Source of the DNA: Bradyrhizobium sp. Arg816
GTDB lineage: Bacteria > Pseudomonadota > Alphaproteobacteria > Rhizobiales > Xanthobacteraceae
Direction of reading: 5' to 3'
DNA: 64,000 bases
Assembly (NCBI RefSeq): GCF_029989365.1
Contig: NZ_JAPRAQ010000002.1
Span: 496,001 to 560,000 of the forward strand
Shown here: piece by piece, positions 1-64,000 of the stretch
Numbering within the stretch: position 1 is the first letter of the stretch
Layout of the letters: each line of letters opens with the position of its first letter
Translations under genes and position numbers: made by a program
Notes under the pieces: model-generated
What the model was told of the DNA's origin: nothing
Databases searched by the model: none
Seen by the model: the letters and a program-made list of their open reading frames with translations, nothing else

Positions 1-409
1 GTATCCACCGCGTTGTCGTGGGAAGTTGGAGCCGGACTAACCGAGGAAGCATCCACGTCGCCGGTCGCTGCGTGGCTGAGCGCGTTGCCCACGTTGGGAC
101 TGGAGTAGCCCGCAGTGCCGCTTATGGTATGCCCGGTCGATAGGGTGCCGCCGCATAACCTTTCGAGCCGGTGGCCGCAGTTCCACTCGCCGCCGAGCCG
201 CCACCCTGCTGGATGGGGTGCGACATGCACTTGATTGCGAATAGAACATTGGTGAGCGAGCCGAAACGCCTGAAGATCCGACGAGCAAGAACATTCACAT
301 TAAATTGCCAACCACAACACTGCCCCGGAACGGCCAATTTGGGCACAGTGCTGCGCTGCCGTTGGAATTTTCTTCGGGAACGTTCGGTGGTGGCGTTGCT
401 TGGAGAGCA
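1..409. other. left edge, no certain gene
   Basis: No reading frame here has a convincing start and family. One minus-strand frame running off the left edge from about base 135 uses mostly G or C at third codon positions and encodes a Ser/Thr/Ala-rich tail, so the end of a gene lying outside the window is possible. This is too weak to call as a gene. Confidence 0.3.
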
Positions 410-661
410 ATGACTAGCACGACCGTAGTTCTCATTCCCGGCATGCTGAAGGCGCTTCGCCTGGTGCGCGTCTACGGCTTTATGGTCGAGCGCAGAGACG
501 GCCTGTATTATCCCGGCAGCAACCAGCCGGCATGCTCGAAGGCTTTGGCAGAGAAGATGGTTGAAGGTGGCTGGCTGGTGAAACACGGAGAGCGTTATCA
601 GCCTACAGAGAAGGGTTGGCATGCAGGAGAAGCCGGTTCGAGGTCACTTCGGTGGCTGTAG
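410..661 (+). CDS. hypothetical protein, 83 aa
   Basis: I do not recognise a family. The frame from the ATG at 410 encodes a compact basic protein with a central stretch in which short helices alternate with turns (LAEKMVEGGWLVKHGERYQP), reminiscent of a small winged-helix or DNA-binding fold. That similarity is inference only. A longer in-frame start at 305 adds 35 residues of low-complexity sequence and is less likely. The 3' end overlaps the end of the convergent small basic gene (598-792), so one of the two ends may be an artefact of local rearrangement. Confidence 0.45.
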   Translation: MTSTTVVLIPGMLKALRLVRVYGFMVERRDGLYYPGSNQPACSKALAEKMVEGGWLVKHGERYQPTEKGWHAGEAGSRSLRWL

Positions 662-792
662 CCCATGAACTCGCCCGACGTTCTGTCCCGCTTTGTATAG
701 CCGGTAACGCCGCCAATTGTCGTCTTGGTCTGTGACCGCTTCTTCACTGCGCCCTTGCGGGCGTTGTCGCCGGTCGGTTTATTGACTGCCAC
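598..792 (-). CDS. small basic rhizobial protein with altered C-terminus
   Basis: The N-terminal two thirds (MAVNKPTGDNARKGAVKKRS, then QTKT and TSGEFM) matches a short Lys-rich protein that I recall as widespread in rhizobia; its function is unknown. The start is GTG at 792 with GGAGG four bases upstream. In the copies I remember, the sequence after GEFM continues as a Lys-rich tail. Here it switches at about base 664 to an unrelated Ser/Pro-rich stretch that overlaps the convergent gene. This suggests a truncation or a recombination junction. The recollection of the family is not checked against a database. Confidence 0.6.
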   Translation of the reverse strand: MAVNKPTGDNARKGAVKKRSQTKTTIGGVTGYTKRDRTSGEFMGYSHRSDLEPASPACQPFSVG

Positions 793-897
793 GTATCCTC
801 CGCTGGTTGTCTCTCGTTATTAAAGGCGCCGCGTAACGAGCAGTTCCAACCTGAGGAACGAATCGGCTCAGAGTAAATTGAATCGCGGTTCTGTTGC

Positions 898-1260
898 GTG
901 GAGTTGCGTATGCGTCAGTCCCGATGGACCCCATCCATCGTCCCGGCCGATGAACCGACCGTGTATCTGGTGGCGGACGACTTCGGGCGTGCAGGCAGTG
1001 CGTGGCGCGAAACAGACATGGAGACGGCGGATCTCGAGACCGTCATTCAGGATCTACTCACCGGCGAGTATCGACGGCCGATCAGGGTTATTGCCTTCAA
1101 CACGTCGGAGCACTGGTCAGAAGACGTTTCCGAGGACGTTGCTCGCGAAATCCAGCACCGGTGCAATCTGCAGCTCACCGACATTCCTTCGCATCTCCAG
1201 GAATTCGTCGATCGCTACGCTGCCCAGGACACCCGGCAGTACAGCTTGCGCCTGGTGTAG
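898..1260 (+). CDS. hypothetical protein upstream of LigD-like ligase
   Basis: A 120-residue acidic protein with no recognised domain. It starts at GTG 898 or ATG 910. It contains the stretch TVYLVADDFGRAGSAWRETD followed by a Leu/Ile-patterned helix, and ends only 3 bases before the DNA ligase start. The two are therefore almost certainly co-transcribed. I recall proteins of this kind next to ligase genes in Bradyrhizobium. A role connected to the ligase is inference from position only. Confidence 0.7.
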   Translation: MELRMRQSRWTPSIVPADEPTVYLVADDFGRAGSAWRETDMETADLETVIQDLLTGEYRRPIRVIAFNTSEHWSEDVSEDVAREIQHRCNLQLTDIPSHLQEFVDRYAAQDTRQYSLRLV

Positions 1261-1263
1261 ACC

Positions 1264-2184
1264 ATGGCCTTTCAACGAAAGAAGCCTGAAGCGCTCGGCG
1301 TCAAGGCGCCCTTCCCCGGCTTCGTTGAGCCGGCGCTGGCGTTCTCGATCGACCGCGTGCCGGCAGGCGGGCGATGGATTCACGAGATCAAGTTCGACGG
1401 GTATCGCGTCCACGTTCATCTCGCCAACGAAGCAGTGAAGGTTTTCACCCGCCGCGGTCACGACTGGACCCGCCGCTTCAAGAAGGTCGCCGACGACGCC
1501 TGGCACATCAAGGCGAGCTCGGCCATCATCGACGGCGAGATCGTGGTGCCGGCCGCCGATGGCAGCACCGATTTCTCCGTCTTGCAGAACGAGCTAAAGG
1601 GCACCTCGACTAAGATCGTACTCGTCGCCTTCGACCTGATGTATCTCAACGGCAGGGACATCCGGAAGGTGCCGCTATTCGAGCGCAAGGCCGCGCTGAA
1701 GAAGATCATCACCGGCAGCGACGTCCAGTTCAGCGAGAGTTTTGAGATCGACGGGGGCGAGATGTTTGCCCATGCCTGCAAGGTTGGGCTCGAGGGCGTC
1801 GTCTCCAAGGTGCGCGACAGCGTCTACCCGGTCGGCCGCAGCAATAATTGGGTCAAGAAAACCTGCGCCCAACGCGAGACGCTGACAATCGCCGGCTTTG
1901 CGCTCGACGAGGGCAAATGGGACGGCATGTACCTCGGCCGGCGAAAGGGCGAGGATCTGGTTTATGCCGGCAAGGTCGATCACGGCTTCGACAAGACATC
2001 CGCAGCCGAGCTGCGTAAGAAGCTTCAACCGCTCGTCCGGAAGACCCAGCCCTACGCGAAGAGAATTGCGCACAAAGGCATCTGGGTCGAACCGAAGCTG
2101 CTGGCAGAGATCGAGTACCGCGCGAAGTCCGCCGAGGGGAAAGTACGGCATCCGTTCTTCAAGGGGCTGCGCGAGGACCTGTAA
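1264..2184 (+). CDS. ATP-dependent DNA ligase, LigD ligase-domain type
   Basis: A 306-residue ATP-dependent DNA ligase of the kind used in bacterial non-homologous end joining. The adenylation motif EIKFDGYR lies at residues 41-48, with Lys43 expected to carry AMP. Motif IV (EGVVSK) and motif V (WVKK) follow, and the C-terminal hundred residues fit the OB-fold half. The polymerase and nuclease modules of full LigD are absent, and no ku gene is visible in this window, so the protein is a stand-alone ligase, as in LigC-like or minimal LigD proteins. It would seal nicks or joined ends in the cytoplasm. It follows the preceding unknown gene by 3 bases. Confidence 0.93.
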   Translation: MAFQRKKPEALGVKAPFPGFVEPALAFSIDRVPAGGRWIHEIKFDGYRVHVHLANEAVKVFTRRGHDWTRRFKKVADDAWHIKASSAIIDGEIVVPAADGSTDFSVLQNELKGTSTKIVLVAFDLMYLNGRDIRKVPLFERKAALKKIITGSDVQFSESFEIDGGEMFAHACKVGLEGVVSKVRDSVYPVGRSNNWVKKTCAQRETLTIAGFALDEGKWDGMYLGRRKGEDLVYAGKVDHGFDKTSAAELRKKLQPLVRKTQPYAKRIAHKGIWVEPKLLAEIEYRAKSAEGKVRHPFFKGLREDL

Positions 2185-2264
2185 TGGCGCGGCGATCGGT
2201 GGTAAAATTTTTCAGCCCCCTCTTGAAACTAAAATCAGCTTTGCTAATTTTTTTGTTGCCATTT

Positions 2265-2364
2265 GACGATGGCGTCCGGGCGCCTGAAGGGCCCGGGCCA
2301 AGAGACGGGCACCGGTTGTGTCCGGTGCCGCTCGTAGACATCTTGCTCTTAGGAGGATTTGGCT
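2265..2364 (+). promoter_or_regulatory. ROSE-type RNA thermometer
   Basis: The leader contains a GC-rich hairpin around 2277-2297 and a perfect stem (GGCACCGG at 2308-2315 with CCGGTGCC at 2322-2329). A 3' hairpin follows in which TTGCT (2343-2347) faces the Shine-Dalgarno AGGAGG (2351-2356). This UYGCU-versus-AGGA arrangement just before an Hsp20 start is the hallmark of ROSE elements in rhizobia. They melt on heat shock and free the ribosome site. The structure was paired by eye. Confidence 0.85.
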
Positions 2365-2823
2365 ATGCGCACCTACGATTTTGCTCCCCTCTGGCGCTCG
2401 ACCATTGGTTTCGACCGCCTTTTCGACCTCGCAGAAACCGCTCAGCGGGCCGGCGACGACAACTATCCACCCTACAACATCGAACGTCTCGCCGACGATC
2501 GCTACCAAATTTCGCTGGCGGTGGCGGGTTTCTCACCCGAGGATATCGTCATCACCGCCGAGCAGAACGTGGTGACGGTTGAAGGCAGCAAATCCGACCA
2601 GACCGAGCGTGATTTTCTCTATCGCGGTATCTCGCATCGCGCCTTCAGGCGCCAGTTCAGCCTGGCCGAATATGTCCAGGTGAAAGGCGCCGCGTTCGAC
2701 AACGGCTTGCTGACCATCGAACTCGTTCGCGAGATCCCGGAAGCCATGAAGCCCCGTCGGATTGCGATCGGCGACGCCTTGGCCGGCAACATGCGAAAGC
2801 TGGAGGCCAAAGCCGCCGCCTAG
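2365..2823 (+). CDS. Hsp20 family small heat-shock protein
   Basis: A small heat-shock chaperone that holds unfolded proteins in soluble oligomers for later refolding by DnaK and ClpB. The 152 residues comprise a short N-terminal arm (MRTYDFAPLWRSTIGFDRLF), an alpha-crystallin domain with the signature stretches YQISLAVAGFSPEDI and AFDNGLLTIEL, and a C-terminal tail. The ATG at 2365 is eight bases after AGGAGG and is preferred to the in-frame TTG at 2359. The N-terminus is of the class A type found in Bradyrhizobium. Translation is probably controlled by the ROSE thermometer immediately upstream. Confidence 0.95.
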   Translation: MRTYDFAPLWRSTIGFDRLFDLAETAQRAGDDNYPPYNIERLADDRYQISLAVAGFSPEDIVITAEQNVVTVEGSKSDQTERDFLYRGISHRAFRRQFSLAEYVQVKGAAFDNGLLTIELVREIPEAMKPRRIAIGDALAGNMRKLEAKAAA

Positions 2824-2888
2824 CGCTGTCGCCCTTGGAGCCGCGCGACGTGCGGCTCCATCCGTTCGTCACTGAAAAGGAGAGGACC

Positions 2889-3212
2889 ATGCGGCCGACG
2901 ACCGCTGACGACAACGTTTTCGATTTCAACGCTCTTCTTCATCCCGGCGCAGTGTTTCAAGCACCGAGAGACGTGCTGGATCATCCGGCCCTGACGTTGG
3001 CCGAGAAGCGCGCAATTCTGGCATCATGGGCGTCCGACGCGTCCACGATCGCCTCTTGCCCGTCGATGCGCGCACCTGCCGGCCTCAAGAAGCCGGTTGC
3101 GATCGACGAGATCTTGGACGCGTTGTGCGCACTAGACGGTGGCCCCCGAACGCCACCCGGCGGAAAGCCTTACCGTCTCCGTTCGACCGAACGTGCGGCT
3201 GCGGCGGCGTAG
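2889..3212 (+). CDS. hypothetical protein, 107 aa
   Basis: Not assigned to a family, although similar proteins occur in rhizobia as far as I recall. The segment VLDHPALTLAEKRAILASWA (residues about 27-46) is helix-rich and acidic/basic amphipathic. The C-terminus is Pro/Arg rich and ends in Ala repeats. The ATG at 2889 is preceded by AAAGGAGAGGA. It lies 65 bases after the Hsp20 gene on the same strand and is followed 13 bases later by another small gene, so all may share a stress-related transcript; that is inference. Confidence 0.75.
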   Translation: MRPTTADDNVFDFNALLHPGAVFQAPRDVLDHPALTLAEKRAILASWASDASTIASCPSMRAPAGLKKPVAIDEILDALCALDGGPRTPPGGKPYRLRSTERAAAAA

Positions 3213-3225
3213 TTTCGGAGGCCAG

Positions 3226-3453
3226 ATGATGATGGACGAGAACCTGGCACGCCTTCGTGCCCATCACAACAACATCAGCCGCTACCGCCGGCTCCTCCGT
3301 ACCAAGTTTCTGCCTTTGGAACGCCAGTTTATCGAACGGCGACTTTCCGAGGAGGAGGCCGCTCTGCAAAGCCTTTCCGCTTCGACCTTCCCGATCGCCT
3401 TCAAGGAGCCAAGGCTTGGTCCACCGATGCCTGTTGCAGACGTGAGGCCATGA
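3226..3453 (+). CDS. hypothetical protein, 75 aa, helical
   Basis: A small, highly charged helical protein. Residues 4-45 form an amphipathic stretch (LARLRAHHNNISRYRRLLRT, then LERQFIERRLSEEE), which suggests a helical hairpin or a coiled coil. There is no membrane segment and no recognised catalytic motif. Three successive ATG codons (3226, 3229, 3232) could serve as the start. It follows the previous small gene closely. I recall similar short proteins in Bradyrhizobium and Rhodopseudomonas with unknown function. Confidence 0.75.
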   Translation: MMMDENLARLRAHHNNISRYRRLLRTKFLPLERQFIERRLSEEEAALQSLSASTFPIAFKEPRLGPPMPVADVRP

Positions 3454-3579
3454 GCACGACCGCTAACCCGAGCCGACCGGGCTCGGGCTCGTTCCCTCGC
3501 TCCTCGGGAGGTTCTTCGTGCGCGAATATTGAAGACTCTGGCTGCGGATGGCGTATCATCGGCCGTGGAGATTTCAGGG

Positions 3580-3789
3580 ATGGCTATCTCGACCAACGAG
3601 CGTCCGATGTGTCCTGTGTGCAAGCACGGGATGGCCTTGGCGCGCATCTCTCCCGGCCCCAGCGGATTCAATGAGCGCACCTTCGAGTGCTCGACTTGCG
3701 AGCGTACCGAAGTGGTCCGCTTCGCCGTGGATCCGATGCAAACTGACGCGGTTGGCTGGCTCGCCGGCGAACTGAAGCCGCCAAACTGA
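3580..3789 (+). CDS. small zinc-ribbon protein
   Basis: A 69-residue protein with two Cys pairs, CPVC near residue 11 and CSTC near residue 37, the pattern of a zinc ribbon. The C-terminus WLAGELKPPN resembles the end of the protein at 38012-38290 (WLQGDLHPPK), and both carry one Cys pair before and one after a 20- to 30-residue loop, so they are probably paralogues. The function is unknown; zinc ribbons of this size often bind nucleic acid or partner proteins. The start at 3580 is preferred because the upstream extension in the same frame is poor coding sequence. Confidence 0.75.
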   Translation: MAISTNERPMCPVCKHGMALARISPGPSGFNERTFECSTCERTEVVRFAVDPMQTDAVGWLAGELKPPN

Positions 3790-3930
3790 AGTTCGCGAGC
3801 CCGGCCCTAGGACCTATCCGGGCCGTGGCGTGAAGTGCGGAAGGCAAGGGCCGTATGCCGGCCAAATCCGCGTGATGCGGCTCGCATCTCCCGGCGCTTG
3901 ACATGGCAACTATGAATTGAGGAGGCGAGA

Positions 3931-4146
3931 ATGGTCCTGATAGGACTTGGCGCCCTGCTTGTTCTCGGCGGAATCTTGTACATGGCACGCGCTACTATTT
4001 GGCGGGGATCGCTTAGTCGACCCGCTGGCGATACACTGGAGCCGACGCGGCGCGGCGTGGGATTCTTGGGGGTCGGAGCGAACTGGCCGGGCATTCTCCT
4101 TTTGGCAATCGGTGTCCTTCTGTTGGTATTGGGGGCCGGCCTCTAG
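3931..4146 (+). CDS. small two-segment membrane protein
   Basis: A 71-residue protein with a hydrophobic segment at the start (LIGLGALLVLGGILYMA) and another at the end (ILLLAIGVLLLVLGAGL), joined by a basic loop. This predicts a helical hairpin in the inner membrane. AGGAGG lies about nine bases before the ATG. No family is recognised. It is the last plus-strand gene before the minus-strand prophage block. Confidence 0.75.
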   Translation: MVLIGLGALLVLGGILYMARATIWRGSLSRPAGDTLEPTRRGVGFLGVGANWPGILLLAIGVLLLVLGAGL

Positions 4147-4337
4147 GCTAAGCCAGCCGCCGAGCTGCCGCCCTGGATGACAAGATAGTATCGGCGCTTC
4201 AGCCGATGGCTTGTGGTTGTAACGGCGTTTTGGAGACGATCGAGGTCCGCATCTCTTTAGCAATCGCGAGCAATCGCTAATTCAGGGCCATCGGGTTCCG
4301 CGTTTCCGTGTTCAACCTCGACTGTTCGGACTTGAGA

Positions 4338-4799
4338 TCATCCGAGATATGAGACGTCCTTTGCCCGCGATGCCAGTTCACCCTCCACCTTGTCGATCTC
4401 AGCTTGGTTGCGCTCAATGAAGGCAGCGAGCTCATCCCGCGACATCTCAGAAAGTGCCTTCTGTTGTGACGAGCTATCCTTGCGAGTTGGCGCGATGTGA
4501 CCTGCCCGGTCCAGCACCTTGATCGAAAGGTCGGCCCGAACTCGAGCACTAACGCTTTCATCCTGGAGAAGTGACTTCGCCACTCGATAAGCAAGCGGCG
4601 CGCCGACCACAGCCAGATCGAGCTGGATCGATTCCGAAATTGCAGATGCGACCGCGGGCAGCCGCATTGTCTTATAGACCGACTTGGGATGATAGCCAGC
4701 CAGTTCCGCGGCTTCCTCGGGGCGTTTTCCCTCATTGACGATAAGGCGCACCAATGCTCGCTGCTGTTCAGAAAGATCGTAAGCCGCAATGGAAGGCAT
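4338..4799 (-). CDS. phage terminase small-subunit-like protein
   Basis: A 153-residue protein whose first 60 residues (DLSEQQRALVRLIVNEGKRP and following EAAELAGYHPKSVYKTMRLP) form a helix-turn-helix. This is typical of phage small terminase subunits, which recognise the packaging site on phage DNA. The C-terminal half is a charged helical region, compatible with oligomerisation. The start at 4799 has AAGGAG seven bases upstream. It begins one base after the stop of the upstream virion gene, so translation is probably coupled. No large terminase or portal gene is present here, so the locus is a remnant or a satellite. A general DNA-binding role is the alternative. Confidence 0.65.
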   Translation of the reverse strand: MPSIAAYDLSEQQRALVRLIVNEGKRPEEAAELAGYHPKSVYKTMRLPAVASAISESIQLDLAVVGAPLAYRVAKSLLQDESVSARVRADLSIKVLDRAGHIAPTRKDSSSQQKALSEMSRDELAAFIERNQAEIDKVEGELASRAKDVSYLG

Positions 4800-4800
4800 C

Positions 4801-7707
4801 TCAATCTCCTTGACTCTCGCGTGACGCATTCGCAGCTGCGATCAGACGGCGCAAGTCGATGTTGTACTGGGGCAGGTTCGGATTCTTCACGGGCCGCTCC
4901 AAGAGGAATGCAGCCACGTTTGGATCGAACCAAGCCATGTGAATGATCTCGTCAGCATTCTGCTTGTTCGAAGGTAGCATCTCGAGGAGCAACTTGAACC
5001 GCTTGATCAAGCCACCGCCGGCGAGATCGCCTTTGAAGTGGCGAACGGCAAGTTGGGCCCAACCGGGAATGTTGAGTTTCTCGGCCGTATCGCTGCCGAC
5101 GGAAGCCCGCTTCTCAGCTTCCTTGAAGTACGACAGGATCTTGTGTGCCTGGCGCAGGTTGTTCATCTCTTCAGGGGAAAAGGTCTTCGCGAGCAGCGCT
5201 TCGTTGTCCTTGAACTCCTTCGCGAGACGAGCGAATTGGACTTCCAGGGTCTCACCGATCTGGCGGGTGCCTTGGACCTTGTCGGCGAGGACCTCGGACA
5301 CTGCTGCCTTCCAGCCTCTCAGAGCCTGCGGGTCGCTCTTTATGAGCGCATTGATTTCGTCGAGCTTTGCGTCCGCGCCGTACTTGCTGCCCAAGAACTT
5401 CTGAGCCACGCTACGCGGATCCTCGCGGAGCAGCGTGCCGACGGCCGATCGATCAATTTCAGCTTCCGTTGCTTTGCGTGCTGTGCGGGCAGCCTCGAGA
5501 TCCGCCCTTGCTTGCGCTGACATCTGCTCTCCACGCCGCGCGGCGGCGGTGATGTCGTCGAACTCACCTCGCACGGCGGGAAACTGAGCCAAGACATCCG
5601 CGTGATTCTGGGACCATGCGTTTGCACGGATCGAATTGACCGTTCCGTCGGGATTCAGCGCTGATTTGGCGAAGTCTGCACGAAGATAATCGCGAAGTGC
5701 GGCGTGGCCGGCCTCTGCGGCGGGCGATCCTTCAAGCGCGCGTGGAACCGTGGCCGCGGTCTCCCGAGACGCCAAGAACCTGCCGGCCGTGTCGCTCGGC
5801 GGGTTCGCGCCGCGATTGAGCTCGCCGTCAGCATTCTGGCCGCCGCGGTCTAGCTCTTTAGTGAACTTCGCCATCTCGTCGTTGCGCTCGGGACGGAAAC
5901 GCTCGGCGAACTGGCCATAGTTGGCGTTGGCCTCGGCGTAGCCCGGAGCTTCCTCGATCGTGCGGTTCACCGCGCGCCGGAGCACTTGCAGGTTGTCGGC
6001 CAGGTCGAAATTGCCGCGGGCTTGGGCCTGCTGATGCGCCGGACCGATGAATTTGCGAAGGTCGGCCAGATCGCCGCCGAGGGCTGTGCCAGGCCCGCCA
6101 ACATTGATCATTTGCCCACTTTCCGGCGGGTGTTCCACTATCTGCGGCCGGAGCGCATTTAGACGTCGCATGAAGTCTTCCGGAACTGTGCCCGGCGCCA
6201 AGTTGTTCGCGCTTCCGCGAATGCGATCGATGGCCGCGAAGACACTGTCTGCCGGAAGCTCCTCGGCCCGGCCGGGGGCGCTATCGAACAGGCGGTTCTT
6301 CTCGGCGCGAGCCGGCACGTAGGTTCGGTCCACAAGTGCTTCGTCTAACCGTCGTGAAGCATTCGCTTTAACCTCGCTGTTTGCGAGTGCGCCGAACGGC
6401 TCGCCTTGAACTGCCCGGATCCGATCAACAGCACGAGTCGCATCTTCCCTCTGCAAAATGTCGCTCTCCGCGGCGCCCATACGTTCTTCACGCACCTGCG
6501 CGGCGCGGCGCATGACTGAGCTCAGGTCCGCTTCCGGGTCCCGCATGGACTCCACGCGCTCGGCGGCCTCGGCCTTCACGTTCTGGTCTCGCTTGATGAA
6601 ATCCGGCGACGTCTCGAGGCGAGCTCGATGCTCAGCCGTTATCAGACCCGGATCCCCGGACAGCAGCCCGGAAGTCGGCATGGCGGAGCTCTGCAACGGC
6701 GTGGCGCCTGCCTCGGTCGGCCTCGCCAGAGCCGCCGCGTTCTCGCGGACATCTTGCGCCAATGCCCGCGGTGCTCCCGATGCTGCGGCTTGGATCTTCG
6801 TAGCCGCGCGATCGACGTCAGCCATAATGAACGGCGCTTTGGTGTTCGGATTGAGCGGGATGGGCGCCGGCGCTGAGGCAAATGTCTTGGACGCCAAGTT
6901 GCGGATCGTGCCAGCAAGCCCTTCCACGGTGCCCTGGAGAGTGTTTGCACCCGCGCCCCCGACGAGAGGAGCGAGAATGTTCGCTGTGGTCTTGATCCAA
7001 TCTCCGCCAACAGGATGTTCAGGAATGAAGTCGTCCGCGGCATTGACGGCGACGCCGGCACTTATGCCGCCGATGGTATCTCCGACGAGTGTTCGCGCTG
7101 GCGCCTCAGTGTATAGCCTGGCCATGTGATCGAGGACGCGGCCGACTGCCGTATCCGAACGTGCTGCGGCCTCGGCCACCTGCGGCGCGCGCTGCGCCAG
7201 CATGGCGCCGGTGCCGGCGGCTTGGGTCCCGAACCGGTTGACGTCATAGGCAAGCTTCTCACTTCGCGACATAGTCGCTGGATCGATGCCGGGAAGGACC
7301 GAGGTAGCCTTCTCGACCAGCTTGGACGCCGGGATCGCGGGCGCGATGTTCGTGCCGAAGACCTTGTTGATGCCGCCGGTGACGAGGTTCTGCGCGCCGG
7401 CCGCGAGATCGAACGGACCGGTGACGATGTCGGTGAGGCCCTTGCCGACACCTTGGGCGCCAACGGTGAAGTCGCGCACGGCGCCGCCGACGCTGCTCGG
7501 GAGGAGCGACGCGGGGCGGTCGATCGGCTGCGGCGCTTCGGGAGTGACGTAGAGGCGCCCCGCTGCGGCCGCGTTCTGCGCACCGAGACCGGGCGCCGGG
7601 GGCGCGGCCGCAGCCGGAACGCTCGCGAGCGCGCGCTGAATGTCTGCCGGCGTGAAGTCGTCGGGGAATTCGTGCTGCTGACCTTCGAAATCGACTAGCT
7701 GGGGCAT
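4801..7707 (-). CDS. large phage virion protein, probable DNA-ejection type
   Basis: A 968-residue protein beginning with a short structured motif (LVDFEGQQHEFPDDFTPADI, residues 4-23) that I associate with phage internal or ejection proteins. An Ala/Pro linker, Gly/Ala-rich hydrophobic stretches between residues 80 and 270, and then a long helical, strongly charged region follow. This layout fits virion proteins expelled with DNA from podovirus-like particles to cross the cell envelope. The exact function is inference; no enzymatic motif is evident. It lies between the tail fibre gene (upstream) and the small-terminase-like gene. An in-frame start at 7719 is less likely than 7707, which has GGAG upstream. 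Confidence 0.7.
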   Translation of the reverse strand: MPQLVDFEGQQHEFPDDFTPADIQRALASVPAAAAPPAPGLGAQNAAAAGRLYVTPEAPQPIDRPASLLPSSVGGAVRDFTVGAQGVGKGLTDIVTGPFDLAAGAQNLVTGGINKVFGTNIAPAIPASKLVEKATSVLPGIDPATMSRSEKLAYDVNRFGTQAAGTGAMLAQRAPQVAEAAARSDTAVGRVLDHMARLYTEAPARTLVGDTIGGISAGVAVNAADDFIPEHPVGGDWIKTTANILAPLVGGAGANTLQGTVEGLAGTIRNLASKTFASAPAPIPLNPNTKAPFIMADVDRAATKIQAAASGAPRALAQDVRENAAALARPTEAGATPLQSSAMPTSGLLSGDPGLITAEHRARLETSPDFIKRDQNVKAEAAERVESMRDPEADLSSVMRRAAQVREERMGAAESDILQREDATRAVDRIRAVQGEPFGALANSEVKANASRRLDEALVDRTYVPARAEKNRLFDSAPGRAEELPADSVFAAIDRIRGSANNLAPGTVPEDFMRRLNALRPQIVEHPPESGQMINVGGPGTALGGDLADLRKFIGPAHQQAQARGNFDLADNLQVLRRAVNRTIEEAPGYAEANANYGQFAERFRPERNDEMAKFTKELDRGGQNADGELNRGANPPSDTAGRFLASRETAATVPRALEGSPAAEAGHAALRDYLRADFAKSALNPDGTVNSIRANAWSQNHADVLAQFPAVRGEFDDITAAARRGEQMSAQARADLEAARTARKATEAEIDRSAVGTLLREDPRSVAQKFLGSKYGADAKLDEINALIKSDPQALRGWKAAVSEVLADKVQGTRQIGETLEVQFARLAKEFKDNEALLAKTFSPEEMNNLRQAHKILSYFKEAEKRASVGSDTAEKLNIPGWAQLAVRHFKGDLAGGGLIKRFKLLLEMLPSNKQNADEIIHMAWFDPNVAAFLLERPVKNPNLPQYNIDLRRLIAAANASRESQGD

Positions 7708-7801
7708 CGATCGCTCCAATTGCTGAAGTGCATTGCCTCGTTAGTCGGGTGCGTCTTTCTAACTCCGAGGATCTCCGAGACTGGTTCGATCTGGCCCGCC
7801 A

Positions 7802-9598
7802 TCAGTAATGCGGCCTAACCCGCACAAAGAAATTAGTGCTTGGGAGGTCAACCGCGCCGCTTGTTGGGTTCGTCAGCCTGATGGTGACTGTGTTCGCGGC
7901 GCTGACGTAACCTGTCACAAGCAAGCCAGTGTCTACGCCAAGCTCTATTCTGACCTGGTCGCCCACCGCCGCCGGAAAAACAGTGACAGTGCCGATGGTC
8001 GCAGACGAGTTGGCCGCAAGACTGACAGGGTCGATCGTAACCTTCTTGACGAGCTCGTCTCGCACATCGATCGTCAGTGCGTTCGTGTTGAGGATGTACC
8101 GGCCCCAATCCCCGCTGCTGAGATAATTGGGCCCGAGGATAGGCGGAGTTTCGCTGTCTAGATTGAGACCGCTGTACTGGAAAAACGCCCCGAGGGCGTT
8201 GACCGACTCAATCCGATTGTTCTGGATGATCAGGCCTACGATCCGGGTTTTGTTAGTTCCAGTCGTCCTGCCGTTGAACTTGATGCCTTCAATGATGCCC
8301 TCGAACGAGTTATCGAGGATTTTAATTCCGTTACCAACTGTGGCACCAGCAGCAGTATCAACCGATGTATCTGCACCCACGAAGCGAATAGGGGTATCCA
8401 CGTTCGCGAAGTTGTTCTTCGTGATTGAAACCGCGTTGATTGCGCCCTCCATTCGAATGGCGTTCGGCATACCGGTACCACCACCCTTGAAGCGGCAGTT
8501 CTCGACCTCAATCCAGAAACACCCGGTATCGCCGTCTGTCGTGTTCGTCTGTTGTAGACGGATTGCGGCATAGTTTACGTTCGGAGCCGTCCCGCCGTCT
8601 GCGCCACTAGTGAAAGTGAGATTGCGCAGGACAAGATTGATGACGCCTGTCGCATCGATACCCCACTGCGCATTGGCGTCCTGAAAGGCATTGAACGAAA
8701 GACCCTCAATCAGGGTTATTCTCGCCTCTTCGACGCGAAACCCAAAATAGGTTGGACGAGTAATCCGCAGCCCTACCCTAAATTGCGTCGGATCAGTCCG
8801 AAGCTGCGCCCCGTAACCGATCAGGGTGAAGCCGTTGTTGCCGGCGCCGTTGGTAATCGTAAGATCGGCCCCTGAGACAAAATACTTCTTGCCGGAATCG
8901 AAACGGCCTTCCTTACCGGAAGACGCGACGGCATTGATAAACGCCTGCAAAGCGGCGTAATCATTGGTCGTGTCGTCCCCCACCGCTCCGAACTCTGAGG
9001 CAAACAACGTGTTGTTCAAGCGCCGAATGAGCGGCGAAGAAACAGCGCCCGTTTCGGTCTGCATGTACGAGCCTAAAACACCGGCCGTACCTTGCGCTCC
9101 CTGAATACCAGGGATTCCCTGTGGCCCTTGGACGCCCTGTGGACCGGGGGCGCCTTGGTTTCCCTGCGGACCTTGCGGACCTTGCGCGCCTCGGGGCCCT
9201 TGCGGGCCAGCGCTTACCGCCGTGATAAAAACCCACTTCCCGGCCGCCAAGTCCGCAGCAAATACGCCTGAAGTGTGCGCGACCGCGCAACGATACAGCC
9301 CGTTGTTGGCGATAACGGCCTCGGCGACGGCGTACTGCGTGCCTGTTGCCCATGCGTACGCCGGCGCCATACCTGCCGCCAACAAATCCGGGTCCAGCTG
9401 ATCTACACCCACCGAGCCATTCATCAACGCACCGTCGGAGCGGAGCGACTTCTTGAGGAAATCGGCCGTTTCGACCGTGGACAGCGCTACGGCGTTCAAA
9501 TCTGCATGGATCGACGTGGCCGGCAACGGCCGATTGGGATTGGCGTTCTGATACGCCACGTAGTCGTATTGGCGCGTGTATTTGGTGGGATAGCTCAT
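7802..9598 (-). CDS. phage tail fibre with collagen-like and beta-helix parts
   Basis: A 598-residue receptor-binding fibre. Residues 1-60 are a virion-attachment-like start. Residues about 80-125 resemble a carbohydrate-binding or chitin-type module ending in [10 protein letters not shown]. Residues 131-172 contain fourteen Gly-X-Y triplets, a collagen-like stalk. After residue 200, [20 protein letters not shown] is the usual opening of a pectate-lyase-like right-handed beta-helix, followed by Asn-ladder repeats to about residue 480. The C-terminal 110 residues form a beta-rich cap. Such fibres bind, and sometimes cleave, surface polysaccharide. It is the most upstream gene of the minus-strand remnant. 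Confidence 0.9.
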
Positions 9599-10004
9599 TT
9601 CGCCGACGGGGTGAGAGGAAATGCGCGGGATTGCGCGGTGGGTGCCGTCGGCGAAGCGGCGTAGACGTCCGTGGGATGACTGTAGAGGAATGAGGTTGGC
9701 AAACAGTTACGGCGCAGGATCTTCCGTCACTCAGAGGCCCTCTCGGATTTAATACCCAATAGACCGTTCGGCGCACACCCGCCCGACCAGATGACACGCC
9801 CTACCTTTCCTTCTGCGGGACTAGCGATGCAGAGGTGCGGTGTGATGCGCTGCAACGAAACGAGACCGCTGCTTGCTGCATTGCGTCTCGCGATCGGTAA
9901 AATCGGTATGCATTCACCTTTTGCAAACACATGAAAGCGTGTTCAGGAACGCGCCTCAAAAGATCGCATTGTCCTTCTGCTTTACAATTGTGGTGAGGCC
10001 GACC
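9599..10004. other. intergenic region beside the prophage remnant
   Basis: About 400 bases with no supported gene. The region must hold the divergent promoters for the tail-fibre gene (minus) and the RlpA-like gene (plus), but no clear promoter or operator could be identified by eye. Confidence 0.5.
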
Positions 10005-10517
10005 ATGCGTCTTCTTTGTAGAATAGTTGCCATTGCAACAGTCCCAGCGTGGATGTGGTTACATGTAGACTCTGCTGCGGCACAGGACTTCAATGATAGG
10101 TGGTCCATCATTCCAAAAGCACACGCCGAGCCCGTCCCTCAGGCACCGGAGCAGACCAATCAGAGCCCGCAAACGCAGTCTCCTATCGAACCGCCGCGAA
10201 ATTCGGAAGACCGCTCAACTACTCGATCTTTCGACCGAGTGTTTTCCGGGAAGGCTTCCTTCTACTCGTATTCGAAACGGAAGACAGCGAACGGCACAAC
10301 GTTCGATCGGGATGCGCTAACTGCAGCTCATCGCAATCTGCCGTTCGGCACCCATGTTCGCGTTACTGACCTTAAGAGCAGCAAATCGGTGGTCGTTCGT
10401 ATCACGGATCGCGGACCATGGGTTCGCGGTCGGGTCATCGACCTCTCGCTTGGCGCCGCTCGCAGCTTAGGAATTACCGATCGTGGCGTCGCCCAGGTTC
10501 GCGTAGTGGTGCTTTAG
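10005..10517 (+). CDS. RlpA-like double-psi beta-barrel protein
   Basis: A 170-residue exported protein of the RlpA family, whose members act on glycan strands of peptidoglycan at the septum. A hydrophobic signal segment (residues 5-27) ends at SAAAQ, followed by a Pro/Gln-rich linker. A complete double-psi beta-barrel comes next, with GKASFYSYSKRKTANGTTF, AAHRNLPFGTHVRVTD and the conserved VRITDRGPWVRGRVIDLS. There is no SPOR domain, so this is a short form. The start at ATG 10005 gives a sensible signal peptide. It is flanked by the prophage fibre and an exported unknown, so a phage-linked or surface role is possible. Confidence 0.88.
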   Translation: MRLLCRIVAIATVPAWMWLHVDSAAAQDFNDRWSIIPKAHAEPVPQAPEQTNQSPQTQSPIEPPRNSEDRSTTRSFDRVFSGKASFYSYSKRKTANGTTFDRDALTAAHRNLPFGTHVRVTDLKSSKSVVVRITDRGPWVRGRVIDLSLGAARSLGITDRGVAQVRVVVL

Positions 10518-10668
10518 CCGCAAGTCGGCGCCCTGCGAGGACGGCATGCGTCGACGCCCGGTGACAGAGAATCAAGCACAATTTTCCTGGTGATAGCTCA
10601 CCGCTGGCGGTTTGATGGGAGCTCGCGCAGCCGTAACGTCCAAGCATATTTATTTGGGGGAGATTTCA

Positions 10669-11736
10669 GTGCGCTTTTTGCTTTGCCTGCCTTTCGCAGC
10701 TGCTGTTTCCATGACACCGGCGTTTGCCGCTCCGCCGGCGACTTGCGCCTCAAAGTTCATCGGTGAATGGCGGCACTCCGGAGGAAATAAGGGGACACTC
10801 ACCGCTGACGGAAGGGCCATCTGTAGTGAGCACGCGGCGTGTCAGTCCGAGGGGACCTGGACCTGTTCCGGTAACAATATGACCTACAATACGAGCTTGG
10901 GCTCGTGGGTCTACACGCTACAGCCTGACGGCTCGATTACGGCAAATGGTGGCATCGCGAGAGCCGTTCGGATTGGAAGAGCGCCCCCGGCGCCCGTCAA
11001 GTCCGCTCAGATTAGCTCGAGCGAAGCAGCTGTAGTCGGCAACCAAAACTCAAAACCTGCTAAGTCGACGAAAGATTGTAGCGGCGTCAGCGGAAAGGTG
11101 AACGGCGTCGAACTCACGCCGATGAAGTGTGACGACGCAGCACCAAGGGCCGCTGCACTGGCGCCTGCGCCAAATGCTGAACCAGCCAAACCAACGCAGG
11201 TTACCTCCGGCACGGTGGCCGGATCGAAGCGCGCTATGGATGCCATCGCGGATATCTCGCCGGAGCTCAAGAAGGCGCTTGAGAACGCATCGCTCAGCTT
11301 GGAGAATGCGAAGATTGACCCTTCGCGCGTCAAAGAGCCGGTACTCAAAGAAGCGGAGAAGCGCCCAGCCATAGTGGAAGCAAAGTCGTTTTCCGATAAC
11401 CCGCTGTCTCAACAGGCTGCCGACGTCCCTCAAGATCCGCCGCGAGAGATCACCGACCTTGACCCGGAAGACTACGCGAAGAAGTGCAGGGATGAATCCT
11501 TCGAAAGCGGTCTCAAGAGCCTAAAACAGGATATCGCTGCTGCAACCAAAAGCGTAACGCTGGAACGTGATCCGAAAAATAAGAAGACAGCTCGCGGGCT
11601 CAAATTCTACCTAGAAAAATACAAGCTGGTGAAGAAGGTGCTCAAGAGGTGCGCCGTAGAGGTCCTCAATAGGCAAGTGATAGACCCCATCGAACGGAGC
11701 GGAATATTAGCCGACATTGCCGACGACCCGCAGTGA
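10669..11736 (+). CDS. exported hypothetical protein, 355 aa
   Basis: A secreted or periplasmic protein of unknown function. The GTG at 10669 has GGGGGAG seven bases upstream and directly opens a signal peptide (RFLLCLPFAAAVSMTPAFA). Residues 22-100 have a lipocalin- or DUF-like beta pattern with paired Cys residues (GEWRHSGGNKGTLTADGRAI, then CQSEGTWTC). A low-complexity linker follows, and the last 100 residues are a charged helical tail. It shares the strand with the RlpA-like gene but is 150 bases away. The convergent STAND gene ends 30 bases after it. Confidence 0.7.
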   Translation: MRFLLCLPFAAAVSMTPAFAAPPATCASKFIGEWRHSGGNKGTLTADGRAICSEHAACQSEGTWTCSGNNMTYNTSLGSWVYTLQPDGSITANGGIARAVRIGRAPPAPVKSAQISSSEAAVVGNQNSKPAKSTKDCSGVSGKVNGVELTPMKCDDAAPRAAALAPAPNAEPAKPTQVTSGTVAGSKRAMDAIADISPELKKALENASLSLENAKIDPSRVKEPVLKEAEKRPAIVEAKSFSDNPLSQQAADVPQDPPREITDLDPEDYAKKCRDESFESGLKSLKQDIAAATKSVTLERDPKNKKTARGLKFYLEKYKLVKKVLKRCAVEVLNRQVIDPIERSGILADIADDPQ

Positions 11737-11766
11737 GCGCGGCTCTTGAACTCTAGGATTTATAAA

Positions 11767-13548
11767 CTAGCGAAGCTGCTTCTCGTCGCCCAGCGCTTTA
11801 TCGAACCCTTGAGCCTTGGGAACTTTTGCTTCCTCGTCGTCGTCCTCACGCACCGCTAACTTGAGCCTCGTAGCCAATCGCTCGTACTTGGCAGCGTCTC
11901 TAGGTTGGCCTAGATGGCCCAACACGCCTGCAACGGCGGCTGCAGCGGCCGCCAAGATCAGTGTCGCCACCCGCACGCCTTGTCGCGTGCTTAGAACGAT
12001 TCCGATCAATCCGTAAAAGAGAGCCGCGCCGTAGACATCGGCGTACGTTATTCGCCCACCCTTGACTAAAGAAACAGTTAGGTCGAATAAGAAATATCCC
12101 ACGCCGCCTAAAATAGATAATCCGGCGAGTATCCGACCTACCCGCTGCACTGTCTCAAGAGGGACCTTCGGTGGAAGAACCTCCCACTTCACTAAAGCTA
12201 GTCCTATGACATCGTGCCCGAGCACGAAGCAATTGATCGATCTGTTCGAGGCCGCGTTGTAGACGCTGACGGGTCGAATGATGCGCCGCTCGTCAAGAAA
12301 CTTGATCGTCGCCTCATCTAGCGGAATCTCGCACTCGGCGACAGCCACTTCGTCGGCAAGCTTTTGTTCCGGTACTAGTTCGGTCGTCACCGTGCCGTCA
12401 ACCTGCGTTTTCGTCAACTTCAACAGGACCGAACGCCATTTTTCTGTCTCCCGGTCAATGCGCTCTTGGTCCAGGTTTTTGTCATTGCAGAGGTCTTTTA
12501 GTGATTCCTTGACGTAGGCTTCGATCGGTTGCTCGACCCCCTCGTAGTCGCCACGCTTAATTGTGATCAATCCTTCTCCCCGCCGCTCGCGCGCCGTCTT
12601 GTAGATACGGCTGCACGCGAGCTGCATGACAGGAAGAACTCCCCCGGTCGGGACTGCTTCTTCTAAGTCACGCGCGATACGCTCTGCGAGGTGGCGCTCG
12701 TAGCGAAACCGGTATGGCGGAGCAGAAAATCCGTCGATCGGTTTAGCTGCGGTGGGACGCACGATAGCTTCAATAAGCTGCTGCTCATTAAGATCAGTCA
12801 GTAAATAGTCGGCGACCCTGGTAGCGTCAAAAGGGGTGTGGCGTAGGCGAGCCAATAGGCGTCCAAAGTACTCGGTGCGCAAGGTAAGTATGATCTTGAG
12901 ATCCATTTCTGCGCGGAGATACTCATGCATAAAGTCAAAGAAGCGTTCTCGTTCCGCATTGCCCTCCTTGCCAGGCTTGAGAGTGAAGAGCTCCTCCACT
13001 TGATCGATCACTACGGTCAGCGTCTCCGGAAGGGCGGAGGCTAGGCGCGCCAACAGTTCAACCAGCTCTTTTGCTCTGATGCGCCGGATGAAGGCGGATA
13101 AGTTAGCGTCGACATCAAGAATCTCGGAAAAATCGACAACCCTCGGTTGGTCAGGGTCGGCCTCGTTCGCCAACGTGCGAGATTGCGTCGATAGGTAGTG
13201 TATGGCCTCCGCAAGACGCGAGAATGGATCATCGGTGCACCGAATAAAAATGGGTGCATCGCGATCCTTGTCGCGAATGAACAAGAATCCGTTTTCACTC
13301 CGCTCGAGAAGTGGCACCAAGGCCGCACGCAAGAACGAGGATTTGCCACTGCCGGTGCTGCCATGAAGCACGAACAGACGCGTACCGGGAGCCCCGACTA
13401 ATCTAGCGCATATGGAAAGATCGTCCCGACGGCCGGCAAAAAGCGGGGTATCTTCCGACTCGTAGTAGTTGAGGCCCTTGTATGGCTCCGGCGGCCATTC
13501 CGAGACCAATGGCTCCGCGTCCTTAATCACGAAGGTCGGCAAGGTCAT
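11767..13548 (-). CDS. STAND NTPase (nSTAND1-like) with membrane tail
   Basis: A 593-residue signal-transduction ATPase. It opens with the nSTAND1-type entry PYKGLNYYESEDTPLFAGRR (residues 23-42). Walker A is GSTGSGKS at 63-70 and Walker B is VVIDQVEEL at 179-187. An Arg-containing sensor region and a winged-helix-like part follow. In place of WD40 or TPR sensor repeats, the C-terminal third holds three to four hydrophobic segments (around residues 465-560) and a charged tail, so the protein is probably anchored in the inner membrane. It is the last gene of the operon, overlapping the CHAT gene by ATGA. STAND proteins oligomerise on sensing a trigger; which trigger applies here is unknown. 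Confidence 0.88.
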   Translation of the reverse strand: MTLPTFVIKDAEPLVSEWPPEPYKGLNYYESEDTPLFAGRRDDLSICARLVGAPGTRLFVLHGSTGSGKSSFLRAALVPLLERSENGFLFIRDKDRDAPIFIRCTDDPFSRLAEAIHYLSTQSRTLANEADPDQPRVVDFSEILDVDANLSAFIRRIRAKELVELLARLASALPETLTVVIDQVEELFTLKPGKEGNAERERFFDFMHEYLRAEMDLKIILTLRTEYFGRLLARLRHTPFDATRVADYLLTDLNEQQLIEAIVRPTAAKPIDGFSAPPYRFRYERHLAERIARDLEEAVPTGGVLPVMQLACSRIYKTARERRGEGLITIKRGDYEGVEQPIEAYVKESLKDLCNDKNLDQERIDRETEKWRSVLLKLTKTQVDGTVTTELVPEQKLADEVAVAECEIPLDEATIKFLDERRIIRPVSVYNAASNRSINCFVLGHDVIGLALVKWEVLPPKVPLETVQRVGRILAGLSILGGVGYFLFDLTVSLVKGGRITYADVYGAALFYGLIGIVLSTRQGVRVATLILAAAAAAVAGVLGHLGQPRDAAKYERLATRLKLAVREDDDEEAKVPKAQGFDKALGDEKQLR

Positions 13549-14711
13549 ATCGCTGATATCCCGATATCGTCATCGGAAAAATTCTTCAGCTTAGTAGGCG
13601 GCCATTCCTTTGCAACATCCGCGCGCTTGAGCTGGAGGTCGGCATAGCCATTCAGGCTGTAGACTAGGCTCAGTGGCCAATGCAGCCGCCACATCGCGTC
13701 CATTACGTTCACCAGCGGCCAGCCTGCTTCTAGAAAGCAGCGCAGGAACTCTGCGCCGAATCTTAGTGCATATAGGTTGGGAATCTTGGCTTCCGTTCCT
13801 ACAAAGCCGACAAAACCGCGCTGTCCAGTAGCTTCAAGGTAGCCTCGGTCAGCTGCGCCGATTGCCGTGGCGCAGCCATTGAGGAATGTAAGCGTGATCG
13901 CGTCAGGGTATCGGCTCTCGATGCTGAGGTAGCGGCCGAAGTCTTCCGGTGAGACCGAGTCTTTACCGAGCCCGAGCGCGGCACCGTTCGCGTGGCAATA
14001 AAACATCAGAATTCGATCGACGCCGCCTGCATCAACCCATTTCTTGTAGAGGTCCTGCTTGTTGTCGATTTCTCCACCGAACTCCTTAAGTAGGTCTGCG
14101 ATCGATCCCTGCTGCTGGAGATTGAGACTGCCATGTACCTTGTCGTATTCCTTACGATGGACGACCGAGAATATGTGGAACTTGGCCCTTCGTTCGTTGA
14201 TGTCACGAACCCGATGATGCAGGCACGATATTAGGTACTTCAGGCACCAAAAACCGGGATAGTTTGCGAAATCCTTGGTGTTTGCATCATTGGCTATTTG
14301 CTCGGGATCGGCTTCGTAAACCAAGCCCCATGGGATTCGCGTGTAGGTATCGACGTTGATATTGAGGAGTATCGGCAGGTCGCGTTGAGCCAGCCAGCGC
14401 TGGACGCGCTCTGCTTCCGATTGCCCCCCAACTTCCAACGCCCGGAACAACGAATTGTAAAGGAAGTGGCCCCCTCGCGCGACCTGCCTGAGTGCCGAAC
14501 TCACGTTCTGCGAACTCATCTTTGCGATGACAAAATTCCCCAATTCAGTACGCACTTTTTCAGCATCAGAAAGGACCTCTTGCTTGCTGACCAGGTACGT
14601 ACCAAGACCACCTGGCTTGTTGATGCCCCAGGCAAGCTTGAGAGCTCCATCATGGCCGTCGGTGACCGTGACGGTCACCTTCTTTTCGGGGGTTCGGTAA
14701 GAGTACGTCAT
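13545..14711 (-). CDS. CHAT-domain caspase-like protease
   Basis: A 388-residue protein with a C-terminal CHAT (caspase HetF-associated) peptidase. The family hallmarks visible are IPWGLVYEAD (residues 126-135), the catalytic His in FYCHANG (His240), the catalytic Cys in FLNGCATA (Cys280), and the following GFVGFVGTEAKIPN and FLEAGWPLVNVMDAMWRLHW. Both catalytic residues are present, so the enzyme should be active. The N-terminal 120 residues are an uncharacterised beta-rich module. The start at 14711 overlaps the phosphoesterase stop by ATGA; an in-frame GTG at 14726 is possible. By analogy with other CHAT-STAND pairs, the STAND protein may switch this protease on. That is inference. Confidence 0.88.
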   Translation of the reverse strand: MTYSYRTPEKKVTVTVTDGHDGALKLAWGINKPGGLGTYLVSKQEVLSDAEKVRTELGNFVIAKMSSQNVSSALRQVARGGHFLYNSLFRALEVGGQSEAERVQRWLAQRDLPILLNINVDTYTRIPWGLVYEADPEQIANDANTKDFANYPGFWCLKYLISCLHHRVRDINERRAKFHIFSVVHRKEYDKVHGSLNLQQQGSIADLLKEFGGEIDNKQDLYKKWVDAGGVDRILMFYCHANGAALGLGKDSVSPEDFGRYLSIESRYPDAITLTFLNGCATAIGAADRGYLEATGQRGFVGFVGTEAKIPNLYALRFGAEFLRCFLEAGWPLVNVMDAMWRLHWPLSLVYSLNGYADLQLKRADVAKEWPPTKLKNFSDDDIGISAI

Positions 14712-16153
14712 GATCCCGCCTTCCACTCGTTGAGCCGCACGCTATCGGGCGCGGCGGCAACGATCTCGGCAAACAAAAGCCGATACGGGAAATGCTCGAT
14801 GGCTCCGGGGGCCAGCAAGGACCATGAGCTTGGCTCGACCTGCTGCTCGGCGACCCGCAGATAGCGAGTCCAGCTTCCAGTGTTAATGTAGTTGAGGCCG
14901 GCCGGATGATCCTGAGGTTCATGTGTATGGCCCATGATGACTACTTTCGCCCCAGCGTGTCGAAGCAGGTTCTCGGCGGCTTCTCGAAGGGCTTTACTTT
15001 CGTCGGCGACGAAATCGACAACGAATCCTAGCGTGCCATCGCCGCCTTCGATTGAGAGCAACCCTTCCGGCGGCGGCGGAAAGAAGGCAACGACTAGGTC
15101 GAAATTTTCAGCCATACTATCGAGGACAGCGGCTGCGGACGCTTCGTGGGATAGCAAGTCCGGTATAGGCATGACGAACTCGATGCCACGACATTCCAGC
15201 GCGTTGACGAACGCGTCTTGTTGCGGCTCTGGTAACTCTTTCCACGCATCCCGCACGGCCTCGGCAACGGACGGAACGTCCCGCCCGCCTTCCGAGAGTA
15301 GCGCGCCGAGCGACTGCTGCCGGAGTGTTGCGAGAAAGCGCAGGATCCCCCATGCAGCGATTGCCGCTCGGACCGGGGTACCGAAACGGAATAGCGCAGA
15401 TCCTACGAGAAACATCTTCACGAACTTGCTGAACGGTTTCACGTTGTCGACGAACGGGTGGGTCTCATCCAGTTTGTTGAGGTAATCGCAAAGGAACTGA
15501 GTGCCAACGCAGGCCAGCAGCCGCCCTGTGCCGTCAATCTGCACGATTGGCGGCTTCGCGTCGCTCCAGCATTCGCCATCGTCGAAGTAGAAACGGTTGT
15601 TCGTATCATACTGATGCCCGTGTTCGATCCATACCCCCGGCATTTGCGGCGGCCTGTAGACTCGATCGAGATGAAGGACCAGGCGATCACCGACCGGACC
15701 GCCTGCAGTCTCGTCCAGGATCGCCCGCAACCGCGCACGCACATCCGGCCAGAAGAGGTCAGCGTCATGGTTGCCCGGCAAGATCACGAGGCGGTTCGCC
15801 GGCTTCGCCAAAAACCAACCTAGCGCCTTGAAGACGTTCGGATGGTGACGAATGATACTTTCGAGTTTCGCCACCGACTGCGTCTGGGTGAAGCAGAGTT
15901 GTTGTCCTTCCGGAGTGACAGAGCGGAGAGCGGCGTCCTCCCACGGTATCGCTTGTACAAATTCAAGGAAGTCGCCGTTGATCACCAGTTCAACCGGCGC
16001 TGCGCGCTGGCTGATATCGCCGATGAACACCGTGAACTCCAGTTCGATCGGCACGTCGAAGTCATCGAGTGCGCCGGCTCCGATGTGGAGATCGCTGATC
16101 ACAATGAGTGTGCGCGCGTCGTCCCGCACATTCTTGTTGCCGTCTGCATCCAA
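14708..16153 (-). CDS. calcineurin-like metallophosphoesterase
   Basis: A 481-residue two-metal phosphoesterase. Metal-ligand motifs appear in order: SDLHIG (Asp21, His23), NGD (Asp61), GNHD (128-131 region), EHGHQYD, and GHTHEP near residue 421. The closest architectures are UDP-diacylglucosamine hydrolase-like enzymes, but a 200-residue insertion between the fourth and fifth motifs, including a hydrophobic segment (VKMFLVGSALFRFG), is unusual. The substrate could be a nucleotide, a phospholipid or a protein and cannot be read from sequence. It is the first gene of the operon with the CHAT and STAND genes and overlaps the CHAT start by four bases. Confidence 0.85.
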   Translation of the reverse strand: MDADGNKNVRDDARTLIVISDLHIGAGALDDFDVPIELEFTVFIGDISQRAAPVELVINGDFLEFVQAIPWEDAALRSVTPEGQQLCFTQTQSVAKLESIIRHHPNVFKALGWFLAKPANRLVILPGNHDADLFWPDVRARLRAILDETAGGPVGDRLVLHLDRVYRPPQMPGVWIEHGHQYDTNNRFYFDDGECWSDAKPPIVQIDGTGRLLACVGTQFLCDYLNKLDETHPFVDNVKPFSKFVKMFLVGSALFRFGTPVRAAIAAWGILRFLATLRQQSLGALLSEGGRDVPSVAEAVRDAWKELPEPQQDAFVNALECRGIEFVMPIPDLLSHEASAAAVLDSMAENFDLVVAFFPPPPEGLLSIEGGDGTLGFVVDFVADESKALREAAENLLRHAGAKVVIMGHTHEPQDHPAGLNYINTGSWTRYLRVAEQQVEPSSWSLLAPGAIEHFPYRLLFAEIVAAAPDSVRLNEWKAGS

Positions 16154-16977
16154 TCTCGTTCCTCCCCGAGAGTGGCTTCGGCTCTCCGCCGAGGTGCTAA
16201 TCCCTGTCGGGCCGTTCTCGAGAATCCCGCGCGCCCAGGTTGAGAGTCAAGAGCTTTATAACCATCCTGGAAGGCAGGTGCTCCCGGCAACTATGAGGGT
16301 TGGATACTTCATTTGATTTGGTGACTGCCTCCACCAATCTGGTGTTGAAAATTGATTGCCCTGAACTTTCCAGCTTCACAGAATTAGCCGAGCGGCCTTG
16401 CGGACTCTGGACTGCAATCGGGCCCCTCCCCCCGAGGGGTGGGGGTGGACCCGGACGGGGGCCGGCCGGGGCACGCTCCACTTGCGCATGCCGGCTCGCA
16501 CCAACAATGCCAGCCTTTCGTCTTTCGCATTGGCGAGACGTCCGTGGACGTTGTCGAGCGCTGCAAGCGCGATTGCGCGTCGCGCGAGCGAGCTAAGTCA
16601 TTGACGCTACTCGACACTTAGAGCCGCAAAAGCCATTGCGAGACAGGCATTTCTTGTATGATGATGCGAGGTTTCAAAACCCGACAAAAGCGCTCAAATC
16701 GATTAAATGCGCAAAGCGATCAAGCGCTCCACTGTCTGGTTTTACGTATTAGACTTTTCCAGACAAAATTTTCGTTGCTGATTTTTCCGCAAGCCCCATC
16801 CTGATCGCGGGTCGAAAGCCCAAACATCAGCCGATAGCCAATCCGGTCAGCGGCGATCACAAATCTTGTCCAGGGGCCGCGCGCGTATGTCCAAGGCGCA
16901 CGCCCAAAGGCGCGCGGGGCCGTCTGATGTCGGTCATTTCGCCCCTGGACTGCCGTCTTGCTCGAAAGGCAAACATC
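16154..16977. other. 824-base intergenic region, AT-richer stretch inside
   Basis: No supported gene. Bases 16,425-16,480 are an extreme G/C run with hairpin potential (CCCCTCCCC facing GGGGTGGGGG). Bases about 16,620-16,800 are visibly richer in A and T than the surroundings. The promoter of the phosphoesterase-CHAT-STAND operon should lie just left of 16,300 on the minus strand. Short open frames around 16,400-16,620 do not resemble known proteins. Confidence 0.5.
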
Positions 16978-17271
16978 ATGCGCACCTCAATCGCCCTCCA
17001 GACCCCGACGAATTCAAATGACCTTGGCGCCCTGCTTGCCCGCCGTGGGACTGACCTAATCTTGGCCGTTGAGGACGGAAACGCCTTGATTCGGTGCCAT
17101 GTGAGCTCGGCGACCGCCGCGGCGATGCTGGCGCCTCTCAAGGGCCGGGCCGCCGGCCTGTTCCGCGCCCTGTCCGGCAACCTGGTCGAGATCGACGCCG
17201 CGGTGACGCTAGCCACCGCAATCCGAATGCTGGAGGCAAAAGCCGCCGCGGAGAGCCGGCACTTGAACTAA
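16978..17271 (+). CDS. hypothetical protein, 97 aa
   Basis: An unassigned small protein. The ATG at 16978 has AAAGG about nine bases upstream; an earlier in-frame start at 16927 is less likely. It contains the stretch GTDLILAVEDGNALIRCHVS, a beta-hairpin-like pattern, and ends in Ala-rich helices (AAVTLATAIRMLEAKAAAES). It sits between the accessory block and the tRNA-Pro gene, so it could belong to the mobile element. No membrane or metal-binding signature is seen. Confidence 0.55.
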   Translation: MRTSIALQTPTNSNDLGALLARRGTDLILAVEDGNALIRCHVSSATAAAMLAPLKGRAAGLFRALSGNLVEIDAAVTLATAIRMLEAKAAAESRHLN

Positions 17272-17416
17272 GAAAGGGCTACGACGGGCGGCGCAAAACC
17301 CGCCCGACCGGCCTAGAATCGGCGCTCGTGCTTCCCCGGTGCTTCCCCGCGGGTAGCACGGGCGCAATCACGTCAAACAGGGAGACAAAATGTATATGCA
17401 GTTTCAAAGGGTTGAC

Positions 17417-17493
17417 TGGTCGGGGCAGCTGGATTCGAACCAACGACCTGCAGTACCCAAAACTGCCGCGCTACCAGGCTGCGCTATACCCCG
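17417..17493 (-). tRNA. tRNA-Pro(UGG)
   Basis: Read on the minus strand, the gene starts at 17493 and ends at 17417 with encoded CCA. The acceptor arms CGGGGTA and TGCCCCG pair with one G-U. The anticodon stem GCAGT/ACTGC encloses the loop TTTGGGT, giving anticodon TGG. The T arm contains GGTTCGAATCC. The 3' end points towards the accessory region on the left, the usual orientation for tRNA genes used as integration sites. Confidence 0.95.
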
Positions 17494-17581
17494 AATGTCC
17501 GGCGAGCCCCGTCGATACACGCTTCCCAAAGCGCCAGCAAGCTTTCAAGCCGCCAGCAAGGCGGCAATAACCCCGCCCGCC

Positions 17582-18064
17582 CTACTTGGTGCCGAACAGC
17601 GGGTGGCCGACCCGGTCGCCGGGACGGATGCCGTATTTCTGCGCCGTTCCCGCCACCACCTCCAGCACGGCCCGCGCGGGCCCCTGGGACGAGATGATCC
17701 TGGTCGACAGCGGCTCGGTGTTTTCGGCGATGCGCAGGATGCGGCCGTCGGCGCGAATGAAGATCATGTCGAGCGAGACGTAGGTGTTCTTCATCCACAT
17801 CGACACCTCCTGCTCGGGTTTGAAGTCGAACAGCATGCCTTTGCCGTCGGCCAGTTCCTTGCGGTACATCAGCCCGGTCTGCTTCTCCTCCTCGGTCGTG
17901 GCCATTTCAACCGAGAACACCTGCACGCCGTTCCTGGTGACGATTTCGAGCGGCTGGAAACTGGCGGCGCGCACCGGCGCGCTCGCGACGGCACAGCCGA
18001 CGACGAGGATGGCGGCCAGCCAGCCCCTTGCAATGGACCAGACGGCCTTTCGGTCAAAATTCAT
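17582..18064 (-). CDS. DUF192 family exported protein
   Basis: A 160-residue DUF192 protein. The ATG at 18064 opens a twin-basic signal segment (KAVWSIARGWLAAILVVGCA) cleaved after VRAA. The mature domain shows the family motifs EEKQTGLMYRKELADGKGML, MWMKNTYVSLDMIFI and ARAVLEVVAGTAQKYGI. The biochemical role of the family is not settled. An upstream in-frame start at 18163 adds a low-complexity extension and is unlikely. It follows the double cold-shock gene on the same strand with about 150 bases between them. This pairing recurs in rhizobia as I recall. Confidence 0.88.
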   Translation of the reverse strand: MNFDRKAVWSIARGWLAAILVVGCAVASAPVRAASFQPLEIVTRNGVQVFSVEMATTEEEKQTGLMYRKELADGKGMLFDFKPEQEVSMWMKNTYVSLDMIFIRADGRILRIAENTEPLSTRIISSQGPARAVLEVVAGTAQKYGIRPGDRVGHPLFGTK

Positions 18065-18211
18065 GGGACGGTACTCGAGGGGGCGTGGGACTGGACCAGT
18101 CCTTACGCGGCGACCGTGACAAAAGCCAGAGGCGCGCCGGACGGCCTGCGCGCCTCTTGTCACGATTGCGGGAGTTGGCGATCGGCGGCCGCTAGTGCGA
18201 CTGCAAGCTTT

Positions 18212-18871
18212 CTAGTGCGAAGAAAGCCCTGGCGATCCCGTCTCGGGATGGATCTCGGCCGCCATCATGCCCTTGGAGCCGGGCCCGAAGCGGACCAGGA
18301 CATATTGGCCGGGCCGGAGTTCGGTCATGCCGAAGCGGCGCAGCGTCTCCATGTGCACGAAGATGTCGGGCGTGCCCTCGCCGCAGGTCAGGAAGCCGAA
18401 GCCGCGCAGGCGGTTGAACCATTTGACCTGGGCCCGCTCCAGCCCGCTGGTCGCGGTGACCGTGACGTGGGTGCGCGGCGGCAGCATCTGCGCCGGATGG
18501 ATCGCGGTCGACTCGTCCATCGAGACCACCCGGAAGGCCTGGTACCCCTTGGCGCGCTGGATGCACTCGACGACGATGCGGGCGCCCTCATAGGCGGTCT
18601 GGAAACCGTCGCGCCTGAGCACGGTGACGTGCAGCAGCACGTCCGGCCAGCCATTGTCGGGAACGATGAAGCCGTAGCCCTTTGAAGCGTCGAACCATTT
18701 GATGACGCCGTGGACCTCGACGAGGTTGGCGCTGCCTTCACCAAGTCCGCTGAACGGGCTTAGCGCGCTATCGCGACCACCGCCGCCGTGCTCGCCCACA
18801 GCGGGAACTCCGATCTTCTTGGACTCAAATCCGTCCGACGACCCCATAACCCCGGACCCCACACTGCCCAT
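18212..18871 (-). CDS. double cold-shock-domain protein
   Basis: A 219-residue RNA-binding protein with two cold-shock domains. The first has VIKWFDASKGYGFIVPD and VLLHVTVL (residues about 55-120). The second has VKWFNRLRGFGFLTC and IFVHMETLRRFG (about 148-210). The first 45 residues are Gly/Ser-rich and probably disordered. CSD proteins bind single-stranded RNA and melt structure in the cytoplasm. In the alphaproteobacteria the tandem-CSD form is common (CspD-like), usually expressed in stationary phase; that regulation is not visible here. Alternative starts exist at nearby Met codons in the Gly-rich leader. Confidence 0.92.
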   Translation of the reverse strand: MGSVGSGVMGSSDGFESKKIGVPAVGEHGGGGRDSALSPFSGLGEGSANLVEVHGVIKWFDASKGYGFIVPDNGWPDVLLHVTVLRRDGFQTAYEGARIVVECIQRAKGYQAFRVVSMDESTAIHPAQMLPPRTHVTVTATSGLERAQVKWFNRLRGFGFLTCGEGTPDIFVHMETLRRFGMTELRPGQYVLVRFGPGSKGMMAAEIHPETGSPGLSSH

Positions 18872-19046
18872 TGCAACCCGCCTCAGCGGCGGCGTCGAAT
18901 CACGCGTCTTAAGAGAATATTCTCAATTCGACGCGATGCGAATCTTTCGACTCAAAAGATAACACTCCCGGTTGCGAGGCATAGATAAAAAAGAGATTCG
19001 CCGGAACCTATGAACAGCTTGCACAGCCGCGAATCAAATTGATGCC

Positions 19047-19847
19047 TCAATTTGCGACAAAGGGCCCGAGAGTCTCGCCGATGTCGTGGCGGATGACGAG
19101 ATCGGCGATGTCGTCCTGATCGGTCGGCTCGCGATTGATGATCACCAGACGCGCACCGGCGTTCTTCGCCATCATCGGAAAGCCTGCCGCCGGCCACACC
19201 ACGAGCGAGGAACCGATCGCGATGAAGAGGTCGCAGGCTTGCGACAGCGCGGTCGCGCGCTGCATTTCGTCGTCGGGCATCATCTGGCCGAACGAGATCG
19301 TCGCGGTCTTCACCGGCTCGTCGCACGCGGTGCAGTTGGGTGCGCCGCCATCTTCGTCGAAGCGGCGCTTCACCCAGTCGAGCTGATAGGCCTGCCCGCA
19401 TCCGATGCAACGCGCATAAGTGGTATTGCCGTGAAGCTCGATGACGTGCTCGGCGGCAAAGCCCGAGGCCTGGTGCAGATTGTCGATGTTCTGGGTGATG
19501 ACGGCGGGAATCTTGCCGGCGCGGTAGAGCGAGGCGAGCGCGCGATGACCGCGGCCGGGCCTGGCCGCGGCAAAGACAGATTCCATCGCAAAGCGGCGGC
19601 GCCAGGATTCGTCGCGAGCTTCCTGGCTGGCGACGAATTCGTCGAACGGGATCGGACGGTTGCGCGTCCAAATTCCACCCGGCGAGCGGAAGTCCGGGAT
19701 GCCGCATTTGGTGGAGATGCCCGCGCCGGTGAACGGCACGATGGTCCTGGAGTCGGCGATCATGTCGCCGAGTCGCTCGACGCCGCTGCGAAGATCCGAT
19801 GCAATCACTTGCGGCCCCCCGGGTTGACCTTGCGCCAGCCGCACCAT
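19047..19847 (-). CDS. Sir2-family NAD-dependent protein deacetylase
   Basis: A 266-residue sirtuin that removes acyl groups from lysine using NAD. It shows GAGIS (41-45), the GIPDFRSPGGIW loop, TQNIDNLH, the catalytic His in ELHG, and two zinc-binding pairs CIGC and CTAC. The nucleotide-binding GSSLVVWPAAGFP and VIINREPT near the end complete the fold. Length and motifs fit class III/U bacterial CobB-like enzymes. It is monocistronic, transcribed away from the small gene at 20094. Confidence 0.95.
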   Translation of the reverse strand: MVRLAQGQPGGPQVIASDLRSGVERLGDMIADSRTIVPFTGAGISTKCGIPDFRSPGGIWTRNRPIPFDEFVASQEARDESWRRRFAMESVFAAARPGRGHRALASLYRAGKIPAVITQNIDNLHQASGFAAEHVIELHGNTTYARCIGCGQAYQLDWVKRRFDEDGGAPNCTACDEPVKTATISFGQMMPDDEMQRATALSQACDLFIAIGSSLVVWPAAGFPMMAKNAGARLVIINREPTDQDDIADLVIRHDIGETLGPFVAN

Positions 19848-20043
19848 GCGCCCGCGACAAGATCGTTGACGCTGTTATCCACTGCCGCGCAAGAATCACG
19901 CAAGCCGCGGTGGGTAATTTTTTCCGACCTTCGCTTATCACAATCCTGCAATGCCTCCTCCCCATTGACGCCCCAATCAGAAGCGCCAATGCATGTGTTA
20001 ACGCGACTCAACGTGATTGCGGCGGCAGTGCTTGAGTTCGGCC

Positions 20044-20074
20044 GTGCACACATATTGAAGTGCACACATACTGA
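20044..20074. repeat. two 15-bp direct repeats upstream of 20094 gene
   Basis: GTGCACACATATTGA (20044-20058) is followed after one base by GTGCACACATACTGA (20060-20074), a 14 of 15 match with a 16-bp period, 20 bases before the start of the small gene at 20094. It could be a regulator site, or slippage. Confidence 0.5.
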
Positions 20075-20093
20075 CGTGTAGAGGGGATTTGAC

Positions 20094-20258
20094 ATGACCG
20101 AAGACGAACAACGCAAAATCCGCGAACGCGAAGAGATCGCCGCCCGTGTCGCCGCCTTCCGTGCCACGCAGGAAAAATTCCAGCGCGAGCGCGAGGAGTA
20201 TTTCGTCTCGACGCTCGACAATGCGCGCAAGGCTGAGCGGCCCTCGCTCTGGCCCTAA
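20094..20258 (+). CDS. small charged helical protein, 54 aa
   Basis: A very hydrophilic helical peptide (TEDEQRKIREREEIAARVAA, then FQREREEYFVSTL) with GAGGGG seven bases before the ATG at 20094. The length and the alternating Glu/Arg pattern suggest a single long helix or coiled coil. I recall near-identical small proteins in Bradyrhizobium, of unknown function. It is followed by a strong bidirectional terminator and faces the convergent exported gene at 20328-20612. Confidence 0.75.
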   Translation: MTEDEQRKIREREEIAARVAAFRATQEKFQREREEYFVSTLDNARKAERPSLWP

Positions 20259-20282
20259 GCCATCTCCGGATCGCCACGCATG

Positions 20283-20316
20283 AAAAAAGCCCGGAGCATC
20301 GCTCCGGGCTTTTCAC
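20283..20316. terminator. bidirectional Rho-independent terminator
   Basis: A perfect 10-bp stem, AGCCCGGAGC with GCTCCGGGCT and a 3-base loop. It is flanked by an A-run on the left and a T-run on the right, so it can stop both the plus-strand gene ending at 20258 and the minus-strand gene ending at 20328. Confidence 0.9.
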
Positions 20317-20327
20317 TTGGTCAGCCG

Positions 20328-20612
20328 TTACCAGCCGCGATAGTAGTGGCGGCGGTGGTAGTACGGCCCATCGCCGTAATAGGCGTACGGGCCAGGGCTG
20401 TAATAGGCGGGCCCGCCATAATAGCCGTAGCCCGGACCGTAGCCGTACGGATGCGACGCTGCGACCGCGCCTGCGGTAATCGCGCCGGCGGCGAGGCCGA
20501 ATGCGAGGCCCGGGCCAATGCCGCGACCACGCGCCTCTGCAGGCGCAGGTGCCGCAACCGCGGTCACGCCGACGGCGGCAACGGTGGCCAGAACTGCCAG
20601 TGTCTTCTTCAT
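20328..20612 (-). CDS. exported Gly/Tyr-rich protein, 94 aa
   Basis: The signal peptide KKTLAVLATVAAVGVTAVAA, cleaved before PAEA, is followed by a hydrophobic Gly/Ala stretch (GLAFGLAAGAITAGAVAA) and a Tyr/Gly/Pro-rich tail (repeated GYYGGPAYYS-like units) ending in HRRHYYRGW. Such proteins are common in rhizobia and are thought to be envelope or secreted components; no activity is known. The start at 20612 is fixed by GGAGGAG just upstream and by the signal peptide. Confidence 0.85.
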   Translation of the reverse strand: MKKTLAVLATVAAVGVTAVAAPAPAEARGRGIGPGLAFGLAAGAITAGAVAASHPYGYGPGYGYYGGPAYYSPGPYAYYGDGPYYHRRHYYRGW

Positions 20613-20787
20613 GACTCTCCTCCTTCGCGTCTCGCAGGGACAACGTCGGGGGCCCGCGATGGTTGCGCGCAGGAGTGGAACCCGGGCGGCACAAAAATAT
20701 CGGCACGAGTGGAACGAATGCGCGTTCCGCGGTTTTCTTCTTTGAGTGCGGAAGCCTCCGCTATCCGGTAGAGGCGACAGCATGAAG

Positions 20788-20826
20788 ACCCCGTCAGCAT
20801 CTCCGCGATGCTGGCGGGGTTTTTGG
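20788..20826 (+). terminator. hairpin with T-tract upstream of 20858 gene
   Basis: A 14-bp stem (ACCCCGTCAGCATC with GATGCTGGCGGGGT, one G-U) followed by TTTTTGG. It lies between two divergent genes, 32 bases before the plus-strand start at 20858, so it terminates something short: a small RNA or the leader of the downstream gene. Confidence 0.75.
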
Positions 20827-20857
20827 TTTCAGCGAAAGAAAATGGCAGCAGACATCA

Positions 20858-21124
20858 ATGGCTGCCAACGGGACGGACGCCGAGGAGGACACATTGCCGC
20901 TATCCGCTTTGCTGGGGCGCATCCGCAGGCTCGTTCCCAAATCGCGCGACCAGCATTACGACGAGATCGTCCGCAACTTCGGCGTCGGCGCGCTACGCCC
21001 GCCGCCGACGCCGATGAGCGACGGCGAGCTGGCGCGGGCCATCGCCGAGTTCCTCAAGGAGCAGCCGTCGAGCGCGTCGGTTGCGACCCTCGGCCGGCGG
21101 CTGGACCCCTCCTCTCCGCTGTAA
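20858..21124 (+). CDS. hypothetical protein, 88 aa
   Basis: A small soluble protein with an acidic start and two helices (LSALLGRIRRLVPKSRDQHY; GELARAIAEFLKEQP) separated by a Pro-rich stretch (LRPPPTPM). No family is recognised. An intrinsic terminator stands directly in front of it. It is followed by a further tiny membrane-type gene at 21204. Confidence 0.6.
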   Translation: MAANGTDAEEDTLPLSALLGRIRRLVPKSRDQHYDEIVRNFGVGALRPPPTPMSDGELARAIAEFLKEQPSSASVATLGRRLDPSSPL

Positions 21125-21203
21125 GCCAGCTTGTTTTCTCGCGGGTAGGGAACAAATGTTTCGCGCGCACGTTGAGCCCTCTTCACGCAAGAAGGGACCC
21201 GAC

Positions 21204-21329
21204 ATGCCCGCGTGGCTTGAAATTCTGCTCAACCTGTCCGGCTATGCCGGCTTCGTCGCGCTTGCGCGCCGCGGCACCGCGTGCCCGGGCCATTCCGCCG
21301 ACGATCGCAGCTATGGTGACGAGCGCTAA
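21204..21329 (+). CDS. tiny hydrophobic protein, 41 aa
   Basis: The ATG at 21204 opens PAWLEILLNLSGYAGFVALA, one hydrophobic helix likely to insert in the membrane, followed by a short polar tail. The GAAGGGACC upstream can serve as a ribosome site. I recall similar short proteins in Bradyrhizobium. It ends within four bases of the convergent gene at 21326. Confidence 0.5.
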   Translation: MPAWLEILLNLSGYAGFVALARRGTACPGHSADDRSYGDER

Positions 21330-21523
21330 TTGGTGTGAGGCGCGTGGCCTGCCGTGCGCACCAGCCTGTCGGCCTTGACCGCGACGCGCGTGTCCTCGAG
21401 TTGCGGCCGCAGCGAGAAGCTGATCACCACGAAGGCGAGGCAGAACAGCGAGCCGACGACGGCGACGCGCCGGTAGGTGTGGCGGTCGCCCTGGAAAAAG
21501 GATGGTTCTGAAAAAGGTGTCAT
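21326..21523 (-). CDS. small single-pass membrane protein, 65 aa
   Basis: After about 20 polar residues, one strong hydrophobic segment (RVAVVGSLFCLAFVVISFSL) is followed by a charged tail rich in Arg and Val. The topology is probably N-in with the tail in the periplasm. The family is unknown but the pattern is clearly coding. It shares its 3' end with the convergent 41-residue gene. Confidence 0.65.
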   Translation of the reverse strand: MTPFSEPSFFQGDRHTYRRVAVVGSLFCLAFVVISFSLRPQLEDTRVAVKADRLVRTAGHAPHTN

Positions 21524-21762
21524 GCAAACGTGCTCGTTGGCAAAGTCGTTTCTTGTCCTTGTCAGACACCTATCCCAAGCAGCGGCAAGCGCAACGCGAT
21601 TGGGGTTTTAACCTAACCGAATAGGGTTATCGGCTTTCCCGCAAATTTTCGTTAGGAGTTTGCGCAAGGCTTGAGACATCTGCTCTTGAGATCCCGGCGC
21701 GCCGCTTCAGACCACGTCACCAAAACTCCTGGACAGGTACGGCTTTGTTCCAGCTTCGCCTG

Positions 21763-21821
21763 CATTTCGTTCTCGAAGAACGAATCGGAATCGAAGAAAT
21801 CGGCGCGGAGCGTCTCTTAAC
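21763..21821. repeat. 59-bp dispersed repeat, copy 1
   Basis: It matches 22122-22180 at 50 of 59 positions. It begins with an inverted repeat TTCGTTCT-CGA-AGAACGAA. The minus strand can encode RADFFDSDSFFENEMQ, and the second copy RADLLDSDSFFANEME, so it may be a decayed coding duplication. Confidence 0.7.
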
Positions 21822-22121
21822 AAGTGGTGTGGATCGCCGCGAAAGCGAACGCGCGATCGCAGCGAAGGTCCGATCACTCGGTGTCGTCGGGCTTCGGTGG
21901 GAGGCACCGAGGGCCCGCCTTTGCGGAGCCGCGTGTGCCTGTCGGACCAGAACACTTTGACGATCTCGGCAAGAAACCAGCACGCATCCATGTCGCTCTC
22001 CCTCGCTTCATTCGATAGCGAGGACATGAGGGCTGGATCGTGCGAAGCATCACGCGCACGCGCGGCAACGAGGCCTGTCCCGCATCGACACAGAAGCCAC
22101 GCCTTGTTCTGCATCCGACTC

Positions 22122-22180
22122 CATTTCGTTCGCAAAGAACGAATCGGAGTCGAGCAAATCAGCGCGGCGCGACTCCTAAC
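22122..22180. repeat. 59-bp dispersed repeat, copy 2
   Basis: The second copy of the unit at 21763-21821, same orientation, 359 bp further on. The inverted repeat TTCGTTC-GCAAA-GAACGAA at its left is retained, although the loop differs. Nothing else in the 21,530-22,290 stretch looks like a conserved gene. Confidence 0.7.
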
Positions 22181-22295
22181 GATCGATGAAGGCGCGCGCC
22201 GTCACGGCTTCACCGGCAAGATTTTCAACGGCAGGATTTTCAACGGCGAGCGAGATCGCGTTTACTGGGTCGCCGTCGTGGCCCGCCAGCGCGCC

Positions 22296-22433
22296 TCACG
22301 CCGCTCGCTTGGCGTTGCTCTTCTCGGAAAAACATTCGAGGATCTGGATGCGGAGCTCTTCGGCGGCCGGCCCCTCGACCTTCCTCAGCTGGTTCCAGAG
22401 CCTGATCACTTCGCGCTGTTTCTCGATGGTCAT
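22296..22433 (-). CDS. small helical protein, 45 aa
   Basis: The ATG at 22433 is preceded by GGAGGTGACG, an excellent ribosome site. The product (TIEKQREVIRLWNQLRKVEG, then AAEELRIQILECFSEK) is a charged amphipathic helix pair with well-behaved codon use. No family is recognised. Longer frames overlapping it in the other frames are shadows. It is probably a genuine small gene. Confidence 0.6.
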   Translation of the reverse strand: MTIEKQREVIRLWNQLRKVEGPAAEELRIQILECFSEKSNAKRAA

Positions 22434-22694
22434 GCGTCACCTCCAACGTGATGACCGACTAGAACAAAATGAGAACAAAAAGTCCAGCCCTCGCGCGCGA
22501 TTTCCCACGCATATCGCCTTGAACTCGACGGGCGCAGCGCGGAGCGTGGAAACTGGGGATTTCCGCGCCCACTCGCGTGGAAAGCCGTCTGACGAACACT
22601 CCGTCGCCACAGCGCGGTTGCTTTTTGGGTTTTCAACCTTAAGTTCGAGGCGCTGGCGGCAAGGCGCTGAAATCCCATCGCCGCCGGCCAAGAG

Positions 22695-22727
22695 AGCCCC
22701 GTGCGCAAGCGCGGGGTTTTTCTTTTG
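22695..22727 (+). terminator. Rho-independent terminator
   Basis: The stem CCCCGTGC with GCGCGGGG (one G-U) around GCAA is followed by TTTTTCTTTT. It lies 48 bases before the GTG start at 22775, with no plus-strand gene clearly ending upstream. Confidence 0.75.
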
Positions 22728-22774
22728 GGAACGCGCCGTCGCCCTCGCCGTTAGCCATTCCGGAGCGAGGGACC

Positions 22775-23002
22775 GTGATCAGGAAATTCTACGCCGTCGA
22801 GGTGGTTCGTCAGATCGAGGAGACCGTGGAGATCATGGTCGAGGCACCGGATGAGACCACGGCGCACGATGCGGCGCTTGCGCACCTGAAGGCGCGCGGC
22901 TCCGAATATCAGTGGCTCAATCCCAAATGCGAATTCATCGTCTGGCGCGAGCGCCAGATCGATCCGCCGGCGATCATCGATGTGTCGGTGTCGCCGGAGT
23001 AG
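22775..23002 (+). CDS. hypothetical protein, 75 aa
   Basis: It starts at GTG 22775 with GAGG six bases upstream. The sequence (FYAVEVVRQIEETVEIMVEA, then ETTAHDAALAHLKARGSEYQ) shows an alternating beta strand, then helix, then strand with a Trp-containing end (CEFIVWRERQID). It looks like a small alpha/beta domain of the kind seen in DpnD/PcfM-like short proteins, which is a weak resemblance only. It is followed by a terminator at 23089. Confidence 0.65.
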   Translation: MIRKFYAVEVVRQIEETVEIMVEAPDETTAHDAALAHLKARGSEYQWLNPKCEFIVWRERQIDPPAIIDVSVSPE

Positions 23003-23088
23003 CGGCCGGAACGAATGTCCCCGCCCCGCGTTGTCGGGCCGAGTTCAGTGGTGCTGGCGGCTGTGCGACGCGGCTGTCCAGCTTTGAA

Positions 23089-23120
23089 AAGCCCCGGTCC
23101 CCAACGCCGGGGTTTTTCTT
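23089..23120 (+). terminator. Rho-independent terminator
   Basis: CCCCGG (23092-23097) pairs with CCGGGG (23107-23112), followed by TTTTTCTTTG. It terminates the gene ending at 23002. Confidence 0.8.
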
Positions 23121-23296
23121 TGTCGCGCCTCGAACAACAAGGCAGCAAACAACAAAGCAGCCACACGGGCGTTACACCGGGTGGCTGCTTTGACGACTGT
23201 CAGCTCCGCGCAAGATTCCGTCGCCGTGATCTCAACCGCCGGACGCCGGGCAACGTTCCGGCGCGCGGCAAATTTCTGTGCGGCCTTTGTTGACCG

Positions 23297-23473
23297 TCAG
23301 ACCGGCAAATTGTCGTTCAGCCCCGGCGGGACTTCGCCTTGCGCGGCCCGCTCAGCGAGAAGCATCTTTTCGGCCTCATACCAGAAAGTGTCCATCCTCC
23401 CCGCGGGCTCGCCGGCTTCCCGCCAGAGATGATAGGCGCGGTCCCGGATCTGTTCCTCGCTCAGACTGGCCAT
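23297..23473 (-). CDS. DUF2934 family protein
   Basis: A 58-residue protein containing the DUF2934 signature: EEQIRDRAYHLWREAGEPAG followed by a Trp-containing helix that ends in AEKMLLAE. The ATG at 23473 is chosen because the family begins here; the frame extends to 23497 without homology. The function is unknown, but rhizobia carry many copies. It is monocistronic on the minus strand, upstream of the HU gene in genomic order but separated from it by more than 100 bases. Confidence 0.85.
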   Translation of the reverse strand: MASLSEEQIRDRAYHLWREAGEPAGRMDTFWYEAEKMLLAERAAQGEVPPGLNDNLPV

Positions 23474-23590
23474 GTGACGTCTCCCTTTGGGAAGCAAAGC
23501 CTGACGACGCCCGAGAGTTCCTTGTCCGTGTCCAGCACACCAGCCGGCGGTCGTTGCGGCGCTCCGCGCCGCGACGACGTCGCGGGCCGC

Positions 23591-23887
23591 TTAGACGGAG
23601 TCCTTGGCCACCTTCAGCGGCGAGGCCTTCACCGACTTGCTCGCCGGCTTCGCCGCGAACTGCATCGGCTCCTTGGTGAAGGGATTGACGCCCATGCGGG
23701 CTTCGGTCGCCGGCTTGTTCACGACCGACATCTTGACGAAGCCGGGAATGACGAACTCGCCGGACTCGTTGAGCTCCTTGTAGCCGACCGTCGCCATGTA
23801 CTCGATGACCGACTTCACGTCGTTCTTCGACAGCTGCGTGCCCTCGGCAATTGCATCAATCAATTGAGTTTTCGTCATCTTCGCCAT
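23591..23887 (-). CDS. HU family DNA-binding protein
   Basis: A 98-residue nucleoid protein that bends and compacts DNA. N-terminal dimerisation helices (TKTQLIDAIAEGTQLSKNDV) are followed by the beta-ribbon arm with the family signature ARMGVNPFTKEP. The C-terminus is extended by a Lys/Ala/Ser tail, a little longer than the usual 90 residues. The core Gly of the ribbon turn (VIPGFVKMSV) is present. This divergent type, with MAKMTKTQLI at its start, is common as an extra HU paralogue in Bradyrhizobium. Confidence 0.93.
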   Translation of the reverse strand: MAKMTKTQLIDAIAEGTQLSKNDVKSVIEYMATVGYKELNESGEFVIPGFVKMSVVNKPATEARMGVNPFTKEPMQFAAKPASKSVKASPLKVAKDSV

Positions 23888-24146
23888 GTCTGAATTCCTT
23901 TTGTGCGGGCGAGCAAATCCTGCTCAGGACGCGGCTGAACCACGCAAGTGTGATGCCGATTCACGCCGGAGGTCATGAAGTCACGGGGCTTAGAACCCAT
24001 TGAGGCCCAAAACACAAGCATGCCTTGTGCGGGGGTTCCACCCCTTACCGTGAAAGTGTCGCGGCATGCTGCCGCGCTGGCTTTGAACCATTCTGCCGCT
24101 GGCGCGTCTAACTAATTGAAGTCCCCAAGCTTCACCCCCATCAGCG

Positions 24147-24180
24147 AGCCCCGCTTCCCCCAGGCGGGGCTTTCGCTTTT
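24147..24180 (+). terminator. hairpin with T-rich tail upstream of 24239 gene
   Basis: AGCCCCGC (24147-24154) pairs perfectly with GCGGGGCT (24164-24171), followed by TTCGCTTTT. It stands 60 bases before the start at 24239 with no obvious gene ending just upstream. Confidence 0.65.
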
Positions 24181-24238
24181 GGTTGCCTCGTGGAGCGCGC
24201 CGGCTGGTATATGGTCGGATGTTTCTCGTGAGGGGCTG

Positions 24239-24733
24239 ATGAAGATTGCCATTGTTATCGCCGGCCTGATCGTCGTTGCGGTCGCCGCCCTGGTCGCCAT
24301 CCAGCCGGAGTTTTTGAAGCCTGCGTCTCTGGCGCAGGTCAAGAAATCCGACATCTTCGGCTTTTCGCCCGGGATGACATTCGAGGAGACCAACAAGCTC
24401 GTCACGCAACGTCACTACCGCTGCCGACAGGGTCGAGCTTCGTACATCCTCGAATGCGAAATCAACGGCGCCAAGGTCACGGTCTATAATGACGACGTCG
24501 ACGCCGGCCACCCCATCCGGCGCGTCAATGCCGAGTTGAACAATCCGGGGCCGCAGGACGCGGCCGTCAAATCGATCTCCGACCAGTTCAACGCCCGGCC
24601 GACCAGGGACGCCGGCGGGGGATGGACGTGGATCGTCGGCCGTGGGCTCAAGCTGAGCTACGACGGAAACGCCTTGAAGCTCGTGGACGAGGCCTGGGAT
24701 AACAGGCTTCGCAACGACGAAGCCAAGCGCTAG
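24239..24733 (+). CDS. membrane-anchored or exported hypothetical protein
   Basis: A 164-residue protein with an N-terminal hydrophobic helix (IAIVIAGLIVVAVAALVAI), probably an uncleaved anchor, and a periplasmic domain. The domain contains KSDIFGFSPGMTFEETNKLV, a pattern seen in small SmpA/OmlA-like or BamE-like folds in which GMT is followed by a helix. That resemblance is inference. Two Cys residues (RCRQ, LECE) could form a disulphide. GAGGGG precedes the start. It appears to be monocistronic. Confidence 0.65.
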   Translation: MKIAIVIAGLIVVAVAALVAIQPEFLKPASLAQVKKSDIFGFSPGMTFEETNKLVTQRHYRCRQGRASYILECEINGAKVTVYNDDVDAGHPIRRVNAELNNPGPQDAAVKSISDQFNARPTRDAGGGWTWIVGRGLKLSYDGNALKLVDEAWDNRLRNDEAKR

Positions 24734-24896
24734 CCGCGCTGCGCCGAAATGAGCGGACCGTCATCGCAATCCGGTTATCCCCAGCCAACGCGTCACCTCA
24801 TCGTGAAACCTGCGGCCCGGCACACCTTGTTGAGACTTCGGTAACCTAACCCATCCACTCTCCCCGCCAGTATCGTTGCGTTGGAGTAAACCCACA

Positions 24897-25199
24897 GTGC
24901 TGAATTTTGACGAGCTGCGTGAACTCGCGGCAGATGTTCGCGTGTTTGTTGACATCGCCGAGGACAAGGCCGAAGCGCTCAAGGCCGTCATCGCGGCCTA
25001 CGACGTGGTGCTGGCGATCTTCCCCTCGCAGGAGGGCATGGGCCTCCACGTCATCAAGGGCAAAGAGATCCTGAACAGAATCGCGAACTCACGGACCCAT
25101 ACGACCTACAGTCATACCGCGATTGCGGTCCCTGACCTGGAGCATGCCGAAGTGCTCAAATATCTGACGGCCCCCGTCGAGCAGCGGGTCGCAGCCTAG
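24897..25199 (+). CDS. hypothetical protein, 100 aa, parent of decayed copies
   Basis: It starts at GTG 24897 with GGAG upstream. It contains FDELRELAADVRVFVDIAED and a small alpha/beta pattern (AAYDVVLAIFPSQEGMGLHV). The last 30 residues (HTAIAVPDLEHAEVLKYLTA, then PVEQRVAA) recur as fragments at 26340-26418 and 27148-27229, each reading in the same frame logic. No family is recognised. Confidence 0.7.
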   Translation: MLNFDELRELAADVRVFVDIAEDKAEALKAVIAAYDVVLAIFPSQEGMGLHVIKGKEILNRIANSRTHTTYSHTAIAVPDLEHAEVLKYLTAPVEQRVAA

Positions 25200-25371
25200 C
25201 TGCAGGCGAGCGTCCAGCAGCGTTTTCTTCATACGCGATAGCTCTCGGCAATGCCGGGGCGGTTCAGCTCGTGCGCCCCGGCGACCGCGCACTCAATTCG
25301 TTCACCCTATGGATCCGGCCTGCCAAAGCCCGCTATAGAGAAGGGCTGCCAAAAGGCATCAGGAGAAAGCG

Positions 25372-26325
25372 ATGGCTCAGTTCCAGCCTATCGAGCCATA
25401 TGAGACTGGCTTGCTGGATGTGGGGGACGGCCACCAGATATATTGGGAATGTTGCGGCAATCCCACGGGCAGGCCGGCGCTTTTCCTGCATGGCGGCCCG
25501 GGCACGGGCTGCTCTGTTGGTCAAAGACGATTTTTCGATCCGAACGTCTATAGAGCCGTGCTGTTCGATCAGCGTGGCTCCGGTCGCAGCCTTCCACTCG
25601 CAAGTCAGTTGAGTTCGAGCCTGGCAAGCAATACCACCTCTCACCTTGTCGCAGACATCGAGAGGCTGCGCGAGCTGCTCGGTGTCGAAAGCTGGATCAT
25701 CCTGGGCTTGTCCTGGGGAACCACGCTTGGCCTGGCCTACGCACAAGCTCATCCGGGACGCGTCAAAGCGATGGCGCTCGGATTCGTGACGACGACATCG
25801 CGCGCAGAGGTGCAATGGATCACCAGGGATGTCGGGCGCATCTTTCCAAGGGAATGGGAGCGCCTTTCCAAGACTGTCCCCCGGCATCTCCGCGGCATGC
25901 CGCTCGTCGATGCCTACGCAATCCTGCTTGCCGATGCCGACGAGACCGTTCGTGACAGAGCCGCCCGGGCATGGTGCGAGTGGGAGGATGCGCACGTCTC
26001 GCTCACCCCGGGACATCGGCCAAATCCCCGATTTGACGACGCGGAGTTTCGATTACGATTTGCGCGTCTGGTCACTCACTATTGGCGCCACGCCGCATTT
26101 CTCGAGGAGGATCAATTGATCCGCGACGCATCGAGATTGAACGGCATTCCCGGCGCCCTGATCCATGGCCGTTTCGACGTCAGCGGACCGTTGTCCACGG
26201 CGTGGCAACTGCACAAGCGATGGACGACTTCCAGGCTGCATATTCTCGGAGACGCCGGCCACGGCGGCGGCAATGAGTTCATGCCTTTGGTCATCAGAAC
26301 TCTGGATGAGTTCGGGAAGCTGTAG
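25372..26325 (+). CDS. pip: proline iminopeptidase
   Basis: A 317-residue S33 serine peptidase that removes N-terminal proline from peptides in the cytoplasm. It has the oxyanion motif HGGPG (40-44), DQRGSGRS, the nucleophile elbow GLSWGTT with Ser114, an acid in HGRFDVSGP, and His in GDAGHGG. The length and the order of motifs match the family. AGGAGAAAGCG precedes the ATG at 25372. Its neighbours are degenerate copies of the preceding gene's tail, so it may have been inserted into, or duplicated with, that sequence. Confidence 0.94.
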   Translation: MAQFQPIEPYETGLLDVGDGHQIYWECCGNPTGRPALFLHGGPGTGCSVGQRRFFDPNVYRAVLFDQRGSGRSLPLASQLSSSLASNTTSHLVADIERLRELLGVESWIILGLSWGTTLGLAYAQAHPGRVKAMALGFVTTTSRAEVQWITRDVGRIFPREWERLSKTVPRHLRGMPLVDAYAILLADADETVRDRAARAWCEWEDAHVSLTPGHRPNPRFDDAEFRLRFARLVTHYWRHAAFLEEDQLIRDASRLNGIPGALIHGRFDVSGPLSTAWQLHKRWTTSRLHILGDAGHGGGNEFMPLVIRTLDEFGKL

Positions 26326-26339
26326 AAACGGTAATTGAT

Positions 26340-26418
26340 CTACAGCCACACGGCGATTGCGGTTCCCGACCTCGAGCATGCGCAGATGCTCAGATATCTG
26401 ACGGCGCCTGCCGAACGG
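26340..26418 (+). pseudogene. 3' fragment, copy B of the 24897-25199 tail
   Basis: Translated, it reads YSHTAIAVPDLEHAQMLRYL followed by TAPAER, a close match to the last 30 residues of the gene ending at 25199. No start or body is left, and the frame then runs on without its normal stop. Confidence 0.75.
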
Positions 26419-26560
26419 ATGATACGCCTGCCCAGTAGACGCGAATGTAAAGCGAGAACTGGCCACTCGCGGGCAGCCAGTTGCTCTCTTGTCTGCGCTC
26501 GGCGATTTTGGCGCCAGCGCGCAGCGTCAACGAACCGTCCCGACATTGAACATTCACTTC
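26390..26560 (-). pseudogene. remnant resembling a DUF1214 C-terminus
   Basis: The minus-strand frame contains CRDGSLTLRAG, then RQESNWLPASGQFSLYIRVY. This is the closing signature of DUF1254/DUF1214 proteins (DGSLT, SNWLPAP, F-LRLYWP) as I know it. The upstream body is missing or frameshifted: another frame just upstream carries AKSDAAFFDLYTDLLEGSGK before a stop. I read this as a decayed gene end, with moderate certainty. Confidence 0.5.
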
Positions 26561-26675
26561 GCAGGGAACGTTGGCGGCATCTTGCCGCTCCCTTCGAGCA
26601 AGTCGGTGTAGAGGTCGAAGAAGGCAGCGTCGGACTTCGCCCAGCCATAAGCGCTTTTTTGTGTTACCTGGCCCC

Positions 26676-27005
26676 TCAGCGCCAAATTGCCGGTTCGCAG
26701 GGAGGCTTATTGAACGGACCTCCGGCATAACTGCCAACGTCTGGAGCCCGGACACAGTGAACGACGTTGGAGGCAGGGACGACTGCACCGGTTTTGTCGT
26801 GCCACGCCGCCCGACGCCAGGTTGCCGGTTCGCAGGGAGGCTTATTGAACGGAGCTCCGGCAAAACTGCCAACGTCTGGAGCCCGGATGCAGTGAACGAC
26901 GCGGGACGGATGGACGGCTGCGCCGTTCTGGTCGTACCACGCGGCCATGGCCGGATTAGCGAACATGGCCGCGGCGATCAATCCTACCGAAGCAAGCTTC
27001 CTCAT
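26676..27005 (-). CDS. exported protein of two tandem 45-residue repeats
   Basis: A 109-residue protein with signal peptide RKLASVGLIAAAMFANPAMA and two nearly identical units. The first reads AWYDQNGAAVHPSRVVHCIR, then APDVGSFAGAPFNKPPCEPA. The second reads AWHDKTGAVVPASNVVHCVR, then APDVGSYAGGPFNKPPCEPA. Each has two Cys residues, probably a disulphide. The DNA is duplicated with a 135-bp period. A periplasmic or outer-surface role is likely; the function is unknown. The product ends exactly at the second unit, so repeat number may vary between strains. Confidence 0.75.
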   Translation of the reverse strand: MRKLASVGLIAAAMFANPAMAAWYDQNGAAVHPSRVVHCIRAPDVGSFAGAPFNKPPCEPATWRRAAWHDKTGAVVPASNVVHCVRAPDVGSYAGGPFNKPPCEPAIWR

Positions 27006-27147
27006 TTGCGCGTCTCCTTATGTGTCAATGATTGAACGACTGACTATCCTTTGCGGCTCTTTCCTACCGAAGAGACTGCAAGCAACATTTTCCGGTATCG
27101 ACTATGCACATCATCAAGGATGATCTATTTCAACTTCGCCCGAATAC

Positions 27148-27229
27148 GGCGGCTGCGGTTCCCGACCTCGAGCATGCGCGGATGCTCAGATATCTGACTG
27201 CGCCTGTCGAACGACGGATTGCTGCGTAG
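27148..27229 (+). pseudogene. 3' fragment, copy C of the 24897-25199 tail
   Basis: It reads AAVPDLEHARMLRYLTAPVE followed by RRIAA and a TAG stop, so unlike copy B it keeps the natural end of the parent gene. Copies B and C share more bases with each other than with the intact gene. Confidence 0.75.
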
Positions 27230-27321
27230 TTGCCGACGGCAAGCGCATCCTCACGATGACCGGCGCATAGGAACGGTTGGCTCTCCCGCACATTGACCCA
27301 TCTCCAGATGAGGAGATTGCA

Positions 27322-27498
27322 ATGAGCGTTGAAGGTAAAGCCAAGGAAGCCGCCGGCTACATCAAGGAAGAGCTGAACGAGCACGGCAAGTCGCCCGAGA
27401 GCCAGAAGAAGGCTCAGGAGGGTCGTGACCTCAGGAACGAAGGCCGCGTCGAAGACGGCAAGCCGCCGAAGACGACGAAGCCCGGCACCGGTCACTAG
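27322..27498 (+). CDS. small hydrophilic protein, 58 aa
   Basis: The ATG at 27322 follows GAGGAG by six bases. The product (SVEGKAKEAAGYIKEELNEH, then GKSPESQKKAQEGRDLRNEG) is Lys/Glu/Gly-rich with no hydrophobic core. It recalls small stress proteins of the CsbD or KGG type without a full match to either. A strong terminator follows at 27513, so it is a one-gene transcript. Confidence 0.7.
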   Translation: MSVEGKAKEAAGYIKEELNEHGKSPESQKKAQEGRDLRNEGRVEDGKPPKTTKPGTGH

Positions 27499-27512
27499 AC
27501 CGACTTTTCGAA

Positions 27513-27546
27513 GACCGCCCCTGGCCATGTCAGGGGCGGCTTTTCA
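27513..27546 (+). terminator. Rho-independent terminator
   Basis: CCGCCCCTG (27515-27523) pairs with CAGGGGCGG (27531-27539), followed by CTTTTC. It ends the transcript of the small hydrophilic protein. Confidence 0.85.
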
Positions 27547-27621
27547 TGTGCGCTCCTGCCCGGACGCAGCGCTCCTCGGCGCGATGCGAAGCAGGGTCCA
27601 GCAGCGACGAACACGCCGCGG

Positions 27622-27885
27622 CTACGTCCCATCTCGCATGTCCCTGGTCGCGAAGTGACATCCGAACGCCACCAGGACCAGAGCAAACGTCGAGCCGAGC
27701 AGAATTCGCAGAGTCGATCCCATCTCCTGGCTCACATACCGGACATCGTGTCGGTGCGCGTAGCGTTCAGGATGCGCGGCATCCGGCTGCTGGGGTGAGA
27801 CAGTCAAAAGCACAAGCCACGCAACGGTCCCGCAAAGCGCAGCAATCCTCGCAATCTTTCCGATGCTTTGAAGCCAGCGCTTCAT
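27622..27885 (-). CDS. small membrane protein, 87 aa
   Basis: Two hydrophobic segments, IARIAALCGTVAWLVLLTV near the N-terminus and ILLGSTFALVLVAFGCHFA near the C-terminus, are joined by a His/Pro-rich polar loop (AAHPERYAHRHDVRYVSQEM). The loop is probably periplasmic. The family is unknown. It lies on the same strand as the two following small membrane genes but is separated from them by about 80 bases. Confidence 0.55.
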   Translation of the reverse strand: MKRWLQSIGKIARIAALCGTVAWLVLLTVSPQQPDAAHPERYAHRHDVRYVSQEMGSTLRILLGSTFALVLVAFGCHFATRDMRDGT

Positions 27886-27966
27886 GCCGCCCTCATCATG
27901 GCGTGGATCTCCGCTGCGCCTTTGTCCGGAACAGCCTTCATAAACTCCAGGAGGCAGCCACGCTTC

Positions 27967-28245
27967 TCAAGTCTTCGGCCCGGCCAGCAGCCTGAGAGCG
28001 CTGAGAACACTGAGAATGGCGAAAGCACAAAGACCGTAGGTGAGTGCATTCACGACCCAGGATATGGCGATCCCTGCGAAGCTGGAGCCTCCGACCGCTC
28101 CCCAGAACAAATACGCTACGGTGATGCCGGGCCATTCCAGCGAAAGAAAAGCGAAGTCGGTCAGCGGCTCGATGGCGAGGAGCACTGAGGAGATGAGCGC
28201 CCCGATAGCCAATGCGATGATGAAGTTGGCTTTCACGGAGAGCAT
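27967..28245 (-). CDS. membrane protein, 92 aa
   Basis: Three hydrophobic segments (ANFIIALAIGALISSVLLAI; ITVAYLFWGAVGGSSFAGIA; ALTYGLCAFAILSVLSALRL) suggest a small polytopic inner-membrane protein. The ATG at 28245 overlaps the stop of the upstream gene (TGATG), so the two are translationally coupled. The upstream extension in the same frame to 28362 is low-complexity and rejected. Confidence 0.65.
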   Translation of the reverse strand: MLSVKANFIIALAIGALISSVLLAIEPLTDFAFLSLEWPGITVAYLFWGAVGGSSFAGIAISWVVNALTYGLCAFAILSVLSALRLLAGPKT

Positions 28246-28445
28246 CAAAACCCCAGCAGCCCGGCGATAACAGGAACGAGGAAATAGGCGGCGAGCCCGA
28301 GAAGGCCGCCCACGACAAAGCGCGCCGCGCGGCCGTGAATCTTCGTATCGAGCCACGCACAAACCGCCGCCGCAGCCTGTCTCAGCCAGCTACCGACGAG
28401 GCTTCCGACGAGATCAAACAGAAGTTCTGCAAGGAAAGCGGCCAT
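28245..28445 (-). CDS. small membrane protein, 66 aa
   Basis: From the ATG at 28445 the product AAFLAELLFDLVGSLVGSWL forms an amphipathic helix, followed by a hydrophobic segment (FVVGGLLGLAAYFLVPVIAG). It overlaps the next gene by one base (TGATG), indicating a two-gene operon of membrane proteins. No family is recognised. Confidence 0.6.
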   Translation of the reverse strand: MAAFLAELLFDLVGSLVGSWLRQAAAAVCAWLDTKIHGRAARFVVGGLLGLAAYFLVPVIAGLLGF

Positions 28446-28688
28446 GGCGTTTAGTCGCCCCCGCTTCTGCCGGGGTTCAACTGCCGAGGATTTGACCATT
28501 GAGGGCGCCGGTTTGATAGGTTGCTGGCGTGGTCACTGCTCGACACTCATAAACAGCCATCACCGCCGAGGAACGGGCCGATCGGGCCGGATTGGTTTTC
28601 CGTCACCGTGAGTGATGCCGATGCGGATTGACGGAAAGCCCACCGCAAGGCGGGTTCTCTTTTGAGAGAATTCCCTGCATAGTGCGGC

Positions 28689-28874
28689 ATGGCCAAAGCA
28701 AGAGTGACCTTCAAAACCGTCCGCCTCTCAGACAGCGACTGGAAGATACTGGCGGACTACCCCGACCACGAACAGCGCGAAATCACCGGATTCGCCAGCA
28801 AGGCAGATGCCGACGACTGGATCAACGGCGATCGCAAGATCGCATGGCTCCGTTCCCAAGGTTACGCCAAGTGA
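28689..28874 (+). CDS. hypothetical protein, 61 aa
   Basis: A small soluble protein (ARVTFKTVRLSDSDWKILAD, then REITGFASKADADDWINGDR) with a beta-strand start and a Trp-rich C-terminal half ending in KIAWLRSQGYAK. It resembles short DUF-type proteins found in rhizobia as I recall; the function is unknown. A weak hairpin (CCCACC-GCAA-GGCGGG) with a T-rich tail lies some 25-50 bases before the start. Confidence 0.65.
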   Translation: MAKARVTFKTVRLSDSDWKILADYPDHEQREITGFASKADADDWINGDRKIAWLRSQGYAK

Positions 28875-29059
28875 GCTAGCCAAGTGAGCTAGCTGTCGCG
28901 CGCACATCGCAATCCTCCTTTTTGATATTGCAGCCGCGTCGTGTCATGTCCTCGCGCGGACAGACGGTCACGCATGCGCGGCCCGCGCGTTGCCTTCGCA
29001 ACCGCCGCCGTCACCTATGAATTGCCGGACCAGATCCCCTGGGGCCTGGTTGACGCGCG

Positions 29060-29165
29060 AATTGCGGTGATAGTGCACTGAATTCATTCGCGATCGCCAC
29101 CTAGCTGGCTCGCGGCTTCGGTCGGTGCTCGGCGGCAGCGCAATTAAGTGCACTGTCACCGTAAT
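29060..29165. repeat. palindromic repeat element, copy 1
   Basis: A 106-bp element with terminal inverted repeats. The left end AATTGCGGTGATAGTGCACT matches the reverse complement of the right end, which reads AGTGCACTGTCACCGTAAT. A GC-rich core with CGGCTTCGG lies between. It stands upstream of the trypsin-like gene. Confidence 0.85.
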
Positions 29166-29351
29166 TCCGAAGCCGCGATCGGCGCCGAGTCCACCGGCGC
29201 CGGTGACGGGCTGGTAGGCCCATAGGTAGAAAGTCCCGCAGGCTACTTCGCCGCTTGCGACCAGAAGATGCGGTCGTTAAGCTATTCATGTTCCGCAGGG
29301 CGCGGCGTTGGGCTGGGGTGGAGAAGGTGTTCCGTACAGGAGCCCGGATCG

Positions 29352-30449
29352 ATGGCGACCCCCAAGGACGATTCTCAGGTTGCGACTGAGAAAGCGCCGG
29401 CCCGGAATCGGCAACCGCTCGACACGCTCGAGCAAATCTCGCGCATATCGGTCCCGCTCCTGATCCCGATCGTGGTGGCGCTCATCGGATATTTCGGCAA
29501 CGAGATCCTCAATAATCGACAGGGCGAGATCGAGAAAAAGAAGATCGACCTGGAGTACGTCAAGATCGCGAAGGACGTCGCGTCCAGCGTAACACCGGAT
29601 GCCAACATTGTTATTACGAACTGGGCCTACCGGGTGCTGTTCAAGCTCTCGCCGGTCTCCGTTCCCGACGAAGAAGTCGAGATTCTCTCCAAGCAGCGTG
29701 CGCCGCTGCCATCGTCCGTTTCGCCGGCGATACTCGGGGGAACCGGCACGTCCGCTGCGGAATGGCCCTGGCTGGTGTCCGTCTTTGAGGACGGCACGTT
29801 CATTTGCAACGGGACCGTGATTGCTCCGAAGGCGGTGCTGTCGGCCGCCAACTGCATGTCCGGTGAACGGCGCGGCAAGTTCGAGGTGGCCACCGCGACC
29901 GATAATGGACCAAACGTCAGAATTGGCCGGCGGATTCCGGTCACCAAGTTCGTCGTTCATCCCACGTTTTCGGAGGACACCGCGCGGGATGACATCGCCA
30001 TTCTTGAAATCGGCACGGCATTGCCGCCGCCCTTCATCACGATTGCAACCCAGAAATCGGCTGATCCGAGAATTGGCGAACTGACCCTGGTCGCAGGGTT
30101 CGACTTCAAATCGCAACCGGCAAGCCTTCTGCAGAGTCCGGTCCCGATCGCCAACGCCGCAATGTGTGCCGCAATGTATCCAGGCAAGGTCATGCCCGAG
30201 GGGACCTTTTGCGCTGGCTTCGAACACGGTGGCGCCGTTGCATGTGCGCACCGGGGTGCCGGAGGACCGGCAGTGCTGCTGAACAGCGCGGGCCGGAAAT
30301 ATCAAGTCGGGATCGTCAGTTTGGGCGAGGATTGCAACAGCCCCAAGGCGGGCCTCGGTGTCTACACTCGCGTGTCGTCCTATGCAGACTGGATCCGGAA
30401 AGCCGTGCCTAACCTGCCGGGCGAACAGGTGACGGGAGACAAGCGATAG
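29352..30449 (+). CDS. trypsin-fold protein lacking catalytic His and Ser
   Basis: A 365-residue membrane-anchored S1-family protein. Residues 33-49 form a hydrophobic anchor (SVPLLIPIVVALIGYFG), followed by a charged helix (53-75) and then the trypsin domain from about 127 (ILGGTGTSAAEWPW). In the triad, the usual AAHC is AANC (Asn167), Asp214 in DDIAIL is kept, and the usual GDSGGP is GAGGP with Ala303. It should therefore have no protease activity. The pocket Cys pattern and C-terminal helix (YADWIRKAV) are intact, so the fold is maintained. It is bracketed on both sides by the palindromic repeats. It may act as a binding or sensor module; the role is unknown. Confidence 0.85.
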   Translation: MATPKDDSQVATEKAPARNRQPLDTLEQISRISVPLLIPIVVALIGYFGNEILNNRQGEIEKKKIDLEYVKIAKDVASSVTPDANIVITNWAYRVLFKLSPVSVPDEEVEILSKQRAPLPSSVSPAILGGTGTSAAEWPWLVSVFEDGTFICNGTVIAPKAVLSAANCMSGERRGKFEVATATDNGPNVRIGRRIPVTKFVVHPTFSEDTARDDIAILEIGTALPPPFITIATQKSADPRIGELTLVAGFDFKSQPASLLQSPVPIANAAMCAAMYPGKVMPEGTFCAGFEHGGAVACAHRGAGGPAVLLNSAGRKYQVGIVSLGEDCNSPKAGLGVYTRVSSYADWIRKAVPNLPGEQVTGDKR

Positions 30450-30453
30450 GCGG

Positions 30454-30561
30454 AATTGCGGTGACAGTGCATCAAATTCATTCGCCATCGGCACCCTGTT
30501 GGCTTGCGGCTTCGGACCGCGTTTGGCGGACAGCATCAATTGAGTGCACTGTCACCGTAAT
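30454..30561. repeat. palindromic repeat element, copy 2
   Basis: A 108-bp copy starting four bases after the trypsin-like stop codon. Both terminal inverted repeats are present (AATTGCGGTGACAGTGCAT at the left, AGTGCACTGTCACCGTAATT at the right), around a core with GCGGCTTCGGACCGCG. Confidence 0.85.
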
Positions 30562-30606
30562 TTCCAACGTCGGGACGCCGACTTATCGCGTAGTCACTGG
30601 GCGCCC

Positions 30607-31386
30607 CTAGGTGAATATCTTGGTCAACACTTGTGCAATCGTGCTGCTTGCAGCCTTCATCCCGATATCGGCCGCGAACGTAACGAGGGTCTTGCCCCAT
30701 CGCTGAAGTTTGCCGGTGTCCGGCTTTGCAGTTGATGCTTCCGCTTTGAGGACATCAGCGATGTCCCGAAAGCCTTGCTGTTGATCGGGGTTCAGGGCGG
30801 CGAACTCTGGGGAGTTTATCGCTTGGTCGATGGCCTCAATTAGCTGATGCTGTTGTTGAACAAATGCCGATTGGGAAAACGTCCCCGCTCCCACCTGCGC
30901 CACCGCACCTGGACTATTGGACTGATTGATGACCGCGTTGACCACAGGATCTTTCTTCAACCGCTCACTCCCTTGCATCCCGTGTGAGAAATCGTCCAAA
31001 GCTTGCTGTTTGAACCGGTCCAGTTTACCACGGACCATTTCGAGATGGTTGGTGCTAACCTCTCCCAATCCCAGTCGTTCGGCCTTTTCAGTGATCTCCG
31101 CCCAGATCAGGTGCTGCACCCGGTCAGCGAAGTTCTTGAGATACACTAAGGCTCCAGGCTCGTGGCCCCCAGTGAACTCAAAGGTGAATTTCGACGCATC
31201 CGTGATCGTCGATTTGAGCAGGTTCGTCGCGATGTCCTCAAAGGCAATAAGGGTTGCCCCGCTCTTCAATCTTCCCGCAGCGGCGTGCTTGTTCTGCAGC
31301 GCCTTCACGTCGCGTGTTACCGCTTCGTGGACATCGGGTAACCGATTGTCGAGAGAGCGGCCGAGATAGTCCGTATCGAACACCAT
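30607..31386 (-). CDS. helical hypothetical protein, 259 aa
   Basis: No family is recognised with confidence. The protein is mostly helical and soluble. After residue 140 it reads NSPGAVAQVGAGTFSQSAFV, then a Gln-rich helix. It ends in an amphipathic or weakly hydrophobic helix (KTLVTFAADIGMKAASSTIA). That layout recalls AbiTii-like proteins of defence loci, a weak impression only. It lies alone between palindromic repeat copies 2 and 3. Confidence 0.65.
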   Translation of the reverse strand: MVFDTDYLGRSLDNRLPDVHEAVTRDVKALQNKHAAAGRLKSGATLIAFEDIATNLLKSTITDASKFTFEFTGGHEPGALVYLKNFADRVQHLIWAEITEKAERLGLGEVSTNHLEMVRGKLDRFKQQALDDFSHGMQGSERLKKDPVVNAVINQSNSPGAVAQVGAGTFSQSAFVQQQHQLIEAIDQAINSPEFAALNPDQQQGFRDIADVLKAEASTAKPDTGKLQRWGKTLVTFAADIGMKAASSTIAQVLTKIFT

Positions 31387-31488
31387 GTTGTTCTCAAAGA
31401 AAAAACGCCCCGGAGAGCACTATTCTAACCAACTCCGTGGGTTATGCTACCGGGCGTAGCTGGCTATCAACTGCTCCCGCTTGCTGAC

Positions 31489-31557
31489 AATTGCGGTGAC
31501 AGCGCATCAAATTCATTCGGCGTCGCCGACCGCCCTGCGGCTTCGGTCCACGCTTAG
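31489..31557. repeat. palindromic repeat element, half copy 3
   Basis: The left half of the repeat (AATTGCGGTGACAGCGCATC, then the core with TGCGGCTTCGG), ending in CCACGCTTAG instead of the right inverted repeat. The final bases contain the stop codon of the adjacent transposase remnant. Confidence 0.75.
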
Positions 31558-31722
31558 AGCCGCCCGGTCAGTCGCTCGAGGCGGGCGATGAAGCGGTCGT
31601 CTCCCAGTGGACGACCGGTACTCTCCGCGGCGCGCTCCTGAGTGAACAGGCCTACCTCCGGCGAACTGTCGAGCAGGTCGGCGAACACGAGAAGCGGTCC
31701 CTGATCAGCGTCAGCGCGCGTT
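31554..31722 (-). pseudogene. C-terminal remnant of a REP-associated transposase
   Basis: The minus-strand frame reads FTQERAAESTGRPLGDDRFI, then ARLERLTGRL and stop. The ending TGRPLG..FI..LE...GR is the conserved tail of RAYT-type (Y1 HUH, IS200-related) transposases as I know them. Only about 55 codons remain; the catalytic part is absent. It sits exactly between repeat copies 3 and 4, linking the repeats to this transposase class. Confidence 0.7.
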
Positions 31723-31827
31723 GCGGTGACAGTGCACTAAATTGATTCCCGATCGCCAGCCCTACTGACTCTGGGGCTTCGGCCGACAGCTTGGTGCTAG
31801 CGCCAATTGAGTGCACTGTCACCGTAA
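31721..31827. repeat. palindromic repeat element, copy 4
   Basis: A 107-bp full copy with both ends (TTGCGGTGACAGTGCACT at left, AGTGCACTGTCACCGTAA at right). The core GGGGCTTCGGCC is kept. It directly truncates the transposase remnant on its left and precedes the end of the exported gene at 31839. Confidence 0.85.
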
Positions 31828-31838
31828 CTCCAGCCACT

Positions 31839-32561
31839 TCAATTCGTCGTGGTCTTGCCGCCGCGCATGGACACGAGCTTGTCCTCACCAAATCCGAGAA
31901 TGAGCCAAGCGGTCTCATCGAAACCGTCTGCGAGCTTTCCCTCGTGAGAATACACGATCTGAGCAGCTTCCGACTTCGACGGCGGTCCCAACGCCGTGAT
32001 GACCTCCTGACGCGACATACCTAAATGCAGCTTGCTGTCGAGGACGACGGGCGAGAACTTTTCCGGGATGATGGCGCAATCGGCCGAGGCCCCGGCGTCG
32101 TTCTCGGTGAGCTCTTCAACGATCTCCGTGACGAGATGGTCCGGGCCGCCCATCTCTCCGCTGGACACCACCCATAATCGATGCTGCGCGCGCCGATAAC
32201 ACAGCCAATAGATGCTATCTCCAGCGTCGCCTTGGTGTCGGATGGTCCCTTCGCCCACGGCTTCGCGAACCGCGCCGAGCCGCGTCTCTTCGAAGCGGCC
32301 GGCGAATGCGCCTAGCGAAAAGCGGGTCGCCAATCTCTTCACGACTGTCGGCGGCACGCGCTCGAACGCATGTTCGTCGACTGGGGGCGGCGGTGTCTGC
32401 GCGGAGCAGTCGTCCGCGGGGATCGCGAAAAGGAGAAGGAGCAAGAAGAGCGTCTTTCGACCATCAACTCCGAATTGCCTATATATTTCTCGCCTCAGCA
32501 GGTCGCGCCTAGGCGTCGAGAGTGCGGGCATCAGTTTCTGGGTGTCGGACACGTCAGTCAC
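31839..32561 (-). CDS. exported hypothetical protein, 240 aa
   Basis: It starts at GTG 32561, whose bases overlap the stop of the upstream gene (GTGA), so the pair is coupled. A hydrophobic segment (TLFLLLLLFAIPADDCSAQ, residues about 37-55) looks like a signal or lipoprotein-like export segment behind an unusually long N-region; an internal start closer to it is possible. The mature part is mixed alpha/beta with SKLHLGMSRQEVITALGPPS near residue 178, which resembles SmpA/BamE-like lipoprotein repeats where GMS/GMT is followed by a helix and G-P. Function unknown. Confidence 0.65.
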   Translation of the reverse strand: MTDVSDTQKLMPALSTPRRDLLRREIYRQFGVDGRKTLFLLLLLFAIPADDCSAQTPPPPVDEHAFERVPPTVVKRLATRFSLGAFAGRFEETRLGAVREAVGEGTIRHQGDAGDSIYWLCYRRAQHRLWVVSSGEMGGPDHLVTEIVEELTENDAGASADCAIIPEKFSPVVLDSKLHLGMSRQEVITALGPPSKSEAAQIVYSHEGKLADGFDETAWLILGFGEDKLVSMRGGKTTTN

Positions 32562-32842
32562 CCCAGATTCCCTTCATTGATCTTGTGCGCAACCTCGCCA
32601 ACAGAGCTGCCAACGATGACGGCGGTCACGATTGGCCAAAAACCCGCCACCATGACGATAGCGCCCCAACGCATGTCTTCGCCGGGCCGTCTGTAGCCAT
32701 CGTTGATGCCGCCGAGGATCAACCAGATCAGGCAGCCAATTGCATATCGCTTGAACCATTTCACGGCGAAATACCTTCCAGATATGGGCATTAGTGACCG
32801 TGACATTGAGGATGGTTCATCGGCAGGACCGGGCTTGCTCAT
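32558..32842 (-). CDS. small membrane protein, 94 aa
   Basis: Two hydrophobic segments (AIGCLIWLILGGIND; GAIVMVAGFWPIVTAVIVGS) with a short basic loop between them. It overlaps the following exported gene by four bases, indicating an operon of two. The start at 32842 or the Met codon at residue 13 are both possible. No family is recognised. Confidence 0.6.
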   Translation of the reverse strand: MSKPGPADEPSSMSRSLMPISGRYFAVKWFKRYAIGCLIWLILGGINDGYRRPGEDMRWGAIVMVAGFWPIVTAVIVGSSVGEVAHKINEGNLG

Positions 32843-32851
32843 TTACGAAAA

Positions 32852-32919
32852 GCGGTGACAGTGCATTGAACTCATCCGCGAGTCCCGGCCGACGCTGCGG
32901 CTCGGCCGTCCACGCTTAG
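32852..32919. repeat. palindromic repeat element, half copy 5
   Basis: The left half only (GCGGTGACAGTGCATTGAAC, then a core with GCTGCGGCTCGG), ending in CCACGCTTAG exactly as in half copy 3. It abuts the left inverted repeat of the sensor-kinase segment. Confidence 0.75.
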
Positions 32920-32939
32920 CTAGGGCGTGTACTCATTAA
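32918..32939. repeat. 22-bp inverted repeat, left end of kinase segment
   Basis: The sequence, read AGCTAGGGCGTGTACTCATT plus AA, is the reverse complement of 34883-34904 with one mismatch. The two ends enclose 1.9 kb containing only the sensor kinase gene. Confidence 0.8.
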
Positions 32940-33179
32940 CTCGCAGATGTCCGATCTTGGGACTAAGCGGAAATATTCGGATCGATCAGAGCATCACCGG
33001 TTTTGACCCGAAGCGGACCTTTAAGTGCCGCCCGGTCCGGACTAGCAGCAGGCCACTGAAACCCTGCAAGCGCGTCTTCGGCAAGTTGAAAACATCGTCT
33101 CGAAAACATACGCTCCGTCCAGACGAAACTCAGGGCAGCTTCGTGCCGCGCGTTCCAGCCGCTGGGAAGATTCGCTCCG

Positions 33180-34784
33180 ATGATGAAACCCGCCGTCATT
33201 GTCCCGGAGGATCAGTCTTTCGCCCTTGCGACCGTACCGCCCGGCCGGGCGCAGAAACGGCTTGCCCTTGCGGTCATGCTCGCTTTCCTGGGCGTCGTCT
33301 TAATCTTGGCAGGGGCGCTCTCGAACGTCCAGCTGGCGAGGATCGATAGCTTCGTCCCGGCCTACGGCACGGCGATGTTCGTGAATGACATGATCACCGC
33401 GGTCCTGCTGTTCAACCAGTTCGCCACCCTGCGTTCGAGTGCCCTCCTCGCAATCTCAACCGGGTATCTCTTCACGGGGCTCATGCTTGTCCCCTGGATG
33501 CTGGTCTTTCCAGGGGCGTTCGCGCCAGTTGGCCTGCTTGGCGCGGGGCTACAGAGCACGGATTGGCTCAACGCTCTGAGGTACGCCGGTTTTCCTACGT
33601 TCGTCATCGCATATACCCTTTTGAAGGTTGCCGATCCGCCCAAGCGATTGTGGGAGGGCTCAGTGGGCGCGACGATTCTTTCGAGTGTTGCGATGACGTC
33701 AGCCGTTGTGTGTGCCGTGACAGTTCTTGTCACAGTGGGTGAGGCATACTTGCCCCGCATCATGCTCGACCCGGTCCATTTTTCTAACCTCGCGCTCTAT
33801 ATTGCCAGTTGTCTAATCCTGTGGAACGTAGTTGCGCTCACTTTGCTCTGGATGCGCCAGCGTTCGGTGCTCGATCTGTGGCTGATGGTGGTTGTTTGCG
33901 CATATGCAATTGAGATCTATCTGGTCTCGTTTCCCGGTTTTGCCCGGTTCAGCGCCGGCTGGTATGCTGGCCGGGTCTTCGGGTTCGTGTCCAGCATTCT
34001 TGTACTCTTTGTCCTGCTGTATGAGATAACGACGCTTCACGCGCAGCTGCTCGGCGCGGTCCTGGCGCAACGTCGCGAACGTGAGGCGCGGCTGATGACC
34101 GGCGACGCCGTCTCGGCTTCAATTGCCCACGAAATCAAACAGCCATTAACGGCGATCATAGCCAGTGCCAACGCGGGATTGCACTGGCTTGATCGTGTCG
34201 AGCCTGACCTCGATAGTGCCAGGAATGCATTTCGGCGCGTCGTGACCACCGGACACCGTGCGGATGCCGTGATTGAAAATATCCGGATGCATTTCAAGAC
34301 GGGTGCACGGACCCGGACTTCGCTCGATATCGACGATGTCATCCAGGAAGCTCTGACCGTCGTCCGTGACCAATTGCGGAGACATCGGGTCGCCGTTCAA
34401 GCCGACGTTAACAAACGGCTGCCGCGGATAAGAGGCGAACAGGTTCAGCTCCAGCAAGTGCTGGTGAATTTGATTACGAACGCAATTGACTCCATGGCCA
34501 AGAAGAATGGGGAGCGGGTCCTATCCATAAGGTCTGAAGTCCATCACTCCAGACACGTGATGGTATCGGTAGAAGACACGGGGGAGGGTCTAGAGCCCGG
34601 CGGCGCCGTGGATCGGATATTCAACCCGATGTTCACGACCAAAACGGATGGCATGGGCATGGGGCTGTCAATCTGCCGGTCGATCATCGAGGCGCATGAA
34701 GGACAAGTATGGGTGACCGCCGATAAAGGCCGCGGCGCCATTTTTCACTTCACGGTTCCGGTAGACTCGGACAGCCCATCCTAG
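33180..34784 (+). CDS. sensor histidine kinase with MASE4-like membrane domain
   Basis: A 534-residue kinase. The N-terminal 290 residues hold about eight hydrophobic segments matching the MASE4 integral-membrane sensor type. HisKA follows with the phosphoacceptor box SIAHEIKQPLTAIIASANAG. The HATPase domain has N-box LQQVLVNLITNAIDSM, G1 VEDTGEGL, and G2-like GMGMGLSICRSIIEAHEG. All catalytic boxes are present, so it should autophosphorylate in response to an unknown membrane or small-molecule signal. No response regulator gene is adjacent in the window, so the partner is unknown. The segment is flanked by a 22-bp inverted repeat (32918-32939 and 34883-34904). Confidence 0.92.
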   Translation: MMKPAVIVPEDQSFALATVPPGRAQKRLALAVMLAFLGVVLILAGALSNVQLARIDSFVPAYGTAMFVNDMITAVLLFNQFATLRSSALLAISTGYLFTGLMLVPWMLVFPGAFAPVGLLGAGLQSTDWLNALRYAGFPTFVIAYTLLKVADPPKRLWEGSVGATILSSVAMTSAVVCAVTVLVTVGEAYLPRIMLDPVHFSNLALYIASCLILWNVVALTLLWMRQRSVLDLWLMVVVCAYAIEIYLVSFPGFARFSAGWYAGRVFGFVSSILVLFVLLYEITTLHAQLLGAVLAQRREREARLMTGDAVSASIAHEIKQPLTAIIASANAGLHWLDRVEPDLDSARNAFRRVVTTGHRADAVIENIRMHFKTGARTRTSLDIDDVIQEALTVVRDQLRRHRVAVQADVNKRLPRIRGEQVQLQQVLVNLITNAIDSMAKKNGERVLSIRSEVHHSRHVMVSVEDTGEGLEPGGAVDRIFNPMFTTKTDGMGMGLSICRSIIEAHEGQVWVTADKGRGAIFHFTVPVDSDSPS

Positions 34785-34882
34785 TAGCCGCCTGAGTCCG
34801 ACTTTGGCCCTTGTGCGACCTTGGACAACGTCCGCTCTTCCGCCGCTGTTGGGGGTTGAGCGGACATCAGTCGGCCAACCGT

Positions 34883-34904
34883 TTAATGAGTACACGTCCT
34901 AGCT
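34883..34904. repeat. 22-bp inverted repeat, right end of kinase segment
   Basis: TTAATGAGTACACGTCCTAG plus CT, the reverse complement of 32918-32939 with one mismatch. It begins about 98 bases after the kinase stop. Confidence 0.8.
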
Positions 34905-35036
34905 TGCCGCGCCCAGCGTCTCTCCCTCACGCAGATGTGCCTGCGCCCCCTGCCCCTCGCCCCACTTTCCTGCTATCTCCTACCCCCGCCGCCCCGGCCC
35001 AAAGCAAAACCCCATCCGTTCAAGGGAGCAACAACC

Positions 35037-35489
35037 ATGCGATACCTCCACACCATGCTGCGCGTGCGCAATCTCGATGCCGCGCTGAAGTTTTACCAGG
35101 ATGCGCTGGGCTTGAAGGAGGTACGGCGGATCGAGAATGACAAGGGGCGCTTCACGCTCGTCTTCCTGTGCTCGGCGGACGATCTCGAGGCGCTGAAGAA
35201 GCAGCCGCAAACGCGCGGCGCGCCGCTGGTCGAGCTCACTTACAATTGGGACGAGGAGACCTACGGCGAGGACCGCTTCTTCGGCCATCTCGCCTATGAG
35301 GTCGACGACATCTACGCCACCTGCGCGCAGCTGATGAAGGCCGGCGTCACCATCAACCGTCCCCCGCGCGACGGCAACATGGCCTTCGTCCGCTCGCCGG
35401 ATCTGCACTCGATCGAGCTGCTGCAGAAGGGCGAGCCGAAGGCGCCGGCCGAGCCGTGGTCGTCGATGCCGAATACCGGCCATTGGTAG
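35037..35489 (+). CDS. gloA: lactoylglutathione lyase (glyoxalase I)
   Basis: A 150-residue enzyme that converts the methylglyoxal-glutathione hemithioacetal to S-lactoylglutathione in the cytoplasm. The four metal ligands are visible in family positions: His5 (RYLHTMLRV), Glu in VELTYNWDEETY, His in FFGHLAYEVDDIY, and Glu in SIELLQKG. One complete VOC pair of beta-alpha-beta modules is present. The length is slightly over the usual 135 because of a short C-terminal tail (AEPWSSMPNTGHW). AAGGGAG precedes the ATG at 35037. It is followed by a tiny gene and then a GST gene. Confidence 0.95.
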   Translation: MRYLHTMLRVRNLDAALKFYQDALGLKEVRRIENDKGRFTLVFLCSADDLEALKKQPQTRGAPLVELTYNWDEETYGEDRFFGHLAYEVDDIYATCAQLMKAGVTINRPPRDGNMAFVRSPDLHSIELLQKGEPKAPAEPWSSMPNTGHW

Positions 35490-35559
35490 GGCCGCGCCAC
35501 AGGAACCAGCCCTCGCGACCGGTGTTGTCCCTCCGACATAACGATTGGAGGAGGACACA

Positions 35560-35640
35560 ATGGGACGAGGACTGTTGCTGTGGATGCTTGGCGTGCCGAT
35601 TCCTGTGATCATTCTGCTGTGGCTGTTCTTCGGCCACTGA
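35560..35640 (+). CDS. tiny membrane peptide, 26 aa
   Basis: The ATG at 35560 follows GGAGGAGG by seven bases, a near-ideal site. The product GRGLLLWMLGVPIPVIILLW, ending LFFGH, is a single hydrophobic helix. I recall similar short proteins as widespread in rhizobia. The strong ribosome site makes it a real gene in my judgement. Confidence 0.7.
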   Translation: MGRGLLLWMLGVPIPVIILLWLFFGH

Positions 35641-35704
35641 TCATCGGGCTCGATCTGCCAGATTCGATTTGCCAAGTTCGATTTGCCGAGTTTGGCTTGC
35701 AATG

Positions 35705-35733
35705 AAAGCTCCGCCGACGGCGGAGCTTTTTGC
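35705..35733 (+). terminator. Rho-independent terminator
   Basis: AGCTCCGCC (35707-35715) pairs perfectly with GGCGGAGCT (35719-35727) around a 3-base loop, followed by TTTTTG. It ends the gloA-tiny peptide transcript. Just before it lies a triplicated ATTCGATTTGCC-like motif (about 35653-35698). Confidence 0.9.
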
Positions 35734-35802
35734 ATGAGGGGCGCGCCGCAATCGCCGTCGCTCCGCCTGAGGAATTCGGCTATCACGCGCGCGAGCTTGC
35801 TC

Positions 35803-35883
35803 GTAGCCCGGATGGAGCGAAGCGTAATCCGGGACCGCTGCAGCCGAAGCACCCCGGATTTCGCTTCGCTCCATCCGGGCTAC
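35803..35883. repeat. palindromic REP-like element, copy 1
   Basis: GTAGCCCGGATGGAGCGAAG at the left is mirrored by CTTCGCTCCATCCGGGCTAC at the right, enclosing a short centre with TAATCCGGG and CCCCGGATT. The same family occurs at 54889-54974. Elements with this GTAGCCCGGATG core are dispersed in Bradyrhizobium as I recall. Confidence 0.85.
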
Positions 35884-35911
35884 GAAACCGAAAACGCCGC
35901 GGGAGAACTTC

Positions 35912-36550
35912 ATGCCGGACACCAAGCGGACGATCTGGGGCCGCGCCAACTCGGTCAACGTGCAGAAGGTGCTGTGGTGCCTCGCCGAGCTCGACCTGCC
36001 CTATGAGCGCATCGATGCCGGCATGAGTTTCGGCAAGACCCGCGAGGCCGACTATCTCGCGATGAATCCCAATGCGCGGATCCCGACGCTGGTCGAGGGC
36101 GACTTCGTGCTGTGGGAATCGAACTCCATCATGCGCTATCTCTGCCTCGCGCATGGCCGCGGCACGCCGCTCTATCCCGAAGCCGCGAAGCTGCGCACCA
36201 GCGTCGACCGCTGGCTCGACTGGACGCTGTCGATGGTGCAGCCGGTCGACCGCCCGGTGTTCTGGGGCATCGTGCGCACGCCGCCCGCCGAGCGCGACAT
36301 GATCCAGGTGCAGCGGGATGCCGATGCCGCCGCCGAGGTCTGGGCCATCGCCGACCGCCTGCTCTCGTCGCGCCGCTTCATCGACGGCGACCAGTTCACG
36401 CTGGCCGACATCGCGGTCGGCGCCTATGCGCGGCGCTGGCTCGGCGTCGAGGGCATCACCCGCCCGGCCCAGCCGCATCTGACGCGCTGGCTCGCCGAGC
36501 TCGGCAAGCGGCCCGGATTTGCCCAGTTTGTCGCACCGCCGATGTCGTGA
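35912..36550 (+). CDS. glutathione S-transferase
   Basis: A 212-residue cytosolic GST. The thioredoxin-like half has WGRANSVNVQKVLWCLAELD, the cis-Pro ARIPTLVEGD and ESNSIMRYL (residues about 8-75). The helical half ends in the folding motif FTLADIAVGAYARRWLG. This layout (SVNVQK, then IPTL.EGDFVLWES) fits the theta-like/GST class close to YfcG-type bacterial enzymes. It lies after the palindromic repeat and probably forms its own transcript. Confidence 0.92.
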   Translation: MPDTKRTIWGRANSVNVQKVLWCLAELDLPYERIDAGMSFGKTREADYLAMNPNARIPTLVEGDFVLWESNSIMRYLCLAHGRGTPLYPEAAKLRTSVDRWLDWTLSMVQPVDRPVFWGIVRTPPAERDMIQVQRDADAAAEVWAIADRLLSSRRFIDGDQFTLADIAVGAYARRWLGVEGITRPAQPHLTRWLAELGKRPGFAQFVAPPMS

Positions 36551-36683
36551 GCCGGCGGCGCGGCCTAAGCTGCGCTGAACGCGCGATGAATCGTCGTCAT
36601 GACGCACGCATCAAGCGCCGCGCCGGGACTTGACGGCTACTGTGCATGGGGTTGTTTTAGCGTTTTTTTGTTTTAGGTGGTGC

Positions 36684-36851
36684 CTAGCGCCAGCCGCGCT
36701 CGACCAGCAGCACGCAGATGATCAGCACCAGCGTCACGGCGGCGGTGGCGAGCTTGGCCGTCCAGCTCAGGCCGCGGCCGACCCACAACAGCAGCGCGCA
36801 ATACATCACGAAGGGGACGATGATGTCGGGCCGCATGAGATCCGGCGGCAT
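36684..36851 (-). CDS. small membrane protein, 55 aa
   Basis: From the ATG at 36851 (or Met6 at 36836) the product carries two hydrophobic stretches, IIVPFVMYCALLLWVG and LATAAVTLVLIICVLLV, and ends in ERGWR. It is probably a helical hairpin in the inner membrane. It begins 5 bases after the stop of the upstream exported gene (36857-37102), so they form an operon. Confidence 0.6.
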   Translation of the reverse strand: MPPDLMRPDIIVPFVMYCALLLWVGRGLSWTAKLATAAVTLVLIICVLLVERGWR

Positions 36852-36856
36852 CGGCT

Positions 36857-37102
36857 TCAGCGCCTGACCGTGGTCTCGACGCTGACCGAGCCGCCGATCT
36901 TCACGCAGGTGCCGGTGCTCTCGACCATGACGAAGCGCGGGCCATAGGCGGCGCAGGAGCCGGCCTTGGCTGCACCGCCCGCGCCCTTCAGCGGCAGCGC
37001 CTTGCCGGCCTGCGGCCGCTCGGCAGGCGGAAGGCGCAGGGCCTCGGCTGCGGCCGCGGAGGTGGCCAGCAACGGGATGAGGATGAGGAGCGGCGCGCGC
37101 AT
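36857..37102 (-). CDS. small exported protein, porin-N-terminus-like
   Basis: An 81-residue protein with signal peptide RAPLLILIPLLATSAAAAEA. The mature part contains SCAAYGPRFVMVESTGTCVK, then IGGSVSVET. This Cys-AYG...TGTC-K-IGG pattern is the start of the rhizobial Porin_2 barrel, but the barrel itself is absent. It is either a free-standing plug-like module or a very short relative. It is followed closely by a membrane peptide gene. Confidence 0.7.
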   Translation of the reverse strand: MRAPLLILIPLLATSAAAAEALRLPPAERPQAGKALPLKGAGGAAKAGSCAAYGPRFVMVESTGTCVKIGGSVSVETTVRR

Positions 37103-37158
37103 GCAGCCGTTCTAGCCCGGACCGGCGCCACGCGCCATCCGGGTCGCCTCGTCCGGGA

Positions 37159-37413
37159 TCAGATGAACTTGACGCCGGCCGATTTGCCGCGGCGCCAGAC
37201 CACCTGGCAGCTCCGCCCGGTGCGGGCATCGCGCGCGAACGCCATCCGGATCACGCCCGGGAGCTGGGTCGCGTCCTCGTCCATCGTGATCTTCGCGCCG
37301 GTATCGGAGATGTCCTGGACCAGGCAATGCCGCGCCGCGAACCCTCCGTCGAGCGTGATCCAGGCGTGCCGCGACAGCGATTTGCGGGCTGCGCGCTTCT
37401 TGGGCTGGGGCAT
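37159..37413 (-). CDS. PilZ-domain protein, 84 aa
   Basis: A single PilZ domain, normally a cyclic-di-GMP receptor. It has an N-terminal basic tract (KKRAARKSLSRHAWITLDG) and then the strand CLVQDISDTGAKITMDED, matching the D-S-x-x-G part of the c-di-GMP motif. The RxxxR part is poorly conserved, so binding is uncertain. It ends in GKSAGVKFI. A TTG at 37419 could be used, but ATG 37413 is favoured. Confidence 0.85.
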   Translation of the reverse strand: MPQPKKRAARKSLSRHAWITLDGGFAARHCLVQDISDTGAKITMDEDATQLPGVIRMAFARDARTGRSCQVVWRRGKSAGVKFI

Positions 37414-37638
37414 GGACAAAATCTCTCCGGTTCCAGCGCTAGCTCAGGGGGCCTAAGAAACCGTTGAAATCGCCTGCGAATGTAACGGGGCTGTGGGCTA
37501 TCCACCGGTGTCAAAAGACCGTTCCCGAACGGCTTGCCCACGGCGCCAAAGGCCACTATACGTTCGCCCGCTGCAGCCGCCGGGCTCGACTCGGGTGGCC
37601 GGCGGCCGTGCCGCGAAAAGCGGCGGGGCCTTGTGTTT

Positions 37639-37713
37639 GCTCCCTTCGTCTATCGGTTAGGACGCCACCCTTTCACGGTGGAGAGAGCGGTTCGATTCCG
37701 CTAGGGAGCGCCA
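37639..37713 (+). tRNA. tRNA-Glu(UUC)
   Basis: The acceptor GCTCCCT pairs with AGGGAGC, the discriminator is G and CCA is encoded (37711-37713). The anticodon stem CCACC/GGTGG encloses CTTTCAC, giving anticodon TTC. The T arm contains GGTTCGATTCC. Downstream, 1.6 kb of small unrelated genes could be an accessory insert at this tRNA. Confidence 0.95.
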
Positions 37714-37815
37714 ACAAAATCAATCACTTGCCGCCTCCTCCGCCGCCGTGTCCAACACCTGTCCAATATACGGGTATGGACTCGTTCACAGCGCCGGGTC
37801 GCGGAGCTGCGCGAG

Positions 37816-37950
37816 ATGGAGCGCCTTTGCTCGGATTGGGCGGACGATGACGATCTCGTTCTCGCGCGCGGCGGCCTGAACGCGCTGGCGGCCGACTACC
37901 GCGCCGCTGCGGACGCGATGGTTCCCTCCGGTGCTGTTTGGGACCTTTAG
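37816..37950 (+). CDS. small hypothetical protein, 44 aa
   Basis: The frame from ATG 37816 encodes ERLCSDWADDDDLVLARGGL, then NALAADYRAAADAMV. It is acidic and helical and ends in AVWDL. Codon use looks genuine (G/C at most third positions). A clear ribosome site is lacking, and the frame may extend upstream from a non-ATG start. Confidence 0.4.
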   Translation: MERLCSDWADDDDLVLARGGLNALAADYRAAADAMVPSGAVWDL

Positions 37951-38011
37951 GGCGCGGTGAGCGTTGAGGCGTTAGCACCGGGGCAGGATCGCGAACCCCG
38001 GAGTTCGGATC

Positions 38012-38290
38012 ATGAGCACGATCCCTGCGGACCTCGAAAGAAAGTTCGAACAACGGTGGGCCGCCAGATTCGCGCGGCCCATTCCGCCGGCTCCATTTGC
38101 GCGCCCAGCCTGTCCGAGCTGCAAGGCCCAGATGATGCTCGTCAGCATCGAGCCAAAAAGCCTAAGCGTGGACTTGCACATGTTTCGCTGCGCTGTCTGC
38201 AATCACGCACTTACGACCTTCGCAGCGCATGAAGATCCCATGCATTCCAATGGCCGCTGGCTTCAAGGCGATTTGCACCCACCGAAGTAA
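38012..38290 (+). CDS. zinc-ribbon protein, 92 aa
   Basis: The Cys pairs CPSC and CAVC (residues about 34-37 and 60-63) frame a beta-rich loop (KAQMMLVSIEPKSLSVDLHM), as in a zinc ribbon. The C-terminus RWLQGDLHPPK parallels the protein at 3580-3789. The N-terminal 30 residues are a basic helix. It probably binds nucleic acid or a partner; the function is unknown. Confidence 0.75.
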   Translation: MSTIPADLERKFEQRWAARFARPIPPAPFARPACPSCKAQMMLVSIEPKSLSVDLHMFRCAVCNHALTTFAAHEDPMHSNGRWLQGDLHPPK

Positions 38291-38305
38291 CCCGCGCTGC
38301 AAGTC

Positions 38306-38437
38306 GTGACCGAAGGCGAGAAGCCGCGGCTGCCGGAAGGTTTCAGGGTCGAGCTCGACAAGGACGGCTGGCGGCACTCACTCGCGCGAAGCGGCGATGG
38401 CCTCAATGCATCTGCCGCTCTGACTGATCTTCACTAA
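38306..38437 (+). CDS. possible small protein, 43 aa
   Basis: It starts at GTG 38306. The product TEGEKPRLPEGFRVELDKDG, then GWRHSLARSGDGLN, resembles a short beta-hairpin peptide with good codon use. No ribosome site is clear and no family is known. It could be a gene fragment. Confidence 0.3.
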   Translation: MTEGEKPRLPEGFRVELDKDGWRHSLARSGDGLNASAALTDLH

Positions 38438-38456
38438 TCCGCCAGCCGCGTAGGGC

Positions 38457-38687
38457 ATGACCATGTCCGATGACTGGACCAAACGAGCGACGAACATCCT
38501 TCGAGAACTTCATGCTGCCGAGACGGAGCTAATCGGCAGGGGTGTTATCCTGACCGACGGTAAGGCGGGGACGGTTGATCACGTCTTCCTTGACGAGGTG
38601 CACGGGCTCCGGATCTCGATCGGTGGCCACGACGGCAAGTGGCCGATTTCGACTCTGAAGCTTCTAGACTCCGGTTTCGCCAGATAG
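38457..38687 (+). CDS. hypothetical protein, 74-76 aa
   Basis: It starts at 38457 or at ATG 38463 (MSDDWTK). A helix (TNILRELHAAETELIGRGVI) is followed by a small beta-barrel-like part (LTDGKAGTVDHVFLDEVHGL, then RISIGGHDGKWPISTLKLLD). The pattern looks like a short PRC-barrel or SH3-type fold, which is inference. No family is recognised. Confidence 0.65.
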   Translation: MTMSDDWTKRATNILRELHAAETELIGRGVILTDGKAGTVDHVFLDEVHGLRISIGGHDGKWPISTLKLLDSGFAR

Positions 38688-38808
38688 CTTGTCCGCCCGG
38701 TCCTCCGCGGTGGACCCTCGGTGACCGGGCGCCCAGCGCGGACTTCGAAGGCCTGCTCGCCGGTGCCTGGCCGAGTAAGCCAGTCACAGTTTACCTGGAG
38801 TGGCAGCC

Positions 38809-38955
38809 ATGATGCAGAACGTTGTAGCCGGATGCGTCGCAGTGGCTTTGATTATCCTGGCCTTGATTGGCTTCGCCCAAACGCACCATGAATGTTGGCA
38901 CGGGCACGTGCTCCTAACCCATGAGCCCTGCGGATCCGTCAGCCCTTCAATATAA
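38809..38955 (+). CDS. small membrane or exported protein, 48 aa
   Basis: The ATG at 38809 follows TGGAGTGGCAG. A hydrophobic segment (VVAGCVAVALIILALIGFAQ) is followed by a His/Cys-containing tail (THHECWHGHVLLTHEPCGSV). The tail could bind metal. It is too short for a family call but clearly coding in pattern. Confidence 0.55.
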   Translation: MMQNVVAGCVAVALIILALIGFAQTHHECWHGHVLLTHEPCGSVSPSI

Positions 38956-39057
38956 GAACAACCATTTTCCGCTGATCTAGGGCGGGACCAAAGCCCCGCG
39001 GCTCGTGAAGTTCTGCCCGCACCGGTAAGCTTGCGGACGACTCAGCGCGAAAGACCC

Positions 39058-39294
39058 CTACCGCCCGGTAACCGCCTTCTGGCGCGCCGCGTTCAGGTCT
39101 GCCTTTGTCTGCGCAGTTGCGGCACTCGCGGGCTCTCGATTTGGGGGCGGCTCATTGAGGTCTCGGGCCCACTGCGCGCCAGATCGAGCAACTGACTTCG
39201 GAGCGGCATGTTCTGAGCTGGAGCAGGCAGAGACAAGAGAAACGACAACAAGAGACATCCCCGTCCGGCCCAACGTTCGAGTGATCCTGTTCAT
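39058..39294 (-). CDS. small lipoprotein, 78 aa
   Basis: The ATG at 39294 opens a signal peptide with a lipobox (TGMSLVVVSLVSAC, Cys about residue 23), so the mature protein is a short lipoprotein. The tail is Ala/Glu/Arg-rich (SEHAAPKSVARSGAQWARDL). An earlier start at 39351 would push the lipobox deep into the protein and is rejected. Function unknown. Confidence 0.7.
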   Translation of the reverse strand: MNRITRTLGRTGMSLVVVSLVSACSSSEHAAPKSVARSGAQWARDLNEPPPNREPASAATAQTKADLNAARQKAVTGR

Positions 39295-39610
39295 CAGGCA
39301 ATCACCTTCCGGCGCGGCCTTACTGTTGGCGCCTGCGATCAGCTCTAGCATCGAAATAGATGACCACCGCGAATGTGGCGCCTAGAGCCAAAACGCTGAC
39401 ACAGCCGGTAATCAACACCACCGCCATCATAGCTGGATCAGTATTTCCACGGCGTCAGGGGTGGGCAATTCACGAATGATTAGCGCATGCAACAAGGCTG
39501 GAGCCCGCCAGCGTGAACCGGCGGCCGCTGATGCGGCGAAATCCGCTGCCCCGCATGAACCTCCCCGCCCCTGACCGACGACCAATGTCCCGTTGGAACC
39601 GGTACAGGCC

Positions 39611-40270
39611 ATGGTGCTGCATAAATCCCCCTCGGACCGCCAGATCGGCGCCGCCTCGCCGGCTCCGCCGTCCTGGATGCACCGTACCGCGGCCTACGCG
39701 CCGGAGCGGCGCGCCGGAATGTTGGAGCACATGGCGCGGGCCCGATCGCTTCCGCAGCCCCAGGCCGCGACGGCGCCGACGCCGTCGCGCACGAGCGGCC
39801 TGGACATTCTCGGCGATGCCTTCGGCTACTTAGTTTTGTTCGGTGTCATCGCCCTGTTCTTCCAGTCGCGCATTCCGCTCAATCTCGGTGCCTTCCTCTT
39901 CCTCACCGACGGCGAGCGCATCGAGCACGCGCTTGGAACGATCGGCATCCGGCTCGAGCGGGATACGGTCGGCCCCGACATCATCAAGGGCTTCGCATCC
40001 CTGTTCGGGTGGTTCGCGCTGCTCGCGTCCTTGCAAGGCTCCGTCCCGGCCTCGCTTGCGGCATGGATGCCGCCGGACACATCCTGGTCCGCGATTGCCG
40101 GCATCGCATTCGTGTTCGCGACCGTCGAAGCGTCTGCGGGGTTGGCGATGCGGCACGCATTGCCGTGGTTCGGATTTCAGATCAGGCCGGACAGCCTGAC
40201 TGCGACGGCGATCAAGCTCCTCATGGCCGTCGGCCTGCTCGCCTTGCTGGTGCTGCTCGGATCTCTCTGA
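39611..40270 (+). CDS. membrane protein, 219 aa, unknown
   Basis: The N-terminal 60 residues are Pro/Ala/Arg-rich and cytoplasmic. Three or four hydrophobic segments follow: DAFGYLVLFGVIALFFQS, ASLFGWFALLASLQG, WSAIAGIAFVFATVEASAGL and LLMAVGLLALLVLLGSL. I do not recognise a family. The start at 39611 is chosen over 39593 because it follows ACAGG; both are possible. It is monocistronic on the plus strand, upstream of the PilZ gene. Confidence 0.65.
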   Translation: MVLHKSPSDRQIGAASPAPPSWMHRTAAYAPERRAGMLEHMARARSLPQPQAATAPTPSRTSGLDILGDAFGYLVLFGVIALFFQSRIPLNLGAFLFLTDGERIEHALGTIGIRLERDTVGPDIIKGFASLFGWFALLASLQGSVPASLAAWMPPDTSWSAIAGIAFVFATVEASAGLAMRHALPWFGFQIRPDSLTATAIKLLMAVGLLALLVLLGSL

Positions 40271-40401
40271 GCGGCACACTGTCGTGACACGCCACGTCCA
40301 TTTACCGAAAATTTACCCTCGCTATTTGATCGGCGTATCGTTTGCTTAGACGTTGCCCGCTACGTGATTTTACGGAAACACTCCGAAACACGATTGGCGT
40401 C

Positions 40402-41028
40402 ATGTCCGTCTCAGAGTTCCTCAGGCAGCGCGCAGTGGAAGTCAGCGTGAGCGGCAGCTACTCGCTGCCGCGCTGGTACGATTGCGAGGGCCAGCTACGC
40501 ACCTTCGCCTGCCGCACCAAGCGTGTCTCTCCGTTCCGCATGATCGTCGACGTGCCTGTCGTCGGCAAGGTCGGCGAGCGCGTGACCTCCTATTTCCAGG
40601 ACTTTGGCGAATTCCAGTGCACCATCAGCGCGACGCTGAAGGCGGGCTTCCTGATGGAACTCGACATGACGCGGGAGCGGCGCGCCTGGATGTCGGAAAA
40701 GCTGACCTGGCTGGAGAAGAAGCAGAAGGACGCCAGCATTCTAGAACTGCGCAATGACGCGCGCTTCGTTCCCCAGGTCTCGCACACCTTTCTGACGCTC
40801 GCCGACGGCAGCACCCATGCCTGCTTCATCATCGACGTCTCCACGGCCGGCGTCGCGATATCCTGCGAATACGACCCGCCGATCGGAACCCCGCTTGCGG
40901 TCGGCGCCTGCGTCGGGCGCGTCATTCGCAAATTCGACAACGGCTTTGCCGTCAAGTTCGCCGAAAAGCAGCAGCGGGACGACCTCGTCCGCCTCGTCGT
41001 CCGTACGCCCATGCTGCAATCGGCCTGA
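40402..41028 (+). CDS. PilZ-domain protein, 208 aa
   Basis: The C-terminal half is a PilZ-type barrel, with RNDARFVPQVSHTFLTLADG and FIIDVSTAGVAISCEYDPP (the D-S-x-x-G element). The N-terminal half is a second, diverged PilZ-like or YcgR-N-like barrel (SGSYSLPRWYDCEGQLRTFA). In rhizobia such proteins control motility or polysaccharide in response to cyclic-di-GMP. Arg in the RxxxR part is reduced to a single Arg, so nucleotide binding is uncertain. It starts at ATG 40402. Confidence 0.8.
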   Translation: MSVSEFLRQRAVEVSVSGSYSLPRWYDCEGQLRTFACRTKRVSPFRMIVDVPVVGKVGERVTSYFQDFGEFQCTISATLKAGFLMELDMTRERRAWMSEKLTWLEKKQKDASILELRNDARFVPQVSHTFLTLADGSTHACFIIDVSTAGVAISCEYDPPIGTPLAVGACVGRVIRKFDNGFAVKFAEKQQRDDLVRLVVRTPMLQSA

Positions 41029-41150
41029 ATCGGCCCGATCGATTTTAACTCAATTTTAACTAAATACTGGAGGTGCTGATCCCCGCGCGGTAGGGTGTGA
41101 CCCAGTACGTCCGCAATCACTGCGGGCCCCGAGTTATTGGAAGTCCCGGA

Positions 41151-42155
41151 ATGTCCATCGCTGAGTTCGCCCCGGCAGAGACCGCCCAAAACGCGCCCGC
41201 CGCAAAGCCACAGCTCCCGCCCGGCGTCGTCACTGAAGGACCGCTCGTTCAGGCCAAGTTGCGCGAAAGCTATCTCCTCCTCGGCATTCTCTATGTCGGC
41301 GCTGTCGCGGGCATCATCTGGGCCATCACGCAAGGCGTCGGCAAGGTGGAGCTGTTTACCTTCGCCTGGATGTTCGCGCTGACGACATTCGGCATCGGCG
41401 CCGGCATGCACCGCCTGTTCGTCCATCGCAGCTTCCGCACCGGCCCGATCATGCGCGTGTTCTTCTGCGCCATTGCCCAGATGGCGGTGCAGGGCTCGAT
41501 CGCGAAATGGGTCGCCAACCACCGCCGCCATCACCTTTATGCCGATGACGTCGGCGATCCCCACAGCCCGCAATTCGACGGCTTCGGCAATCGCTATGTC
41601 AGCGCGCTCAAGGGTTTCCTGCACGCCCAGGGCAGCTGGGTGTTCGACCAGGCGACGACCGAGAACGAATATTACGCCAAGGACATCCTCGCCGATCCCA
41701 TTGCGATGTTCTTCGTGCGCACGCGCTGGGTCTGGTACGGGATGTCGGCCGTCTTCATCCCCGGCATGATCGGTTACGTTTTCGGCGGCGTGCACACCAT
41801 GATCGGCTGCGTGCTGTTCTCCGGCCTGCTGCGTGCGTATCTGCTGATCCTCACCAGCCAGCTCACCGGCTCGGTCTGTCATGCCTACGGCTATCGCCGC
41901 TTCGAGGTCGAGGACGCCTCGACCAACGAGTTCGTGACCACGATCCTCACCTTCGGCGAGGGTCTGCACAACAACCATCACCGCTTCCCGCGGGACGCCT
42001 ATATCTCGCACGCCTGGTGGGAGATCGATCTCAACGGCCTGATCATTCTGGGCATGGAGAAGATCGGCCTCGTCCACGACGTCTTCCACGCCTCGCACCG
42101 TCAGCTCGAGCTGGCGTCCGAAGCGGAGGCGCAGGCAGCCACGACGGCGCGCTAA
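41151..42155 (+). CDS. acyl-CoA/fatty-acid delta-9-type desaturase
   Basis: A 334-residue integral-membrane desaturase that inserts a cis double bond in acyl chains, using oxygen and a di-iron centre. The three His boxes are clear: HRLFVH, HRRHH and HNNHH. Hydrophobic pairs around them give the usual four-helix topology. The start at 41151 is supported by GTCCCGGA upstream and the MSIAEF beginning. It is transcribed alone, after the PilZ gene. Confidence 0.93.
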   Translation: MSIAEFAPAETAQNAPAAKPQLPPGVVTEGPLVQAKLRESYLLLGILYVGAVAGIIWAITQGVGKVELFTFAWMFALTTFGIGAGMHRLFVHRSFRTGPIMRVFFCAIAQMAVQGSIAKWVANHRRHHLYADDVGDPHSPQFDGFGNRYVSALKGFLHAQGSWVFDQATTENEYYAKDILADPIAMFFVRTRWVWYGMSAVFIPGMIGYVFGGVHTMIGCVLFSGLLRAYLLILTSQLTGSVCHAYGYRRFEVEDASTNEFVTTILTFGEGLHNNHHRFPRDAYISHAWWEIDLNGLIILGMEKIGLVHDVFHASHRQLELASEAEAQAATTAR

Positions 42156-42292
42156 GGCGACAGGCGGCGGCCGTTCCTCCAGCCGCCTTGCCTCCGCTCC
42201 GCTGCCCTATCGCGGCCCCATTGCGGGATCAGCTTTTGAGGGTCTGTGCCTCGTGCCGGACCTCATTTGCAGACTTGCGATCGGGGGACCGA

Positions 42293-42550
42293 ATGGCAGT
42301 CAACAAGATTACGGTTGATAAGATCACCTGGGACAGGGTTGGCCGGGTCACCGAGCCCGGACGCTATATGTACACCTTTGGCTGGCTGACGATTACGGCC
42401 GGCGACCTCGATATCTGGAAGCAATATCCGCAAGCCGCCTTCACGCTGCTCGCGCACCACGCCGAGCCGGACGAGGCCGTCGGCGAGGAATTCCGTCTCG
42501 GCGCCTTCGACATCGCCCCGGACGAACCGCCGCCGTTCACCACGCATTGA
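42293..42550 (+). CDS. hypothetical protein, 85 aa
   Basis: A small acidic protein beginning AVNKITVDKITWDRVGRVTE with a strand-turn-strand character, then YMYTFGWLTITAGDLDIWKQ and an acidic, Pro-rich end (DIAPDEPPPFTTH). No domain is recognised. GGGGGACCGA precedes the ATG at 42293. I recall similar proteins in Bradyrhizobium. Confidence 0.7.
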   Translation: MAVNKITVDKITWDRVGRVTEPGRYMYTFGWLTITAGDLDIWKQYPQAAFTLLAHHAEPDEAVGEEFRLGAFDIAPDEPPPFTTH

Positions 42551-42645
42551 AGCGCGGGAAACACCGGCCCAATCGCCCTGCGGGCTGCGCCCCCGGCGCA
42601 GGCGACTGCGGGAACACATGGCATGCACGTTGCTTAATCAACGTC

Positions 42646-42801
42646 ATGATACATATCCCCGCCGTCGACCAGGCCTTCCTGCTGCTGCTCATTGTCTTCT
42701 GCCTTGGCACGTGCCTCGTACGCGCCTTCTGGGAGCTGGAGCAGGTGCGCGCACGCTGGGTCGCTGCGCCGCCCCGTGGGCGCACAACGAAGCGTGACTA
42801 G
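42646..42801 (+). CDS. small single-pass membrane protein, 51 aa
   Basis: The ATG at 42646 gives IHIPAVDQAFLLLLIVFCLG, a membrane helix, then a short basic cytoplasmic tail (RARWVAAPPRGRTTKRD). The upstream in-frame start at 42547 adds a Cys/Pro-rich stretch that looks non-coding. No family is recognised. Confidence 0.5.
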   Translation: MIHIPAVDQAFLLLLIVFCLGTCLVRAFWELEQVRARWVAAPPRGRTTKRD

Positions 42802-43129
42802 GCCGGTTGGCCCGGCCGAGCGTCGTCCAGGCGGCAGCCACGCCGCCTCTGGACTCGCCGCTCAGCCACGTGCATCGTGAATCGAAGAAACCTGCGCAGT
42901 GCCTTGATCTGACTTACCAATCGCGATCCCGTGGCGGCCGCGGACCGCTGCCATCGATGACGATTGGTTCTGTCATGCGCTTGATTGCGCTCGTCTTCTA
43001 CACGTTCGGCGCCGATCCCGATGAACGCTGGCTGTCGCGCCTGTTAAGTGACGCGACAGCGAATGCATGACACATGGTCGCATCGGTAGACGTAGATAAG
43101 CGGACCAAGGGAACCTATTTTCGGCGCCG
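42802..43129. other. intergenic region with a possible 37-aa peptide
   Basis: No firm gene. A frame from ATG 42957 encodes RLIALVFYTFGADPDERWLS and stops at 43070; it may be a small gene, but the ribosome site is weak. The rest is likely the promoter region of the PrsW gene. Confidence 0.35.
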
Positions 43130-44170
43130 ATGTACCTGATTGAAGCTTTGCCCACCGTCATCGGAACTGCCGCCATCGCCCCGGCGCTGCTGATGCTGTG
43201 GCTCGTCATTGCGGCCGAGGAGCGCCCGGGACCGCCGGCCCAGGTCTGGACTGCGTTCCTGCTCGGCGCGGCCAGCATTTCGCTGCTCGGCCTTGCCCGC
43301 GCGCCCTTCGCCAAGATGGTTGCAGCCCCTGACAACCCCTGGGCGGCGCTCGCCATGCATTCGGTCTTCGGGGTCGCGCTGCCCGAGGAAGCCGTCAAGG
43401 TGATCGCCATCGTGCTGGTCTCCTCGACCAAGCGGCGGACCTTTGCGAACCCCATGGATACTGTGGTCTACGGCGCCGCGGTCGGCCTCGGCTTCGCCGC
43501 CTACGAGAACCTCGCCTACCTCGTCCAGCATGCCGAGATGTGGCGCTCGCTGGCAGCGCTGCGCAGCGTGCTGACCGTGCCGTTCCACGGCGCGCTCGGC
43601 ATCATCGCCGGTGCCTACCTGACGATCGCACGCGCGGGCACGGCGCTGGGTGCGAACCGCCACCATCGCGACTGGGCCCGCCTGTCCAGCCGCCTGCTGA
43701 TCTTCGCCGGCCCGCTCGCGCTGCATTCGGCCTTCGACTTCCCGCTGCTGACCCTGCAGCGGATGCCCGATCTCGATCCGACGCTGCGGATGTGGCTGGG
43801 CGGAGCGAGCCTGCTGATCGGCTTCAGCTCGATCGCCTTCGCCATCCGCCTGGTGCGGCGGGTCGCGCGCCATCACGCGCCGCGGACCGATATCGCGCGG
43901 GAGCGGCTCAGCCAGCTGCGCCGGATGTGGGCGCTGCTGCTCGCCGGCGGCGGCGTCGGCTTTCTCGGCCTCGCCTTCGTGCTGACCTCGATCCATCACT
44001 GGCTGATCAATCCCGAGCGTAATCTGACATTGGCCCTGATCCCGATCGGCTTCGTCTCGATCCTGCTCGGCCTCGCGCTCCTGATCGTCACGATCGCGAT
44101 CTACGTTCTCGGCCGCAACCGCGTTCGCACCAGCGGCGAAGGTTTTTCGTCAGCGCACGGCGGCGGTTGA
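43130..44170 (+). CDS. PrsW-family intramembrane metalloprotease
   Basis: A 346-residue polytopic membrane protein of the CAAX/PrsW superfamily. The signature residues are EE in ALPEEAVKVIAI (Glu86, Glu87), AAYENLAYL (Glu126, Asn127) and His in PFHGALGIIAG, as expected for the zinc site in the membrane. About eight hydrophobic segments are present. PrsW enzymes cleave anti-sigma factors in Bacillus; the substrate here is unknown. The start at 43130 lacks a clear ribosome site. Confidence 0.85.
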   Translation: MYLIEALPTVIGTAAIAPALLMLWLVIAAEERPGPPAQVWTAFLLGAASISLLGLARAPFAKMVAAPDNPWAALAMHSVFGVALPEEAVKVIAIVLVSSTKRRTFANPMDTVVYGAAVGLGFAAYENLAYLVQHAEMWRSLAALRSVLTVPFHGALGIIAGAYLTIARAGTALGANRHHRDWARLSSRLLIFAGPLALHSAFDFPLLTLQRMPDLDPTLRMWLGGASLLIGFSSIAFAIRLVRRVARHHAPRTDIARERLSQLRRMWALLLAGGGVGFLGLAFVLTSIHHWLINPERNLTLALIPIGFVSILLGLALLIVTIAIYVLGRNRVRTSGEGFSSAHGGG

Positions 44171-44239
44171 GCCACGGGATGGCAAGCTGAGTGTGTGCAT
44201 ACTAGATTGAGCACACAGCTTTCGATCTGGAGCCTGCCG

Positions 44240-44818
44240 ATGACATCGCCTGAGGATTTTTCCCGGCTGCAATCCGCCATGAGCGAAACGGTCAAGGCGC
44301 ATTGGAAGGCCTTCCTGTTCGAAGGCATCCTGCTTGCCGTTCTCGGTATCGCCGCGCTGATCCTGCCGCCGCTCGCAAGCCTTGCGATCGCGATCTTTCT
44401 CGGCTGGATGTTCCTGATCAGCGGCATCGGCGGACTGATCGTGACCTATTGGGCGCGCAGCACGCCGGGCTTCTGGTGGTCGCTGATCTCGGCCGCGCTG
44501 GCCGTGCTCGCCGGCATGCTCCTGCTGGCCCGGCCGATGCAGGCCGTGCTGACGCTGACCATCGTGCTCGGCGCCTACTTCCTCGCCGAGGGCGTCGCCA
44601 CCATCATGTATGCGCTGGAGCACCGCCGCGAGCTGAACAGCCGATGGTCCTGGCTCCTGATCTCGGGCCTCGTCGACATCGCCATCGCGTTCATGGTGAT
44701 CACGGGGCTGCCGAGCTCGGCGGAATGGGCGATCGGCATCCTCGTCGGTATCAATTTGCTGTTCGGCGGCGCCACCCTGATCGGCATGGCGCTGGCGGCA
44801 CGCAATAGCAACAGTTGA
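44240..44818 (+). CDS. HdeD-family (DUF308) membrane protein
   Basis: A 192-residue protein with six hydrophobic segments in a repeated two-helix pattern (AFLFEGILLAVLGIAALILP; LAIAIFLGWMFLISGIGGLI; and later repeats), the DUF308/HdeD layout. HdeD supports acid resistance in E. coli at high cell density; the role here is inferred. The start at 44240 matches the family's usual length. It precedes the aroG attenuator region by about 30 bases but ends before it. Confidence 0.88.
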   Translation: MTSPEDFSRLQSAMSETVKAHWKAFLFEGILLAVLGIAALILPPLASLAIAIFLGWMFLISGIGGLIVTYWARSTPGFWWSLISAALAVLAGMLLLARPMQAVLTLTIVLGAYFLAEGVATIMYALEHRRELNSRWSWLLISGLVDIAIAFMVITGLPSSAEWAIGILVGINLLFGGATLIGMALAARNSNS

Positions 44819-44850
44819 GGCGCCTCGTGGCCCCTCGCGCCGATTGGGGG

Positions 44851-44879
44851 GTGACAACCCGCCAATCGCACGCTATATC
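44851..44879 (+). promoter_or_regulatory. predicted promoter of the aroG leader
   Basis: GTGACA (44851-44856) and TATATC (44874-44879) are separated by exactly 17 bases. The expected transcription start, seven bases later, coincides with the ATG of the leader peptide at 44887, so the message would be leaderless. Confidence 0.6.
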
Positions 44880-44886
44880 AGCGGCC

Positions 44887-44967
44887 ATGATCACCCTCGT
44901 CACCAGCTATTTTTGGTACTTTAGCTACGACAGCTCGCTGGCGGCAGGAGGATCGCGCTCAATCTGA
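44887..44967 (+). CDS. aroG leader peptide, aromatic-rich, 26 aa
   Basis: Read from ATG 44887, the peptide is MITLVTSYFWYFSYDSSLAA and continues to a TGA at 44967. Codons 8-14 contain Tyr, Phe, Trp, Tyr, Phe and Tyr, six aromatic residues in seven. No Shine-Dalgarno is present, consistent with a leaderless start. I recall that the trpL leader of Sinorhizobium is also leaderless. Ribosome stalling on these codons when aromatic amino acids (charged tRNAs) are scarce would control the attenuator immediately downstream. The peptide itself may have no function. Confidence 0.8.
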   Translation: MITLVTSYFWYFSYDSSLAAGGSRSI

Positions 44968-45017
44968 ATATTGAAGCAAACGTCCGAACAAGCCGCCAGA
45001 CCTGGCGGCTTTTTTAT
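44938..45017 (+). promoter_or_regulatory. transcription attenuator upstream of aroG
   Basis: The terminator stem is AGCCGCCA (44991-44998) with TGGCGGCT (45003-45010), followed by TTTTTATT. The competing antiterminator is CTGGCGGC (44938-44945, codons 18-20 of the leader), which can pair perfectly with GCCGCCAG (44992-44999). Stalling at codons 8-11 leaves 44938-44945 free and allows antitermination. Full translation covers it, so the terminator forms. Pairing was worked out by eye. Confidence 0.8.
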
Positions 45018-45049
45018 TGCCGGCAGGTTCAACCAAACAGGAGCCTGCC

Positions 45050-46135
45050 GTGCTGAGCACGACCGACGATCTTCGTATCCGCGAACTGAAAGAGCTGAGC
45101 ACGCCGGAAGAGGTGATGCGGGAAGTCCCGCGCACGCTCACCGCAACGCGTGTGGTGATGGCGGCGCGCAACGCCATCCATGCCATCCTCAACGGCCAGG
45201 ACGACCGCCTGCTGGTCGTGGTCGGCCCCTGCTCGGTGCACGATCCCAAGGCCGCGCTCGAATATGCCGAGCGCCTCGCGAGCCTGCGCGAAGACCTTGC
45301 CGACCAGCTCGAGATCGTGATGCGGGTCTATTTCGAGAAGCCGCGCACCACCGTCGGCTGGAAGGGCCTGATCAACGATCCCGACCTGGACGGCAGCTTC
45401 GACATCAACAAGGGCCTGCGGCTGGCGCGCAATGTGCTGTCCGCGGTGAACAATCTCGGTCTGCCCGCCGGCGCAGAATTTCTGGACATGACGACGCCGC
45501 AATACATTGCGGACCTCGTGTCCTGGGCCGCGATCGGCGCGCGCACGACCGAGAGCCAGATCCATCGCGAGCTGGCTTCGGGGCTGTCGTGCCCGGTCGG
45601 GTTCAAGAACGGCACCGACGGCAATGTGCGCATTGCGGCGGACGCGGTGAAGTCGGCCTCGCATCCGCATCATTTCATGGCGGTGACCAAGCTCGGCCGC
45701 TCGGCGATCGCCTCGACCGCGGGCAACGAGGACTGCCACATCATCCTGCGCGGCGGCAGCAAGCCGAACTACGATGCGGCAAGCGTCGCGGCGGCCTGCA
45801 ACGATCTGGCCAAATCCGGCGTCGCGCCGCTGGTGATGGTGGATGCGAGCCACGCCAATTCGAGCAAGAAGCCGGAAAACCAGCCGCTGGTCGTGGCCGA
45901 CATCGCCGGCCAGATCTCGGGCGGCGAGAACCGCATCATGGGCGTGATGATCGAGAGCAATCTCGTTGCCGGCCGCCAGGACGTGGTGCCGGGCAAGCCG
46001 CTGAACTACGGGCAGAGCATCACGGACGGATGCATCGACTGGGCGACCACGGCAACCGCGCTCGAGCAGCTCGCTGACGCGGTCGAGATCCGGCGCAACA
46101 CGCAGCGCGCGGGGCTGCACGAGCGCTCGGCGTAA
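45050..46135 (+). CDS. aroG: 3-deoxy-7-phosphoheptulonate synthase (DAHP synthase, type I)
   Basis: A 361-residue enzyme that condenses phosphoenolpyruvate with erythrose 4-phosphate in the first step of aromatic amino acid synthesis, in the cytoplasm. It has the family stretches VVVGPCSVHDPKAALEYAER, RVYFEKPRTTVGWKGLINDP, GFKNGTDGNV, HIILRGGSKPNY and VDASHANSSKKPENQ. GTG 45050 has AGGAG seven bases upstream. An in-frame start at 45017 would lie inside the terminator and is rejected. Regulation is probably by the aromatic leader attenuator just upstream, in addition to any feedback inhibition. Confidence 0.96.
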   Translation: MLSTTDDLRIRELKELSTPEEVMREVPRTLTATRVVMAARNAIHAILNGQDDRLLVVVGPCSVHDPKAALEYAERLASLREDLADQLEIVMRVYFEKPRTTVGWKGLINDPDLDGSFDINKGLRLARNVLSAVNNLGLPAGAEFLDMTTPQYIADLVSWAAIGARTTESQIHRELASGLSCPVGFKNGTDGNVRIAADAVKSASHPHHFMAVTKLGRSAIASTAGNEDCHIILRGGSKPNYDAASVAAACNDLAKSGVAPLVMVDASHANSSKKPENQPLVVADIAGQISGGENRIMGVMIESNLVAGRQDVVPGKPLNYGQSITDGCIDWATTATALEQLADAVEIRRNTQRAGLHERSA

Positions 46136-46193
46136 GGCCAAAGCCAAAGCGGGCGGGGCGAGCTGTCGCGCCCTGCCCGCCGCTAGCCACAAG

Positions 46194-46451
46194 CTAACAG
46201 CCGCGGCAGATGCTCTTGATCTTCTTGTCGAGCGCCGCGTCTTCCTTGTTTACGGGATTATTCGGATCGCTCAGATTTTTCTCGTTCGGTACGTCGCCGG
46301 CGCGCGGCTGGCGATGCCCGATCGGCGCTTGCGGCACCGACCCGGACGTCGCGCCGCTGGATGTCGACCCCTTGGAGCCGCTGGGCTGTGCAACCGCCGC
46401 CCCGCCAAGCAAGACCACGAGCGACGCTGCCACCACCATGATCTTCTTCAT
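46194..46451 (-). CDS. small exported protein, 85 aa
   Basis: The ATG at 46451 opens a signal peptide (KKIMVVAASLVVLLGGAAVA). The mature part is Gly/Ser/Thr-rich (SGSKGSTSSGATSGSVPQAP), then polar (NEKNLSDPNNPVNKEDAALD), and ends in two Cys residues (SICRGC). It is probably periplasmic and of unknown function. It lies between aroG (convergent) and epmB. Confidence 0.65.
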   Translation of the reverse strand: MKKIMVVAASLVVLLGGAAVAQPSGSKGSTSSGATSGSVPQAPIGHRQPRAGDVPNEKNLSDPNNPVNKEDAALDKKIKSICRGC

Positions 46452-46494
46452 GTCCGTTCCTCCGTTCTCAAACCCACGTTCTCTGCATCGCCGC

Positions 46495-47589
46495 TCATGT
46501 CTCGGGCGGATAGAGGTGAACGTCGCCGCAATAATCCACGATACGATAGCGCGTTTCCGTCTCCGCTTCACGCGTGTCAGCTGCGGTATTTTGCACCGCC
46601 AACACATAATTCGGCCCCACCGGGGATTTGCCGGCGCCGCCGGGAATGTCGATGACATAGTCGGGCTGACACAGTCCTGACACTCGTCCGCGCAACTGCC
46701 GCATCAAATCCTGCCCCTGGGCCAGCGTCGTTCGCAAATGCACGGTGCCCGGCGCGAGATCGCCGTGATGCAGATAGTAGGGCTTGATCCGGCATTCGAC
46801 GAAAGCTCGCATCAAATCCGACAAGGTGGCAATGCTGTCGTTGACGCCGCGCAAAAGCACGGACTGGCTCACCATGGGAATCCCGGCATCGGCAAGCCGT
46901 GCGCAGGCCGCGCGCGCAGGCCCCGTCAACTCGCGCGCATGATTGGCATGCACCGCGACCCAGGTGGTCGCGCCCTCGACCTTCAACGCGGCCACCATCT
47001 CGTCGCTGATCCGCCCGGGATCGGCTACCGGCACGCGGGTGTGAAGGCGGATGATCTTGACGTGATCGATTGCCGCGAGCTCGGCCATGATCTCGCCCAT
47101 CCGGCGCGGCGACAGCATCAAGGGGTCGCCGCCGGTCAGGATCACTTCCCAGATCTCGCTGTGCGAACGGATGTAGTCGATCGCCGCGCGATAGGCGCCG
47201 TCCGAGAGCGCGTTCTCCTTGCCGGGCCCGACCATCTCGCGGCGGAAGCAGAAGCGGCAATAGACCGCACAGACGTGAACGAGCTTGAACAGCACGCGGT
47301 CGGGATAGCGATGCACGATGCCCGGAACCGGCGAGTGCGGGTGATCGCCGATCGGATCGGCGCTCTCGCCTGGCTGCATCTCCAGCTCCGCGACGGTCGG
47401 AACGAATTGCCGCGCGATCGGATCGTCGGGATCGGACGTGTCGATCAGCTCGACCAGCGCCGGCGTGATCGCCACCGCATAGCGCGCGGCGACACGCTCG
47501 AGCGCGGGCAGCGCTTCGGCATGCGCAAGCTGCGCTGCCACAAGTTCGGCCGGCTCACGCAGGGTGCGTGCAAGGTTGGTCTTCGTCAT
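46495..47589 (-). CDS. epmB: EF-P lysine 2,3-aminomutase-type protein EpmB
   Basis: A 364-residue radical-SAM enzyme that converts (S)-alpha-lysine to (R)-beta-lysine for modification of elongation factor P. The iron-sulphur Cys triad is CAVYCRFC (Cys107, 111, 114). SAM and PLP-related stretches follow (EVILTGGDPLMLSPRRMGEI; IPMVSQSVLLRGVND), and it ends in DVHLYPPET. The length fits EpmB rather than the longer free-lysine KamA. It overlaps epmA by four bases (ATGA), and efp lies divergently next door, which settles the function. Confidence 0.94.
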   Translation of the reverse strand: MTKTNLARTLREPAELVAAQLAHAEALPALERVAARYAVAITPALVELIDTSDPDDPIARQFVPTVAELEMQPGESADPIGDHPHSPVPGIVHRYPDRVLFKLVHVCAVYCRFCFRREMVGPGKENALSDGAYRAAIDYIRSHSEIWEVILTGGDPLMLSPRRMGEIMAELAAIDHVKIIRLHTRVPVADPGRISDEMVAALKVEGATTWVAVHANHARELTGPARAACARLADAGIPMVSQSVLLRGVNDSIATLSDLMRAFVECRIKPYYLHHGDLAPGTVHLRTTLAQGQDLMRQLRGRVSGLCQPDYVIDIPGGAGKSPVGPNYVLAVQNTAADTREAETETRYRIVDYCGDVHLYPPET

Positions 47590-48650
47590 GTTTCACTTAA
47601 CGTTTCATTTGCAGGCGGAGTCCACACCACCTGATCGATCCGCGTTGCACCGCTCGCCAGCATCACCAGCCGGTCAAAGCCGAGCGCGACACCGCTCGCC
47701 TCCGGCATTTCGGCGACCGCGGCCAGAAAATCCTCGTCCAGCGGATAGGCCTCGCCATAGCGGCGCTGCTTCTCCGCCATCGATTCCGTGAAGCGCTTGC
47801 GCTGTTCCTCGGCGTCGGTCAACTCGCCAAAGCCGTTGGCGAGCTCGACGCCGCAGGCATAGACCTCGAACCGCTCGGCGACCCGCGGGTCATCGGCCTT
47901 CACGCGCGCCAACGCCGCCTCTGGAGATGGGTATTCGAACAGAATGGTCAAACGTCCCTGCCCCATATGCGGCTCGACATGCTCGACCAGGACCTTGCTA
48001 AAGATGTCGGACCAGGTGTCGTCCTCGGCGACGCGGACCTTGCCGCCGGCCGCCTGCGCGAGCGCGGCACGGTTACCCTCGCCGCCCGAAATTGTCGATA
48101 GCAGGTCGATCCCTGCGAACCGTTCGAAGGCGCCGGCGACCGTCACAAGCTCCGGCTCAGCGAAGGGATCCGCTGTCCGGCCGCGGAAGGAGAACGTCCC
48201 GATTCCGGTCGCCTCCGCGGCGCGGGCGATGACCACGACGGTGTCCGCCATGATGGCATCGTAGGGGGCCCGAGCCCGATACCATTCCAGCATGGTGAAT
48301 TCGGGCAGATGCAGGTCACCGCGCTCGCGATCACGGAACACTCGTGCGAATTCGAAAATCCGCTCCTCGCCCGCCGCCAGCAGCTTCTTGCAGGCGAATT
48401 CCGGCGAGGTCCGTAAGTACCGGCTGGCGCGGCTGCCATCGGGCCGCATGATCTCGGTGCGGGGGGCGTGCAGATGGGTTTCGTTGCCCGGGGAGACCTG
48501 AAGGACCGAGGTTTCGACCTCGAGGAACCCCTGCTCGGCGAAAAAGCCCCTGAGAGACCCGGTAATGGCCCCCCTGGCCTGAAGGAACGGCCGCCGGTCG
48601 AGGTGCCGCCCGGGCGACCAGAACGGCGAAATCGGCTTGTCCCCAACCAT
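47586..48650 (-). CDS. epmA: EF-P beta-lysine ligase EpmA (GenX/PoxA)
   Basis: A 354-residue truncated lysyl-tRNA-synthetase-like enzyme that attaches beta-lysine to EF-P. It shows the class II motifs: EVETSVLQVSPGNETHLHAP, FARVFRDRERGDLHLPEFTM (motif 2) and GVALGFDRLVMLASG (motif 3). The anticodon-binding domain of LysRS is absent. ATG 48650 is chosen; the frame extends upstream to 49163 only as an antisense shadow of efp. It overlaps epmB and is divergent from efp across a 162-base promoter region. Confidence 0.94.
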   Translation of the reverse strand: MVGDKPISPFWSPGRHLDRRPFLQARGAITGSLRGFFAEQGFLEVETSVLQVSPGNETHLHAPRTEIMRPDGSRASRYLRTSPEFACKKLLAAGEERIFEFARVFRDRERGDLHLPEFTMLEWYRARAPYDAIMADTVVVIARAAEATGIGTFSFRGRTADPFAEPELVTVAGAFERFAGIDLLSTISGGEGNRAALAQAAGGKVRVAEDDTWSDIFSKVLVEHVEPHMGQGRLTILFEYPSPEAALARVKADDPRVAERFEVYACGVELANGFGELTDAEEQRKRFTESMAEKQRRYGEAYPLDEDFLAAVAEMPEASGVALGFDRLVMLASGATRIDQVVWTPPANETLSET

Positions 48651-48812
48651 CAACCGACCGCTCCCCGGCCCAGCAAAGTGCTGGCATCCAACGGCAAAAT
48701 CAGTATGTTGCGCCCCGAAACGGGCGCTGCGGTCCGATTTGAGACCCCGAGTCCCCCCGAGATTTGACCACGTCCTGGCCCGAGCCGGGCCAAGCAAGCA
48801 GGAAATATAGCT

Positions 48813-49379
48813 TTGAGAGTCATCGCCAGTTCTATTCGCAAGGGCAACGTGATCGAGCAAGACGGCAAGCTCTATGTCGTCGTGAGCGCCGAGAACATCC
48901 ATCCCGGCAAGGGCACGCCGGTCAGCCAGATCGAAATGCGCCGAATCTCGGACGGGGTAAAGATCTCCGAGCGCTACAAGACCACCGACCAGGTCGAGAA
49001 GGCCACGATCGAAGAGCGCAACTTCACCTTTCTCTATGAAGATGGTGACGGCTACCACTTCATGAACCCCGAGACCTACGACCAGGTCCAGGTTTCCAAG
49101 GACGTGGTTGGCGACTCGGCCGCCTATCTTCAGCCAGAGATGACCGTCAAGCTGTCGACCCACGACGTCAACGTGGTCTCGCTCGCGCTACCGCAGCGCG
49201 TGACGCTGGAAGTGGTCGAGACCGAGCCGGTGACCAAGGGTCAGACCGCTTCGTCCTCGTACAAGCCCGCGGTGCTCTCCAACGGCGTGCGGACCACCGT
49301 GCCGCCGCACATCGCGGTCGGCACCCGCATCGTCGTCATGACCGAAGACGGCTCCTACTCCGAGCGCGCCAAAGACTAA
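48813..49379 (+). CDS. efp: elongation factor P
   Basis: A 188-residue translation factor that rescues ribosomes stalled at polyproline. The modification site is Lys33 in [12 protein letters not shown], where EpmA/EpmB products attach beta-lysine. The three beta-barrel domains are complete to the C-terminal [20 protein letters not shown]. The start codon is TTG at 48813 with AGGA eleven bases upstream, an unusual choice that may limit expression. It is divergent from epmA-epmB. Confidence 0.96.
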
Positions 49380-49417
49380 GCGAGGGATCAGAGCAGGTGC
49401 CGCCGGGGGGCGAGACA

Positions 49418-51019
49418 GTGGTTGGGAAGAGTTTCCGCTTCGTCTTGCTGCTTCTGGCGTCGCTGTCGCTCCTCCCTGCCACACCGCTCGCTGCGGATGA
49501 GATCCGCAGCCCTTCGCTCACGGCCCTGCGCGTCGATTGGCGCGCAGCGCTCGACCAGCTCCGCACCGAGGTCAACACCCGTCCCCAGATCGCGGGCGAC
49601 TTCATCTTCGTACCCCGCCGTTCGGTGCCACGCTACGATCCGCGCGCGATGCCTGCGCTGGTGCAGCTCAACGCGGTCTCATCGCAATTCTTCACCGGTA
49701 TCGCCCGCAGCTCCGTGCCCGTGCTGCTGCCGTTCGATGCTGCCGCATATCTCGAGGCGCAGCGCAACCGCGCGCCGGGGACACTCGCGCTCTCGCGCTA
49801 CCAGGCCGATTTCAATCCCGTCGACATGTTCGATGCGGGCCCCTCAGGCTACAGTGCCAGCTTCTCGCTCGAACCCGGCGCCGGCGACGGCACGCCGAGC
49901 CGCGTCTACGCAAGGCCGGTCGAGGTGCAGATCACGGGCTCGGCACTCGTTTACGACGTCGCCGATCCCGCCGGCGGCAAGGGCGAGCAGGTCAAGCCGC
50001 TTGCGGCAACCTATCCGGACCTGCGCAGGTTCATCCGGGAAGGCTATGTGCGCTACGCCTTCACCCGCTTCGGCGTTGCCTATGTCGTCTCCATCCAGTG
50101 CCTGGACAGCATCGCAAAGCCGCGGAGGCTCGCCTGCAAGGAAGCCTATCCGGTTGCCGAGCGTTTCCTGAAAGGGCTGCGCATCGCCGGCGGCCAGCGC
50201 ATGCGGCCGCTGACGGACATGGCCTCCAGCATCATCGATCGTCCTTCAGCGCGTTCGCCGGATTTCACCTACCGACCGAGCGGCGACATCATCCCGAACA
50301 CCGGTTATCGCAACAAGGCCGGCCATCCGGATGTGATGGCCTATGCGCAGATCCGTTTTCCGCTCGAAAAGGCGCCCGCCTTCGTGCGTTCGCAATCCTA
50401 CGGCAAGCGCGACAAGAGCGACGGCCCGACGGCCTATCCCTGGCGCGACAATTTCTGCGAGTCCCGCAGTTTCGAGGTCTGGCAGTGCGGCGGCGGTTAT
50501 GGTCACCAGGGCGAGGACATCCGCGCCGCCGGGTGCCCACCGTCCGGCGAAGGCCGCGAACCCTGCGATCCCAAGCAGCGCGGCGTCGTCGCGGTGCGCG
50601 ACGCCATCGTGATCCGCGGCGCCAGGGATCAGGCCGCGACGCTCGAGGTCAACAGCCGCACCGAGCATATCCGCTTCCGCTATATGCACATGAACCCGCA
50701 GGCGCTGACCGCCGACGGCATGCTCAACGGCCGCATCGTCACCGAAGGCGAGAAGATCGGCGTGGTCTCCAACTATCTCGACCATCCCGCCGGCACATCG
50801 ATGCATCTGCATTTCGACGTGCAGGTCTTTACCCGCGACGGCTGGATCTGGGTCAGTCCTTACCTCACGCTGGTCTCGGCCTATGAACGCCTGATCCACG
50901 CCCGCGGCCGCGAAGTCGGCCCGGAGATCGCCGGCACGCCGCAGCCGGTGGCGCACGCGTTGCCGGAGGACGTGATCAAGCCGGACCTGCGGGAGGGATC
51001 GAGCGGCGAGGAGAATTGA
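49418..51019 (+). CDS. M23-family (LytM) peptidase, exported
   Basis: A 533-residue secreted peptidase. After the signal segment (FRFVLLLLASLSLLPATPLA) a 300-residue N-terminal region of unknown fold follows. The M23 domain comes after it, with HQGEDIRAAG (zinc ligands His and Asp) and SMHLHFDVQVF (His-x-His). The C-terminal tail is Pro/Glu rich. M23 enzymes cut peptide cross-bridges in peptidoglycan or act as regulators. Both metal motifs are present, so activity is likely. GTG 49418 follows GGGGGGCGA; GTG 49397 is an alternative. Confidence 0.88.
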   Translation: MVGKSFRFVLLLLASLSLLPATPLAADEIRSPSLTALRVDWRAALDQLRTEVNTRPQIAGDFIFVPRRSVPRYDPRAMPALVQLNAVSSQFFTGIARSSVPVLLPFDAAAYLEAQRNRAPGTLALSRYQADFNPVDMFDAGPSGYSASFSLEPGAGDGTPSRVYARPVEVQITGSALVYDVADPAGGKGEQVKPLAATYPDLRRFIREGYVRYAFTRFGVAYVVSIQCLDSIAKPRRLACKEAYPVAERFLKGLRIAGGQRMRPLTDMASSIIDRPSARSPDFTYRPSGDIIPNTGYRNKAGHPDVMAYAQIRFPLEKAPAFVRSQSYGKRDKSDGPTAYPWRDNFCESRSFEVWQCGGGYGHQGEDIRAAGCPPSGEGREPCDPKQRGVVAVRDAIVIRGARDQAATLEVNSRTEHIRFRYMHMNPQALTADGMLNGRIVTEGEKIGVVSNYLDHPAGTSMHLHFDVQVFTRDGWIWVSPYLTLVSAYERLIHARGREVGPEIAGTPQPVAHALPEDVIKPDLREGSSGEEN

Positions 51020-51049
51020 GGGCGAGTTCGCTCATAGGGCCGCGACGGA

Positions 51050-51553
51050 CTACTCCAACAGCGTCGTCAGCTGCGCGCCCTCGTCCGCCACGAACACCGC
51101 GATCAATTCCGCCGGCTCGGTCGCGCTGGCATTGGCCGAGACCAGATGCGTCGATCCCGGCGGCTCGAAGAAGGACTGGCCGACACCAAATGTCTCGACA
51201 GGACCGCCGCCAAGCTGGGAACGGATTTCACCCTTGGTGATGTAGGCGGTCACCGAACCCGCGTGACGATGCGGCCGCGAGAATCCGCCGGGACCGTAGA
51301 ACACACGCACGATGGTGACGCGCTTGCCCGGGACGTTCGGCAGCGCGTAGGAGCCGATCGGCTCGACCTTGTCGAGCGGCGAACTCTCCGCCGCGGTCGC
51401 GCAAAGCGGCGCCAACGCGCCGGATATGGTGTCCATCGTCACCGGCAACGCCTTGCCGATCGCAAGCGCGCAGGCGAGCCCGCCGACGACGGCCAGCGCC
51501 ATCGAGCGCGATGGCACCGGACGCTGCGCATGGGCCAAACTCATTGCAGTCAT
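51050..51553 (-). CDS. cupin-domain protein, membrane-anchored or exported
   Basis: A 167-residue protein with an N-terminal hydrophobic segment (SMALAVVGGLACALAIGKAL) and a cupin barrel: VFYGPGGFSRPHRHAGSVTA (metal-binding His pair) and GQSFFEPPGSTHLVSANASA. It resembles the cupin at 62183-62596, so the two are paralogues. Gly, His and Glu/His positions of cupin motifs 1 and 2 are kept. It starts 32 bases after the stop of the AhpD-like gene on the same strand, so they are probably one transcript controlled by the MarR operator upstream. Confidence 0.85.
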   Translation of the reverse strand: MTAMSLAHAQRPVPSRSMALAVVGGLACALAIGKALPVTMDTISGALAPLCATAAESSPLDKVEPIGSYALPNVPGKRVTIVRVFYGPGGFSRPHRHAGSVTAYITKGEIRSQLGGGPVETFGVGQSFFEPPGSTHLVSANASATEPAELIAVFVADEGAQLTTLLE

Positions 51554-51585
51554 GACAACCTCCCCTTGTTTTCTCGTTGTTGCAA

Positions 51586-52065
51586 TCAAGATGCCGCAGC
51601 GCTGGCTGCGACCGGCCGCTTCGCCGGCGTCCAGCGATACGCGGCGCCAAAGCGGTTCCAGACGTTGATCGAGGCGACCGCCGAGGTCAGGTACATCAGC
51701 TCGGTCTCGGAGAATTCGCCGGAAGCGTCCGCATAGACCTCTTCACTGACGCCATCGGGCAGGAAGGTCAGCGCCTCCGCCCAGGCCAGCGCGGCGCGCT
51801 CGCGCGCGGAAAAGACCGGCGCCTCGCGCCAGACCGCGACCAGATTGAGCTTGTCCACGGGCACACCGATCCGCTCCGACAACAGGACGTGGTGCTGCAC
51901 GCAGAAGGCGCAGCCGTTGATCTGCGAGGCGCGCAGCTTGACCAGCTCGAGCAGCTGCTTGTCGAGGCCCGCCTTGGCCGCCACCTGGCCGAGCGCCAGC
52001 ACAAGCTCATACGCATCGGGCGCGATCTTCTTGAAATCCTCGTATTCGCTGCGGGCGTGTGACAT
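51586..52065 (-). CDS. AhpD/carboxymuconolactone-decarboxylase-family protein
   Basis: A 159-residue alpha-helical protein with the redox pair CAFC in INGCAFCVQHHVLLSERIGV and the nearby His residues typical of AhpD-like peroxidase proteins. A dimer of helix pairs is expected. Members reduce peroxides or serve as alkylhydroperoxidase partners. The gene lies next to the cupin and divergent from marR, so it is probably induced when the MarR protein is released by oxidants or a phenolic ligand. That link is inference from layout. Confidence 0.92.
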   Translation of the reverse strand: MSHARSEYEDFKKIAPDAYELVLALGQVAAKAGLDKQLLELVKLRASQINGCAFCVQHHVLLSERIGVPVDKLNLVAVWREAPVFSARERAALAWAEALTFLPDGVSEEVYADASGEFSETELMYLTSAVASINVWNRFGAAYRWTPAKRPVAASAAAS

Positions 52066-52084
52066 TGGCGTTCACCTCGTGTAT

Positions 52085-52117
52085 TGTAAGACCACTTACA
52101 TATTATAAGAGCTCTTA
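52085..52117. promoter_or_regulatory. palindromic operator between ahpD-like and marR genes
   Basis: Two adjacent palindromes: TGTAAG-ACCA-CTTACA (52085-52100) and TAAGAGCTCTTA (52106-52117). The gap between the divergent starts (52065 and 52119) is 53 bases, so a dimer bound here would control both genes. The half-site TGTAAG recurs in the second palindrome as TTACA. Confidence 0.8.
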
Positions 52118-52118
52118 C

Positions 52119-52649
52119 ATGACGCGCAAGACCGCTGCCATCACGAAATCGAAGGCCTCGCGGAAGCCGACCGCGCCTGCCGAAATCGTTGCCGTTCGGG
52201 TGCCCGCGCCCGGAGAAGGCAAGCGCGGCGAGCAAGGTTATCTCGGCTATCTGCTGCGACAGGCCCACGCCGCGGTCCGCCTGACGATGGAACGGACGCT
52301 CGCCGACCTCGGCGTGACGTCGCCGCAATTTGCCGTGCTGACCATGCTGAACGCCTATCCGGGTCTCTCCGGCGCCGACGTCGCCCGGCTGACTTTCCTG
52401 ACCCCGCAGACGGTCGGCGTGATCATTCGCAACCTCGCTCGCGACGGTGCGATCGTGATGACGCCTCATCCGGTCCACGGCCGGATCCAGCAATGGGCGC
52501 TGACGCAGCGGGGAACGACGCTGTTGAAGGCTTGCAGGGAGCGCGTGATCGCGCTGGAGAAGCGCCTTGCCGCAAATCTGGACGCCAAGGCAGAAGCCGC
52601 GATCCGGCGCTGGCTCGCCGGCATCGCCGCCGATTTGCAGGAGGATTAA
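52119..52649 (+). CDS. MarR-family transcriptional regulator
   Basis: A 176-residue regulator. Basic N-terminal extension; then helix LRQAHAAVRLTMERTLADLG, recognition region SPQFAVLTMLNAYPGLSGAD and the wing LARDGAIVMTPHPVHGRIQQ of the winged helix; helical dimerisation ends. It binds the palindromes at 52085-52117 in all probability, repressing itself and the AhpD-like/cupin pair. No Cys is present, so a thiol switch is unlikely; a small ligand is more plausible. ATG 52119 is chosen because it starts right after the operator. Confidence 0.9.
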   Translation: MTRKTAAITKSKASRKPTAPAEIVAVRVPAPGEGKRGEQGYLGYLLRQAHAAVRLTMERTLADLGVTSPQFAVLTMLNAYPGLSGADVARLTFLTPQTVGVIIRNLARDGAIVMTPHPVHGRIQQWALTQRGTTLLKACRERVIALEKRLAANLDAKAEAAIRRWLAGIAADLQED

Positions 52650-52655
52650 CCGGCC

Positions 52656-52844
52656 CTAGTCGCCGCCGCCTCCGTCACCACCGCAGCCGCCGTCGCCTCC
52701 ATCGGTATCCGAGAAATCGCTGACGGCGCCGTCGCCCTGAATGCCACGACCGAAGTTCTCGGCGATGATCATCAGGATCACGACAAACAGCCCGGCGCCG
52801 AACGGCCAAGGATTTGTACGGATGATGTCCAACAGCTCCCGCAT
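52656..52844 (-). CDS. small membrane protein with Gly-rich tail, 62 aa
   Basis: One hydrophobic helix (PWPFGAGLFVVILMIIAENF) and a Gly/Asp-rich tail with one Cys (GGDGGCGGDGGGGD). The tail is low-complexity and probably flexible. It is convergent with marR. Function unknown. Confidence 0.6.
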   Translation of the reverse strand: MRELLDIIRTNPWPFGAGLFVVILMIIAENFGRGIQGDGAVSDFSDTDGGDGGCGGDGGGGD

Positions 52845-52929
52845 GCGCGCATTCTTACGCAGACGGAAGCAAACCGACCGTAAAGCGACAGGCTTAAAAT
52901 TGTGGATATCCTGGCGAGCGCAGGGACGC

Positions 52930-53181
52930 TCAGCCGCCCTTCAACGCTTTCTTAACCTCGCCGTCGGGCCAGGCATCGCCCGCCGCGCTCACGCGCACGC
53001 GGCTCTGATCGGCAGCATTCACCAGCACATGCGAACTCGTCCGATCCCCGCTCGGCTCGATACGCAAATCGGTTTCGGGCTTCCAGCTCAACGTGGTCGC
53101 GAGATCGGCGGGATAGATCCGCCATCGCGATCCGTCGTCGAGTTCGACGACATGGCTTTCCGCATGTGCCCGTATCTTCAT
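52930..53181 (-). CDS. hypothetical protein, 83 aa
   Basis: A beta-rich small protein (HAESHVVELDDGSRWRIYPA, then LRIEPSGDRTSSHVLVNAAD) with no signal peptide. DDGSRWRI recalls small beta-barrel domains, but no family can be assigned. The short gap to the next genes gives no operon. Confidence 0.65.
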   Translation of the reverse strand: MKIRAHAESHVVELDDGSRWRIYPADLATTLSWKPETDLRIEPSGDRTSSHVLVNAADQSRVRVSAAGDAWPDGEVKKALKGG

Positions 53182-53254
53182 TCCACCCCGAATTCTCGAT
53201 GAGCAGACTGCGTGCAGAAGGCGGGCCCCGGCGATCGGCCGGGGCCCAGCTCCG

Positions 53255-53515
53255 TCAGTCGTTGTCGTGATGAATCACGGTCTTGCTGCGATTGCCGAAT
53301 TCATCTTCCTTCTTGATCACCGTGGTGCGGTCGGCTGGCTCGCGCTCCTTGATGACCGTGGTGCGATCGCGATCGCGGTCCCGCTCACGATATTCGTGGG
53401 ACTGTCCGACCGTCACGCCGGCACCGACCGGGCCGACGTGAACGCCGACTTCATCGGCGAATGCAGGGGCGGCGATGGCCGTGACCATGGCGGCGGCAAA
53501 CAGATATCTTTTCAT
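53255..53515 (-). CDS. exported charged protein, 86 aa
   Basis: The signal peptide KRYLFAAAMVTAIAAPAFA is followed by VHVGPVGAGVTVGQ and then a highly charged segment with YRERDRDRDRTTVIKEREPA, a repeated TTVIK, and an HHDND end. ATG 53515 is six bases after GGAGG and is preferred to 53521. It is similar in layout to periplasmic DUF-type proteins of rhizobia. Function unknown. Confidence 0.75.
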   Translation of the reverse strand: MKRYLFAAAMVTAIAAPAFADEVGVHVGPVGAGVTVGQSHEYRERDRDRDRTTVIKEREPADRTTVIKKEDEFGNRSKTVIHHDND

Positions 53516-53647
53516 CTTCATCCTCCAGTGTATGCGGAGGGAATGCGGGACTGCGACACTTTGTTCCGGCGGAACGCGGGCCCGAGCCTGTTCCCGGTGT
53601 TCCAGGAACCGGCCCACAGCAGCCGTGTTTCCCGCTAGAATGGGTCC

Positions 53648-54877
53648 ATGAAACAAGCTGATTCCTCGGCCAATCACAGCCGCCGCGCCCTGCTTCGATC
53701 CACGCTCGGCGCAGCCGCATTCATCACATTCCCTACGCAGGTTCTCGCCGCGCCTCCGGGCTTCGACGAATGGCGCGAGGGTTTTCGTGCACGCGCCATG
53801 GCGAAGGGCATTTCGGCCGCGACCTGGCAGCGCGCGATGGCGCGGGTCGAGCCCGACATGAGCGTGTTCAAGCAGATGCGCAACCAGCCCGAATTCCACG
53901 AGCAGGTCTGGCAATACATCAACCGCCGCGTCTCGGACTGGCGCATCATCAACGGCAAGATCGCGCTGAAAAACAACGAGGCGCTGCTCGCGCGCATCGA
54001 GCGCGATTTCGGCGTCGAGCGCGGCACCCTGCTGGCGCTGTGGGGCGTGGAGTCGGCCTACGGCGATCCGCTAGTGCAACAAAACCACATGACGCCGGTA
54101 TTCCCCTCGCTCGCCGCGCTCGCCTGGAACGAGCCGCGGCGAAAAGCCTATTGGGAGACCGAGCTGATCAACGCGCTGCGCATCGTCGACAAGGGCTGGA
54201 GCACGCCGGAGCAGATGCAGGGGTCCTGGGCCGGCGCGATGGGCCATTCGCAATGGATGCCGGAAGTCTGGCTCAATGTCGGCATCGACTATGACGGTGA
54301 CGGCAAGGTGTCGCCGTTCGGCAAGCCCGACGATGCACTGGGTTCAACGGCAAAGTATCTGGTCAATCGCGGCAAGTGGCGCCGTGGCGAGCATTGGGGC
54401 TACGAGGTCCGCGCGTCCGGAGAGGCGAGCGGCAACCGCACCTACGCGGCGTGGGCATCGGCTGGCGTCACCCGCGCCGACGGCCAGCCGTTTCCGCAAC
54501 CGAATGCATCCGCGCAGATGTGGACGCCGGTTGCGGGTGGGCCGACGTTCCTGCTGGGACCGAATTTCTATTCGGTGAAGAGCTACAATCCCTCGATGAA
54601 CTATGCGCTCGCAATCTGCCATCTCGGCGACCGCTGCCTCGGCGCGCCGCCCTTCATCCAGCCCTTCCCCGGCTCAGAGCGCGCGCTGACGCTCGCCGAG
54701 GTGCAGGAAATGCAGACGCGGCTCACCAAGGCCGGGTTCGACACCGGCGGCACCGACGGCCGTGTCGGCAACGACACCATGAAGGCGATCAAGGATTTCC
54801 AGCAGCGCGCGGGGATCACGCCCGCCGATGGCTATGGCGGGCTGAAGGTGCTGGCGAAGTTGCGGCAGGGGTCGTAG
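53648..54877 (+). CDS. MltB-family lytic murein transglycosylase with peptidoglycan-binding domain
   Basis: A 409-residue periplasmic enzyme that cuts glycan strands of peptidoglycan. The twin-Arg-like start (SRRALLRSTLGAAAFITFPT) suggests Tat or Sec export. The catalytic region contains the glutamate in ALWGVESAYGDP and the family stretch GSWAGAMGHSQWMPEVWLNV. The C-terminal 70 residues are a PG_binding_1 domain (LTLAEVQEMQTRLTKAGFDT). The length and order match MltB/SLT-3 proteins of rhizobia. It starts at 53648. Confidence 0.93.
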   Translation: MKQADSSANHSRRALLRSTLGAAAFITFPTQVLAAPPGFDEWREGFRARAMAKGISAATWQRAMARVEPDMSVFKQMRNQPEFHEQVWQYINRRVSDWRIINGKIALKNNEALLARIERDFGVERGTLLALWGVESAYGDPLVQQNHMTPVFPSLAALAWNEPRRKAYWETELINALRIVDKGWSTPEQMQGSWAGAMGHSQWMPEVWLNVGIDYDGDGKVSPFGKPDDALGSTAKYLVNRGKWRRGEHWGYEVRASGEASGNRTYAAWASAGVTRADGQPFPQPNASAQMWTPVAGGPTFLLGPNFYSVKSYNPSMNYALAICHLGDRCLGAPPFIQPFPGSERALTLAEVQEMQTRLTKAGFDTGGTDGRVGNDTMKAIKDFQQRAGITPADGYGGLKVLAKLRQGS

Positions 54878-54888
54878 GCCGCGAGCCC

Positions 54889-54974
54889 GTAGCCCGGATG
54901 AAGCGCAGCGTAATCCGGGAGCGCCGCATCCGTGGTTGACGGCCCCGGATTGCGCTTCGCTCCATCCGGGCTAC
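54889..54974. repeat. palindromic REP-like element, copy 2
   Basis: GTAGCCCGGATGAAGCGCAG is mirrored by CGCTTCGCTCCATCCGGGCT plus AC, with GTAATCCGGGAG and CCCCGGATTGCG in the centre. It belongs to the same family as 35803-35883 and lies 11 bases after the MltB stop codon and 10 before the aldolase stop, so it may work as a shared convergent terminator. Confidence 0.85.
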
Positions 54975-54984
54975 GGCAACAACC

Positions 54985-55782
54985 CTAGTGCCGGTACTGC
55001 GGCTCTTCCGCGTCAAGCTGCCTCCGAACCGCAGCGAGATGCAATCGCGCGGATTCGGAATCGCCGTCGCGCATCTGCCTGTAGGTTTCCGCCGCGATCG
55101 CGGGATCGACCGGCAGCACCTTTCGTCCCGTCGACATCGCCAGCACCTGCACCTCGGCGGCGCGCTCGAGATAATAGAGATCGTCCCAGGCCTCCGCGAT
55201 GGTCGGCGCCAGCACCATCACGCCATGATGCTTCATGAAGACGATGTCGGCATCGCCGACGGCGGATGCGATCCGCGCGCCTTCGCGGTTGTCGAGGGCA
55301 AGGCCGTTGTAATCGCGATCCACCGCGGTGCGGCCGTAGAATTTCAGCGCGGTCTGGCCGGCCCAGATCAGGGGATCACCCTCGGTCATCGACAACGCCG
55401 TGGCGTAGGGCATGTGGGTGTGGAAGGCGACCCTCGCGCGCGGCAGGCGCTTGTGCATCTCGGCGTGGATGTAGAACGCGGTTGCCTCGGGTGCGCCATC
55501 GCCGTCGAGCACGTTGCCGTGGAAATCGCAGATCAGGAGCTTTGACGCCGTCAGCTCGCGGAAGGCGTAGCCGTATGGATTGACCAGGAAGAGATCGTCA
55601 TGGCCGGGCACCACGGCCGAGAAATGGTTGCAGATGCCCTCCTCAAAACCATTGCGCGCGGCCATGCGGAAGCAGGCTGCGAGGTCCTCGCGCGCGGTGC
55701 GGATCGCGTCGGTGGCGAGATCAGGCCGGTTCGAGCGGAACGGCGCAGGTGCGGATGAGGAAGACTGAAGGCTGTGCGCCAT
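54985..55782 (-). CDS. class II aldolase/adducin-family protein
   Basis: A 265-residue zinc-dependent aldolase-type protein. Recognisable stretches: NHFSAVVPGHDDLFLVNPYG, HTHMPYATALSM (the His pair for the metal) and FMKHHGVMVLAPTIAEAWDD. The substrate is probably a sugar phosphate or related compound but is not known. ATG 55782 gives the usual length; the upstream frame to 55863 is a low-complexity extension. It follows the SDR gene on the same strand by about 110 bases, suggesting a shared catabolic unit. Confidence 0.88.
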   Translation of the reverse strand: MAHSLQSSSSAPAPFRSNRPDLATDAIRTAREDLAACFRMAARNGFEEGICNHFSAVVPGHDDLFLVNPYGYAFRELTASKLLICDFHGNVLDGDGAPEATAFYIHAEMHKRLPRARVAFHTHMPYATALSMTEGDPLIWAGQTALKFYGRTAVDRDYNGLALDNREGARIASAVGDADIVFMKHHGVMVLAPTIAEAWDDLYYLERAAEVQVLAMSTGRKVLPVDPAIAAETYRQMRDGDSESARLHLAAVRRQLDAEEPQYRH

Positions 55783-55890
55783 GGCGAAGGAAACCTCTTT
55801 CGGCCGGAAGAGGCCCGCGTTGTACAGGGCCGACGCCTCTGCGTCAGCCCCTGCGGGCGCCACCCTGCCCTTCGCGTCTTGCGCGGCGGC

Positions 55891-56700
55891 TTATTGCCGC
55901 CGCGGCACGCCGCCGGCGTTCATGCCGCCGTCGATCACGAGCTCGCTGCCGGTGACGTAACGCGAGGCATCGGAGGCCAGATACAGCACGCCGGAGGCGA
56001 TCTCCGCGGCCTGCCCGGCACGGGCGAGCGGCGTGACAAGCCGGGCGCGCTCCTCGGGATCGATCGGCGCGTTCTGGCCGGCACCAGCTGCACCGGTCGG
56101 GATCTTGCCCCAGATCGGCGTGTCGATGATGCCGGGATGAACGGAGTTGACGCGGATGCCGTCGCCGGCGGCCGCGCACTCCATCGCGATCGACTTTGCG
56201 AACAGCCGCACGCCGCCCTTGGTCAGCGAATAGGCCGAGAGGCCCGGCGAGCCGCGCAGGCCTGCAAGCGACGACATCATCACGATCGAGCCGCCGCCGG
56301 TCTTGCGCATCGGCGGCAGGCAATGCTTCACCGACAGAAACACGCCGTCGAGATTGATGGCGTTCTGCTTGTGCCAGTCAGCGAGCGTCATATCGACGAT
56401 CGAGGGCACGGCAATGCCGATGCCGGCATTGGAGACCATGATGTCGAGCCGGCCGTAGCGCTTGGCGATCTCGGCGACGATCTCGATCCAGCGCTCCTCG
56501 CTGGTGACGTCCTGCTCCAGGAAGATCGCCTTGCCGCCGGCTTTTGTCACGCGCTTGGCGAGTTCGGGCCCGCGCAGTTCGTCGATGTCGGTGATGACGA
56601 CGGTAGCGCCCTCGCGCGCGAACAGCTCGACGATGGCCTCGCCAATGCCGGAGGCGCCGCCTGTGACCAACGCGACCTTGCCCTCAACCTGCCCTGCCAT
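55891..56700 (-). CDS. short-chain dehydrogenase/reductase
   Basis: A 269-residue classical SDR. The cofactor motif TGGASGIG lies near the start, then the NAG motif in MVSNAGIGIAVPS, and Ser-Tyr-Lys catalysis in SSLAGLRGSPGLSAYSLTKG, followed by VNSVHPGIIDTPIW. It oxidises or reduces an alcohol with NAD(P). The neighbouring aldolase gene suggests carbohydrate or organic acid catabolism. ATG 56700 has AAAGGGAG upstream. Confidence 0.93.
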   Translation of the reverse strand: MAGQVEGKVALVTGGASGIGEAIVELFAREGATVVITDIDELRGPELAKRVTKAGGKAIFLEQDVTSEERWIEIVAEIAKRYGRLDIMVSNAGIGIAVPSIVDMTLADWHKQNAINLDGVFLSVKHCLPPMRKTGGGSIVMMSSLAGLRGSPGLSAYSLTKGGVRLFAKSIAMECAAAGDGIRVNSVHPGIIDTPIWGKIPTGAAGAGQNAPIDPEERARLVTPLARAGQAAEIASGVLYLASDASRYVTGSELVIDGGMNAGGVPRRQ

Positions 56701-56734
56701 ATTCACTCCCTTTCTTTTTTGTTGTTTAGGGCCG

Positions 56735-58576
56735 TTATCTAATCACGGATGGCCCCTGGTCCGGTAGCGCGACGTCGACGACGCGGAATTGCACGCGCTC
56801 GGCGCCCTGATACCGGTCGACCGACAACGATCCCGCGACATGCAATTGCTGACCGCGATTGGCAAGAAGCGCATTGCCAAGCTTCTGGCCGACCGAGCGG
56901 AATGCGATGCCGTTGACGATCGAGCCGTCGCCCGACTTGAAGCGCAGCCTCAAATGCGCCTGTCCGACCTCATCGGCATAGACGAGCTGATGCGATGGCA
57001 GCGCCAGCACGACTTCCGGGTTGCCACTGCCGAACGGACCGGCGCGGTTGAGCGTGGTCGCAAGCTCCGTTGTCACGGCGCGCGCGGACACCGCGCCGTC
57101 GACATAGAGCTCGTTGACATGGCGCGCCTCGGCAACGTCCCGCGCCAGCGCATTTTCGAGATAGGCGCGGAATTCGGCGAGCTTCTCCTTCCGCAGCGTC
57201 ACGCCCGCGGCCATCGCGTGGCCGCCGCCCTTCAGCAAGATGCCGTCAGTCACCGCCTGCCGCACAGCCTTGCCGAGATCGACGCCGGCGATGGAGCGGC
57301 CCGAGCCGGTGCCGATGCCGCCGGGCTCCAGTGCAATCGCAAAGGCCGGCCGCGAAAACTTCTCCTTCAGGCGGGACGCGACGAGGCCGACCACGCCGGG
57401 ATGCCAGCCTTCGGAGGCCGTGACGATGACGCCAATCTTGTCCTCGAGCCCGATCGAGGCCAGCGCCTCGGCTTCGGCCTGGGCTTCGGCCGCCTGCTCG
57501 ATGACGCGGCGCTCGCTGTTGAGGCGATCGAGCTCGGCCGCAATCCGCGCCGCCTCGACGCTGTCGCCTTCGAGCAAGAGCCGCACGCCAAGATCGGCGC
57601 GGCCGATGCGGCCGCCGGCATTGACGCGCGGCCCCAGCATGAAGCCGAGATGCCAGGCCTCCGGCGGGCCGTTGAGCCGCGCCACGTCCATCAGCGCGGT
57701 GTGGCCGACATGGTCGCGCCGCCGCATCGCGATCAGGCCTTTTGCGACGAAAGCACGATTGAGCCCGATCAGCGGCGCGACATCCGCAACCGTGCCGAGC
57801 GCGACGTGATGCAGCATGCCGAGCAGATCGGGCTCGGGCATCTCGCTCGTCCAGAAGCCGCGCTGGCGCAGCTCGCGGTTGACGGCGACCAGCGTCACCA
57901 GCACGAGGCCGACGGCGGCGAGATGGCCAAGGCCCGAGAGATCGTCGAGCCGGTTCGGATTGACCAGCGCATCGACCTCCGGCAGCTCCGTGCCGGCCTG
58001 GTGATGATCGATCACGACGACGGACATGCCGAGGCGCTTGGCTTCCGCGAGCGGCTCGATGCTGGTGGTACCGCAATCGACCGTGACGAGCAGCGTGGCG
58101 CCCTTCGCGGCCAGCGCGCGGATCGCTTCCGTGTTCGGGCCGTAGCCTTCGAAAATTCGGTCGGGAATATGGATCAGCGGATCGAGCCCGCAATGGCGCA
58201 GATGCCAGGCCAGCAGCGCCGCCGAGGTGGCGCCGTCGACGTCGTAATCGCCGAAGATCGCAACCTTCTCGCCGCGCCCCGCTGCGTCCGCGATCCGCTT
58301 CGCGGCGGCCTCCATCTCGGTCACAGTGTACGGGTCCGGCAACAGCTTGCGGATGGTCGGATCCAGGAAGTCGCTGACGCCATCGATGTCGATGCCGCGG
58401 CCCGCCAGCACCCGCGCCAGCAACTCCGGCAGCTGGTGCCGCTGCACGATGGCGAGCGCCTTGGCCGCTCCGCGCGCATCCAGCCGGTCGAGCCAGAGCT
58501 TGTCGGTGAGTGAGCGCGCGACGCCCAGAAACGCCTGGGGCACTTCGACGGGCAAGGCGGTTGCGGGCGGCGTCAT
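56735..58576 (-). CDS. recJ: single-stranded-DNA-specific exonuclease RecJ
   Basis: A 613-residue 5'-3' single-strand exonuclease used in recombination and mismatch repair. DHH-superfamily motifs: DYDVDGATS, VIDHHQAGTELPEVDALVNP and the C-terminal GGGHAMAAGVTLRKEKLAEF. Its DHHA1 domain and OB-like end (VQFRVVDVALPDQGPSVIR) are present. The start at 58576 matches RecJ proteins (MTPPATALPVE); the frame stays open for another 1.6 kb upstream as an antisense shadow and must not be used. It is divergent from the chemoreceptor-like gene at 58859. Confidence 0.95.
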   Translation of the reverse strand: MTPPATALPVEVPQAFLGVARSLTDKLWLDRLDARGAAKALAIVQRHQLPELLARVLAGRGIDIDGVSDFLDPTIRKLLPDPYTVTEMEAAAKRIADAAGRGEKVAIFGDYDVDGATSAALLAWHLRHCGLDPLIHIPDRIFEGYGPNTEAIRALAAKGATLLVTVDCGTTSIEPLAEAKRLGMSVVVIDHHQAGTELPEVDALVNPNRLDDLSGLGHLAAVGLVLVTLVAVNRELRQRGFWTSEMPEPDLLGMLHHVALGTVADVAPLIGLNRAFVAKGLIAMRRRDHVGHTALMDVARLNGPPEAWHLGFMLGPRVNAGGRIGRADLGVRLLLEGDSVEAARIAAELDRLNSERRVIEQAAEAQAEAEALASIGLEDKIGVIVTASEGWHPGVVGLVASRLKEKFSRPAFAIALEPGGIGTGSGRSIAGVDLGKAVRQAVTDGILLKGGGHAMAAGVTLRKEKLAEFRAYLENALARDVAEARHVNELYVDGAVSARAVTTELATTLNRAGPFGSGNPEVVLALPSHQLVYADEVGQAHLRLRFKSGDGSIVNGIAFRSVGQKLGNALLANRGQQLHVAGSLSVDRYQGAERVQFRVVDVALPDQGPSVIR

Positions 58577-58858
58577 GAGTCGAGACTGGCTTGAGGAACC
58601 CGGGATTCGGACTGGGCGTTGCGGCGATCGGCCGGCAATGACGATTGACCTGGAATCCCCCGGGATTTGCAATGTCCGCCGCGCACAAAGCGGTGGATTG
58701 CCGCTTTGCTGCGCGGACTGACTATCATTTGGGCATTCCGTGGAACAGCAAATTAAGCAGGCGTTAGGCGGAATCTTCGAAAAAGACTCGTATTCGATCT
58801 GTAATTTGTTGTTCCGGGTTCGTTGCAGATCTGGCCTCATTGCCAAGGGAAGTCCCCG

Positions 58859-59935
58859 ATGTCTGCTGCGCTGGGTCTGAAAGCCAAGCCGATCGCCTCC
58901 GAACCCGCAGATGATGATTCCGACATCTCCGCGCTGATCAATCGCCTCACCGCGGAGGTCAACCAGATCGCGGTCGACAAGACCAAGGCGATCCAGCAGA
59001 TCACCAACCAGATGAAAATGCTGGCGCTCAACGCGCTGATCGAGAGCTCGCGCGCCGGCGCGCAGGGCGCGGGCTTCGCTGTGGTGGCGCAGGAGGTGCG
59101 CGGCGTCGGCCAGCAGGTCGAAACCATCGCGCGCGAGCTCGAGAGCCAGCTGACGAAGCGCACCGGCGATCTCGTCGCCTCGATCGACCGCATGAGCCAG
59201 CGCTCGCGCGGCGAGCGCATGGTCGACCTGTCGCTCAACGCCATCGAGCTGATCGATCGCAATCTCTATGAACGCACCTGCGACGTGCGCTGGTGGGCAA
59301 CCGACTCCGCCGTGGTCGATTGCGCGGCCTCGCCGAGCGCCGTAGCCGTCTCCCATGCCTCGCAGCGCCTCGGCGTGATCCTCGGCGCCTACACCGTCTA
59401 TCTCGACCTCTGGCTCTGCGATCTCGACGGCAATGTCATCGCCAACGGCCGCTCCGACCGCTTTCGCGTCGTCGGCCAGAACGTCGCCCACACAAAGTGG
59501 TTTCGCGAGGCGCGAACCTTGCGCTCCGGCGACGACTATGTCGCCGGTGACGTCGAGAACCAGCCGCTGCTCGGCAATGCGCAGGTCGCGACCTATTGTG
59601 CCAGCGTCCGCGCCGGCGGCCAGGCCAACGGCGCGCCGATCGGCGTGCTCGCCATCCATTTCGACTGGGAGGCACAGGCCCGCGCCATCGTGCAGGGCGT
59701 GCGCGTCGGCGACAGCGACAAGGCGCGCGTGTTGCTGGTCGACTCCAATCTGCGTGTCATCGCGGCTTCCGACGGCCAGGGAATTTTGAGCGAGCGCATC
59801 TCGATCTCGCTTAACGGCCAGCGCTCCGGATTCTATCACGACCGCACGGGCGCGCTGGTCGCGTTCCATGCGACCCCAGGCTACGAGACTTATCGCGGCC
59901 TCGGCTGGTACGGCGTGATCGTCTGCGGAGCATGA
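58859..59935 (+). CDS. soluble chemoreceptor-like protein with C-terminal sensor domain
   Basis: A 358-residue cytosolic protein. The N-terminal part carries the conserved hairpin of MCP signalling domains: LNALIESSRAGAQGAGFAVV, then AQEVRGVGQQVETIARELES. A helical linker and a Cache/PAS-like sensor domain follow (about residues 150-358: YTVYLDLWLCDLDGNVIANG, then GVLAIHFDWEAQARAIVQGV). The usual order is sensor first, signalling second, so the domains are inverted and there is no membrane segment. It might couple to CheA-like kinases or form arrays. Divergent from recJ. Start at 58859. Confidence 0.8.
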   Translation: MSAALGLKAKPIASEPADDDSDISALINRLTAEVNQIAVDKTKAIQQITNQMKMLALNALIESSRAGAQGAGFAVVAQEVRGVGQQVETIARELESQLTKRTGDLVASIDRMSQRSRGERMVDLSLNAIELIDRNLYERTCDVRWWATDSAVVDCAASPSAVAVSHASQRLGVILGAYTVYLDLWLCDLDGNVIANGRSDRFRVVGQNVAHTKWFREARTLRSGDDYVAGDVENQPLLGNAQVATYCASVRAGGQANGAPIGVLAIHFDWEAQARAIVQGVRVGDSDKARVLLVDSNLRVIAASDGQGILSERISISLNGQRSGFYHDRTGALVAFHATPGYETYRGLGWYGVIVCGA

Positions 59936-60015
59936 CGACATCATCGCGTGATCTGTGAGCGGGGCAGCGTGACCGTCGAATGATGGTCGTGCCGTGATGC
60001 GGAGCGACTTGCGGC

Positions 60016-60774
60016 CTATCCGAGATAACCAGACACGCCGTCCCACAACAGCTTCAACGCCGTCACGGCCAGCAAGCCATGGCACGCCCGGTAGATCTGC
60101 CGCTGGTCCAGCTTTCCGTGCAGCCGCCAGCCGAGCCAGACGCCGCTGGGAATGGCAAGGAGGCACGCCGCCATCACGATCCAGACGTTGCCCGCCGGCC
60201 GCACCAGCAACAGCCAAGGTACCGCCTTGATCGCGTTGCCGACGGTGAAGAACAGGCTCGTCGTTCCCGCGTAGACCTCCTTGCTGAGGCCAAGCGGCAG
60301 GAGGTACATCGCCAGCGGCGGTCCGCCGGAATGCGCTACCATGGTCGTGACACCCGAGGCAAGACCGGCAGCAACCGCCTTCGGCGAGGAGCGCGGACGA
60401 ATTACCACCTTCGGATCACGCACGAGCCATATGCCAACGAAGCTCAACGTCACGACTGCCATCACGATCGCGACGGCGCGATGGTCCAATACACGGAACA
60501 AGAGGTAGCCGAGGGCAATGCCGATCACGAGCCCGGGCAACAGCAGCACCAGGTCCGGCTTCGACCATGTCGAGGGCTTCCAGTAGCGCAGCGCGAACAG
60601 GTCCATGGCGATGAAGAGCGGCGCGAGCAGGCCGCCCGCCGTGACCGGATCCATCACGCACGACAGCAACGGAATGCCGACGATGGAGAAGCCGCCGCCG
60701 AATGCGCCCTTCATGAAGCAGATCAGGAAGACGCCGGAAAAGGCGATGATCACCGTGGCGACCGTCAAATCCAT
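60016..60774 (-). CDS. TauE/SafE-family membrane permease
   Basis: A 252-residue permease with eight or more hydrophobic segments. Family stretches: GAFGGGFSIVGIPLLSCVMD, PGLVIGIALGYLLFRVLDHR and GLASGVTTMVAHSGGPPLAM (the second glycine-rich repeat). Such proteins export or import sulphite, sulphoacetate or other anions; the substrate cannot be read here. ATG 60774 is preceded by GGAG. A small gene at 60849-61022 lies on the same strand upstream. Confidence 0.9.
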   Translation of the reverse strand: MDLTVATVIIAFSGVFLICFMKGAFGGGFSIVGIPLLSCVMDPVTAGGLLAPLFIAMDLFALRYWKPSTWSKPDLVLLLPGLVIGIALGYLLFRVLDHRAVAIVMAVVTLSFVGIWLVRDPKVVIRPRSSPKAVAAGLASGVTTMVAHSGGPPLAMYLLPLGLSKEVYAGTTSLFFTVGNAIKAVPWLLLVRPAGNVWIVMAACLLAIPSGVWLGWRLHGKLDQRQIYRACHGLLAVTALKLLWDGVSGYLG

Positions 60775-60848
60775 CTGCGCATCTCCATGATCGTCACGCT
60801 CGCGCCTCGGCGCCGCGTCACGTCGAAACATCGCGGGCGAGACTCGGC

Positions 60849-61022
60849 TCAGGTAGTCCTGACGTCGTCATCGGTTGCTGGTGGGCCGGCGTCGGTCGAC
60901 GTCGCTTGCGAGGTTCGAGGCGGCTCGGCCTTCCGCTGGAAAAAGAGGCCGGGCAGCACTGAAGGCAGGCCAAAGGTCATTCCGAGGAATGCCAGAAACA
61001 CATCAAGATAATTCATGCTCAT
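60849..61022 (-). CDS. small membrane protein, 57 aa
   Basis: The ATG at 61022 (or 61016) opens NYLDVFLAFLGMTFGLPSVL, a hydrophobic helix, then PGLFFQRKAEPPRTSQAT and a Thr/Asp-rich tail. It probably sits at the membrane. It ends 75 bases before the permease start and could be co-transcribed with it. Confidence 0.55.
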   Translation of the reverse strand: MSMNYLDVFLAFLGMTFGLPSVLPGLFFQRKAEPPRTSQATSTDAGPPATDDDVRTT

Positions 61023-61388
61023 TCTGTTGCTCCGCTTTGTCGAGCGCGACCACCTCTCGGTGCATTTGAGGGTCGGTGCGGCGCAATATGAACCGGTACA
61101 TATCTCAGTACACTAAGAACATTGATCTCGGTGCAATTTAGCCGCCTCCGCACGAGCAGAGCAGATGCAGCAAACTTTTGCGTTGGGCTTCGATCCGACC
61201 GCGGCAGGCGCGGCGTCCCCCCGTCGCAACGAGTCTCTGAAGCATTTTCCGGCAAAGCAGGCCGGTTACAGGCAAGAGCTCGCCGCATTGCTCGGCTAAG
61301 CTGCGCTTCGCATCACGTTGGGCGACGTGACGTGATCGGTTCACGGACCTGGATCACTCACGCTCGTCACATGCCGAGGAGACATGCC

Positions 61389-62132
61389 ATGAAGATCGTC
61401 GTGATCGGCGGGACCGGATTGATCGGATCCAAGCTCGTGACGAAGTTGAACCAACACGGCCACGAGGCCGTTGCAGCCTCGCCGAAATCAGGCGTGAACG
61501 CCGTGACCGGGGAAGGCCTCGCAGCAGCGCTGGCTGGCGCGGATGTTGTCGTCGACGTCGCCAACGCGCCGTCCTGGGAGCCCGCCGCCGTGCTCGATTT
61601 CTTCCAGCGCTCGAGCACAAACCTCATCGCGGCAGAGGCGGCAGCAGCCGTGAATCATCACGTGGCGCTGTCGATCGTGGGGACCGAACGGTCGCCCGAC
61701 AACGGCTATTTTCGGGCCAAGCTCGCCCAGGAGACCATCATCAAATCGTCTTCCGTCCCCTACTCCATCGTTCGTGCCACCCAGTTCTTCGAATTCCTCG
61801 GCGCCATCGCCGATACGGCTGTGGTCGAAGGAAAGATCGTCGTCCCGTCCGCACTGTTTCAGCCGATCGCCGCCGAAGACGTAGCTGATCGCCTCGCGGA
61901 GGTCGCCATGGGCCGGCCGCTCAACGGCACCATCGATATCGCAGGACCCGAGAAGGCCCCCTTCAATGAATTCATTGCGCGGCGCCTGAAGGCGTCCGGC
62001 GACGCCCGACCGGTGGTGGGAGACCCGAAGGCACCGTACTACGGCGCCCCCATCGACGACACATCGCTGAACCCGCTCGGCGAGGCGCGGCTTGGAAAAA
62101 CGTCGCTCGCAACATGGCTCGCAAGGCTCTGA
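61389..62132 (+). CDS. NAD(P)-binding SDR-like (NmrA-type) protein
   Basis: A 247-residue atypical short-chain dehydrogenase/reductase of the NmrA or YwnB type. The first residues hold the nucleotide-binding GGTGLIGSKLVTKL, followed by GADVVVDVANAPSWE, YFRAKLAQETIIKSSSVPYS and RATQFFEFLGAI. The usual catalytic Tyr-Lys pair is partly kept as Y-x-x-x-K. Substrate unknown; some relatives only bind NADPH. It is followed after 50 bases by the cupin gene on the same strand, so the pair is probably an operon. Confidence 0.88.
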   Translation: MKIVVIGGTGLIGSKLVTKLNQHGHEAVAASPKSGVNAVTGEGLAAALAGADVVVDVANAPSWEPAAVLDFFQRSSTNLIAAEAAAAVNHHVALSIVGTERSPDNGYFRAKLAQETIIKSSSVPYSIVRATQFFEFLGAIADTAVVEGKIVVPSALFQPIAAEDVADRLAEVAMGRPLNGTIDIAGPEKAPFNEFIARRLKASGDARPVVGDPKAPYYGAPIDDTSLNPLGEARLGKTSLATWLARL

Positions 62133-62182
62133 GGGTCCGCCGGACCTTCCATCACGACAACCACTGCAATGAAGGAAATCCC

Positions 62183-62596
62183 ATGCGCAGATTGCTGATC
62201 GCAACGGCGGTTTATGCCGCATCAGTCCTGACGGGCCATGCGGCCGAACCGGCACCTCTGGCCAAAGTGACGGTCGTGTTCGACCAGGCGCTGCCGAACG
62301 TCCCAGGCAAGAGCATGAAGGGCGTGCTGGTCGAGTATGGTCCCGGCGGCTCCTCGCCGGCCCACATGCATCCGCGCTCCGCATTCATCTATGCGACCAT
62401 CCTGGAAGGAGCGATCCGCAGTCAGGTCAATGACGACCCCGCCAAGGTCTATCGCAAAGGAGAGAATTTCTTCGAAAAGCCCGGCGACCGTCACGCCATA
62501 AGTGCGAATGCCAGCGATACCGAACCTGCGAAGCTGCTGGCCGTCTTCGTCGTGGATTCAGCAGACAAGGAGCTGGTCACGCCGATCACGAAGTAG
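62183..62596 (+). CDS. exported cupin-domain protein
   Basis: A 137-residue protein with signal peptide RRLLIATAVYAASVLTGHAA and a cupin barrel: LVEYGPGGSSPAHMHPRSAF (His metal pair) and GENFFEKPGDRHAISANASD. The same layout as 51050-51553 makes the two paralogues. In relatives the role is usually sensing or enzymatic protection against oxidants; here it is unknown. It lies after the NmrA-type gene. Confidence 0.87.
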   Translation: MRRLLIATAVYAASVLTGHAAEPAPLAKVTVVFDQALPNVPGKSMKGVLVEYGPGGSSPAHMHPRSAFIYATILEGAIRSQVNDDPAKVYRKGENFFEKPGDRHAISANASDTEPAKLLAVFVVDSADKELVTPITK

Positions 62597-62605
62597 CACT
62601 GGCCG

Positions 62606-63610
62606 TCACGCAGCGCGGCGCGCGGCCATCTCCGCGGCGAGCAACAACGCGGCGCGGCTGGCGCCGATCGACGCGATGCCTCGCCCTGCGATGTCGTAGG
62701 CGGTGCCGTGCGCGGGCGTGCAGATCGGGAATGGGAAGCCACCGAGCAAGGTGACGCCGCGATCGAAGCCCATCAGCTTCATCGCGATCTGGCCCTGGTC
62801 GTGATACATCGTCAGCACCGCATCGAAGGCGCCGCCCTTGGCGCGCAGAAACACGGTGTCGGCCGGGAACGGCCCCTCGGCAGCGATGCCCTCGCGCTGG
62901 CCGGCCGCGACCACGGGCGCGATGACATCGATCTCTTCGCGGCCAAAATTGCCGCCATCGCCGGCATGTGGATTGAGACCCGCGACCGCGATGCGCGGTC
63001 GCGCGAAGCCGGCATTGCGCATGCAGGCGTCGGTCAGCTTGAGCGCGCGATGGATGCGATCGCTGGACAGCCGCGCGGCGACGTCCTTGAGCGGAATGTG
63101 GGAGGTGACCCGTGCGTTCCAGAGCTGATCCAGAACGTTGAATTCGCTCGCCGCCGTCTTGAGCCCGACCACCTCGGCTGAAAATGCGATCTCGTCGTCA
63201 TATTCGGCGCGGGCGAGCCGCATCGCCTGCTTGTTGAAGGGGGTGAAGCAGACGGCATCGACGCGGCCGTCGCGACCGAGTTCGAGCGCATGCTTGTAGT
63301 TGGCGAGCGCGAAGCTGCCGCCGGAAAGGGTCGCGGTTTTCGGTTCGACCTCTTTAAGATCGAGATGCCCGAGATCGACGAACAGCGCATCGCCCTCCGT
63401 CGCGCGAAAGTCGGCTCCCTGCTCCACTGTCTTCAGCTCCGGCTTGATGCCGGCGACGCGCGCGCCTTCGTCGAAGATGCGGCGGTCGCCGATCACGACG
63501 AGACGGCTGCGGGCGCGGATGTCGTCCTGCGCCACGAGCTTGGCGGTCAACTCCGGGCTGATGCCGGCGGGATCTCCCATCGCCAGCGCAATGAGCGGCT
63601 TTGCAGTCAT
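62606..63610 (-). CDS. PdxA-family 4-phosphate dehydrogenase
   Basis: A 334-residue NAD-dependent dehydrogenase of the PdxA family, with MGDPAGISPELTAKLV, metal-binding His in VTSHIPLKDV, and GLNPHAGDGGNFGREEIDVI, then MYHDQGQIAMKLMGFD. PdxA proper oxidises 4-hydroxythreonine 4-phosphate in vitamin B6 synthesis. Here the gene overlaps a tripartite tricarboxylate transporter gene by four bases, so a PdxA2-type enzyme for erythronate or threonate 4-phosphate catabolism fits better. That choice is inference from context. Confidence 0.9.
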   Translation of the reverse strand: MTAKPLIALAMGDPAGISPELTAKLVAQDDIRARSRLVVIGDRRIFDEGARVAGIKPELKTVEQGADFRATEGDALFVDLGHLDLKEVEPKTATLSGGSFALANYKHALELGRDGRVDAVCFTPFNKQAMRLARAEYDDEIAFSAEVVGLKTAASEFNVLDQLWNARVTSHIPLKDVAARLSSDRIHRALKLTDACMRNAGFARPRIAVAGLNPHAGDGGNFGREEIDVIAPVVAAGQREGIAAEGPFPADTVFLRAKGGAFDAVLTMYHDQGQIAMKLMGFDRGVTLLGGFPFPICTPAHGTAYDIAGRGIASIGASRAALLLAAEMAARRAA

Positions 63611-64000
63611 ATGATCACCTTCTCCTGGGCCGTCGTCTCAGCCGTTGGGGATATGGGTTTGCGCCAGGGGCGCGCGAGCTGCAATGCGAGCGGAAGCAGC
63701 AGCAGTGCGATGCCGGCCACGATCAGGCACGTCACCAGCTTGTTCGCAAAGAAGATCCCGAGCGATCCCTTCGACATCAGCATCGATTGCCGGAACGCAT
63801 CCTCGGCCTTGTCGCCGATGACGATCGCGAGCACCAGCGGCGCCAGCGGATAGAACAGCTTCTTGAAGAGATAGCCGACGATCCCGAAGCCGAGCATCAT
63901 GACCACGTCGAGATAGGAGTTCGACACCGAATAGGCACCAACGACGCAGATGATCACGATCAGGGGCGCGATCACCACGAAGGGAATCCGCATCAAGGCC
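63607..64000 (-). CDS. tripartite tricarboxylate transporter large permease (TctA), partial
   Basis: Only the C-terminal about 130 residues are inside the window; the gene continues past 64000. Hydrophobic segments (VVIAPLIVIICVVGAYSVSN; MMLGFGIVGYLFKKLFYPLA) and LAIVIGDKAEDAFRQSML match the end of TctA proteins. TctA with TctB and a periplasmic TctC imports carboxylates. It overlaps the PdxA-family start by ATGA, so the two are co-translated. Confidence 0.85.
   Translation of the reverse strand, partial: ALMRIPFVVIAPLIVIICVVGAYSVSNSYLDVVMMLGFGIVGYLFKKLFYPLAPLVLAIVIGDKAEDAFRQSMLMSKGSLGIFFANKLVTCLIVAGIALLLLPLALQLARPWRKPISPTAETTAQEKVII

What the first reader, a model, noticed from the sequence alone, without database searches (positions are those of the whole stretch)
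11767..16153. Three-gene metallophosphoesterase-CHAT-STAND operon, candidate undescribed conflict system
Seen: three minus-strand genes (phosphoesterase 14708-16153, CHAT protease 13545-14711, STAND NTPase 11767-13548) with ATGA overlaps at both junctions, so they are made together. All catalytic motifs are intact (D-x-H, GNHD, GHTH; His240/Cys280; Walker A/B). The STAND protein has hydrophobic segments instead of repeat sensors. Known: STAND ATPases and CHAT proteases occur in bacterial self-destruct and anti-phage systems. Inference: a membrane STAND switch activates CHAT, with the phosphoesterase as a second effector, a signal eraser or an antidote. The locus lies beside a prophage remnant on a likely mobile region.
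Basis: partly seen in the sequence, partly recalled or inferred. Interest (0 to 1): 0.85.

Follow-up and report, generated by a model that had tools for sequence, protein, structure and literature searches.

The report
Protease-coupled phosphoesterase STAND defence operon
Three overlapping bacterial genes beside a prophage remnant look like an undescribed anti-phage alarm in which an ATP-driven switch turns on a caspase-like protease, which probably unlocks a metal enzyme, a design known so far only with a different kind of metal enzyme.

Summary
The trio is real: phosphoesterase (MPE), CHAT-type protease and nSTAND1 ATPase overlap by ATGA at both junctions. The same order recurs in five other genomes (four Bradyrhizobium, one Acidobacteriota). 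No PADLOC system matches.

It sits in a variable slot between a prophage remnant and tRNA-Pro. B. barranii has a divergent, opposite-strand trio there. Of six further loci, one holds a PifA-like gene, one a Schlafen gene, two no added gene, two unrelated genes. This moderately supports defence.

The new clue is the MPE. Among 80 related loci, 25 of 29 MPEs with an enlarged segment before the last metal motif have a protease domain (CHAT or trypsin) beside them, against 0 of 46 without it; five could not be classed. This mirrors the MBL pro-nuclease/protease pairs of Avs1, Hachiman and canu (Tuck et al. 2025), but with a calcineurin-type enzyme.

Best explanation: STAND triggers CHAT, which cleaves and activates the gated MPE. 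Not shown: phage defence, cleavage, substrate. The STAND C-terminus is swappable (hydrophobic helices or patatin, catalytically degenerate in three of four), so it may tether or sense rather than kill. New variant of a known kind.

The parts
14708..16153 (-). Calcineurin-like metallophosphoesterase (MPE), 481 aa, TTG start
   Evidence: ORF; PF00149 E=1e-7; expected metal ligands invariant in 8 homologues
14933..15433 (-). Enlarged segment of the MPE between metal motifs IV (HGH, 178-180) and V (GHTH, 408-411), residues about 241-407: candidate gate
   Evidence: motif IV to V distance 230 aa in the window, 204-273 aa in MPEs with an adjacent protease, 133-135 aa in most unlinked ones; gating is inference
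13545..14711 (-). CHAT (caspase-like) protease, 388 aa
   Evidence: ORF; His240 and Cys280 invariant; one orthologue passes Pfam CHAT
13992..13994 (-). CHAT His240 codon
   Evidence: alignment
13872..13874 (-). CHAT Cys280 codon
   Evidence: alignment
11767..13548 (-). nSTAND1 NTPase, 593 aa
   Evidence: PF20703 E=1e-38; Walker A/B and GHD motif
13339..13362 (-). Walker A of the STAND protein (residues 63-70)
11920..12141 (-). C-terminal hydrophobic module of the STAND protein (residues 470-543), position taken by patatin in four homologues
14708..14711 (-). ATGA overlap, MPE stop / CHAT start
   Evidence: sequence
13545..13548 (-). ATGA overlap, CHAT stop / STAND start
   Evidence: sequence
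11782..16591 (.). Stretch missing from the otherwise syntenic slot of genome G740 (about 154 bp there)
   Evidence: blastn; alignment puts the borders at about 11785 and 16644
17417..17493 (-). tRNA-Pro (TGG) beside which the prophage remnant and its slot lie
4338..9598 (-). Prophage remnant: small terminase-like, 972-aa protein, collagen-repeat tail fibre

Best explanation
A prophage-borne anti-phage operon. The nSTAND1 protein is the ATP-dependent switch. On infection it assembles and switches on its co-translated CHAT protease. CHAT then cleaves the MPE in the enlarged segment between its last two metal motifs and so opens the active site of a pro-enzyme that attacks DNA, a nucleotide or a lipid, killing or arresting the infected cell. 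The C-terminal membrane-type module of STAND places or gates the complex at the membrane. Shown here: gene order, conserved catalytic residues, coupling of enlarged MPEs to proteases, and a slot that holds other defence-type genes in two relatives. Inferred: defence, activation order, cleavage, substrate, membrane role.
For: Order MPE-CHAT-STAND in six genomes including an Acidobacteriota MAG. Of 80 MPE loci found by MPE alone, 25 of 29 with the enlarged segment have a CHAT or trypsin domain starting within 400 nt of the MPE end on the same strand; 0 of 46 without it; 5 could not be parsed, 1 of these linked. CHAT partners lie in two separate clades of the MPE tree. Conversely, among 11 loci found through weaker CHAT matches, two have an enlarged MPE right behind the CHAT gene. 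Same slot: PifA-like (PADLOC E=1e-126) plus a PDC-S05 match in G609, Schlafen AlbA_2 in G735 (no PADLOC match), a divergent trio on the other strand in B. barranii, whose chromosomal flank beyond the slot is 93% identical. The mechanism is shown for MBL-fold enzymes with trypsin or caspase partners in Hachiman, Avs1 and canu (PMC12799240: abstract, passages, part 1 of 6 of the text and sections 8 and 9 seen).
Against: No structure: AlphaFold of CHAT was poor (mean pLDDT 40.5), that of STAND weak (54.0), and the MPE was not modelled, so occlusion of the active site is untested. Four enlarged MPEs (L012, L060, L065, L080) have no adjacent protease (L060 has one 2.9 kb on). A CHAT-STAND pair without MPE exists (L088), so MPE is not always needed. 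Part of the segment between motifs is shared with short MPEs; about 90 aa are extra. Of the six slot loci that lack the trio, four hold no recognised defence gene.
Confidence: 0.48

Rival explanations
1. Membrane-killing version: CHAT cleaves or releases the C-terminal membrane module of STAND (hydrophobic helices or patatin), which damages the membrane; the MPE is a second lipid- or headgroup-directed hydrolase.
For: STAND C-terminus is exchangeable between hydrophobic helices (window, L008) and patatin (L009, L010, L011, L106); patatin may also occur at the N-terminus of the CHAT protein of L177 beside an MPE (below threshold, 23.5 vs 27.7 bits); the weak solved-structure hits of the MPE profile include LpxH, a lipid enzyme (E 0.07).
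Against: Patatin has Ala for the nucleophile Ser and Thr for the dyad Asp in L009, L011 and L106; only L010 keeps both. Enlarged MPEs pair with proteases also where Pfam shows no membrane or lipase domain (Paraburkholderia and Methylobacterium CHAT proteins; hydrophobic segments not computed there).
Confidence: 0.2
2. MPE is a signal eraser or antidote that degrades a nucleotide messenger or otherwise restrains CHAT-STAND.
For: Calcineurin-type enzymes that cleave cyclic nucleotides are listed in conflict systems (PMC7159879, passages). MPE is encoded first, as many antidotes are (recalled).
Against: No cyclase or messenger-binding domain among the trio. MPE pairs with proteases of two folds. 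L088 keeps CHAT-STAND without an MPE in 19.5 kb, so MPE is not an obligatory antidote.
Confidence: 0.12
3. Not an anti-phage system: a host or prophage regulatory or developmental protease module, for example lysis control, as the CARD-NLR-like LypABC controls gene transfer agent release.
For: It sits beside phage structural genes; LypABC (PMC13236601, passages) shows that a protease-NLR set can serve lysis of a domesticated prophage. Four of six slot loci without the trio hold no recognised defence gene.
Against: The trio is in two of eight slot loci and the slot swaps cargo among strains; rare and patchy: 5 strong hits in 265 Bradyrhizobium genomes; none of the three remnant genes was found within about 9 kb of the trio in L008, L009, L010 or L106.
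Confidence: 0.12

Closest known systems
AVAST type 1 (Avs1: MBL-fold nuclease, trypsin-like protease, STAND)
   Same: Upstream metallohydrolase gene, protease, STAND ATPase; in Avs1 the hydrolase has insertions that appear to block its active site (PMC12799240, passages).
   Different: Hydrolase is calcineurin-like, not MBL fold; protease is CHAT, a separate gene, not trypsin fused to the next protein; STAND has a membrane-type C-terminus. No PADLOC Avs hit for the window proteins.
canu (caspase-nuclease) systems
   Same: Caspase-family protease with a metallohydrolase in a three-gene locus.
   Different: canu nuclease is MBL fold and lies downstream of an Ig-bearing caspase (PMC12799240); the window MPE lies upstream, and the third gene here is a STAND ATPase.
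Bacterial CARD-NLR / gasdermin systems
   Same: Protease plus NLR-type ATPase.
   Different: Trypsin-like peptidases in LypA and LypC (PMC13236601, passages); no gasdermin domain among the ten window proteins put to Pfam.
EACC1 and nSTAND1 conflict systems of the Aravind group (2020, 2021)
   Same: nSTAND1 was defined there; calcineurin-like and caspase domains appear as effectors (PMC8195603, PMC7159879, passages).
   Different: The passages seen do not describe an MPE-CHAT-nSTAND1 operon or a protease-coupled MPE.
PifA (F plasmid)
   Same: A PifA-like KAP NTPase fills the same slot in genome G609.
   Different: Unrelated protein; context only.

Membership tests
AVAST (Avs1) | STAND NTPase component | tested here: met
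   nSTAND1 E=1e-38
AVAST (Avs1) | MBL-fold hydrolase Avs1a | tested here: not met
   Calcineurin-like PF00149, no MBL family at E up to 1
AVAST (Avs1) | Trypsin-like protease Avs1b | tested here: not met
   CHAT family; no Avs model hit
canu | Caspase-family protease | tested here: met
   CHAT/caspase-like by one orthologue and by profile
canu | MBL-fold pro-nuclease downstream of the caspase | tested here: not met
   MPE fold, upstream
canu | Ig-like domain in the caspase protein | tested here: inconclusive
   No Pfam domain found in the window CHAT; structure model poor
Protease-activated metallohydrolase pairs (Tuck et al. kind) | Hydrolase and protease genes coupled across contexts | tested here: met
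   25 of 29 vs 0 of 46, 5 unparsed
Protease-activated metallohydrolase pairs (Tuck et al. kind) | Insertion that blocks the active site | tested here: inconclusive
   Enlarged segment between metal motifs found; blocking not modelled
Protease-activated metallohydrolase pairs (Tuck et al. kind) | MBL-fold hydrolase | tested here: not met
   so it may work like this kind but is not a member by descent
Protease-activated metallohydrolase pairs (Tuck et al. kind) | Cleavage activates the hydrolase | not testable with these tools
   Needs biochemistry
CHAT protease family | His-Cys dyad and family profile | tested here: met
   H240/C280 invariant; B. lablabi orthologue 28.7 bits vs cutoff 24, five other orthologues without a CHAT hit; the window protein itself has no hit
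Any PADLOC 2.0.0 defence system | Model match for the trio | tested here: not met
   Only weak partial hits (mad3 1e-4, PDC-S10 1e-3)
Anti-phage defence | Reduces phage plating | not testable with these tools
   Context evidence only

The most novel reading that the evidence does not exclude
Calcineurin-type phosphoesterases are a second, independently evolved class of protease-unlocked immune pro-enzymes: they gained a gate near the active site and are shared between CHAT, trypsin-STAND-WD40, trypsin-NACHT and trypsin-CTD2 (Lamassu-like) contexts across several phyla, with the window trio as the CHAT-STAND branch.
Probability: 0.4. Interest if true: 0.85.

Novelty: new variant of a known kind. 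Interest (0 to 1): 0.7.

Why it matters
Tuck et al. [quoted passage not shown] The first is met here by an unrelated metallohydrolase class and the second is suggested, with an internal contrast between enlarged and short enzymes. That makes their conjecture directly testable with a compact three-gene operon, adds a caspase-like protease to STAND immunity in soil bacteria, and points to a swap slot in a Bradyrhizobium prophage remnant as a place to look for further defence genes.

Tried and rejected
Plasmids: no CHAT match; MPE matches led to Paraburkholderia and Methylobacterium pairs. Viral contigs: no relative for CHAT or MPE with single-protein queries, which reach close relatives only. 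Phages: none for MPE or the 972-aa phage protein. E. coli genomes: none by near DNA search of the MPE gene. These tools may leave out records near the window's genome. AlphaFold of CHAT and STAND gave weak models, so no fold search was run; the two jobs were then spent and the MPE could not be modelled. Profile-profile comparison of the CHAT family with the long CHAT proteins of other MPE loci was not significant (probability 1.5, E 0.033). PDB: no CHAT hit; weak VPS29, LpxH and one other hit for MPE. Island ends: no second copy of the tRNA-Pro 3' end in the window and no long direct repeat in 1-18000; integrase not searched for. Promoter and terminator scan near chance level. Rejected: hydrophobic helices as the defining sensor, since patatin replaces them; patatin as a general killing effector, since three of four copies lack both catalytic residues. 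Direction of change at the empty slot is open: 24 nt of G740 resemble the end of the STAND gene, so loss is possible.

Limits of the counts. One search worked on 400 pattern matches (a round number, perhaps a cap) and kept 80 of 119 confirmed loci. rests on profiles that I seeded from these same loci; seeds were checked with Pfam, but the trypsin label of L042, L057, L059, L076-L078, L069, L070 and L085 is mine (L057 also matches Avs1b and RT-protease models). In L085 the protease domain starts 196 nt before the called MPE end, probably because the MPE frame was called too long.
Full report
OBSERVATION. The sequence shows ATGA at both junctions. Pfam gives nSTAND1 for STAND (E=1e-38) and calcineurin-like phosphoesterase for MPE (1e-7), and nothing for the window's CHAT protein. 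The CHAT label rests on relatives: the B. lablabi orthologue passes the Pfam CHAT threshold, while five other orthologues do not, two of them with a sub-threshold match to the caspase-clan Peptidase_C25. The family profile finds ten further, weaker Bradyrhizobium proteins. Of six of these put to Pfam, three pass the CHAT threshold, two are below it and one has no hit. PADLOC has no convincing match for any of the three genes. The CHAT gene has one match in the window's own genome.

RECURRENCE. A scan of a collection of 84,980 species genomes with an MPE alignment gave 400 pattern matches (perhaps a cap) and 119 confirmed relatives, of which the best 80 were kept. Four of these have MPE-CHAT-STAND in the same order: B. 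lablabi L008, B. guangdongense L009, an Acidobacteriota MAG L010 and B. barranii L011. So six genomes are known to carry it; this is a lower bound. In wider samples searched with CHAT it is rare: 1 of 198 genomes of the family, the window's own, and 2 of 299 of the phylum, the window's own and G348. In an order-level sample around G348, 2 of 299 matched, G348 itself and a weaker one. G348 has CHAT and STAND joined by a 4-nt overlap but no MPE in 19.5 kb.

WHAT VARIES. The MPE and the NTPase part are conserved. The STAND C-terminus is not: hydrophobic helices in the window and L008, one hydrophobic helix plus about 500 residues in G348, and a patatin domain in L009, L010, L011 and L106. The patatin catalytic Ser and Asp are kept in L010 only; L009, L011 and L106 have Ala and Thr (positions of the dyad recalled). 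This fits a membrane-type tether or sensor as well as an effector.

THE MPE-PROTEASE LINK. Behind many of the 80 MPEs lies a CHAT or a trypsin-like domain, alone or fused to nSTAND1-WD40, NACHT or CTD2 parts; the long CHAT proteins of Paraburkholderia and Methylobacterium have a C-terminal part that matches TPR-S below threshold in one case. The link follows the shape of the MPE. When the distance between metal motifs IV and V is at least 200 residues, 25 of 29 have the protease within 400 nt on the same strand; when it is shorter, 0 of 46; five could not be parsed, of which one is linked. By plain length (440 aa or more) it is 25 of 32 against 0 of 48. Of the 48 short ones some contigs end early: 37 have at least 1 kb of room. 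The exceptions with a long distance are L012, L060 (protease 2.9 kb on), L065 and L080. In the tree of 41 MPEs the trio MPEs form one clade (100/99) and the other protease-linked MPEs another (100/100, with three unlinked ones inside); CHAT partners need at least two changes. The backbone that places short MPEs between the two clades is weak (65/62). A motif before the extra residues is present in strict form in 25 of 34 long MPEs and 0 of 46 short ones, but short ones have a looser counterpart by eye, so about 90 residues are really extra. A check from the CHAT side: of 11 loci found through weaker CHAT matches, two (L096/L176 and L098/L177) carry an enlarged MPE just behind the CHAT gene, one of them with a possible N-terminal patatin.

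SETTING. The trio lies between a prophage remnant (small terminase-like, 972-aa protein, tail fibre) and tRNA-Pro. A neighbouring DUF192 gene served to find the site in relatives: 111 of 117 genomes matched and 40 of the 110 non-own ones were fetched. All 40 have a tRNA-Pro there; the remnant follows in one of the 40, and in most of the others come genes shared among the sampled loci. The tail protein matched 12 of 257 genomes, and the 11 non-own ones were fetched. With B. barranii, eight loci can be compared at the slot. Contents: the trio (window); a divergent trio on the other strand in B. barranii, whose chromosomal flank beyond the slot is 93% identical to the window, the other flank 83-87%, while its MPE is about 38% identical; a PifA-like gene plus a PDC-S05 match (G609); a Schlafen AlbA_2 gene without PADLOC match (G735); no added gene in G740, where about 4.8 kb of the window is replaced by about 154 bp, and at most 0.9 kb in G676, which has the remnant near a tRNA-Thr; a binding-protein-like gene (G738); a lipoprotein-like gene (G731, which has the tail gene only). 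So of the six loci without the trio, two hold other defence-type genes. The other six loci fetched by the tail protein lack the window's flank and were not studied further.

HOW IT MAY WORK. Tuck et al. (PMC12799240; abstract, passages, part 1 of 6 of the text and sections 8 and 9 seen) showed that MBL-fold nucleases in Hachiman, Avs1 and canu are gated pro-enzymes opened by a partner trypsin or caspase, and suggested that other enzyme classes may work likewise. The window operon has the same layout with a calcineurin-type enzyme. I therefore propose STAND, then CHAT, then MPE activation. Not shown: any phage phenotype, cleavage, occlusion of the active site, and the substrate. The main text of that paper holds no mention of phosphoesterase, calcineurin or CHAT. 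The passages I saw in the two conflict-system papers do not describe this set, nor does any title or abstract start listed by my searches (several lists were cut); the library holds open-licence papers only, so absence from print is not established.

VERDICT. A real, mobile, conserved operon of defence type; a new variant of a known kind. The design is not new, but its metallohydrolase class is, as far as searched, and the enlarged-MPE/protease coupling extends well beyond the window.

Noticed in passing
window 4338-9598 and L128, L129, L143, L011/L172, L122: A small prophage remnant (terminase-like, 972-aa, tail fibre) recurs beside tRNA-Pro in several Bradyrhizobium, and near a tRNA-Thr in one, with changing cargo: PifA-like plus PDC-S05, Schlafen AlbA_2, the trio, or nothing.
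   Followed up: partly
L006 9186-13464 (Methylobacterium plasmid NZ_CP099612.1): Next to an MPE-CHAT pair lies a second set: ORC-CDC6-like ATPase, an MPE with a sub-threshold wHTH-Calcineurin_assc tail and a hypothetical protein.
   Followed up: no
L138 6013-9186 (-): A 1057-aa fusion of nSTAND1 with an OpgC_C membrane domain, about 5 kb behind the same tRNA-Pro in another Bradyrhizobium.
   Followed up: no
L066 8932-12338: Enlarged MPE followed by a trypsin-CTD2 protein that matches PADLOC LmuA, a Lamassu-like setting with an MPE where the MBL enzyme would be.
   Followed up: partly
L177 7842-11980 (-): Possible patatin-CHAT fusion (patatin below threshold) followed by an enlarged MPE.
   Followed up: partly
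window 9873-11736 (+): RlpA-like DPBB gene and a 374-aa hypothetical gene travel with the remnant in G740 as well.
   Followed up: no
L120 (G000:C10:125136-126407): A second relative of the tail fibre elsewhere in the same genome.
   Followed up: no
L011 1628-2902, 14036-15685 and 17023-18297: Two inverted copies of one 424-aa ORF flank the B. barranii remnant and trio, and a DDE_5 transposase lies between the trio and one copy.
   Followed up: no
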